Source: Roseateles sp. (lineage in GTDB: Bacteria > Pseudomonadota > Gammaproteobacteria > Burkholderiales > Burkholderiaceae_C). From it: DNA of 36,058 nucleotides. The stretch is taken from the NCBI GenBank assembly GCA_016790285.1, contig JAEUPJ010000043.1:1-36058 (forward strand), given 5' to 3'. The translations under genes were made by a program, and so were the position numbers. Positions 1 to 36,058 of this stretch are shown here, in pieces (within the stretch, counting starts at the first letter, position 1; every line of letters begins with the position of its first letter). The notes beneath the pieces were generated by a model, which saw nothing but the letters and a program-made list of their open reading frames with translations, ran no database searches and had not been told where the DNA came from.

Positions 1-60
1 GATCCGGGCCTTCAACTCACGGCTGTAGCGACTGCGCTTGCGACTCTGTTCGGCTTCCAT
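1..60 (-). CDS. tnpA: IS66-type TnpA, N-terminal 20 codons (partial)
   Basis: The start codon is at 60 on the minus strand and the ORF runs off the window. The visible peptide begins MEAEQSRKRSRYSRELKAR, a basic start followed by the Y-S-x-E-x-K-A-x pattern seen at the beginning of the helix-turn-helix of IS66 TnpA and IS3 OrfA proteins. The GTAA terminus of the element favours IS66. In this family TnpA is a small accessory protein encoded upstream of tnpB and tnpC, which are not visible here. An identical 20-codon start is present at the other edge of the window. Confidence 0.6.
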   Translation of the reverse strand, partial: MEAEQSRKRSRYSRELKARI

Positions 61-141
61 CGTGTCCAGCTATTTGCTTAACTGGACAGCATCGTTATCG
101 CTGCGACGACCGTTCTCAAGATGGGATTGCCGGACGCTTAC
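1..141 (-). mobile_element. IS66-family element, left-boundary copy (partial, terminal 141 bp)
   Basis: These 141 bases are the exact reverse complement of 35918-36058. Read on the minus strand the element begins at 141 with GTAAGCGTCCGGC; IS66-family inverted repeats start with GTAA. A small ORF follows 81 bases in. The element runs off the window at position 1, so only one end is seen. Its junction with host sequence lies at 141/142, inside the 3' end of a LysR-type gene. The family call rests on the GTAA terminus and the first 20 residues of the first protein. The 8-bp target duplication typical of IS66 cannot be tested because the other end is outside. Confidence 0.7.
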
Positions 142-238
142 CTTGTGGCTGGGCTATCACGAGGACCTGCGCCAAGCACCGCGCATCAAGGCCTTTCTGG
201 AGTTCGCGCTGAGCAAGGCGTCAGAGTTGCAGGTCTGA
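142..238 (+). pseudogene. LysR-type transcriptional regulator, C-terminal remnant
   Basis: About 32 codons remain after the insertion-sequence junction, reading LWLGYHEDLRQAPRIKAFLEF and ending in TGA at 238. This is the usual end of a LysR substrate-binding domain (W-x-x-x-H-x-D-L-R-x-x-x-R-I-x-A-F-x-x-F). The helix-turn-helix and nearly all of the effector domain are missing, so the remnant is non-functional. The break coincides exactly with the terminus of the IS66-type element at 141, which points to disruption by insertion. The target gene of the lost regulator cannot be told from the remnant. Confidence 0.75.
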
Positions 239-641
239 CGACTTCGTTGGCCTGCAAGTCAGATCCACGCCGCTGACGGCAGACCCAGGCGTTCTGGTTG
301 GCGAGCCAATGCACCTCAGCGCAATCGCCAGGCGCACTGTCTGCAACGATTCAGTCTGCTGGCAGTTGAGAGCCGGTTCGGTGCATTGTTGTCAGCCACC
401 GATAGGAAGCTGATAACAGAGCTTCGAAGTTCGCTTCCTATGGCGCGACGATCCACCGAGGCGTCTGGCGCCTGACAAAGTTTCGAAGACCGGGCGCTCG
501 ATACCGGGGCGAGCACTTCGCCTGGATGGCAATGTTGCGAAGCGCCTTGTTGGGGCAGGGTATTTCAGGGATGGACTTGCGTCACGGTGCCATCTCGCTC
601 TGTTCAGTCGAATCAAGACTCGACACTGTTCTTCGGACGGA
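239..641. other. Non-coding stretch containing a Tn7-like transposon left end
   Basis: No convincing gene is found between the LysR remnant and the WYL regulator. The short reading frames here lack family features and ribosome binding sites. The notable content is a transposon-end-like array at 387-490, described separately. The rest, 491-641, shows nothing recognisable. Confidence 0.6.
387..490 (+). repeat. Left end (L1) of a Tn7-like transposon
   Basis: The sequence opens with TGTTGTCAGC at 387 and carries two copies of a TnsB-site-like unit facing the same way: GATAACAGAGCTTCGAAG at 412-429 and TGACAAAGTTTCGAAG at 473-488. The outer unit and the 25 bases before it pair as an imperfect inverted repeat with the right end at 33416-33461 (TGTTG, then GATrGGA, then TGATAACArAGyTTCGAA). 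The units resemble the Tn7 TnsB site, in which ACAA-type bases face the terminus and AACTG faces inward. The unit orientation places the transposon to the right. The outer unit is also framed by a 9-bp inverted repeat, ATAGGAAGC at 402-410 and GCTTCCTAT at 433-441. No 5-bp target duplication matches either right end. Confidence 0.55.
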
Positions 642-1628
642 TCATGCAATCGGTCTAGCATTGCTGGCCTGCCGGTAGCGCTCTGCGAGGGTTGCAAACG
701 CTGCGGCCAGCTCGGGGGGGCCGACGACTTCCATCGCCACCTCGAACTGTCCGAAGGAGGCAGCCAGTGCGCCCCAGGACCACGAACCTGATTCGAACGT
801 GCAGGATCCTTCGTCGACTGCAGTTACCTTTCCATCGCCGGCGAAGGGTAGAACCTCATGCGCAGGCAAGTGGATGATGACGGTGCCGCGGCATGCCCAC
901 TCGTTGGTGCGCGATCCTTTGAACTTGGCCGACACAAATTCGCTGACTGCGCCGCCGGGCACCGAACGCGCAATGAACCGCGCTCCCCGCTTGATGCGCG
1001 GGCACACGCGATCAACGCTGAAGAGACGCCAGTCGTCACGATCCAGGTCCCAGGCAACGAGATACCACCTGCCGTGCGAAATGGCCAGATGGTGGGGTTC
1101 GGCGCGCCTCGCCGTGGGCTCTTCTCCGCCGCTGACGCCGCCACGGCCCGTGTAGTCGAATTGCAGTGTTTGCCTGTCACTGATGGCAGTCGCAAGATCG
1201 ACGAGCACGTCTAGCGATGCAGTGACTGGAGCGGCCTCACGAGGACTGCCAACAGCTGTGAGCTCAAAGGCATCGAGGCGGTGCCGCAGCGGCGACGGCA
1301 TCACTTGGCGGATCGCGCCGAGTGCCCGGATGGCAGCTTCTTCGATCCCCGCGCCCAGGGTCGTCGCCGCGCTGAGTGCGATGGCCACCGCCATGGCCTG
1401 GTCGTCATCGAGGACGATCGGCGGCAACACGTTGCCTGCTTCAAGTTGATATCCGCCATCAGGGCCCATGGTGGCCCTGATGTTGTAGCCCATGGCGCGG
1501 AGGCGGTCGATGTCTCTACGAACAGTTCGGTCGCTGATGTTGAGGCGGGATGCGAGAAGCGCGCCCGGCAATTCGCGCCGAGTCTGCAGCAATGATAAGA
1601 GGTGCAGCTGCCTTTCCGTGGACGACAT
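642..1628 (-). CDS. WYL-domain transcriptional regulator (YafY type)
   Basis: This 328-residue protein has an N-terminal DeoR/HTH_11-like winged helix (about residues 5-60, with ASRLNISDRTVRRDIDRL as the recognition region). A WYL domain follows (about 135-230), with H-x-x-L-A-I-S-H-G-R-W-Y-L-V-A-W-D and F-S-V-D-R-V. The C-terminal WCX extension ends near residue 320. Length and layout fit the YafY/YobV group of repressors or activators, which sense small ligands through the WYL fold. The start at 1628 lies 13 bases from a perfect palindrome in the divergent spacer, and the gene is divergent from a VOC-fold gene it probably controls. The ligand is unknown. Confidence 0.88.
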   Translation of the reverse strand: MSSTERQLHLLSLLQTRRELPGALLASRLNISDRTVRRDIDRLRAMGYNIRATMGPDGGYQLEAGNVLPPIVLDDDQAMAVAIALSAATTLGAGIEEAAIRALGAIRQVMPSPLRHRLDAFELTAVGSPREAAPVTASLDVLVDLATAISDRQTLQFDYTGRGGVSGGEEPTARRAEPHHLAISHGRWYLVAWDLDRDDWRLFSVDRVCPRIKRGARFIARSVPGGAVSEFVSAKFKGSRTNEWACRGTVIIHLPAHEVLPFAGDGKVTAVDEGSCTFESGSWSWGALAASFGQFEVAMEVVGPPELAAAFATLAERYRQASNARPIA

Positions 1629-1640
1629 GTCGTCTACTCT

Positions 1641-1668
1641 AGGTCAAGTCTAGGACGCTACTTGACCT
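1641..1668. promoter_or_regulatory. Palindromic operator candidate between WYL and VOC genes
   Basis: AGGTCAAGT at 1641-1649 and ACTTGACCT at 1660-1668 form a perfect 9-bp inverted repeat with a 10-base spacer. It sits in the 100-base gap between the divergent regulator and VOC genes and contains TTGACC, a possible -35 hexamer, on both strands. WYL regulators commonly bind such palindromes near their own promoter. The link to this regulator is inference. Confidence 0.55.
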
Positions 1669-1728
1669 ACATAGATGGAACACTGGTGTCATCGCGCCGA
1701 GCCGGCCGACTTCATCCAAGGATCAGAG

Positions 1729-2187
1729 ATGTCCATCCAGACCACCACCCACCTCAACTTTCGCGGTGACGCGCGCCAGGCACTGGAGTTCTACCAGTCT
1801 GTTTTTGGGGGGCACTTGGTCGTCAAGACCTACGCAGACTTCGGCATGCCCGCCGAGGCGCCCGGCGCCAGCCAGATCGTTTTCGGCCTGGTCACCGCCG
1901 AGAACGGCTTCCGAGTCATGGGCTATGACATCCCAGGGCAGTTCGAGGGTGGGATCGCCTCGGGCGGTTCGACCCACCGTCAGAACGGCATCACGATGAC
2001 TGATCAGGCTCTCTTTCTCTCGATAAGCGCTGACAGCCTCGAAGCGCTGCAGCCCTACTGGAGCGCGCTGGTCGCAGACGCCACGGTCGTAGAGCCGTTG
2101 GCTGCGTCCGCATGGAGTGCAGGCTTCGGCATGCTCACCGATCGATTCGGAGTGACCTGGACGGCCAGCGTCATCGCTCCTCAATGA
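1729..2187 (+). CDS. VOC-fold (glyoxalase/PhnB-like) protein
   Basis: This 152-residue protein belongs to the vicinal oxygen chelate superfamily in the PhnB-like branch. It starts STTT-like with T-T-H-L-N-F-R-G-D-A-R-Q-A-L-E-F-Y-Q-S-V-F-G-G, the usual first beta-alpha unit, and ends with F-G-M-L-T-D-R-F-G-V-T-W, the usual last strand. Start 1729 is chosen because AAGGA lies about 7 bases upstream and the family begins here; an in-frame ATG at 1675 would add 18 unrelated residues. Such small proteins often serve as metal-dependent or antibiotic-binding proteins, but many have no known substrate. Divergence from a WYL regulator suggests ligand-induced expression. Confidence 0.85.
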   Translation: MSIQTTTHLNFRGDARQALEFYQSVFGGHLVVKTYADFGMPAEAPGASQIVFGLVTAENGFRVMGYDIPGQFEGGIASGGSTHRQNGITMTDQALFLSISADSLEALQPYWSALVADATVVEPLAASAWSAGFGMLTDRFGVTWTASVIAPQ

Positions 2188-2387
2188 GTCTCTGTGCGGC
2201 CAGGAGAGTTCGCGGCTCGCTGAGAGATCCATGCAGTTCGTGTGGAATGCGGCGTAGCACTGTCGCAGGGCCATCGCGAACGGACGGGCAGGATGAGTCC
2301 TACAAGCATCGCGCTTGGCATGCCGAAGTGACCCGTTCATGGCTTCGGCCTGCCCACGGCACCTTCTAAAGCGAATTACAGGGCCGT

Positions 2388-3158
2388 CTACTCCTTGCTC
2401 TTGAGCTCCGCTTCTGCGCGCTTGCCGTCGCGCCGCTGGATGTAGGCATCCCGGACGAATAGGTACTTGTCGAGCGCCATGTCATCGATGCGCTGGCTGA
2501 GTTCCAGGAAGCTGGCACGCGCGTCGACCGCGTTCAACGCGGTCAGGCTGTTGCGTACGCCTACGTCTGCAATTTGTCCCTGGATGCTCCCGATAGCATT
2601 GATCGGCAGCGAGACCAGGCCCCTCGTGTCTGACGGGCCAAACAGGGGCACGACGATGTAGGCACCGGGACTCACGCCCCATGCCCCCAACGTGCCGGAG
2701 AAGCTTTCGCCGTGCCGTGGCATGCCCCAGTCGCTGGCGACGTCGATCAGCCCCAACAGGCCCACGATCGTGTTGGTGCCGAACCGACCGAAGTCCGACA
2801 GGCCATCCGTAAACCGCCCTTGCAACATCAGGTTGACCGCTGACCAGGGGTCGCCAAGGTTCGAGAAGAAGTTGGAGACGCCCTTTCGGACAGGCTGTGG
2901 CAGCACGGCCTCATACACCCGCGCTGCCGGCTTCAGCACCACCTTGTCGAAGCCTTCATTGAAGGCGAACAGTTTGCGATTCACCGGTTCGATGGGGTCG
3001 GGATTGGAGGTCGTCGCGCAACCGGTGGCGCCGAATGTCAGCAACAGGACGAGGGCTGTCGGGGTGATGAGTGTCCGCAGCCCGCCGACGTTGGAAGTTG
3101 CCGGCCGATGCAGCATGGAGACGACGTCTTGGCTTGTGGGACAGGTGTCTGGGGACAT
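2388..3158 (-). CDS. mlaA: MlaA/VacJ-family outer-membrane lipoprotein
   Basis: This 256-residue lipoprotein has a signal peptide ending in L-T-F-G-A-T-G-C, a lipobox with the lipidated Cys. The MlaA core follows: D-P-I-E-P-V-N-R-K-L-F-A-F-N-E, then N-F-F-S-N-L-G-D-P-W-S-A-V-N and R-F-G-T-N-T-I-V-G-L-L-G-L-I-D-V-A, and P-L-F-G-P-S-D-T-R. MlaA is the outer-membrane part of the Mla pathway, which removes mislocalised phospholipids from the outer leaflet and passes them to MlaC. Start 3158 is favoured by AAGGAG 7 bases upstream; a longer in-frame start at 3224 has no such site. The other mla genes are not adjacent, which is common for mlaA. Confidence 0.92.
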   Translation of the reverse strand: MSPDTCPTSQDVVSMLHRPATSNVGGLRTLITPTALVLLLTFGATGCATTSNPDPIEPVNRKLFAFNEGFDKVVLKPAARVYEAVLPQPVRKGVSNFFSNLGDPWSAVNLMLQGRFTDGLSDFGRFGTNTIVGLLGLIDVASDWGMPRHGESFSGTLGAWGVSPGAYIVVPLFGPSDTRGLVSLPINAIGSIQGQIADVGVRNSLTALNAVDARASFLELSQRIDDMALDKYLFVRDAYIQRRDGKRAEAELKSKE

Positions 3159-3466
3159 GGTGGCTCCTTGGCGAAAGTGACAATCCATACGCCTTGCGTG
3201 TGGTCGATGCCAATCGTTCGCCAAGTCAGCTTTCCCGATACTTTCCGTACGCCCAGAACCATCTCAGGCATGACGACGTGGTTTGAGGCGGCCAGTTCAA
3301 GTCGCGACCACGTGCCCCTGGGCCATTGAGCCTTGCCATGGAGGTGCGCTTGCGGGCGGCAAGGATGGCGCACCTCGGGCGGGTTCAGAGGATGCGCCGG
3401 AGGCGCAGTGCATGGCGGTCGCCTTCATCTTGCGCGAGCCAGGGCAATGTGCGGGTTGGGCTCTCC
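3159..3466. other. Intergenic region with a 9-bp hairpin
   Basis: No supported gene lies between mlaA and the histidine kinase remnant. A perfect 9-bp inverted repeat, GAGGTGCGC at 3341-3349 and GCGCACCTC at 3368-3376, could form a hairpin downstream of the kinase stop. It lacks a T-run on either side, so an intrinsic terminator is not established. A minus-strand frame around 3180-3290 encodes a plausible-looking peptide (VVMPEMVLGVRKVSG) that I do not recognise. Confidence 0.4.
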
Positions 3467-4493
3467 TCAGATCGCCCCTTTCACGACAGGTGCGGCTGAT
3501 CTTGCTAGCACGACGCGGAGACCGGGATGCGCCTCGCTTGCGGTCAAAGTCCATCCATGCGCCTGGGCGATCTCCTGGCAGATCGCCATGCCTAGCCCGG
3601 CACCTTGATCACGACGATGGGGGCCCCGCCAAAAGCGGGCGAAGATGTTCCCCATCTGATCTTGAGGTATGCCCGGGCCCCAGTCACGAATGGTCACGGA
3701 GTTCGCATCGACCTCCACTCGCACGAGCGTTCCAGGAGGCGTGTGCTGAAGGGCGTTCTCCAGCAAATTCTTCAGTAGCGTGAACAGCGCGCCACGGTCA
3801 GCCATCCAGGCGACCTCTGCGTCTTGCTCGGGCAGTTCGAAACGCACATCCGCAGCGTCCGCCATGCGCTGCAGGAAGCTAGCTGCCTGGTAGACCGCTT
3901 CACGCATGGCAACAGCAGTGGGCCGATAGTTCTGCAGTTCACTTGCCTCTGCCAAGTGAAGCAGTTGCTGGACATGCCGACTCATATGTTCCACATCGCC
4001 AAGCAGCGCCTCGCGCTGGGCAGACGGGGGACTGAGCTCGACCTGGGCACGGATCAGTGCGATCGGTGTCTTGAGCTCATGCGCTGCGGTCGCCAGAAAT
4101 TCCTGTTGGACTCGATACCCCTGCTCTACCCGTTCGAGAACCCGATTGAAGCTGTCCACCAGAGGGGCAATCTCTTTGGGTACGTTCTGCGTCGGCAGTC
4201 GCGCATGCAGAGAGCGCGGAGAGATTCCGGCAGCCGCGTCCGAGATGCCTCGCACCGGCTTGAGCGAGTACCGCAGCGTGAAATAGACACAAGGACCGAA
4301 GACGAGTAGCAGCACCAGACTGAACAAGGCAACACCTGCTCCCATAAACGGCAGCGCGAATGCCTCGTACACGAGGTGAAGGAACCGCCTGCTCACAGCG
4401 AACTGCACGTGCCAGAGTCGCCCGTCGCGTTCCACCGTCTCGGTGGCCGCGACCATAACGACGCCGCCATGCTCAAACTCGAAGCGCCCGGAC
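3467..4493 (-). pseudogene. Sensor histidine kinase, 5'-truncated by IS21 insertion or deletion
   Basis: About 342 codons remain from the IS21 junction at 4493 to the stop. In the remnant a membrane segment (about 48-72) is followed by HAMP-like sequence. The HisKA box is F-L-A-T-A-A-H-E-L-K-T-P with the phospho-accepting His at 139. The ATPase has an N box (L-L-K-N-L-L-E-N-A-L-Q-H, 240-251), a G1 box (D-W-G-P-G-I-P), an F box (I-F-A-R-F-W-R-G) and a G2 box (G-A-G-L-G-M). Only the last part of the periplasmic sensor remains; the first membrane helix and start are lost. The kinase core is intact, so expression from an IS promoter or an internal ATG could still yield a cytoplasmic or singly anchored kinase. 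The partner response regulator is absent, probably lost in the same event. Confidence 0.85.
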
Positions 4494-4554
4494 TGTTGAG
4501 GCTCGCAGCGAACTGACCCGGGGCGCTCGTGCAGAACTGACCCACCCCTGAAGG

Positions 4555-5376
4555 CTACCCGAGGGAGCCTGAGTCTGTGGATATCTCTGAGGTCTTGGGG
4601 TCTCCTTTCTTGCGCTGAGTGGGTCGGGCACGCGCTGCTGCGACGGTCGTGCTGCTGTGCTTGAAGCGCCAGGACTCGTTGCCGGTCTCGACGATGTGGC
4701 AGTGGTGCGTGAGCCGGTCGAGCAAGGCCGTGGTCATCTTGGCGTCGCCGAAGACGCTGGCCCATTCACCGAAGCTCAGGTTGGTGGTGATGACCACGCT
4801 GGTGTGCTCGTAGAGCTTGCTCAGCAGATGGAACAGCAGCGCCCCGCCGGCCTGGCTGAAGGGCAGGTAGCCGAGCTCGTCCAGGATGAGCAGGTCCACG
4901 TACATCAGCCGGTGCGCGATCTGCCCGGCCTTGCCGGCCGCCTTCTCCGCTTCCAGCGCGTTGACCAGTTCCACCGTTGACTGGAAGCGCACCCGTTTGC
5001 CATGCCGCTGGATGGCCTCGATGCCCAGCGCCGTGGCCAGGTGCGTCTTGCCTGTGCCTGGCCCACCGATGAGCACCACGTTGTGCGCGGCCTCGGTGAA
5101 CTGGGTCGTGTGCAGCTTGCGCACCAATGCCTCGTCAACTGCGCTGGCCTCGAAGTCGAAGCTCGCCAGGTCCCGGTGCGCCGGGAAGCGCGCCGCCGTC
5201 ATCTGGTACGCGATGGAGCGCACGTTGCGCTCGGCGCCCTCGGCATCCAGCAGTTGTTCGATCAACTGCTCGGGTTCCAGCGCCGCGTGGCGGCAATGCG
5301 CCACCAGCTCGGGCCAGTTGGACGCCATGCCGTGCAGCTTGAGCGCCTTCAGCCGCGTGACGATCTCGGTGCTCAT
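4555..5376 (-). CDS. istB: IS21 helper ATPase IstB
   Basis: This 273-residue AAA+ ATPase has Walker [10 protein letters not shown] (about 104-112), Walker [12 protein letters not shown] (162-172) and sensor-like I-T-T-N-L-S-F. The C-terminal W[20 protein letters not shown] pattern is typical of IstB/DnaC-like proteins. IstB oligomerises on DNA and activates the IstA transposase at the target. Its ATG overlaps the istA stop in an ATGA arrangement, so translation is probably coupled. The protein appears full length and intact. Confidence 0.96.
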
Positions 5377-6887
5377 GAGCGTGCCTCCTGTGGGTTGCGT
5401 AGCGCGTCATAGCGCTGCACGTCGGCGCGGGGTTCCTCCTTCAGCGCCGGTGCAGGTTGGGCCAGTTCACGGATGGCCGTGGTGCCGTCCTTCAAGCGCG
5501 CCAGCACGTTGAGCACGTGCTCGGCGCTGGGCCGTCCTGCTTCCAGCGCAATCTCTGCGGCCACCAGCACCGCCTCGAGGCCATGCACCGGCACGGCCGC
5601 CAGCACCTGCGCCATGACGCGGTCGCCGCCCGCGTGGCGCAGCAGATGGCGCTGAAGGGTCTGCAGGACCTCAGGCATGACCTTGAAGGGCGCGCCGTTG
5701 CGCAGCGCCCCAGGCTTGATCTGCACCAGTGGGATGTAGTGCTGCCAGTCGTAGAAGGTCAGCTCGCGCTCGAAGCTGCGGGTGTGCCGGGCCACCTCGA
5801 CGCCGTCGGCCACCAGCACCAGGCTCTCAGGGTAGGCGCGCAGGCTGAGCACGGCGTTCACGTGCCGCGTCGGCACGCTGTAGCGGTTGCGCTGGAAGTG
5901 CACCAGCGCCGTGGCGGAGACGCGCACGGGCTGCTCGACGTAGCCGTCGAAGGGCTTCGGGCACGGCATCAGGCGCGCTTGCTCGTCTTGCAGCACGTCG
6001 GCCACGGTCAATGCGGGCCACTCGGGGTGTGCGGTCTCAGCCCAGCAGGCGCGGCATCGCTCGGCGAGCCAAGTGTTGAGCGTGGCCAGGTCCGGCCAGC
6101 GTCGCTCGCTGGCTTCACGCCAGACCTGGCGTCGGCGGTCCTGCACGTTCTTCTCGACGATGCCCTTCTCCCAGCCCGAGGCGGGGTTGCAGAACTCGGG
6201 CTCGAACAGGTAGTGCGAGCACATGGCCTGGAAGCGCGCGTTGACCGAGCGCTGCTTACCGACCCCCACCTTGTCGACGGCCGTCTTCATGTTGTCGTAC
6301 ACGCCGCGACGCGGCACACCGCCCAGTGCCTGGAAGGCGCGTGCGTGAGCGTCGAACAGCATCTCGTGGCTCTGCGTCGGGTAGGCCGTGAGCCAGAAGG
6401 CGCGGCTGCTGGCGAGCTTGGTGTGCGCGACCTCCAGCCGTCGGCGCAGGCCGCCCACGAAGACGTACTCGCAGCTCCAGTCGAACTGGAAGGCGTCGCC
6501 GAGCTCAAAGCTCATCGGCACGAAGGCGGCGCGCCGTGGCGCTGCGTCCTGCTCGGCGCGCCAGGCCCGCACCCAGCGGGTCACGCGGGCATAGCTGCCG
6601 GCGTAGCCCAGCGCGCGTATCTGCTCGAACAGCATCTTCACCGTGCGCCGGTCGCGCACCGGCCGGTGCTGGTCGGCCTTGAGCGCCGACGCCAGATGCT
6701 CAGCCCAGGCGTCCACCGCGCTGGCAGCCTCTCGCTTGGGGTACTTGGGTTCGGTCACGCCCTCCTGGCGCAACCACTGACGAACAGTGTTCCGGGACAA
6801 CCCGGTGCGTCGACTCACCTCGCGGATGGACAGTCCATCTCGCAGGTGCATCCGTCTGATCTTGGCCAACATGCCCACGCTGATCAC
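5373..6887 (-). CDS. istA: IS21 transposase IstA
   Basis: This 504-residue transposase has an N-terminal helix-turn-helix (about 15-42; [20 protein letters not shown]) for binding the IS ends. An RNase H-like DDE core follows, with D136 in F-Q-F-D-W-S and D198 in Y-D-N-M-K-T-A-V. The glutamate lies in the [11 protein letters not shown] segment near 240-245. A Mu-type beta-barrel and a C-terminal region that contacts IstB follow. It catalyses cut-and-paste or copy-out transposition of the element. The reading frame is uninterrupted, so this copy may be active. Confidence 0.96.
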
Positions 6888-6994
6888 TCCTGCTTCCCCT
6901 GCTCATCCGTTGAGCAGGTCAGTGTGTTTTGCGTGGGTCAGTTTTGCGCGAGCATCACCCCGTTTTGTGGGTCAGTTTTCGGCGAGCGTCAACA

Positions 6995-7684
6995 CAACAG
7001 ATCGATCAGTACCTGACAGCCGAACGTTTGGCACAGGCACGCCTGGCGGCTGCCCAGGCGCTCGTCGAGACGCAGAAGTTGCGCCTGGCGCAGACCCAGG
7101 TGTTTGCGCCCGACGACGGTGTCATCTCCGCGCGCAGCGCTACCGTGGGTGCGGTGCTGCCCATGGGGCAAGAACTATTCAGGCTCATACGACGCGGCCG
7201 CCTTGAATGGCGTGCCGAAGTTGCCGCGCCCCAGTTGGCGAGGCTCAGGCCTGGGCAACTGGTGACAGTCACTCCGGTGGGTGGCGACCCCATCCGAGGC
7301 ATCTTGCGCATGGTGTCGCCGGCCGTGGACATTCAAACCCGCAATGGACTCGTCTACGTCGACCTGCCTGCGGGACGTTCGGCTAGGGCTGGCATGTTCG
7401 CGCGCGGCGACATCGAGGTCGGCATCGGCAGCCAGGCGCTGACGTTGCCGCAGACTGCGGTGCTGTTGCGTGAAGGCTTTCACTACGTACTGAACGTCGG
7501 GCGGGACTCGCGGGTAATACAGACGAAAGTCAGAGTCGGTCAACGTGCTGGCGATCGCATAGAAATCCTTGCGGGCGTCGACGCCAGCAGCAAGGTTGTC
7601 GCCACCGCTGGCGCGTTCCTGGGAGATGGTGACCTGGTGAAGGTGGTCCAGGGCCGATCACCTACGCCAAGCAGCGCGAAGTGA
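6995..7684 (+). pseudogene. RND efflux periplasmic adaptor (HlyD/AcrA family), 5'-truncated
   Basis: The remnant of about 229 residues begins exactly at the IS21 junction. It retains the second helix of the hairpin (L-A-A-A-Q-A-L-V-E-T-Q-K-L-R-L-A-Q-T), the second lipoyl half-motif (V-F-A-P-D-D-G-V-I-S-A-R), the beta-barrel and the membrane-proximal domain. Signal peptide, first lipoyl half and first hairpin helix are missing, so it should not form a working adaptor. An accidental start inside the IS (near 6929) could still translate it without export. It lies 13 bases before the pump gene, its expected partner. Confidence 0.88.
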
Positions 7685-7697
7685 TGCAGGGGCGCGC

Positions 7698-10600
7698 ATG
7701 AGCTTCAACCTTTCTTCCTGGTCGATCCGCAATCCGACCCCTGGCATCCTGCTGTTCGTGCTGCTCACGGTCGCCGGCCTCATGGGCTTCGCCGCCATGA
7801 AGGTGCAGAGTTTTCCGGACATGACGCTGCCCGCAGTGACGATCACGGCTTCACTACCGGGCGCCTCGCCCTCGCAACTCGAGAGCGAGATTGCGCGCAA
7901 GATCGAAAGTTCGCTTGGCACGGTACAGGGGGTCAAGCACATCAGCAGCACGCTCAGCGAGAGTACAGCCAACATCTCGGTGAGTTTCCAACTGGAGAAG
8001 TCCCCGCAGGAGGCCGTGGACGACGTGCGCGATGCGGTGGCGCGCGTGCGCAGTGACCTTCCGGCCGACATGCGCGACCCGGTCATCAAGAAGGCGGTGC
8101 TCGCCGACTCACCCGTCCTGACCTACACCGTGACGTCGCAACGCATGGACGAGGAGGCACTGTCCTGGTTCGTCGACCATCAAGTCGGCAAGATGCTGCT
8201 CGCTGTGCCCGGCGTCGGCGCCGTCAGTCGCGTGGGCGGCGTGACGCGAGAGGTACGTGTCGAGCTGGACCCGGCGCGGCTGCTGGCATTGAACGCCTCG
8301 GCCGCTGACATCTCACGGCAGTTGCGCCAGGTGCAGCAAGAGTCGGGAGGCGGCCGCGCCGAACTGGGCGGCGCCGAACAGCACGTCCGCTCCATTGCCA
8401 CGGTGCAGTCGGCCGAAGAGCTGGCCGCGATCGATCTGGTGCTCAGCGATGGTCGATCTATCCGGCTGGACCAGGTCGCCACCGTGGTGGATGGCGTCGC
8501 CGACCCGCGCTCGGCTGCGCGGCTCGACGGCCGGCCGGTCGTTGGCTTCGAGGTCAGGCGCGCACGCGGCGCAGGTGACCTGGAAGTGGCCGAGGGCGTG
8601 CGTGCGGCCGTCACGGCATTGAAGGACACGCATCCCTGGATCGAGGTGGTCGAAGCCATTGACCACGTGCGGGCCGTGCAGGAGAACTATGAAGGCTCGA
8701 TGGTCCTGCTCTACGAGGGCGCGGCGCTGGCGGTGCTGGTGGTGTTCCTCTTTCTGCGTGACTGGCGCTCGACCCTGGTGGCGGCTGTGGCCTTGCCTTT
8801 GTCGGCAATCCCCACCTTCGCTGTCATGCACCTGATGGGCTTCACCATCAACACGGTGACGCTACTTTCGCTGTCATTGGTGATCGGCGTTCTCGTGGAC
8901 GATGCCATCGTCGAGATCGAGAACATCGCGCGTCACTTGCGCCTGGGCAAGAGTCCGTACCAGGCCGCAATGGAAGCGGCCGACGAGATCGGCCTGGCGG
9001 TGATCGCGACCACGTTCACCTTGATCGCCGTGTTCCTTCCTACTGCCTTCATGAGCGGTGCCGTCGGCAAAGTCTTCGTCCAGTTCGGCTGGACAGCAGC
9101 GATCGCTGTGTTCTTCTCGCTGGTGGTCGCCCGCATGCTCACGCCGATGATGGCGGCCTACCTGTTCAGGGACCCCAAGCAGCGCACTGCTCAGGAGCCG
9201 CGCTGGGTCAGCACCTACCTGGGCTGGGCCCACTGGTGCCTGCGCCGTCGGGCACTCACGATCGGTCTCGCGGCCTTCTTCTGCGTTCTCGGGCTGTTTC
9301 TCGCCACCACGCTGCCTGATGAGTTCATCCCTGCGGACGACCAGGCGCAGACTCAGGTGTCGCTGACCTTGCCCCCAGGCAGCACGCTCGGCGACACCTT
9401 GGCGCTTGCCGAGCAGGCCAGAGAGATTGTGCGCGGCAACAGGCATGCTCGGAGCATCTACACCACGGTCGGCGCGAGCCCCAGCAGCTCGGACCCCGGC
9501 GATGAAGGCCCGTCGAGCAGCAACGTGCGCCAGGCCACACTGACCGTGACCTTGTCGCCCCGCGCAGACCGCGGCGGCCTCAGCCAACAGCAGATCGAAC
9601 GGCAGTTCCGCGCGGCCCTGGCCGGCTTGCCGGGCGCACGCGTCAGCGTCGGCGGCGATGGCTCCAGCGAGAACTACGTGCTGGTGCTGGCGGCTGACGA
9701 TGGCCGCGTCCTCTTGCAAACAGCCGCGCAGGTGGAGCGGGAACTGCGGACGATCCCAGGAATCGGCGCGGTCACGTCCAGTGCTGGCTTGGTGCAGCAG
9801 GATCTGGTGGTACGCCCCGACTTTGCCCGTGCGGCCGACCTGGGCGTCACCTCATCGGCCATCGCCGAGACACTGCGCGTGGCCACGGCCGGCGACTACG
9901 ACCAGGGCTTGGCCAAGCTCAACCTGGGTGAACGCCAGGTGCCCGTGGTCGTGAAGCTCGCGGGCGCCGCCCGGCGCGACATCGACACCCTGGCGCAACT
10001 GCCCGTGCCTGGCGCTCGCCGCCCCGTTGCGTTGAGCAACGTCGCATCGCTGGAGATCGGCAGCGGCCCCAGCGAGATCACCCGTCAAGACCGGGCCCGC
10101 AACGTCAGCATCACGGTCGAGCTGAACGGCAGGCCACTGGGTGACGTTGAAGAGGCCGTGCTGGCACTGCCCAGCCTGCGCCAACTTCCTCAGGGCGTGA
10201 CGCGCAGCGCCAGTGGCGATGCCGAGGACATGGAAGACCTGTCTCAGGGCTTTGGCATGGCGATGCTCATGGGGGGACTCTGCATCTACGCGGTGCTGGT
10301 GCTGCTGTTCAAGGGCTTCGTGCGACCGCTCACCATTCTCATGGCCCTGGTGCTGTCCTTGCCGGGTGCCTTCTTCGCGCTGTACGTGACCGGATCGACC
10401 CTGTCGATGCCCGCCATGATCGGGCTGATCATGCTGATGGGGATTGCGACAAAGAACTCGATCCTGCTGGTCGACTACGCCGTCATCGCCCGTGAGCAGT
10501 TGGGCTTGAGCCGTACGGATGCGGTCATTGATGCTTGCCGCAAGCGCGCTCGGCCGATTGTCATGACCACCATCGCGATGGGCGCCGGGATGCTGCCGAC

Positions 10601-10823
10601 CGCGCTGGGCTGGGGAGCCGACCCGAGCTTCAGGGCACCGATGGCCATCGTGGTCATCGGTGGGCTGATCACTTCTACCTTTCTGAGTCTGCTGGTGATT
10701 CCGGTCGTCGTCATTTGTGTCGACGACCTGGTGCAGTGGCTGCGCATTCGAATGGCAGCACGGTTGAGCAGCCGTGCGCATGCGCCGGGTGCCGCTTCAC
10801 AGCGTGGTGGGATCGGCGCATGA
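7698..10823 (+). CDS. RND multidrug efflux inner-membrane transporter (HAE1 family)
   Basis: This 1041-residue protein has the full RND layout: an N-terminal helix (W-S-I-R-N-P-T-P-G-I-L-L-F), two large periplasmic loops and two groups of membrane helices. The proton-relay pair is Asp401-Asp402 in L-V-I-G-V-L-V-D-D-A-I-V, and the second-half G-I-A-T-K-N-S-I-L-L-V-D-Y motif is present. Such pumps export drugs or lipophilic compounds together with a periplasmic adaptor and an outer-membrane channel. AGGGGCG precedes the start. The adaptor gene upstream is decapitated, and the native promoter is probably gone with it, so this pump may lack both its partner and its normal expression. The substrate cannot be read from the sequence. 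Confidence 0.93.
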   Translation: MSFNLSSWSIRNPTPGILLFVLLTVAGLMGFAAMKVQSFPDMTLPAVTITASLPGASPSQLESEIARKIESSLGTVQGVKHISSTLSESTANISVSFQLEKSPQEAVDDVRDAVARVRSDLPADMRDPVIKKAVLADSPVLTYTVTSQRMDEEALSWFVDHQVGKMLLAVPGVGAVSRVGGVTREVRVELDPARLLALNASAADISRQLRQVQQESGGGRAELGGAEQHVRSIATVQSAEELAAIDLVLSDGRSIRLDQVATVVDGVADPRSAARLDGRPVVGFEVRRARGAGDLEVAEGVRAAVTALKDTHPWIEVVEAIDHVRAVQENYEGSMVLLYEGAALAVLVVFLFLRDWRSTLVAAVALPLSAIPTFAVMHLMGFTINTVTLLSLSLVIGVLVDDAIVEIENIARHLRLGKSPYQAAMEAADEIGLAVIATTFTLIAVFLPTAFMSGAVGKVFVQFGWTAAIAVFFSLVVARMLTPMMAAYLFRDPKQRTAQEPRWVSTYLGWAHWCLRRRALTIGLAAFFCVLGLFLATTLPDEFIPADDQAQTQVSLTLPPGSTLGDTLALAEQAREIVRGNRHARSIYTTVGASPSSSDPGDEGPSSSNVRQATLTVTLSPRADRGGLSQQQIERQFRAALAGLPGARVSVGGDGSSENYVLVLAADDGRVLLQTAAQVERELRTIPGIGAVTSSAGLVQQDLVVRPDFARAADLGVTSSAIAETLRVATAGDYDQGLAKLNLGERQVPVVVKLAGAARRDIDTLAQLPVPGARRPVALSNVASLEIGSGPSEITRQDRARNVSITVELNGRPLGDVEEAVLALPSLRQLPQGVTRSASGDAEDMEDLSQGFGMAMLMGGLCIYAVLVLLFKGFVRPLTILMALVLSLPGAFFALYVTGSTLSMPAMIGLIMLMGIATKNSILLVDYAVIAREQLGLSRTDAVIDACRKRARPIVMTTIAMGAGMLPTALGWGADPSFRAPMAIVVIGGLITSTFLSLLVIPVVVICVDDLVQWLRIRMAARLSSRAHAPGAASQRGGIGA

Positions 10824-10998
10824 ACTGCATGCAGCTTCACCATGTATGGATGCAGTCGCCAGCGGCCAGCCCGCCGTTTGCTGGGGGCGAGTTCTCTTTC
10901 GCTCTGTCGCTGACGCTGGATGCCGTCACGCCGCCTTCACGCGGCCTTGTCGGCCTGGGGCGCATCGGCGTGGGCAGCCGAAGTTGTGGGGCCGCAGC

Positions 10999-11364
10999 GT
11001 GACTATCCTGCGGTATGCATTGACAGGCGCCCTGGCCGCTGTGGCGCACTATCTTGTGCTGCTCACATTGGTGGAGGGGCATCTCGCCGAGGCACCGGCG
11101 GCCGCGATGGCAGGCGCGCTGTGCGGCGCACTGTTGGCCTACGCCGGCAACCGGCATTTCACGTTCGCCGACTCCCAGGCGAGCTACCGCCGGGCACTGC
11201 CTCGTTTTGCGACGGTGGCATTGCTGGGCGCGGCGCTGAACGGCGCCGTCGTGTGGCTGGCATCGGTGGCGCTGGGCCTGCACTACCTGCTGGCACAGGT
11301 GCCGGCGACGCTCATCGTGCTGGTGCTCGGTTACCGGCTCAACAGGACCTGGAGCTTTTCGTGA
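10999..11364 (+). CDS. GtrA-family small membrane protein
   Basis: This 121-residue protein has four predicted membrane segments and the family signature: R-Y-A-L-T-G-A-L-A-A-V-A-H-Y at the start, Y-A-G-N-R-H-F-T-F near the middle, and Y-R-L-N-R-T-W-S-F at the end. GtrA proteins are thought to flip or assist undecaprenyl-phosphate-linked sugars made by a GtrB-type transferase. The GTG start at 10999 is chosen because the family begins here; the longer open frame upstream encodes unrelated sequence. Its stop overlaps the next start (GTGA), suggesting translational coupling. The 175 bases between the pump gene and this start hold only a short palindrome (ACTGCAT at 10824, ATGCAGT at 10850). Confidence 0.85.
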   Translation: MTILRYALTGALAAVAHYLVLLTLVEGHLAEAPAAAMAGALCGALLAYAGNRHFTFADSQASYRRALPRFATVALLGAALNGAVVWLASVALGLHYLLAQVPATLIVLVLGYRLNRTWSFS

Positions 11365-12371
11365 ACATGCGCGCCAGCCAAACCGTGACGGAACAAAGCT
11401 GCCTGCTCAGCATTGTTCTGCCGCTGTTCAATGAGGAGGCCGTGCTGCCGATGTTGCACCGGCGACTGCTCGCGTCGGTGGCGCATGTCCCGGGCGGAGT
11501 CGAGATCGTTTATGTTGACGATGGCAGCAGCGATGGCTCGCCGGAGTTGCTCAAGCAGTTGCATGCCAGCTGCGCGATGGTGTCGGTGCTCCGCTTCAGC
11601 CGCAACTTCGGCAAGGAGCAGGCCATCACGGCGGGCCTGCAGTTCGCAAGCGGCGCGGCCGTCATCGTCATGGACTCCGACCTGCAGCACCCGCCCGAGA
11701 TGATCCCCGCCATGTTGCAGGCCTGGCGCGACGGCGCCGACGTGGTGAACATGCGCCGGCGCAGCCGCGCCGATGAGACTTGGTTGAAGCGCCAGGCGGC
11801 GCGCAGCTTCTACCGCGCGATCAACCGCCTCAGCGACATGCCCATCCCGGAGGACGTCGGCGACTTCCGTTTGTTCAGCCGGCGCGCTGTTGATGCGTTG
11901 AACCAGCTGCATGAGCGCAACCGTTTCATGAAGGGTCTGTTCGCCTGGATCGGCTACCGCCAGGTGACGCTCGACTTCGACTGCGGCGAGCGCGCCGCAG
12001 GCCACAGCAAATGGCGCTTTCGCCAGCTCTGGCACTTCGCCATCGAGGGCATCACCGCCTTCTCGGTTGCGCCGCTGAAGGTGGCCACGAAGGTGGGCTT
12101 GGCCTGTGCCTTGCTGTCGATCGCTCTCGGGCTCTCCTTCTTCGTGCGGGCGCTGGCCTTCGGTGATCCGGTGCCTGGCTTCCCGACGGTCATCGTCGTC
12201 GTGCTGATGCTGGGCGGCCTGCAGATGCTGGCCATCGGCGTGCTGGGGGAGTACATCGCTCGGCTGAGCCTGGAGAGCAAGCGCCGCCCGCTGTTTCTGA
12301 TCGAGTCCTACGAACCGGCGACTGCGTATGCGACCCGATTCCAACAAGTTCGGAGAGTTGATGTCGACTGA
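11361..12371 (+). CDS. GtrB/DPM1-like polyprenyl-phosphate glycosyltransferase (GT2)
   Basis: This 336-residue enzyme has a GT-A domain with S-I-V-L-P-L-F-N-E-E, Y-V-D-D-G-S-S-D-G-S, and the DxD-like M-D-S-D-L-Q-H-P-P-E. F-R-L-F-S-R-R-A and two C-terminal membrane helices follow, as in GtrB, ArnC and FlmF. It should transfer a sugar from a nucleotide donor to undecaprenyl phosphate on the cytoplasmic face. The GTG start at 11361 overlaps the gtrA-like stop; ATG at 11367 is an alternative. In this neighbourhood, with an ArnT-like transferase and a ChbG/NaxD-like deacetylase, the likely sugar is an N-acetylhexosamine, by analogy to Francisella FlmF2. Confidence 0.9.
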   Translation: MNMRASQTVTEQSCLLSIVLPLFNEEAVLPMLHRRLLASVAHVPGGVEIVYVDDGSSDGSPELLKQLHASCAMVSVLRFSRNFGKEQAITAGLQFASGAAVIVMDSDLQHPPEMIPAMLQAWRDGADVVNMRRRSRADETWLKRQAARSFYRAINRLSDMPIPEDVGDFRLFSRRAVDALNQLHERNRFMKGLFAWIGYRQVTLDFDCGERAAGHSKWRFRQLWHFAIEGITAFSVAPLKVATKVGLACALLSIALGLSFFVRALAFGDPVPGFPTVIVVVLMLGGLQMLAIGVLGEYIARLSLESKRRPLFLIESYEPATAYATRFQQVRRVDVD

Positions 12372-13872
12372 CTCGCACGCTGCCCAGGGCCGGGCGCGCC
12401 GCTGGATCCTGGTCCTGCTGGCCCTGATGATGCTGGCGCGGCTGGCCGCCATGGGCGGGCTGCCGCTGATGGACACCACCGAGGCCCGCTATGGCGAGGT
12501 CGGCCGCAAGATGGCCGAGCTGGGCGACTGGGTCACGCCCTGGCACGACACCGGCGTTCCCTTCTGGGGCAAGCCGCCGTTGTCGTTCTGGCTCACGGCG
12601 GCCAGCATGCGTTTGCTGGGCGTCAACGAGTTCGCAGCACGCCTGCCGCACCTGCTGTGCGGCTTGCTCATCGCCGCGCTGGTGTGGCAGTTCGCACGGC
12701 GTCGTGCGGGCGAGCGCGAGGCCTTGCTGGCGACCAGCATGCTGCTGGGCTCGACGCTGTTCTTCGTCTCGGCCGGCGCCGTGATGACGGATGCGGCCCT
12801 AGTGTTCTGTACCACGTTGGCGATGTTTGCCTTCTGGTTCGCGCTTCATGCGCGGGACGGCGCCGAGCGGCGCTGGATGGGCTGGCTGTTCTTCATCGCG
12901 CAGGGCTTGGGCCTGCTGGCCAAGGGGCCGGTGGCCGTGGTGCTCAGCGGGCTGCCCCTCCTCCTCTGGATCGTCATCGAGAAGCGTTGGTGGCAGACCT
13001 GGCGCGGCCTGCCGTGGCTGCGCGGCAGCCTGCTGACCCTGGCCATCGCCGCACCCTGGTATGTGCTGGCCGAGCGGCACACGCCCGGCTTCCTGACCTA
13101 CTTCCTGGTCGGCGAGCATTGGCACCGCTTCGTCACGCCCGGCTGGCGAGGCGACCTTTACGGCCATGCACACGAGTTCGCGCGGGGCACGATCTGGGGC
13201 TTTGCCTGGGGCGCGCTGCTGCCGTGGTCGCTGCTGCTGCCGCTGGCGGCGTGGTGCTGGCGCCGCCGGGAGCCAGCCGGACCCGACCCCGAGCCGGCGC
13301 TGCGCCTGTACCTGCTGCTGTGGCTGTTGCTACCGCTGGCCTTCTTCACGGCGGCCCGCAACATCATCTGGACCTATGCGCTGCCGTCGCTGCCCGCCGC
13401 CGCCCTGTTGATGGCGCGCTGGATGGCGCGCCGCTCGGCCTGGGCGGAACACTGGGTGGCCGCGGGGCTGGCCGTGTCGCTGGCGGGCGCAGCGGTGGGT
13501 TTCGGTCGGCTCGGCGACGCGCAGCGCCAGCATGAACGCAGCGCCAGGGGCTTGGTGGCGGCCTACCAGGTGCGATCGCAGGGTGGCCAGCCGCTGATGT
13601 ATGTCGGGCGCCGGCCGTTCTCTGCCGCGTTCTATAGCCAGAACCAGGTGATACAGCTTGGGGGACTCAGCGAGGCCGCGGGCCACCTCGGCGCACCGGG
13701 CGACTGCCAAGGCTACCTCGCGCTGGCGCAGGGTGAGAGCCGCGGGGAACTGGCGGCTGCCGGACTGCAGTGGCTTTTTACCGTGGGCCGGTTCGGCGAT
13801 GTCAATTTGGTGTGCGTTGCCGCGACACGCGCCAACGGCAGGGCCGCCGGTCACGAGGCAGCCAAGCGGTGA
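12361..13872 (+). CDS. ArnT-like lipid-linked sugar transferase (GT39/GT83, PMT_2 fold)
   Basis: This 503-residue polytopic membrane protein has the ArnT/FlmK hallmarks. The first periplasmic loop has M-D-T-T-E-A-R-Y-G-E-V, with the catalytic acidic residue, followed by W-x-x-P-x-x-x-x-G-x-P-F-W-G-K-P-P-L. About a dozen hydrophobic helices and a periplasmic C-terminal domain follow. ArnT enzymes use undecaprenyl-phosphate sugars to glycosylate lipid A phosphates, which lowers the negative charge and polymyxin binding. The start at 12361 has GGAGA upstream and overlaps the end of the preceding gene by 11 bases. The donor is inferred from the operon (a hexosamine), and the acceptor is inferred from the family. 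Confidence 0.88.
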   Translation: MSTDSHAAQGRARRWILVLLALMMLARLAAMGGLPLMDTTEARYGEVGRKMAELGDWVTPWHDTGVPFWGKPPLSFWLTAASMRLLGVNEFAARLPHLLCGLLIAALVWQFARRRAGEREALLATSMLLGSTLFFVSAGAVMTDAALVFCTTLAMFAFWFALHARDGAERRWMGWLFFIAQGLGLLAKGPVAVVLSGLPLLLWIVIEKRWWQTWRGLPWLRGSLLTLAIAAPWYVLAERHTPGFLTYFLVGEHWHRFVTPGWRGDLYGHAHEFARGTIWGFAWGALLPWSLLLPLAAWCWRRREPAGPDPEPALRLYLLLWLLLPLAFFTAARNIIWTYALPSLPAAALLMARWMARRSAWAEHWVAAGLAVSLAGAAVGFGRLGDAQRQHERSARGLVAAYQVRSQGGQPLMYVGRRPFSAAFYSQNQVIQLGGLSEAAGHLGAPGDCQGYLALAQGESRGELAAAGLQWLFTVGRFGDVNLVCVAATRANGRAAGHEAAKR

Positions 13873-14711
13873 AACATCCCGGACGCCAGGTAGCGATCTG
13901 CGTCGACGACTTCGGCCTTCATAGCGGAATCAACCATGGCGCCTGGCAGTTGGTGGAGATGGGGCGCGTCAGCGCGTTGGCTTGCATGAGCACAGCGCCG
14001 GCATGGGCCGAGGCGGCGGCGCGCCTGCGCGCGCACGGTCCCGCTTTGGTGGATGTCGGCTTGCACCTGAACCTGACCGAGCGCTTCGCGGCCGGGCAAT
14101 GGCGGTGCGGGCTGGGCGCGCTGATCCTTTCTGCCAGCGGCCGTTGCCTGCCGGTGAAGCGGCTGCGCGATGAGATCGCCCTGCAGCTCGATGCCTTTGA
14201 AACGCATGTCGGAAAGCCGCCCGACTTCGTTGACGGACACCAGCACGTGCATCAACTTCCCCAGGTACGCGAGGCATTGCTGGATGAGCTGCTGTGGCGC
14301 TACCCTGCGCGTCGACCCTGGCTGCGCGACACCCGCCCGCCACCGGGCAGCCGTGACGGGGCGGCCTTCAAGCCCCGCCTGGTGGGCGCCCTTGGCGCTG
14401 CGGGCCTGTCGGCTCTTGCACTGCGCATGGGCTTCGCACAAAACCGTGGGATGCTGGGCGTTTACGGCTTCGCCGGCACATCCCAAGGCTATGCCGATCG
14501 GCTGCTGCACTGGTGCGAAGATTTGCTGGGCGGTGGCCTGTTGATCTGTCACGCTGCAAGCCTTGCCCATGCGGGCGACCCGATAGGCCCCGCACGTGCC
14601 CGTGAGTTCGAGGTGCTGGCAAGCGAGAGCTTCGGGGCACTGCTGTCGACGCAGCGGCTGAGTGTGGGAAGGCTCTCGATCGTTCACGGCCAAAGACCTG
14701 TCATGCGTTGA
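13869..14711 (+). CDS. ChbG/YdjC (NaxD/HpnK-like) carbohydrate deacetylase
   Basis: This 280-residue protein has the YdjC-fold metal site: V-A-I-C-V-D-D-F-G near the start, V-G-L-H-L-N-L-T-E, and D-F-V-D-G-H-Q-H-V-H-Q-L-P. The adjacent Asp pair and the His residues bind the metal. Family members remove N-acetyl groups from chito-oligosaccharides (ChbG) or from lipid-linked hexosamine (Francisella NaxD). The GTG start at 13869 overlaps the ArnT-like stop (GTGA); the frame upstream of it is unrelated. As last gene of the coupled four-gene set, the NaxD-like role is the better guess: deacetylating undecaprenyl-phosphate N-acetylhexosamine before transfer to lipid A. Confidence 0.88.
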   Translation: MKHPGRQVAICVDDFGLHSGINHGAWQLVEMGRVSALACMSTAPAWAEAAARLRAHGPALVDVGLHLNLTERFAAGQWRCGLGALILSASGRCLPVKRLRDEIALQLDAFETHVGKPPDFVDGHQHVHQLPQVREALLDELLWRYPARRPWLRDTRPPPGSRDGAAFKPRLVGALGAAGLSALALRMGFAQNRGMLGVYGFAGTSQGYADRLLHWCEDLLGGGLLICHAASLAHAGDPIGPARAREFEVLASESFGALLSTQRLSVGRLSIVHGQRPVMR

Positions 14712-14821
14712 CCCGCCGACCAGTCCAGGCTTGAACCGAAATTCAATGCCTTCCGGCTCAGCCTCAGCCTCAGCGTCGGAACGGGCTTGGCGCTCGATGC
14801 CGCGTCCGAGCACGGTATGCG

Positions 14822-15628
14822 CTAGGCCAAGACAACTTCAATGCCTCGCCCTCGCAATTGATCCACGATTCCTGAGTCAGCGCCGGTGTCGGTGATGAGC
14901 ATGTCCAACTGCTCGACAGGCGCAATGACCGACAGGTTGCGCTTCATCAACTTGGATGCGTCCGCGACGGCGACGACCTGGCGGCTGATCTTCATCATCT
15001 GCGCGTTGAGCTGCGCTTCCAGGAGGTGGGGCGTCATCAGGCCGATCTCGGGGTCCAGGCTGTCCACGCCCAGGAAGAGGCGGTCGGCGTACAGGCCTTG
15101 CAGCGCGGCGACGGCTTGCGGGCCGGACAGCGAGAACGAGTTGGGCCGCAACTGGCCGCCGGGCATGATGAGGTTGATGTGCGGCACGGTGGCGAGCAGC
15201 GCGGCGATGTTCAGCGCATTGGTGATGACGTTCAGCGACGTGAGCCGCAGGCCGCGCATCTGCTTGGCGATCTCTTCCGTCGTGGAGCCGGAATCAAGCA
15301 GGATGGTTTCGCCGTCACGGATCAGCTTCACAGCCTCGGCGGCGATGCGGGCCTTCTGCTCATGGCGCAGCTTCTGCTTGACGCCGATGGGGACCTCCTC
15401 GGTGTCCCGCTGGGCCAGCGCGCCGCCGTGCGTGCGCAGCACGGCGCCGGTGGAGGCCAGCGCATTGAGGTCGCTGCGAATCGTGACGACGGAGGTGCCG
15501 AAGCGTCCGGCCAGTTCGTCCACGGTCACGCGGCCCTGGCTTTGCACGAGCTCGCGGATCAGCCGACGCCGCTCGTCGATGAGCAGCGGGCTTTCGGTTT
15601 TCGCGGGGGTGGTGGCGGAGGCGGGCAT
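14822..15628 (-). CDS. agaR: DeoR-family regulator, AgaR-like
   Basis: This 268-residue protein has a DeoR N-terminal winged helix (R-R-x-x-I-R-E-L-V-Q-S-Q-G-R-V-T-V-D-E-L-A, then V-V-T-I-R-S-D-L-N-A-L). Its sugar-phosphate-binding DeoRC domain includes L-D-S-G-S-T-T, V-I-T-N-A-L-N-I-A, L-F-L-G-V-D-S-L and V-A-D-A-S-K. The mix of an R-T-H-G-G-A linker and clustering with AgaS, GatZ and a sugar kinase fits AgaR, the repressor of N-acetylgalactosamine/galactosamine genes. It is the last gene of the operon, 47 bases after the kinase. TTTCG-rich sites in the divergent region at 20029-20235 are its likely operators. The effector would be a tagatose or galactosamine phosphate ester (inference). Confidence 0.85.
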   Translation of the reverse strand: MPASATTPAKTESPLLIDERRRLIRELVQSQGRVTVDELAGRFGTSVVTIRSDLNALASTGAVLRTHGGALAQRDTEEVPIGVKQKLRHEQKARIAAEAVKLIRDGETILLDSGSTTEEIAKQMRGLRLTSLNVITNALNIAALLATVPHINLIMPGGQLRPNSFSLSGPQAVAALQGLYADRLFLGVDSLDPEIGLMTPHLLEAQLNAQMMKISRQVVAVADASKLMKRNLSVIAPVEQLDMLITDTGADSGIVDQLRGRGIEVVLA

Positions 15629-15675
15629 GCGGGATCGAAAGGCGGTGGGCCGACTTTCGAATGATATCGACGGGC

Positions 15676-16620
15676 TCAGGAAAGCCGGGCTAGCGCTTGC
15701 GCCGACAGGGGCTGGCCGGCCAGCCGCGCGGCATGCAGCGCAGCCCCCAGTTCAGGACCGAAGCGCGGGCGCTTGAGCGCCGCGCCGGGCAGGCGCCGGG
15801 TCAATCCCTTCTGCAGCGGACCCAGCACCAGTTCTCCGGCCGCGAAGACGCCGCCCGAGTAGGAGACGTCCACCGCAGTGTCAGCCGGCAAGCCGAGATT
15901 GCGCGCGGTGCCGGCGGCCAGCAGCGCGAGCTCGTCGCCGGCGCGCGCCAGCAGCTGTAGAGCCTGCGCATCGCCCGCGCTGGCGGCGGCCGTGGCCAGG
16001 CGGGCGAGCTGGGCCAACCCGCTGCGAGCGGCGCCGCCGTTGATCTCGCGGCACAGGTCCAGGTCGTGCTTCAGCTCGAAGTGCTCGCGCACGAGGTCCA
16101 CCAGCGGGCCGGGCTCGGCGCGGCCGTCCGCCATGCGCGAAAACAGCGCCAGCACCTCGCGTGCCAGCCAGTGGGCCGAGCCCTCGTCGCCGAAAATCTC
16201 GCCCCAGCCGCCGCAGCGGGCGCTGCGCCCCTGCCACCCGCCGTAGGCGATGGAGCCGGTGCCGGCGACCAGGCTGATGCCGTCGGCGCCCGCCAGCGAT
16301 CCGGCCCAGCTGCAGACCATGTCGTTGCCGACAGAGCTGCGCGGCACGACATCGGCCAGCAGCGCGTCGAAGCGGCCCAGCAGCGTGCTGTCCTCGCCGT
16401 GCGCAGGCAGGCCGGCGAAGGTGTGAGCCACGGCGGCCGCGCGCACGCCAGCCTGAGTCAGCGTGGCTTGCACGCCGTCGCGTAGCAACGCGCGCAATGC
16501 CTCGAAGCCGATCTCGAGGTAGTAGCTCGTCGTGGCTTCGTGGCGCGCCAGCAGCTGCCCGCTGGCATCCAGGAGGACGAAGGCGGTCTTGGTGCCGCCG
16601 CCGTCAATGCCGAGGAACAT
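15676..16620 (-). CDS. BadF/BadG-type amino-sugar kinase (GlcNAc-kinase-like)
   Basis: This 314-residue ASKHA-fold kinase has F-L-G-I-D-G-G-G-T-K-T-A-F (phosphate 1), V-G-N-D-M-V-C-S-W-A-G and I-S-L-V-A-G-T-G-S-I-A-Y-G (phosphate 2). G-G-W-G-E-I-F-G-D-E-G-S-A-H-W, as in N-acetylglucosamine kinases of this family, and S-Y-S-G-G-V-F follow. It should phosphorylate an N-acetylhexosamine or hexosamine at O6. Position between agaS and agaR suggests galactosamine or N-acetylgalactosamine as substrate, as for AgaK of non-PTS Aga pathways. The start at 16620 begins at the conserved first strand; the longer frame upstream is not kinase-like. It is 5 bases from the agaS stop. Confidence 0.85.
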   Translation of the reverse strand: MFLGIDGGGTKTAFVLLDASGQLLARHEATTSYYLEIGFEALRALLRDGVQATLTQAGVRAAAVAHTFAGLPAHGEDSTLLGRFDALLADVVPRSSVGNDMVCSWAGSLAGADGISLVAGTGSIAYGGWQGRSARCGGWGEIFGDEGSAHWLAREVLALFSRMADGRAEPGPLVDLVREHFELKHDLDLCREINGGAARSGLAQLARLATAAASAGDAQALQLLARAGDELALLAAGTARNLGLPADTAVDVSYSGGVFAAGELVLGPLQKGLTRRLPGAALKRPRFGPELGAALHAARLAGQPLSAQALARLS

Positions 16621-16625
16621 GGAAT

Positions 16626-17789
16626 TCACCGTGGGGTCAGAGGATGGATGGTGACACCCTGGACGACGCGGTTCACGGTGCCGGACGCGCTGGGCGTGTC
16701 GGGCCGGATACCTCGCTGCAGTGACGCCAGTAGCGCCAGGCACTGTGCGAACACCAGTGCCACCGGGGCCAGCACGAGATCGGATGCGGTGCCGGGCAGC
16801 GCCAGGGGCACATCGTCGGCGTGGGGCGTGTCGATGCTGTCGAATGCGCCGAGAGCCAGCACGCGGGCTCGGCCTTCGCGGCGTAGCTCATGCAGCAGGT
16901 CCAGGTCGTACTTGCGCGTATACGGGTCGTTGGACAGGAAGAGGACCACGAGCGTGCGGTCGTTCAGGAAGGTCTTGGGGCCGTGGCGGAAGCCCAGCGG
17001 CGAGTCGGCCAGGGCGACGAGCTGGCCGTCGGTCAGTTCCAGCAGCTTCAGCGCGGCTTCGCGGGCCAGGCCTTGCAGCGCGTTGCTGCCGAGGTAGACG
17101 ACGCGGTCGAAGCGGCCTTCGGCCAGCGCGTAGAGGCGGTCGGTTTCCGAGGCCATCAGCGTCGTGGCCGCTCCAGCCAGCGCTGTCACCGAATGCGCCG
17201 CCAGGCCGAAAGCCCAGGCGGCGGCCAGCAGCATGCCGGTGAAGCTGGACGTCATCGCGAACGCGCGATCGTGCGTCTCGTCGGGCAGCAGCAGCACATG
17301 TGCATGCGGCTGGCCGGCCAGGCGTCGATTCAGCGCGCCTTCTGCGGCGCAGGTGACGATCAGGTGGTGGCTGTGCTCGACGAGTTGGTCCGCCAGTTCC
17401 ACGGCCGCCAGGCTCTCGGGGCTGTTGCCGCTGCGGGCGAACGACACCAGCAGCGTCGGCACGTCGGGCTGCAGGCATTGCGCGGGGCTGGAGACGATGT
17501 CAGTCGTTGCCACGGCCTCGATGCGGATGCCCGGCCGCTTGCCCAGCCGCTGCAGCAGCGCCGGCGCCAGGCATTGGCCGATGAAGGCAGAGCTGCCCGC
17601 CCCTGTCAGCACGATGCGCAGGTCGGGCTGGGCCAGCAGTGGCTGCAGGAAGGCGTCCAGAGCGGGGCGCGCGGCCTGCAGCTGCTGGTGGATGGACAGC
17701 CACACGTCCGGCTGGTGCGCGATCTCGCGGGCAGTGTTCATGCCGCCTCGGTGGGCGAGGTCGGCGGGGGCGAGGTGGAGCAGGGTCAT
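16626..17789 (-). CDS. agaS: AgaS: galactosamine-6-phosphate deaminase/isomerase (SIS domains)
   Basis: This 387-residue protein has two SIS domains. Signatures shared with E. coli AgaS include I-V-L-T-G-A-G-S-S-A-F-I-G, S-F-A-R-S-G-N-S-P-E-S, D-R-A-F-A-M-T-S-S-F-T, A-L-K-L-L-E-L-T-D-G and F-R-H-G-P-K. The C-terminal P-D-T-P-S-A-S-G-T-V-N-R-V-V-Q-G-V is nearly identical. It converts galactosamine-6-phosphate to tagatose-6-phosphate and ammonia in the cytoplasm. Start 17789 gives the family length; an ATG at 17741 has a better Shine-Dalgarno (GAGGCGG) and is an alternative. It lies 11 bases after the gatZ stop in a tight operon. Confidence 0.92.
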   Translation of the reverse strand: MTLLHLAPADLAHRGGMNTAREIAHQPDVWLSIHQQLQAARPALDAFLQPLLAQPDLRIVLTGAGSSAFIGQCLAPALLQRLGKRPGIRIEAVATTDIVSSPAQCLQPDVPTLLVSFARSGNSPESLAAVELADQLVEHSHHLIVTCAAEGALNRRLAGQPHAHVLLLPDETHDRAFAMTSSFTGMLLAAAWAFGLAAHSVTALAGAATTLMASETDRLYALAEGRFDRVVYLGSNALQGLAREAALKLLELTDGQLVALADSPLGFRHGPKTFLNDRTLVVLFLSNDPYTRKYDLDLLHELRREGRARVLALGAFDSIDTPHADDVPLALPGTASDLVLAPVALVFAQCLALLASLQRGIRPDTPSASGTVNRVVQGVTIHPLTPR

Positions 17790-17800
17790 GTGGAGATCAA

Positions 17801-19084
17801 TCAGGCCGCGCAGGCATGGAGATAGGGCCGCAGGGCTCGGACGGTGCCGTCGCGGAGCAGGGCGTCGGTGTGGGTCTGGAGGCGGCCATCGCGCACCGCC
17901 TCGTACTGGCGCGGCAGGTACTGGCTCAGCAGCGTCAGTGGCGGCGGGGCGGCATCCAGGCGCGCGAGCATCGTGTGGCAGGCCTGGCGCACGGCCGGGT
18001 GGGCCCAGTAGTAGCGAATGCGGTCGCTCAAGGAATAGGCCAGATCCACGTCCAGGCGCTCGGGGTCCTGGTAGTAACCGCGCCAGTGCTCGGGCTCGGC
18101 GCGCATGACGCCCAGCACCGTGTCCACCAGCCCGTCGCCTTCGCCGACCCACTCGCGTTCGACCGCGGCCAGCGCCCAGAGCGTCTCGCGCAGCGCGAAG
18201 GTCACGCCGGGGCCGACCTTCAGGATCGCGAAATGGTCGCGCGCCAGCTGGGCCAGGTGATCCGGGGTCTGGTAGTCGGTCGAGTGGGCCTCAAACACCA
18301 GACCGGGCTGGCGTTCGATGAACGCGCTGAGCGCCTTGGCCTTCTCGGGGCGGTAGTCGATGACCTTGTGGTGGTCGAACTCCACGCCGGGCTGCACGAC
18401 CATCGCGATGACGCGCTCCCAGGCCAGTTCCAGCCCGGCGCGGGCAAAGGCATGGCGATGCAGTTCCAGCGTGGATGCCGCCGCGTCGGGCGAGGTGACG
18501 GCCAGTTCGCCCAGGTCCTCGTGCGCGCCGCCGGGGACGGGCACCTCCGTGCCGATGACGTAGACGGGCGGCTCGCCGCGGTCCGGCGCGTCGCGCCAGG
18601 CCTGCTCTGCTGCCAGGCACAGGCGCACGGCGCGTGCCGCGATCTCCGGTTCGGGCAACGGCACGGGGTCGCCGGCGCAGCTCATCGAGCAGTCGAGGTG
18701 GATCTTGCGAAAGCCCGCCGCCACGTACTGCGCCACCATGACCTCGGCCTTGGCCATGGCGGCCTCGGCCGGTTGCTTGCGCCAGGCGTTGGGGCCTAGG
18801 TGGTCGCCACCCAGCACCAGCAGCTCGGGCGGCAGGCCCTCGGCGGCGGCCATGTCCGTCACGTAGCGGCGGAAGTCCAGGGGCGTCATGCCGGTGTAGC
18901 CGCCGTCCTGGTTGACCTGGTTTGACGTGGCCTCGATGAGCGCCGGCCGGCCCTGCGCCGCACATTCGCGCAGCGTCGCGGCGATGACCACAGGGTGAGC
19001 TGAGCAGACGGATGGAATGCCGACGGCAGTGCTGCCGGCGGCGGCTTGCTTGTGGCGGCGCACGAGGTCGAGCATGAGCTTCAT
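17801..19084 (-). CDS. gatZ: GatZ/KbaZ/AgaZ-family protein (tagatose pathway)
   Basis: This 427-residue TIM-barrel protein of the GatZ/KbaZ family has G-I-P-S-V-C-S-A-H-P-V-V-I, I-E-A-T-S-N-Q-V-N-Q-D-G-G-Y-T-G-M, L-G-G-D-H-L-G-P and K-I-H-L-D-C-S-M. Y-V-I-G-T-E-V-P-V-P-G-G and F-E-A-H-S-T-D-Y-Q follow. It was first described as the non-catalytic partner of class II tagatose-1,6-bisphosphate aldolase. Some family members have been reported to act on tagatose-6-phosphate itself, for example as a fructose-6-phosphate 4-epimerase. No GatY/KbaY aldolase or tagatose kinase is present, which favours a catalytic role here. AAGGAGA precedes the start, and the ATG overlaps the permease stop (ATGA). Confidence 0.9.
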   Translation of the reverse strand: MKLMLDLVRRHKQAAAGSTAVGIPSVCSAHPVVIAATLRECAAQGRPALIEATSNQVNQDGGYTGMTPLDFRRYVTDMAAAEGLPPELLVLGGDHLGPNAWRKQPAEAAMAKAEVMVAQYVAAGFRKIHLDCSMSCAGDPVPLPEPEIAARAVRLCLAAEQAWRDAPDRGEPPVYVIGTEVPVPGGAHEDLGELAVTSPDAAASTLELHRHAFARAGLELAWERVIAMVVQPGVEFDHHKVIDYRPEKAKALSAFIERQPGLVFEAHSTDYQTPDHLAQLARDHFAILKVGPGVTFALRETLWALAAVEREWVGEGDGLVDTVLGVMRAEPEHWRGYYQDPERLDVDLAYSLSDRIRYYWAHPAVRQACHTMLARLDAAPPPLTLLSQYLPRQYEAVRDGRLQTHTDALLRDGTVRALRPYLHACAA

Positions 19085-19989
19085 GCGGCGTCTCCTTGAA
19101 CGGTGGGTTGGGACGAAGAGGGTTTTTCGGGCTGCAACGCCAGCAGCAGCGCGGCCAGCAGCGCGAGGGCCACGCCGGCCAGCTTGCTGCCGGTGGGCGC
19201 GGCGCCGCTCAGCGCCATGGACAGCACGGCCGTCAGCAGCGGCGCGCCGGCGTTGACCAGCGGGGACACGACCATGGCCTTGCCGTAGCGGAAGGCGTAG
19301 ACCAGCGTCAGCGCGCCGACGGCATTCAGCACTTGCGTGACGGCCGCCAGGCCCGGGCCCTGCCAGCCCCAGTTGATGGGCTGGGAGAAGTCCGTCATCG
19401 CCAGCGCGACCGGCACGCACAGCAGCCCGCCGACGGTCATGTAGAAGAAGATGCTCTCGGCGCTGCTGCCCGCGTTGGCCAGCTTGATGAAATAGGCCTG
19501 CAAGCCCCAGGCCGCCAGCACGATGAGGGCCAGCACGAACCACAGGCCCAGGCCCTGCCCACCCTGGCCCAGTTGCAGGTCGAACAGCGGCAGCGCGCAC
19601 AGCGCGAGCACGATGCCCGCCACCCCCAGCTTGCCGGTGCGTTCGCCCAGCAGACCGAAGGACAGCGCGATCGTGATGGCCGGCGACAGCGACACGATGG
19701 GGAAGATCAGGTAGGCCGGGCCGCTCTGCACCGCCCGGAACAGCAGCATCTGTCCACCGGCGCCCAGCAGGCCCACGGTCAGGCCCAGCACGACGGAGCG
19801 GCGGTCGTGCTCGATGCGCCAGCCGCTGCGCGCCAGCACGATGGCGGCCGGCGGGATCATCGTCAGCGCCCAGACGACGTAGATCAACGTGTCGGGGAAT
19901 CCGTGCTCGGACGGCAGTCCGGCGAACGCGCCCCACACACCCCAGAGCAGGGTCGTGACGAGGGCATGGAAGAGCCAGGTGCTCTGCAT
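19081..19989 (-). CDS. EamA/DMT-superfamily permease
   Basis: This protein of about 302 residues has ten predicted hydrophobic helices in two EamA-like halves, starting W-L-F-H-A-L-V-T-T-L-L-W-G-V-W-G-A-F-A-G and including L-L-F-R-A-V-Q-S-G-P-A-Y-L-I-F-P. The second half has A-F-R-Y-G-K-A-M-V-V-S-P-L-V-N-A. As first gene of the operon with GatZ, AgaS and the kinase, it is the only inner-membrane transporter in the locus and is likely to import the amino sugar. Drug/metabolite transporters carrying sugars are known, but specificity is inferred only from context. The start is uncertain: ATG at 19989 or 19998. Confidence 0.82.
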   Translation of the reverse strand: MQSTWLFHALVTTLLWGVWGAFAGLPSEHGFPDTLIYVVWALTMIPPAAIVLARSGWRIEHDRRSVVLGLTVGLLGAGGQMLLFRAVQSGPAYLIFPIVSLSPAITIALSFGLLGERTGKLGVAGIVLALCALPLFDLQLGQGGQGLGLWFVLALIVLAAWGLQAYFIKLANAGSSAESIFFYMTVGGLLCVPVALAMTDFSQPINWGWQGPGLAAVTQVLNAVGALTLVYAFRYGKAMVVSPLVNAGAPLLTAVLSMALSGAAPTGSKLAGVALALLAALLLALQPEKPSSSQPTVQGDAA

Positions 19990-20028
19990 GGGCGGCATCT
20001 TTCGGTTGCAGCAAGCCAACGGCGTCGA

Positions 20029-20077
20029 CTTTCGTGCGAAAGCATAAACGAACGAAAACGAAAACACAACGGCGAAA
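20029..20077. promoter_or_regulatory. CGAAA-motif cluster upstream of the permease operon (AgaR operator candidate A)
   Basis: Within 49 bases lie CTTTCGTGCGAAAG-type sequence (20029 onward), then CGAACGAAAACGAAAAC at 20049-20065, then GGCGAAAGC at 20071-20079. The reversed motif TTTTCGTTTTCGTTCG resembles the TTTCR-TTTYR-TTTY pattern reported for E. coli AgaR, although the period here is 6 rather than 5. Its position 40-90 bases before the permease start suits a repressor site. Confidence 0.5.
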
Positions 20078-20161
20078 GCACCGCCGTATGCCAAATTCCG
20101 AGGGTGTGGGGCAAATATCCATATAGGTCACCCTGCTAGCGCACTGTCAGCGGTACGGAAG

Positions 20162-20235
20162 CCTTTCGTGGCATGATTCATCGAAAGCAATTCTCATCGG
20201 TGAAAACTCTATACGAAATTAAACGAAAGAATTCG
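20162..20235. promoter_or_regulatory. Second CGAAA/TTTCG cluster, upstream of the TonB receptor (candidates B and C)
   Basis: CCTTTCGTGG at 20162 and ATCGAAAGC at 20180 form a loose inverted pair. CGAAATTAAACGAAA at 20214-20228 reads TTTCGTTTAATTTCG on the other strand, matching all but one base of the TTTCR-TTTYR-TTTY core reported for E. coli AgaR. The cluster lies about 135-205 bases before the TonB receptor start and is the better operator candidate. Binding by the local AgaR-like protein is inference. Confidence 0.5.
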
Positions 20236-20249
20236 TAGACTTGCGCCAA

Positions 20250-20305
20250 GCCGGCCCCGGAGCACTTTTGCGGGCCGGCAACCCGCACCGGGGACCCTGC
20301 CCCGG
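20250..20305 (+). promoter_or_regulatory. Two stable hairpins in the TonB-receptor leader
   Basis: GCCGGCCC (20250-20257) pairs perfectly with GGGCCGGC (20272-20279) around a 14-base loop. CCGGGG (20288-20293) pairs with CCCCGG (20300-20305) around 6 bases. Both lie between the likely promoter and the start codon at 20369. They could be part of an attenuator or mRNA-stabilising leader. No T-run follows the second hairpin, so a simple terminator is not supported. Confidence 0.35.
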
Positions 20306-20368
20306 CACCCCTTCGCAGATTGCTTCCCGCTGCCCTGACGGCAGCCACGACAACAAAGGAACCGCTCG

Positions 20369-23194
20369 ATGAGTCCTCGCCTGCAACCCCGCTTTTCCCC
20401 GCACCCGGTGACTGCGGCCGGCCTGCTGGCCCTGGCCGCACTCAGCGTCCCGGCTTCGGCCCAAGAGGCGGCCGCCAAGGCCGAAGCCGACCAGACGCTG
20501 GACCGCGTGGAAGTCACCGGCACCCGCGCCAGCCTGCAGAAGTCACTCGCCCTGAAGCGCAACGCCGCCGGCGTGCAGGACAGCATCAGCGCGACCGAAC
20601 TGGGGCGCTTCCCCGACAACAACGTGGCCGATTCGCTGAGCCACATCACCGGCGTGTCGATCTCGCGCACTGCCGGCGGCGAGGGCCAGAAGGTCAGCAT
20701 CCGCGGCCTGGGCCCGGAGTACACGATCACCACCTTCAACAACCGCCTGCTGGGCACCGACAGCGCCGGCCGCTACTTCGCCTACGACGTGCTGCCGGCC
20801 GACGTCATCAATGGCGCCGACGTCATCAAGTCCGCGCAGGCGTCCCTCATGGAAGGCGCCATCGGCGGCCTGGTGAACCTGCGCTCCGCCAGCCCCTTCG
20901 ACCAGAAGGGCCAGCGCGGGCTGCTGCGCCTGGAGGCTGACCGCAACCAGATGAGCAGCCTCAACGGCACCAAACTCTCGGGCACCTACAGCAACACCTT
21001 CGGCAACGAGGTGGGCGTGCTGCTGGGGGTGGTTTACGCCAAGCGCGACGTGCGCACCGACACGGCCGGCAACGACGGCGGCTGGAGCCGCAACCCCGCG
21101 CCGAACAAGCCGGAGCTGTTCTGGCCCTGGGGCAACACCTGGGGCGGCGCCATCGACCCCAACGGCAATGGCCAGCTGGACCTGGACGAGGAAGGCCTGA
21201 TCGGCCCGGGCCAGTTCCGCTTCGGGTCCATCATGGAGAAGAAGGAGCGCCTGGCGCTGTCGGGCAAGGTGGAATGGCGGCCCCGCAGCGACGTCAAGGT
21301 CGTCGTCGACGGATTCAAGACGCGGCTGGACTCGCCGCAGGTGGGCTACCAGCTCTCGTTCTACCCGCTGTACGCGCCGGGTCGCTGGTCCAACATGAAA
21401 ATCAACAACGGCGTGGTCACCGACTTCACGCTGGCCAACCCCGACCCCGAGATGGCGCTCAACCCGGAGCTGCTCAACAAGACCGAATACCGCGTCGTCG
21501 ACACCGCGATGTACGGCGCCAACGCGCAATGGAAGATCTCGCCCACCCTGACGCTGACCGGCGACATCTACGAGTCCACCTCCAGGCGCCATTCCGGCGG
21601 CAACGACAGCTATGTCGTGCTGCGCATGAACCAGCCCAACGTGACGCGCATCCAGCTGAACGGTTCGGCCGTGCCCGACGTGAAGACCACCTTCGCCGAC
21701 GGTCGCGACCTGCAGACCGGCCTGGCACAAGGCCTGTTCAAGGCGAGCGACTTCAACACCCACTACTACAGCCGTGCCGGCGACAACATCGACGACAAGA
21801 TCAATGGCGCCACGGCCAACCTCGACTGGAAGCTGGACCGCTTCTCCATCGACCAGCTGAAGTTCGGCCTGAGCCAGACCAACCGCAAGAAGTCGCGGGA
21901 CATGATCAACAACGCGTTCAACGCCGGCGCCGACCACTACTCCGGACAGAACGCGATCAACGTCGGCACGCTGGGCGGCAACGTCATCAACCAGACGTTC
22001 AGTCCCGATGGCTTCCTGAGCGGCGTCAGCGGCAACTTCCCGCGCAGTTTCCTGGGCTTCGATGTCGGCAACTACGCCGAGGCGCTGAAGGCCTACGACG
22101 GCAAGCCCCGCCCGGGCGGCGGCGTCTACAGCTCGACCGCTTCCGCGCCGGCCTGGAACCCGCTGGAAAGCTACCGCGTGACGGAGAAGACCACGACCGC
22201 CTTCGTGCAGGCGGACCTGGCGGGTGATGGCTGGAATGCCGACGTCGGCGTGCGCTTCGTGCGGACCAAGACCTCCTCGCAGGCCTGGGACGCCAAGCTC
22301 ACCGACATCATCGAGAACGGCGCGTTCAACTACACCGCCGTCTACGCGGCACCGACCATCCTCAATCAGGAGGCCACCTACAACTTCGCACTGCCCGCGG
22401 TCAACTTCACCTGGCTGTTCACCGACGCGCTGCAGCTGCGCCTGGGTGCCGCCAAGACCATGGCGCGGCCTTCGGTGGACAAGCTGGCGCCGTCGAGCAC
22501 GACGGCCAGCATCTCCTGGGGCGACTTCACGCAGATCTTCAGCGGCAATGCCGAACTCAAGCCCTACAGCGCCCGGCAGTACGACGCCTCGCTGGAGTGG
22601 TACTACAGCAAGGACTCGGCGCTGACCTTCGCCGTCTACCAGAAAAACATCAAGAACCAGATCACCAACCTCTGGCTGACAGGCCAGGACATCGGCGCGC
22701 CGGGTGGCCGGCTGTTCAATGTGCAGCGGCCGATCAACGGTGACAAGGCCACGGCGCGCGGCTTCGAGGTCGGCTTCCAGCACCTGTTCGACAACGGCTT
22801 CGGCGTGCGGGCGCAGTACACCCGCAACAAGTCGCGCGCCTGGGTGGGCGGCGAGGAACGGGCGCTGGAGGGCATCGCACCGGCCACCGCATCGTTCGGC
22901 GTGATCTACGAGAAGGGCCCGTGGAGCATGAGCGCCACCGCCGACCGCACCGACGCCTTCGTCACCGCCACCAACGTGCTGGGCGCCAACTTCAACGAGA
23001 CGGCCAACGCCACGACCTGGGTGACGGCGCAGGTGGCCTACGAGGTGAACCAGTGGCTGCGCATCAGCCTCGAAGGCAACAACCTGACGGACGCGGTGCA
23101 GGCACCCAAGCTGGGCAACGGCAGCATCAGCCTGCCCAATGGCTACTACCGCTACGGTCGCGCCTTCACCCTCGGCGCCTCCATCAAGTTCTGA
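20369..23194 (+). CDS. TonB-dependent outer-membrane receptor (Caulobacter/Xanthomonas type)
   Basis: This 941-residue protein has a signal peptide (ending A-S-A-Q-E) and a TonB-box-like segment V-E-V-T-G. The plug domain has L-G-R-F-P-D-N-N-V-A-D-S-L-S-H-I-T-G-V-S-I, R-T-A-G-G-E-G-Q and V-S-I-R-G-L-G-P-E-Y, a hallmark of the TIGR01782 group. A 22-strand barrel follows, ending in an aromatic-rich strand (Y-G-R-A-F-T-L-G-A-S-I-K-F). This group commonly imports oligosaccharides using proton-motive force through TonB. AAAGGA precedes the start. It begins the plus-strand operon and probably brings galactosamine-containing oligosaccharides into the periplasm. No SusD-like partner is present, which is normal in proteobacteria. 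Confidence 0.93.
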   Translation: MSPRLQPRFSPHPVTAAGLLALAALSVPASAQEAAAKAEADQTLDRVEVTGTRASLQKSLALKRNAAGVQDSISATELGRFPDNNVADSLSHITGVSISRTAGGEGQKVSIRGLGPEYTITTFNNRLLGTDSAGRYFAYDVLPADVINGADVIKSAQASLMEGAIGGLVNLRSASPFDQKGQRGLLRLEADRNQMSSLNGTKLSGTYSNTFGNEVGVLLGVVYAKRDVRTDTAGNDGGWSRNPAPNKPELFWPWGNTWGGAIDPNGNGQLDLDEEGLIGPGQFRFGSIMEKKERLALSGKVEWRPRSDVKVVVDGFKTRLDSPQVGYQLSFYPLYAPGRWSNMKINNGVVTDFTLANPDPEMALNPELLNKTEYRVVDTAMYGANAQWKISPTLTLTGDIYESTSRRHSGGNDSYVVLRMNQPNVTRIQLNGSAVPDVKTTFADGRDLQTGLAQGLFKASDFNTHYYSRAGDNIDDKINGATANLDWKLDRFSIDQLKFGLSQTNRKKSRDMINNAFNAGADHYSGQNAINVGTLGGNVINQTFSPDGFLSGVSGNFPRSFLGFDVGNYAEALKAYDGKPRPGGGVYSSTASAPAWNPLESYRVTEKTTTAFVQADLAGDGWNADVGVRFVRTKTSSQAWDAKLTDIIENGAFNYTAVYAAPTILNQEATYNFALPAVNFTWLFTDALQLRLGAAKTMARPSVDKLAPSSTTASISWGDFTQIFSGNAELKPYSARQYDASLEWYYSKDSALTFAVYQKNIKNQITNLWLTGQDIGAPGGRLFNVQRPINGDKATARGFEVGFQHLFDNGFGVRAQYTRNKSRAWVGGEERALEGIAPATASFGVIYEKGPWSMSATADRTDAFVTATNVLGANFNETANATTWVTAQVAYEVNQWLRISLEGNNLTDAVQAPKLGNGSISLPNGYYRYGRAFTLGASIKF

Positions 23195-23208
23195 TGACGT
23201 GGATGGAG

Positions 23209-23265
23209 CCCCTCGCCCAGGCGTGTCGCTCTGCATGAGGTGCGGCTGGGCGACGCCCCGAGGGG
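23209..23265 (+). repeat. Imperfect hairpin between TonB receptor and amidohydrolase genes
   Basis: CCCCTCG at 23209-23215 pairs perfectly with CGAGGGG at 23259-23265. Inner bases (AGGCGTGTCGC against GGCGACGCC) extend the stem with mismatches. There is no T-run, so it is more likely a processing or stability element than a full terminator. It could lower expression of the enzymes relative to the receptor. Confidence 0.35.
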
Positions 23266-23303
23266 ACGGCGCCCGGCCCGCAAGACCTGAATGACTGACT
23301 GAT

Positions 23304-24398
23304 ATGCGACCTCTTGTCTCCTCCGTTGCCGCCCTGCTTGTCGGGGCGGCTTTTTCCTGCGCGCAGGCCGCCGAGACGCGCTACTCGATGGCCGACTACG
23401 GTCGCGTCCAGAAGATCGACGTCCACCTGCACCTGCACGACGCCGCCCCGGCCTTCATGGAGGCCGCCCGGCGCCAGAACTTCAGGGTGTTGACCATCAA
23501 CGTCGACTACCCCGACTTCCCCCCGCTGGACGAACAGCAGCGCGTGGCCATCGCGCTGCGCCAGCAGTTTCCGCAGCAGCTCGCCTGGGCGGCCAGCTTC
23601 ACGGTGGATGGCTCCGACCAGCCCGCCTGGCTGCCCGCCACCCGCCAGCGCATCGATGCGGCGCTGAAGGCCGGCGCCGTCGGCGTGAAGGTCTGGAAGA
23701 ACATCGGCATGAACCTGAGGGGCGCCGACAAGCAGCTGGTCATGATCGACGACGCCCGCTTCGCGCCGCTGTTCGACGACTTCGCCCGGCAAGGCATCCC
23801 GCTGCTGGGCCACCAGGGCGAGCCGCACAACTGCTGGCTGCCGCTGGAGAAGATGACGGTCAACAACGACCGCGAGTACTTCAAGGCCCACCCGCAGTAC
23901 CACATGCATCTGCATCCCGAGATGCCCAGTTGGGAAGCGCAGATGGCCGCACGCGACCGCATGGTGGCGGCCCACCCGAAGCTGCGCTTCGTCGGCGTGC
24001 ACCTTGCCTCGCTGGAGCGCGACGTGGACGAACTCGCTGCCTTCCTCGACAAGTTCCCGGGTGCCGTCGTGGACGTGGCCGCGCGCATCGGCCAGTTGCA
24101 GTACCAGAGCCAACTGGACCGCGAGCGCGTGCGTCGCTTCTTCATCAAGTACCAGGACCGCGTGATGTACGGCAGCGACATGGCGCAGGCCCCCGGTCAG
24201 GACGGCGCCGCGCTCGGCAAGGAGGCCGAGGGCGTGTGGCGCATGCACTGGCGCTACTTCAACACCGCCGACAGCTTCAAGGTGTCCGACCTGGACAAGC
24301 CGGTGAAGGGCCTGGCCCTGCCGCGCGGCGTGGTGGACAAGCTCTACCGCAGCAATGCCGAACGCACCTTCCCGGGCGCCTGGGGTGGCAAGCGATGA
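23304..24398 (+). CDS. Exported amidohydrolase-superfamily protein
   Basis: This 364-residue protein has a Sec signal peptide (M-R-P-L-V-S-S-V-A-A-L-L-V-G-A-A-F-S, cut after Q-A-A). Its amidohydrolase_2-type TIM barrel has metal-binding K-I-D-V-H-L-H-L-H on strand 1, a G-V-K-V-W-K-N Lys segment, L-L-G-H-Q-G-E-P-H, F-V-G-V-H-L-A-S and V-M-Y-G-S-D-M with the catalytic Asp. The reaction cannot be read from the fold: decarboxylases, lactonases and deacylases all occur. In this locus a periplasmic removal of the N-acetyl group from an amino-sugar glycan is a testable idea, since no cytoplasmic AgaA/NagA deacetylase is present. Its stop overlaps the next start (ATGA). Confidence 0.82.
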   Translation: MRPLVSSVAALLVGAAFSCAQAAETRYSMADYGRVQKIDVHLHLHDAAPAFMEAARRQNFRVLTINVDYPDFPPLDEQQRVAIALRQQFPQQLAWAASFTVDGSDQPAWLPATRQRIDAALKAGAVGVKVWKNIGMNLRGADKQLVMIDDARFAPLFDDFARQGIPLLGHQGEPHNCWLPLEKMTVNNDREYFKAHPQYHMHLHPEMPSWEAQMAARDRMVAAHPKLRFVGVHLASLERDVDELAAFLDKFPGAVVDVAARIGQLQYQSQLDRERVRRFFIKYQDRVMYGSDMAQAPGQDGAALGKEAEGVWRMHWRYFNTADSFKVSDLDKPVKGLALPRGVVDKLYRSNAERTFPGAWGGKR

Positions 24399-27070
24399 CC
24401 GCCCGCCGCGCCTTCCTGCAGTGGCTGGGTGCCACGCCGCTGGTTACGCAGCTGCCGCTCGCGCAGGCCGCCGAGGGCAAGGGCCATGTGCGCGTGCAGG
24501 ACGCGTGCGTGTCGCTGCAGTTCGACGACCAGCTGCGGTGCCGCATCGTCAGCCTGCTCGGCAGACAGCCCGTCGCGCTGACGGCCTTCGACGCCAGCGA
24601 ACACCTGATCGTCAACGGCAAGCCGCTCAGCCGCTTCGCGTTGCAGCAGGCCGAGCCCGCCAGGGCCGCCACGCCCTTCGGCGCCGGCCAGGCGCTGCGC
24701 CTGGTCGGCCGGTCGGCGGACGGCATCGAGAAGCGCATCACCGTCACCTTGCTGGACGAGCATCCCGGTGTCGCGCTGCTGGATGTCAGCTACGTCAACA
24801 CCAGCGCCCGGCCGGTCACCGTGGATGCGTGGGTCACCGCCGCCCACCGGCTCGCCGCCGCGCCGCGACACGCTGGCGGCTGGTGGACCTACTCCGGCGC
24901 CAGCCACGCCGACCGCCGCGACTGGGTGCAGCCCGTCAAGCGCGGCTTCGAGCAGCGCAACTTCATGGGCATGAATGCGTCGGACTACGGCGGCGGCACG
25001 CCGGTCGTGAACGTCTGGCGCCGCGAGGTCGGCCTGGCCGTCGGGCACCTGGCCCTTCAACCGCAGCTTGTCGCGCTGCCCGTGAAGGCCATCGGCGATC
25101 AGGTCGACATCTCCCTGCGTGGCGACACGCCGCAGACTTTTGAGCCCGGAGCCACGCTGACGACCCCGCTCAGCTTCATCGCCGTGCACCGCGGCGACTT
25201 CTACGTGCCACTGGACCGCTACCGCCGCCTGATGGCCGCGCAGGGCCTGGCCGCGCCCGAGCCGCCGGTCAGCGCCTACGAGCCGCAGTGGTGCGCCTGG
25301 GGTTACGAGCGCGACTTCTCGCTGGAGTTCGTCCGCGCCACGCTGCCCAAGGTGCAGGAACTGGGCTTCAAGTGGGCCGTGCTGGACGACGGCTGGCAGG
25401 TCAGGACCGGCGACTGGACGCCCGACCGCGCCAAGTTCCCCCGGGGCGCCGCCGACATGAAGGCGCTGGTGGCCGACGTCCATGCCCGCGGCATGAAGGC
25501 GCGGCTGTGGATTGCGCCGCTGGCGGTCGCGCCCGGCAGCGACGAGCTGCATGACCACACCGACCTGCTGTTGCTGGACAAGGACGGCGCGGTGCAGGAT
25601 GTGACCTGGTGGAACAGCTTCTACCTGTGCCCCGCCTACGAGAAGACGCAGGCCCGGCTGGCCGCCACGATCAGGATGATCATTGGCGACTGGGGCTTCG
25701 ACGGCCTCAAGGTGGACGGCCAGCACCTGAATGGCGTGGCGCCCTGCTACAACCCGGCGCACAAGCACGCGCGGCCGCAAGAGTCGGTCGAAGCGGTCTC
25801 GGCCTTCTACAAGGTCATGCACGCCACGGCCCACGCGGCCAACCCGGAGGCGGTCGTGGAGGTCTGCCCCTGCGGCACCAGCTACGCCTTCCACAACATG
25901 CCGTTCATGGACCAGGCGCCGTCGTCCGACCCGTTGTCCAGCTGGCAGGTGCGCCACAAGGGCAAGACACTCAAGGCGCTGATGGGCCCGTGGTCGGCCT
26001 ACGCGGGCGACCACGTGGAGCTGAGCACCGGCGGGCAGGACTTCGCGTCCAGCGTGGGCATCGGCGCCGTGGTGGCCACCAAGTTCACCTGGCCGGTGGA
26101 CCCCAAGCCCAAGGACAGCTTCCTGCTGACGCCTGAGCGCGAGGCGCACTGGAAGCAGTGGGTGAATCTCTACAACAAGCAGCGCCTGGCCGAAGGCCGC
26201 TACCGCGGCGAGCTGTACGACCTGGGATTTGACAAGCCCGAGACCCACGTGGTGGAGCAGGGCGGGGTGCTGCATTACGCGTTCTACGCCGAACGCTGGG
26301 AAGGGCCGGTCACGCTGCGCGGCCTGGGCAGCGGTCGCTGGACGGTGCGCGACTCGCTGAGCGGCAAGGAACTCGGCAAGGTGACGGCTGACAAGCCCAC
26401 GCTGTCGGTGCGCTTCACGCACAGCCTGCTGATCGAAGCCCAGCCCGAGGTGCCCGACTCGCTGCCCGTCGCGTTCGCCGGCCCGGTGAAGCAGGTCGGG
26501 GCCGATGGTTTCCCGCTGGCCTCGCAGTGGGCCGATGCGCCGACCGCCTTCTTCCGCCACGATTGGCAAGGCAGGGCACTCGTCGGTCCGCAGTCCACCC
26601 GCGTGCAGCTGCTGCGCGGCGCGAGCGAGCTTTACCTGCGCTTCATTTGCAAGTACGAGGCGTTGAGCACGTATGACCACGCAGGCTCGGCCACCGACAT
26701 CTGGCCGCTGTGGGAGCGCGACGTCGTCGAAGTCTTCCTGCAGGCTCCGGGCCGCGCCGGCCTGAAGAGCTATCGCGAGGTGGAGGTGTCGCCCAACGGT
26801 CTGCTGCTGGAGATCGCCGTTGAGGCCTCGGGCAAGAAGCGCATCGCCGGCGAGAGCCGCGCGAAGGCGCGCATCGATGCCAAGGGCAAGGTGTGGACGG
26901 CGGAGCTGGCCGTGCCCATGCGTGGCGCGCAGGACGGCTGGCGCCTGAACCTGTTCCGCGTGGAAGGGCAGGGCCAGGGCCGCGTGTACTCCGCGTGGAG
27001 CCCGACGAACACCGCCACGCCCGACTTCCACGTTCCCGCCGTTTTCGGCCGCCTGATGACCTCCGCATGA
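24395..27070 (+). CDS. GH36-type alpha-galactosidase/galactosaminidase with C-terminal CBM9-like domain
   Basis: This 891-residue enzyme starts with A-R-R-A-F-L-Q-W-L-G, a Tat-like export signal. A beta-sandwich domain leads to a GH-D clan barrel: V-L-D-D-G-W-Q (about 329-335), nucleophile Asp441 in L-K-V-D-G-Q, and a probable acid/base Asp near 512 in S-S-D-P. G-D-H-V-E-L-S-T-G follows. The last 170 or so residues (W-E-R-D-V-V-E-V-F-L, Y-R-E-V-E-V-S-P-N-G) look like a CBM9/DOMON-like carbohydrate-binding domain. GH36 cleaves alpha-galactosides, and some members cleave alpha-GalNAc or alpha-GalN. Context favours an amino-sugar substrate. ATG at 24395 overlaps the previous stop. Confidence 0.86.
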   Translation: MTARRAFLQWLGATPLVTQLPLAQAAEGKGHVRVQDACVSLQFDDQLRCRIVSLLGRQPVALTAFDASEHLIVNGKPLSRFALQQAEPARAATPFGAGQALRLVGRSADGIEKRITVTLLDEHPGVALLDVSYVNTSARPVTVDAWVTAAHRLAAAPRHAGGWWTYSGASHADRRDWVQPVKRGFEQRNFMGMNASDYGGGTPVVNVWRREVGLAVGHLALQPQLVALPVKAIGDQVDISLRGDTPQTFEPGATLTTPLSFIAVHRGDFYVPLDRYRRLMAAQGLAAPEPPVSAYEPQWCAWGYERDFSLEFVRATLPKVQELGFKWAVLDDGWQVRTGDWTPDRAKFPRGAADMKALVADVHARGMKARLWIAPLAVAPGSDELHDHTDLLLLDKDGAVQDVTWWNSFYLCPAYEKTQARLAATIRMIIGDWGFDGLKVDGQHLNGVAPCYNPAHKHARPQESVEAVSAFYKVMHATAHAANPEAVVEVCPCGTSYAFHNMPFMDQAPSSDPLSSWQVRHKGKTLKALMGPWSAYAGDHVELSTGGQDFASSVGIGAVVATKFTWPVDPKPKDSFLLTPEREAHWKQWVNLYNKQRLAEGRYRGELYDLGFDKPETHVVEQGGVLHYAFYAERWEGPVTLRGLGSGRWTVRDSLSGKELGKVTADKPTLSVRFTHSLLIEAQPEVPDSLPVAFAGPVKQVGADGFPLASQWADAPTAFFRHDWQGRALVGPQSTRVQLLRGASELYLRFICKYEALSTYDHAGSATDIWPLWERDVVEVFLQAPGRAGLKSYREVEVSPNGLLLEIAVEASGKKRIAGESRAKARIDAKGKVWTAELAVPMRGAQDGWRLNLFRVEGQGQGRVYSAWSPTNTATPDFHVPAVFGRLMTSA

Positions 27071-28956
27071 AGCTGCTCGCCCTTGCCTCCCTGCTCGCCG
27101 CGTTCTCGGCGCAAGCCCAGCATTCTCTGGAAGCCACCGGCCGCTGGCAGCACAGTCCGGTCGGCAACGCCGTCACGCCGCCCATGGGCTGGTCGAGCTG
27201 GAACGCGTTCCGTGTCGATATCACCGAGCAGAAGGTGATGGATTCGGCCCAGGTCATTGTCGACTCCGGCCTGGCCGCCGTGGGCTATCGCAGCATCAAC
27301 ATCGACGACGGCTGGTGGTTGAAGCGCCGCACGTCCGACGGCCGGCTGTTGGTTCGCACGGGGCTATTCCCCAGCGCGAAACTGGGCGCCGGCAAGGACT
27401 CGTCGCTGCGGCCCTTCACCGATCGCATCCATGCGATGGGCCTGAAGGCGGGCCTGTACACCGACATCGGCCGCAACGCCTGCTCGCAGGCCTATGACGC
27501 CGACAGCCCCAACCTGCCCGAAGGCACGCATGCTGAGCGTGAGGTGGGGTTGATGGGCTTCGTGAAGCAGGATGTCGCGCTGTTCTTCGGCGAGTGGAAC
27601 TTCGACTTCCTGAAGGTGGACGGCTGCGGCCTGTCGTCTTACGGCAAGGACCGCCCGCACGTGGCTTCCGGCCAGTACCGCGAGTACAAGCCGACGATCG
27701 TTGAAGGCAGCATCAACCAGTCCGACGTCGAGGGCACCAAGAAGCTGTACGCCGGCTTGAAGCAGGCACTGCACGAAGTGCGCCCGCTTGGCGACTACAC
27801 GTTGTCGGTCTGCCTGTGGGGCACGGTCAACGTGCGCAGTTGGGGCCAGGACTACGGCTCCATGTGGCGCAGCAGCCGCGACATCTGGAAGGGCTTTGCC
27901 CAGATGGTGCACAACTTCGACACCGTCGCGACACGCGAGTTCTACGCTGGCCCCGGCCGCTGGAACGACCCCGACATGCTGGAGATCGGCAACGGCGATT
28001 TCGGCGCCGACCAGTTGCTGCAGGCGCGCACGCACATGGGCCTGTGGGCCATCGTCGCGGCGCCGCTGATGATTGGCACCGACTTGTCCAAGGCCGTCCC
28101 CGCCATCATCGACATCCTGAAGGCGCCCGAGGTGGTCGCCATCAACCAGGACCCGGCCGGCCACCAGGGCGTGCTGGCCTATGCCGACAGCGACCGCCAG
28201 ATCCTCGTGAAGACGCTGGCCGACGGCCGCAAGGCGGTGCTGCTGTTCAATCGCACGGGTGCGCCGGCAAAGTTCACGCTGACCGCCGAGCATCTGAAGA
28301 TGGACGCTGTGGCGCCCATCGCGCTGCGTGATGCGTGGGCGCGCGCCGAAGCCGGCAGCTTCACCGGCAAGCGCGAGTTCGAGCTCCAGGCCCGCGAGGC
28401 ACTGTTGTTCGCCGCCACCGGCAAGCATGTGCTGCCCCGCGGCTACTTCGTTTCGGAGCGGCCTGGCAGCGTCTACGTGGCACGTGACGGCATCCGCGCG
28501 CTGGAGCAGGACCCCGTCGTCTACCGCGCGCTGCCGTCGTGGTCCACCACCGACAACGGCGGCACCCGCCCGGCCTATGCCGGCTGGGGTGGCCCGCGTG
28601 CCGACTCGACGCCGTATGACCAGGCGCTCAGCGTGCAGCGCCAGGTCTTCCGCCATGGCGTCGGCGTCCTGGCCGACTCACGCCTGCAGGTGCAGGTGGC
28701 GCCCGGTTCGCAGCGTTTCACGGCCAAGGTCGGCGTGGACGACTCGACGCGCGGCAAGACCGCCGGCGTCAGCTTCGAGGTCTGGGGCGACGGCCGCAAG
28801 CTCGCCAGCACCGCGCCTCTCAAGTTCAACCAACCGGCGCGCGAACTCAGCGCTGACCTGCGCGGCGTGAAGCTGATCGAGCTGATCGCGCGCCAGCACG
28901 GGGCCGACACCGCAGGCCCCGTCGTCGTGACTTGGGGCGAGGCTCGCATCGAGTAG
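27067..28956 (+). CDS. GH27 alpha-galactosidase/alpha-N-acetylgalactosaminidase with NPCBM-like C-terminus
   Basis: This 629-residue protein has a Sec signal (cut after S-A-Q-A-Q). The GH27 barrel has P-P-M-G-W-S-S-W-N (38-46), I-N-I-D-D-G-W-W, nucleophile Asp185 in F-L-K-V-D-G-C-G, and R-W-N-D-P-D-M-L-E-I-G with the acid/base Asp near 303. A beta-sandwich and a C-terminal NPCBM-type module (from about 470, F-R-H-G-V-G-V and D-D-S-T-R) follow. The position that in alpha-galactosidases is usually Glu in C-E-W-G (human GLA Glu203, binding the sugar O2) is Leu250 here (S-V-C-L-W-G). This hints at altered C2 recognition, as expected for amino sugars. It is coupled to the GH36 gene by ATGA. Confidence 0.9.
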   Translation: MKLLALASLLAAFSAQAQHSLEATGRWQHSPVGNAVTPPMGWSSWNAFRVDITEQKVMDSAQVIVDSGLAAVGYRSINIDDGWWLKRRTSDGRLLVRTGLFPSAKLGAGKDSSLRPFTDRIHAMGLKAGLYTDIGRNACSQAYDADSPNLPEGTHAEREVGLMGFVKQDVALFFGEWNFDFLKVDGCGLSSYGKDRPHVASGQYREYKPTIVEGSINQSDVEGTKKLYAGLKQALHEVRPLGDYTLSVCLWGTVNVRSWGQDYGSMWRSSRDIWKGFAQMVHNFDTVATREFYAGPGRWNDPDMLEIGNGDFGADQLLQARTHMGLWAIVAAPLMIGTDLSKAVPAIIDILKAPEVVAINQDPAGHQGVLAYADSDRQILVKTLADGRKAVLLFNRTGAPAKFTLTAEHLKMDAVAPIALRDAWARAEAGSFTGKREFELQAREALLFAATGKHVLPRGYFVSERPGSVYVARDGIRALEQDPVVYRALPSWSTTDNGGTRPAYAGWGGPRADSTPYDQALSVQRQVFRHGVGVLADSRLQVQVAPGSQRFTAKVGVDDSTRGKTAGVSFEVWGDGRKLASTAPLKFNQPARELSADLRGVKLIELIARQHGADTAGPVVVTWGEARIE

Positions 28957-29112
28957 CGACCCACCACGCGCTCGCCTCCTGCATCTCCCTTTGGCACCGG
29001 TTGCGCCAGTGCCCAGGCCGCGTTCGCGCTGACGCGACCTGAATCACCCAGTCCAGCGCACTGCGTGTCCACAACTTCGGGCCTGACGCCCGACCCTCCT
29101 GAGGAGAACCTG

Positions 29113-30978
29113 ATGCACCCCATGCGTCCCTGCCCCCTGCCGCGCACCCGCAGCGTGGTCAAGCTCTCGGCCCCGCTCGGCGCGATGCTGCTGGCTGCGG
29201 TGCCTGCCACTGCGACTGCCGTGCCTGTGGTGTCGAACCCGCTGAACGCCTGCCTGGAAGTCAAGATCGACACCTGGGACATCCGCCTGGCCACATGCAA
29301 TGCCGTCGCGCTGCAGGACTTCGCGCTGACGCCCGTCGGGAGCGGCAGCAGCATCTTCACGATCCGCAATGCGCAGGCCAACCTGTGCGTGGCCGCCACC
29401 GGCGCCAGCAACGGTGCCTTCGTCGAACTGGGCACCTGCCAGCCCACGCAGGCGAGTCAGCGCTTCCAGACGGTCGCGCTGGCCGGTGGCACGACGTCGC
29501 AGCTCAAGCTCGCCGCTCACAACCTGTGCCTGACCGCGCCGGCCCAGGTGGGGCAGGTGGGCTTCTCGGTGACGACCTGCAGCACCAGCAGCACCAGCCA
29601 GGCCTGGCGGTTCGCGGCCACCGCGCCGGCGCCCACGCCCGGCCCGGCGCCTGGCCCCGCGCCGGTGGAGACCAGCTTCACCGTCAGCACCGCCGAGATT
29701 GCCAATCCCGAGCGCGGCATGTACGTCTGGGCGGCCGACAACCTGCTGCAATGGACGCAGGCCAACGCCGACTCGCAGTTCCAGCAGGGCTACCGCGTGG
29801 TCTACGCCCCCGTTCGGCTGGATGCCTATGCCAACACGACGCTGCCGGCCAGCGTGCTGACCCAGCTGACCAACGGCTTCACGATCGCACGCCGCGCGGG
29901 GTTGAAGCTGGTGCCGCGCTTCCTCTACAACTACCCCGAGAACGAGACCGAATATCAGAACGTGAAGGACGCGCCGCTGGCGCGCGTGCTGGGCCACATC
30001 GAGCAGCTCAAGCCGGTGCTGACGGCCAATGCCGACGTCATCGCCTTCCTGCAGGCCGGTTTCATCGGCGCCTGGGGCGAGTGGCACACGTCGTCCAACA
30101 ACCTCACCGCCAGCGGCCCGCGCACGCAGATCCGCGATGCGCTGCTGGCCGCGCTGCCGGCCGACCGCTTCCTGCAGCTGCGCTACCCGGCCTATCTGAT
30201 GGCCTGGGCGCCGAGCGTGCCCGGCTGGCGCGACGGCTCCGCCGCGTCGCGCGTCGGCGCGCACAACGATTGCTTCCTGGCCTCGGCCACCGACGTGGGA
30301 ACCTACAGCGAGAACACCAGCGACCGCACCAACGAGCGCAACTACATCGCGTCGTTGTCGCGCGTGGCGCCTTTCGGCGGCGAGACCTGCAACCCGGCCG
30401 ACGAGGAGAACCCGAGCCCGCGCACCACCTGTGCCGACATCCTGAACGAGGGGCGGCAGTTCAACCTGACCTATCTGAACGACAGCTACTACCGCGACAT
30501 CTTCCACGTGCGCTGGGAGCAGCAAGGCTGCATGGCCGAGGTCAAGCGCAGCATGGGCTACCGCTTCGAGTACACGACGCTGCGCCACAGCGACGCCGTG
30601 ACGGCGGGTCAATCGGGCACGCTGCTGCTGACCGTGCACAACCGCGGTTGGGCGCGCGCCTTCAACCCGCGTGCCGTGCAGCTGCTGCTGAAGCACAAGA
30701 CCAGCGGCGCCGTCGTGCGCATCGCGCTGCCGACGGCGGACCCGCGCACCTGGCTGCCCAACACGACGACCACCGTGTCAGCCGGCTTCACCGTGCCGGC
30801 GGGCACGCCCACCGGGGCCTACGACGTCTTGCTCGCGCTGCCCGACGGTGCCGCCTCGCTGGCCGGCGACGTGCGCTACAGCGTGCGCCCCGCCAACGCC
30901 GACAACAGCGCGAAGGCCCAGGCCTGGGACGCCACGCTGGGCGCCTTCCGCGCGGGCACGACGCTCACCGTCCGTTGA
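29113..30978 (+). CDS. Secreted ricin-type lectin / DUF4874 / DUF4832 protein
   Basis: This 621-residue protein has an N-terminal signal peptide (A-M-L-L-A-A-V-P-A-T-A-T-A) and a ricin-B-like region (about 35-175) with repeated L-C-V/L-C-L and Q-A-S-Q-R-F-Q/S-Q-A-W-R-F units. A Pro-Ala-Gly linker (T-P-G-P-A-P-G-P-A-P) follows. The main body begins N-P-E-R-G-M-Y, continues G-F-I-G-A-W-G-E-W-H and L-Q-L-R-Y-P, and ends in a beta-sandwich. That order matches DUF4874 followed by DUF4832. G-x-W-G-E-W is reminiscent of acid residues in glycosidase barrels, but no activity is known to me. GAGGAGAA precedes the ATG. It probably acts on the same glycan as the GH enzymes upstream. Confidence 0.78.
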   Translation: MHPMRPCPLPRTRSVVKLSAPLGAMLLAAVPATATAVPVVSNPLNACLEVKIDTWDIRLATCNAVALQDFALTPVGSGSSIFTIRNAQANLCVAATGASNGAFVELGTCQPTQASQRFQTVALAGGTTSQLKLAAHNLCLTAPAQVGQVGFSVTTCSTSSTSQAWRFAATAPAPTPGPAPGPAPVETSFTVSTAEIANPERGMYVWAADNLLQWTQANADSQFQQGYRVVYAPVRLDAYANTTLPASVLTQLTNGFTIARRAGLKLVPRFLYNYPENETEYQNVKDAPLARVLGHIEQLKPVLTANADVIAFLQAGFIGAWGEWHTSSNNLTASGPRTQIRDALLAALPADRFLQLRYPAYLMAWAPSVPGWRDGSAASRVGAHNDCFLASATDVGTYSENTSDRTNERNYIASLSRVAPFGGETCNPADEENPSPRTTCADILNEGRQFNLTYLNDSYYRDIFHVRWEQQGCMAEVKRSMGYRFEYTTLRHSDAVTAGQSGTLLLTVHNRGWARAFNPRAVQLLLKHKTSGAVVRIALPTADPRTWLPNTTTTVSAGFTVPAGTPTGAYDVLLALPDGAASLAGDVRYSVRPANADNSAKAQAWDATLGAFRAGTTLTVR

Positions 30979-30982
30979 AGCA

Positions 30983-31092
30983 CCCAATGCGTTGACATGC
31001 GCGTTCGCCAAAGCTCGTGGGGTCGGTTCGATACAGTGACCTTCAGTTAGAAGCTTTGTTTTCAGCGCGCAAATCTCAGGCGCCGCCGAACA
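30983..31092 (+). repeat. Transposon right end R1 (Tn7-like), first direct copy
   Basis: This segment aligns without gaps, at an offset of 2372 bases, with the end at 33355-33436. Three TnsB-site-like units are recognisable: CAATGCGTTGACAT (30985), GTTCGATACAGTGACC (31026-31041) and GTTAGAAGCTTTGTTTTC (31046-31063). The last 42 aligned bases share about 32. The segment ends in GCCGAACA at 31092, like GGCGCAACA at 33461. It starts 5 bases after the stop codon of the lectin-DUF gene. Unit orientation says the transposon lies to the left. Confidence 0.6.
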
Positions 31093-31219
31093 AAGTTTCG
31101 AACTGAACTCAGAGTGACGCCATGACCTGATTCAGGTCAGCCGGCACGCCAAGGTTTCTAACTTTGGACCTTGAGACTGGTTTGCTACGACCGCGTCGGA
31201 TGGTCAAAGTTATGAACAG
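31057..31219 (+). repeat. Left-type transposon end L2 candidate, overlapping R1
   Basis: TGTTTTCAGCG at 31057 resembles the L1 terminus TGTTGTCAGCC at 387. It is followed by inward-facing TnsB-like units GAACAAAGTTTCGAACTG (31088-31105) and GTCAAAGTTATGAACAG (31203-31219). If real, this is the left end of a 2.4-kb element whose right end is at 33461 and which contains only Thoeris. It overlaps the last 36 bases of R1, so terminus assignment is tentative, and no 5-bp target duplication is seen (AGCTT against CTTGG). Confidence 0.4.
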
Positions 31220-31345
31220 CGTTTCCCACGGGAAATGCCGGCGCCCGAGGGACTTGGCGACGAAGCCCGCCATGGACGCCAGCTACAGAGGATGGTTGCA
31301 GGGCTTTGCCCGGATCGCCGACACTGGCCAGTTAGGGGGCAACAC

Positions 31346-32836
31346 ATGGCAAGTAGCAAGGGTCCAAAGGGGTTCACACCCGATATCCAGGCGTTCATTG
31401 GCAGCTTTGCGGCGGACATTCGCGACGGCGCGGCGGCAATCTTCGCGGGGGCCGGGCTATCGGTTGAAAGCGGCTTTGTGAACTGGGCAGCGTTGCTGCG
31501 CGACATTGCCCACGAGCTTGGGCTCGACGTTGATCGCGAAACCAACCTAGTCGCGGTGGCTCAGTACCACCTCAATGAGCGTCGCAACCGCAGCCGGATC
31601 AACCAGAAGATCGTCGACGAGTTCAGCGCCGGCCACTCCATCAACGAAAACCACCAGATTCTGGCTAGGCTGCCGATCGCGACGTACTGGACCACCAACT
31701 ACGACGCGATGCTAGAGACGGCGCTCACGGCAGCCGGCAAGGTCGTCGACGTCAAACATTCCGTGCCGCAATTGAAGACCGTCAAGCGCGGGCGCTCGGT
31801 CATCCTCTACAAGATGCACGGCGACGCTTCGGACCCGGACAACGCGGTGCTGACGAAGGACGACTATGAAGGGTACTTTCGCGACCGAGAACCGTTCGTG
31901 GCCGCGCTGTCGGGCGACCTCGTCGCAAAGACGATGCTGTTCCTCGGCTTCAGCTTCACCGATCCCAACATCGACTACGTCCTGAGCCGCGTTAGGGTCG
32001 TGCTGCGCAGCGCTCCGAAGCAGCATTACTGCATCCTGAGGCGTGAGCAGCGCCGCTCGGGCGAGAAGGTGGAGAACTTTCAGTACCGTCAGCGCCAGCA
32101 GGACTACTTCGTGAAGGATCTCGCGCGTGTGGGCATTCACGCGCTGCTGGTCGATGAATATGGTGATGTGAAGCGCATCCTGCGGGCAATCGAGGAGCGC
32201 TACCGCAGCCGGAGCGTTTTCATCGCGGGCAGCGCTGCCGAATTCGATCCGTGGGACACGGACACGGCGAATCGCTTTCTCGAATCGCTTGCCAAGGCGC
32301 TCATTGGTAAGGGCATGGACATCGTCACCGGCTTTGGCCTCGGCGTCGGTCCTCCGATCATCGCTGGCGCCTACAGCGAGATCCTGCTTCACCCTAGCGC
32401 GCGCAGCCTGTCACAGCTGCAGGCGCATCCATTTCCAGTGGACACCAGCACCACCCCTGCCCGGCTCTCGCTCTACCAGCAGCACCGCGAGCGGATGATC
32501 GGCGCCGCGGGCGTCATCGTCCTTGTCTTCGGCAACAAGCGGGATAACTCAGGTGCGCTGGTGCCGGCAGATGGCCTGCTTGCCGAGCTGGAGATCGCGC
32601 AGGCAATGGGGCTGCACGTGATTGCTGTCGGCGCTACTGGTTGGGTAGCGAAGGAGATCGCGGCGACGCTGTCGCCGCCGCCGGGCGCCACGGAGAACTA
32701 CAGGAAGGCGTTTCTGGCCGCCAACGACGCGAAGAGCAAGCCCGACCAGATCGTGCAGGCTGTTGTGTCGATGATTGAGGAGTTCGCGAAATCAACAACT
32801 GCGGGCGCCCGCCCGCATGCAAAGGGGAGGAAGTGA
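31346..32836 (+). CDS. thsA: ThsA: Thoeris NADase effector (SIR2-STALD)
   Basis: This 496-residue two-domain protein has an N-terminal SIR2 domain with G-A-G-L-S-V-E-S-G-F (35-44), W-T-T-N-Y-D with Asn118, and Y-K-M-H-G-D with His158; the Asn and His are the expected NAD-hydrolysing residues. The C-terminal STALD/SLOG domain (about 288-480) has V-F-I-A-G-S-A, T-G-F-G-L-G-V-G and L-V-F-G-N-K-R-D. In type I Thoeris a cyclic ADP-ribose isomer made by ThsB binds the STALD domain and switches on NAD+ depletion, aborting phage infection. The start at 31346 has AGGGGG 7 bases upstream. Length matches known ThsA, and no membrane helix is present. Confidence 0.93.
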   Translation: MASSKGPKGFTPDIQAFIGSFAADIRDGAAAIFAGAGLSVESGFVNWAALLRDIAHELGLDVDRETNLVAVAQYHLNERRNRSRINQKIVDEFSAGHSINENHQILARLPIATYWTTNYDAMLETALTAAGKVVDVKHSVPQLKTVKRGRSVILYKMHGDASDPDNAVLTKDDYEGYFRDREPFVAALSGDLVAKTMLFLGFSFTDPNIDYVLSRVRVVLRSAPKQHYCILRREQRRSGEKVENFQYRQRQQDYFVKDLARVGIHALLVDEYGDVKRILRAIEERYRSRSVFIAGSAAEFDPWDTDTANRFLESLAKALIGKGMDIVTGFGLGVGPPIIAGAYSEILLHPSARSLSQLQAHPFPVDTSTTPARLSLYQQHRERMIGAAGVIVLVFGNKRDNSGALVPADGLLAELEIAQAMGLHVIAVGATGWVAKEIAATLSPPPGATENYRKAFLAANDAKSKPDQIVQAVVSMIEEFAKSTTAGARPHAKGRK

Positions 32837-32837
32837 C

Positions 32838-33314
32838 ATGGCACGGAGAGTCTTCTTTAGTTTTCATTACGAGCGTGATGTGCGGCGCATCGTGCAGATC
32901 CGAAACTCTTGGGTGGTCAGGCCAGGGGGCGATGCGCAGCCCTTCTACGACAAGGCAGAGTTTGAGGAGGCGAAGAGACGCGCCGGCGGCATCGAGCAGT
33001 GGATCGAAGAGCAGTTGAAAGGGTGCTCCGTCACGGTGGTTCTCTTCGGCGCGGAGACCTACGAGCGCGAATGGGTCAAACACGAGATCAAGCGCAGCTA
33101 TCAACTCGGCAAGGGGATCCTTGCCATCGACATCCAGGGCGTCAAAGACCCGCAGAAGGGTGTCGACGTTCAGGGTCGCAATCCGCTTCTGCACTGGAAG
33201 GCCAACGATGTTCCGTTCACGCAGCTCTACAAGACCTATAGCTGGGTGGGCGACGACGGTTATCGCAACATGCCGGCTTGGATTGAGGCTGCTGCCAAGG
33301 CCGCAGGACGGTAG
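32838..33314 (+). CDS. thsB: ThsB: Thoeris TIR-domain sensor/cyclase
   Basis: This 158-residue protein of the MTH538 TIR-like family (formerly DUF1863) has A-R-R-V-F-F-S-F-H-Y-E-R-D at the start and I-R-N-S-W-V, followed by I-E-Q-W-I-E-E-Q-L-K-G-C-S-V-T-V-V-L-F-G. E-W-V-K-H-E-I contains Glu83, the likely catalytic Glu. ThsB senses phage and makes a cyclic ADP-ribose signal from NAD+ that activates ThsA. It starts 1 base after the thsA stop, with GGGGAGG upstream, so the two form one operon. Only one thsB is present, whereas many loci have several with different phage ranges. The phage trigger is unknown. Confidence 0.93.
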   Translation: MARRVFFSFHYERDVRRIVQIRNSWVVRPGGDAQPFYDKAEFEEAKRRAGGIEQWIEEQLKGCSVTVVLFGAETYEREWVKHEIKRSYQLGKGILAIDIQGVKDPQKGVDVQGRNPLLHWKANDVPFTQLYKTYSWVGDDGYRNMPAWIEAAAKAAGR

Positions 33315-33672
33315 CCACCCCGTCTGCAATGCGGCAGCGCTGTTGGAACGCCAGATCGAAACTTTGACATCCAGCGTGGTCTTGGAGCGAAGCTCAGTTT
33401 CGATACTTTGACCGACAGTTCGAAACTTTGTTATCAAGCTCCCATCTGGGTCGGCGCAACACTTGGGAGAACCGATCTGATCCATTGGCCATAGAGCGCA
33501 AGGCAGTGACTGCAGCCACGAGCGTTCAACGAAACGGGAAAACCATTCGCCGTTGAGTCAGCGGCCCCGCAATTTGAAGTATCTATTGGGAAAACAACTG
33601 CGCTCGATGAATTGCGCTGTCTGAGCTGCCAACCCAGGAACTTGCCTCCAAATCTCTATTTAAAAGCTAACC
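33315..33672. other. Non-coding region: right end R2, then unassigned spacer
   Basis: Positions 33353-33461 hold the second transposon right end. Positions 33462-33672 carry no recognised gene or repeat and become clearly less GC-rich before tniQ (for example CTCTATTTAAAAGC at 33653). No inward-facing end was found here that could be the start of a separate element carrying tniQ. Confidence 0.55.
33353..33461 (+). repeat. Transposon right end R2 (Tn7-like), second direct copy
   Basis: Three same-facing units lie on a 21-base register: TCGAAACTTTGACAT (33356-33370), TTTCGATACTTTGACC (33398-33413) and GTTCGAAACTTTGTTATC (33418-33435). They are followed by 25 bases ending CGCAACA at 33461. Read from the outside, the terminus is TGTTGCG followed by GATAACAAAGTTTCGAAC, matching L1 and resembling the Tn7 TnsB site. 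The unit spacing and TGT...ACA termini fit Tn7-like ends. This is the best-preserved end in the window. Confidence 0.6.
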
Positions 33673-34569
33673 TTGGTCCCTCGCCCCCCAAACGACGCAT
33701 CCGTCCTCGCGCTCTTTCAAGTATTCGCCGCTCACGAGTGTGTTCTGCTAAAGCGGTCCCAAGCACTTCGTAAGTTTCTGGGTGGTCGATCGCGAACGCT
33801 TTTTCAGCCCCTTCCTTACGAACCTGCGCATATCGCTGAACAAGTCTTTCGTGGAAGATTGTCAGCCAGCGATATTATTGCGAATCACAGCTTGGCCAAC
33901 GTGTTGGCTCTCTGTCACGAAGATGCAGAAAAGCCGTCCTACATTAATTCCCTGAAGTTTGCTGAAATGCTTCCTATCAGCAGGGGGGCGACGACTATGC
34001 GCAGCTGTCCTAGCTGTGTTGCAGAAGATCTCAAAAACTACGGTTTCGGATACTGGCGGGCGAGCCACCAATGGTCGGTCCTTCGCCACTGCATCATGCA
34101 CAAAAAGGCTCTGCAGCATGGCTGCGGCCGTTGCGGCAGGTGGAAGCTGGTGAGGACTGGCTGGAGCGAACGTCCAGAAAGTCCATGTTCAGTCTGCGGT
34201 TCCAGGGACAAGATTGCCCTAGAAGTGCCGCAGTCGGACGGCTATGCAGAGTACGTTCGCATCTTCCAGCAGGCTCGGTGGAAGCCCGAAGCTCTATCGC
34301 GGGATGCGCTGAACCGTCTGCGACTCAAGGTTGCACGCCTGCGGCTGGGCGCTTCCAGGCCGACGATCTACGACTTTTTTCAGATGCGCGGGGACAAATC
34401 TATTGCCCTTCGGAATGCGTTGGGCTGTGGCAAATTGACGCCAGCTGAGGTAGAGGCCCTGCATTCCGGCCAATATGTCGGCCCGCGCCCCACCGCCTAC
34501 ATCGCGGGTTTTGCCTATCTGAAGTGGGTTTTGCGATCAGCTGCCAATGACATGCTGCGGCCAAGCTAG
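33673..34569 (+). CDS. tniQ: TniQ/TnsD-family target-selection protein
   Basis: This 298-residue protein has an N-terminal V-P-R-P-P-N-D and the TniQ zinc ribbon: C-P-S-C (112-115) with Y-W-R-A-S-H-Q-W (127-134) and R-H-C-I-M-H (139-144). A second Cys set follows (C-G-R-C at 151-154, P-C-S-V-C at 171-175) with a helical tail. TniQ proteins link a target-binding factor to the AAA+ regulator TnsC in Tn7-like and Tn5053-like transposons. A TTG start at 33673 is used because a stop lies 12 bases upstream and the family begins here; no clear Shine-Dalgarno is seen. It lies just outside R2 and upstream of tnsA, an unusual position. Confidence 0.85.
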   Translation: MVPRPPNDASVLALFQVFAAHECVLLKRSQALRKFLGGRSRTLFQPLPYEPAHIAEQVFRGRLSASDIIANHSLANVLALCHEDAEKPSYINSLKFAEMLPISRGATTMRSCPSCVAEDLKNYGFGYWRASHQWSVLRHCIMHKKALQHGCGRCGRWKLVRTGWSERPESPCSVCGSRDKIALEVPQSDGYAEYVRIFQQARWKPEALSRDALNRLRLKVARLRLGASRPTIYDFFQMRGDKSIALRNALGCGKLTPAEVEALHSGQYVGPRPTAYIAGFAYLKWVLRSAANDMLRPS

Positions 34570-35055
34570 GGCTGCGGAACGAATGGCAGGAAGCGCCAAA
34601 CTTGATTCTTAATCTGCACGCCATTGGAACAAATGGCCGCTTTCCCCGCTGCTATTGGATAGTTTCAGGCAGCTTCTACCAATAGTGTGACATCCCGGGC
34701 GGGGCGCAAGTTCGCTCCCTTGTTGCCTGGTTCTCCTACTATCATGCGCCTCGCCGCAATGCCGCTCGTCGCGTTATTTGCGGAGTCGCGCATGGAGATT
34801 TGCGCGCATTCGCAGCAAAGGATCTAGAGAGCCAGAAAGACAAAAAGCGCATCACCCCTTCGAGTAACGCGCCCCTGCCTGGTCGAATGTTGCCACTCTA
34901 CCGCTGTAGCAAGCCAAGGGTAGCACAACCGGGACAGTTGGCGCAGCTTTGCCAACAATTTTTCGGGCGATGCCCGTATCCGAATGCCACTTGGACCAGT
35001 GCCTCGCTCACTGAGCGTTCGTTCGCCTTATCTCGGGCCGTCCCCGCGGACTCCC
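34570..35055. other. Gap between tniQ and tnsA with an inverted repeat
   Basis: No gene is supported in these 486 bases. CTATTGG (34652-34658) and CCAATAG (34679-34685) form a 7-bp inverted repeat with a 20-base loop, possibly a terminator-like hairpin after tniQ but without a T-run. TGTGACATCCC follows directly. A short frame around 34800-34980 shows no family features. The true start of tnsA may lie within the last 75 bases. Confidence 0.4.
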
Positions 35056-35917
35056 ATGACCGCAGAGAAGCTGCGCAAGCTGATACGTCTGGGGTTCGGC
35101 CAGGGCCGATTTCAACAGTACCAGCCATGGCTCCGCGTACGTCGCAGCTTCTCCTCTCCTGTCTCGAAGCAGCATGTCTTCCAGATTCCCGGCCAAGGAC
35201 GGCACGCGCACTTGCTGTCCGGACTTGAGCACAGCTTTGCCCTGCTTGCGGGCTATCTCGGAGCAATCGAGGTTCGCGAGCAAGTGCCCGTCCATCCGGA
35301 ACCGGCTCGCCATCCTGGATTCGACAGCCAGGGGCGATATCCGATCCGTGGCAGCGATGCCATCTTGCCTGGCCTTCACGACATCGCCAAGGACGCAGGC
35401 ATTGATCCGGGCCGATACCCAGGCACGGCATTGACGTTCGTCATGACGACTGATCTGGTGCTGTTGGTCAAGGATGGCGTCCAGCACAAGCTGGTCTATT
35501 GGCCCGTCAAGCCAAGCGCAGATCTGTGGGGGCCTGGTGGAGTCCGTCGGCGAGAACGGCTGGAGCTTGAAAGGCGTCACGCCGCGCTATCTGGCGCTGC
35601 GTTCGAACTGATGACGGACGAGACAGTCTCTAGCGAATTCCTCTTCAACCTTCGAGCGCATAAGCCGTTCTCGGAAGATCTGGAGCGGCTCAAGACTACC
35701 GAGACACTACAGCGATTTGCTGAGCGATTCAACGACAGTCGCGGCGGCAAGCTCGGCGAGGTGTGGCGAGCAGCTGGGGCGTTCGCTGGAATACACGCAT
35801 TGGATGAGCAGCGCAGGCTCTTCGACGTAGCGGTCTGGCTGGGACTGCTGGATGTACATCTGAGCAAGCCGCTAGGGCCGCATCTGCCGATTTGGTGGGG
35901 AGGATGGGAGCAGCGAA
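35056..35917 (+). pseudogene. tnsA: TnsA-like transposon endonuclease, 3' end cut by IS66 insertion
   Basis: About 287 codons remain. The N-terminal part has G-Q-G-R-F-Q-Q-Y-Q-P-W-L-R-V, typical of TnsA. The restriction-like triad is visible: Glu58 in G-L-E-H-S-F, Asp133 in T-T-D-L-V-L and Lys152 in W-P-V-K-P-S, with V-R-E-Q-V-P after the second helix. TnsA cuts the 5' ends of Tn7-like transposons and pairs with TnsB. The helical C-terminal domain is nearly complete before the IS66 terminus replaces the native end at 35918; the fused frame stops at 35943. ATG 35056 is chosen; ATG 34984 in frame is possible. tnsB and tnsC would be expected downstream, beyond the window. Confidence 0.82.
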
Positions 35918-36058
35918 GTAAGCGTCCGGCAATCCCATCTTGAGAACGGTCGTCGCAGCGATAACGATGCTGTCCAGTTAAGCAAATAGCTGGACACGAT
36001 GGAAGCCGAACAGAGTCGCAAGCGCAGTCGCTACAGCCGTGAGTTGAAGGCCCGGATC
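35918..36058 (+). mobile_element. IS66-family element, right-boundary copy (partial, terminal 141 bp)
   Basis: The element begins GTAAGCGTCCGGC at 35918, inside the end of tnsA, and is the exact reverse complement of positions 1-141. It runs off the window. The 8 bases before it (GCAGCGAA) do not match those inside the left copy, so each copy is an independent insertion rather than one composite unit as far as can be seen. Because both window edges stop at the same base of this repeat, the window is probably an assembled contig that ends where a multi-copy element begins. Confidence 0.7.
35999..36058 (+). CDS. tnpA: IS66-type TnpA, N-terminal 20 codons (partial)
   Basis: ATG at 35999 opens the same 20-codon start as at the left edge (M-E-A-E-Q-S-R-K-R-S-R-Y-S-R-E-L-K-A-R-I), truncated by the window end. 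The basic N-terminus and Y-S-x-E-x-K-A pattern suit the helix-turn-helix of IS66 TnpA. The function is inferred to be accessory in transposition. Confidence 0.6.
   Translation, partial: MEAEQSRKRSRYSRELKARI

Follow-up and report, generated by a model that had tools for sequence, protein, structure and literature searches.

Class 1 integrons are tni-defective Tn402-type elements for which mobilisation in trans has been proposed, and mini-Tn7 vectors are man-made constructs that consist of ends without transposase, the proteins being supplied in trans. Bacterial MITEs are described in PMC10969869 as being about 50-500 bp long. In the survey of Benler et al. 2021 (PMC8649781), Thoeris appears 61 times among the listed cargo of Tn7-like transposons, and Thoeris and many other defence systems are already known as such cargo; the elements of this catalogue were found through tnsB, a minimal requirement, and the survey mentions insertion inside or beside an existing element, which gives several left and right ends.

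The locus described here shares with class 1 integrons the presence of cargo between Tn7-superfamily ends without a full transposition module, although class 1 integrons belong to a different transposase branch, have long integron cargo and hold no Thoeris. As in mini-Tn7 and bacterial MITEs, its ends lack a transposase and the proteins would be supplied in trans, but at 2.4 kb with a two-gene defence operon the unit is set apart from the 50-500 bp described for MITEs (PMC10969869). Like the Tn7-like transposons described in PMC8649781 it has transposase-site-like repeat arrays at both ends and Thoeris as cargo, whereas no tnsB, tnsA, tnsC or tniQ was detected inside the ends of the Thoeris element.

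The window that we analysed is one whole contig (36,058 bp) of a draft Roseateles genome; the order of its genes and transposon ends, all given on the plus strand, is L1, R1, L2, thsA, thsB, R2, tniQ, tnsA and an insertion-sequence-like end. The product of thsA (31346..32836) has SIR2 and STALD (SLOG) domains, on which Pfam, PADLOC and the solved Thoeris structures agree, with a solved ThsA structure matching at an E-value of 7e-128; the frame is open from 31235, and the start at 31346 is placed by the onset of homology. The adjoining thsB (32838..33314) encodes a TIR-like protein (ThsB_TIR), supported by the same three sources, and the two genes make up a two-gene Thoeris system of predicted anti-phage function. 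We consider it moderately probable that positions 31078-33443 constitute a non-autonomous Tn7-like transposon that has the Thoeris operon as its sole cargo, was mobilised in trans and inserted in tandem.

The end unit, AGTTCGAAACTTTGTT, is found in plus orientation at R1 and R2 and in minus orientation at L1 and L2. L2, the left end of the Thoeris element (31078..31223), has the tip AGGCGCC-GCCGAACA and units at 31089, 31148 and 31203, and L1, the left end of the upstream element (404..549), has the tip AGGAAGC-TGATAACA and units at 415, 474 and 528, with a unit spacing of 59 and 54-55 bp common to both. R2, the right end of the Thoeris element (33336..33443), contains units at 33353, 33397 and 33417 and the tip TGTTATCA-AGCTCCC, which is one base longer (to 33444) if a doubled A is an insertion; its unit spacing of 44 and 20 is the same as that of the right end of an element in Limnohabitans sp. 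T6-20. R1 (30963..31071) is degenerate, with a clear unit at 31045, a weak one at 31025 and a third, near 30981, that is visible in the alignment only. With 50% identity across the aligned end, R1 and R2 are diverged representatives of a single end family rather than close copies. From L2 to R2 the element spans 2,366 bp, holds thsA and thsB and is bounded by a left and a right end that each have several inverted TnsB-site-like units.

The initial annotation had described thsA and thsB as filling a segment between two right-type ends of the same orientation, 2,372 bp apart, with tniQ and tnsA beside it, and all of this agrees with the gene coordinates and domain matches, with the outer units at 31045 and 33417 and with the location of both transposition genes to the right of R2. 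Its three units per right end are clear at R2 and hold only loosely at R1. Where it took Thoeris to be bracketed by direct copies of one end, however, it missed the inverted L2, and the actual bracket is L2/R2; L2 follows R1 after 6 nt, and Thoeris is enclosed by a left and a right end that form a complete pair. The shared orientation and distance of R1 and R2 would suit a scenario in which Thoeris came to lie between these direct ends by recombination or capture, without an element of its own, but the presence between them of a left end with the tip and unit spacing of other left ends makes this highly improbable.

The ends were scored as three-unit arrays of fixed spacing using a matrix built from 25 units of other genomes, and the resulting values of 67.1 bits for R2, 60.3 bits for L2, 49.6 bits for L1 and 19.3 bits for R1 compare with a maximum of 1.9 bits in 20 first-order Markov random windows; the 25 units were found with motifs begun from the window, so that the test is independent in data and not in discovery. 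R2 is thus the highest-scoring and best-conserved end of the window. The 66-83 bits that the end models assign to the four window ends are high by construction, because the models include these ends. Among 399 genomes of the family, two contained matches to the tip pattern TGATAACANWGYTTNKAA, six in all, against a single match in a backward control, and single-unit matches elsewhere in the genome of the window (3 of 9, against 5 in the control) are at chance level.

Ends of this family bound full sets of transposition genes elsewhere. A 23.6-kb element in Limnohabitans sp. T6-20 (G264; NZ_NERW01000001.1) carries tnsA, tnsB, tnsC and two tniQ genes between such ends, with tnsABC reading toward R; TnsC and both TniQ proteins are named by Pfam, TnsA and TnsB have no Pfam or NCBIfam family match, and TnsB matches Tn7 TnsB with an E-value of 3.9e-15. 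Directly upstream is a second right end, R' (87% identity over 309 bp), which gives the layout R'-TATAA-L...R-TATAA, a back-to-back R|L junction whose ends are 5 bp apart with the exact duplication as spacer; this layout fixes the tips and the 5-bp duplication of the family. Family ends also bound tnsABC-tniQ in a Comamonadaceae MAG (G402), with unequal flanks, and the flanks of L and R agree in G400 (TATAA) and in a Roseateles MAG (ACAAT), L and R being on different contigs in both. In total, eight left and seven right ends of the family could be aligned. Six genomes (G264, G399, G400, G402, G030 and G154) have a right tip immediately 5' of an MBL-fold hydrolase gene, and three (G306, G408 and G156) have one immediately 5' of an OsmC-like gene, the gene families having been checked in G264, G030, G306 and G408 and read by eye in the other five. 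R2 adjoins neither gene, and the terms "hydrolase" and "OsmC" are absent from the main text of PMC10293859.

A search of 373 relatives with the left-end model gave matches in 13, of which 8 belong to the 20 same-genus genomes (the window's included); several of the matches are in fact right ends that this model also detects. Weak end-model matches were also seen in G032, G447, G450 and G479. A scan of genome contigs returned 27 stretches, four of which (L102, L103, L105 and L124) pass the three-unit filter and two of which (L112 and L126) have a good tip and a weaker second unit; the remaining 21 were dropped as probable chance matches. None of 15 stretches from viral contigs passed the filter. 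On plasmids, TnsA was matched in 22 records, all below 60% identity, and TniQ in one. The association with Tn7-like transposons made in the initial annotation is borne out by the tnsABC-tniQ elements that these ends bound, the units being tied to tnsABC loci elsewhere, and the ends lie at several different places in related genomes rather than at fixed positions without a link to insertion. Among the relatives' loci compared, the flanks 142-403 and 33449-33690 matched only the window's own stretches, and no allele without the cassette was found.

The spacer between the tips of R1 and L2 (31072..31077) is the 6 nt AATCTC, and its last five bases, ATCTC, are the left duplication candidate; the right candidate, at 33444..33448, is ATCTG, a match at four of five positions that disappears should the R2 tip extend by one more base. 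We also considered AAGCT as a 5-bp duplication around L1 and R2 and rejected it, since other family members place the tips seven bases farther out. The tandem in T6-20 has the same tips, unit and spacing as found here, and in both a right end lies directly before a left end, so that the R|L junction recurs; the T6-20 element differs in its autonomous gene set, its length of 23.6 kb, its position 5' of an MBL-fold hydrolase gene and its exact 5-bp duplications. In the mechanism that we propose, the unit L2-thsA-thsB-R2 would have been moved by TnsA, TnsB, TnsC and TniQ of a related autonomous element acting in trans, and would have inserted directly beside R1 of another element, leaving R1 and L2 back to back as in T6-20. 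The near-match ATCTC/ATCTG fits such an insertion next to R1, dependent on the length of the R2 tip.

No tns genes were found between L2 and R2 by tblastn with 13 transposition proteins, eight of them Tns/TniQ-related queries from T6-20 and the window and five from G187. Because tnsA, tnsB, tnsC and tniQ were not detected there, we do not class the unit as an autonomous Tn7-like transposon, and having no tns gene of its own it would need Tns proteins in trans. A minimal non-autonomous element using such proteins was among the options offered by the initial annotation and is the best of them, although for a different reason, namely the proper L2/R2 pair. We infer that transposition involved the 2.4-kb unit as a whole, with the proteins acting in trans.

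The transposition genes of the window lie outside R2: a tniQ-like gene (33673..34569, TTG start) and a tnsA-like gene (34984..35943), whose product matches Tn7 TnsA. They are followed by a 141-bp insertion-sequence-like end (35918..36058, named by eye) that is also present, inverted, at 1-141, so that it closes both sides of the contig, and that recurs at the end of another contig of the same genome (C82). Both genes read rightward, as tnsABC reads toward R in T6-20, no left end scores above 0.6 bits between R2 and the contig end, cross-match to R2 itself aside, and the contig stops in the insertion sequence; these observations would suit a larger element that starts at L2 (or L1), includes Thoeris as cargo together with tniQ and tnsA, and has its right end past the insertion sequence, with R2 and R1 as internal leftovers of previous insertions. 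However, R2 is well conserved and outscores all other ends of the window, and the window TnsA is just 30% identical to the TnsA of T6-20, whose ends resemble those of the window, and we regard such an element as distinctly unlikely. The two genes could be part of a helper hidden beyond the insertion sequence or a leftover of another element.

Searches of the genome of the window for TnsA and TniQ returned only these two genes. The family used for its TnsB search, PF09299, has no match to T6-20 TnsB, so that a cognate TnsB may be encoded elsewhere in the draft genome. A tnsB/ATPase module on contig C68 was considered as the cognate partner and rejected on sequence: its TnsB-like protein aligns to G187 TnsB only over a 91-aa piece at 30% identity and has no match to T6-20 TnsB (E up to 10), and the strongest end-like units in the C68 stretches reach 10.7 bits.

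Decay in place has to be weighed against movement as a small unit because ATCTC/ATCTG is an imperfect duplication and no genome other than that of the window supports L2. A larger autonomous Tn7-like element with Thoeris as cargo would have inserted by R1 and lost its tns genes, leaving a 2.4-kb relic that never moved in its small form. The degenerate state of R1 is in keeping with this, and decay is indeed part of the story, as is shown by the tniQ and tnsA genes beside the unit and by same-genus genomes that have ends without TnsA: TnsA has a match in one of the six same-genus genomes of the family sample, that of the window, and in three of the other five (G030, G156 and G306) ends are present without a TnsA match. 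In G306, moreover, a TnsB fragment beside the end is 56% identical to T6-20 TnsB over 87 aa. Against a relic of this kind speak the status of R2 as the best-conserved end of the window and the existence of a precisely inserted element, in G404, that is now without detected tns genes, although these may have been lost after insertion, and overall we judge it rather unlikely that the Thoeris unit arose in this manner.

The 17,543-bp element in G404 (C12:212069-229611) is bounded by one left and one right family end, with an exact CGCGC on both sides, and the same 13 transposition proteins detected no tns genes in it by tblastn. Joining its flanks minus one CGCGC restores an open stretch of 541 codons through the site, of which the piece on one side matches DUF418 and the other piece matches no family. 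The six ORFs of the element that were scanned gave an E2-ThiF-JAB protein, a patatin-like protein, a 2,040-aa AAA protein, an IstB-like protein and two without a match; the element also has further ORFs, among them one of 621 aa. The element could have moved in trans or lost its tns genes after insertion.

A Thoeris system 91% identical to that of the window was found in the same-genus genome G408, on C12 and away from the copy that this genome has of the sugar cluster described below (C29). The identity spans window positions 31260-33407 and so takes in thsA, thsB and the inner half of R2; it stops within the second R2 unit, where an inverted end piece joins. As the G408 Thoeris has kept this inner half of an R2-like end, Thoeris and R2 travelled together. 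The left end in G408 lies 1.25 kb upstream of Thoeris and is 57% identical to L2. An intact second copy of the unit L2-thsA-thsB-R2 was not found in the 20 same-genus genomes searched by DNA; the one relative, in G408, has a different left end and a broken right end, which counts against movement as a small unit. In the family sample, G408 left out, the other ThsA matches that cover most of the protein do not exceed 43% identity, and a single partial match reaches 50%.

Upstream of the Thoeris element, L1 and R1 enclose 30.7 kb. The right half of this segment, starting at about 14822, consists of a sugar-use cluster that 6 of 20 same-genus genomes share; in four of these the match extends to 30974-30982, the beginning of R1, and in the other two to 28956. 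That the right half is a native cluster in these genomes and that the 5-mers flanking L1-R1 differ (CCGAT and AATCT) both speak against a simple transposed unit; L1-R1 could represent an element that acquired a chromosomal cluster, or could have arisen by recombination between elements. A possible third right end immediately precedes L1 (376-400; 4.4 bits, E 0.016 in 519 bases).

Consisting solely of two defence genes and its own left and right ends, the Thoeris element would be a natural defence transposon of very small size, and a natural Tn7-like element holding a defence system only was not among the literature matches listed, most subscription papers lying outside their scope. Target immunity, as described in PMC11406308, should oppose neighbouring insertions, and R|L junctions bear on how insertion beside an existing element gets past it. 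Such a tiny element suggests that defence genes can ride as very small cargo dependent on the enzymes of another transposon. If this is true, tnsB-anchored surveys would miss tns-free elements. We raise only tentatively the idea that tns-free Tn7-like elements form a regular and overlooked population in the genus, as single modules, for defence or other functions, that lie between TnsB-site ends, are moved in trans and are stacked back to back beside earlier right ends; a search for end arrays without tnsB would show whether defence genes spread as small units.

Two insertion sites recur for the Tn7-like end family of the window (L093:9157-9808; L256:19117-19764; L259:17491-17951; L262:10225-10696), each immediately 5′ of a start codon, in one case that of an MBL-fold hydrolase gene, in the other that of an OsmC-like gene. 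In the window, the left end L1 and the right end R1 flank a sugar-use cluster (14822-30980; DeoR, kinase, SIS, GatZ-like, TonB receptor and galactosidases) that is syntenic in 6 of the 20 same-genus genomes. A right-tip-like piece of 25 nt (4.4 bits) at 376-400 stops a few bases short of L1, and the array perhaps includes a third element on that side.

Another multi-end array was observed in G156 (G156:C13:306314-311623, locus L253), where three ends lie inside 5.3 kb: one right end occupies the OsmC site, another right end is inverted, and the third is a left end. Two transposase-like ORFs lie within this stretch. The right end adjoining the Thoeris genes of G408 (L214:12257-12324, contig C12) is broken within unit two, where an inverted end piece is fused to it at TTTCGAA, as though recombination between two ends had taken place inside the unit.

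The window's own genome also carries, on contig C68, a separate transposition module (L047:12133-15702) with a 679-aa ORF, which exceeds the Mu-transpos_C cut-off, followed by an ATPase-like ORF; the module is apparently unrelated to the window's Tn7-like ends.

The 17.5-kb element of G404, which bears left and right ends of the same family (G404:C12:212069-229611; loci L249 and L250), is bounded by exact CGCGC duplications, and no tns gene was detected within it. Among the proteins it encodes are one of the E2-ThiF-JAB type, one that is patatin-like and an AAA protein of 2,040 aa, a possible uncatalogued defence cluster.
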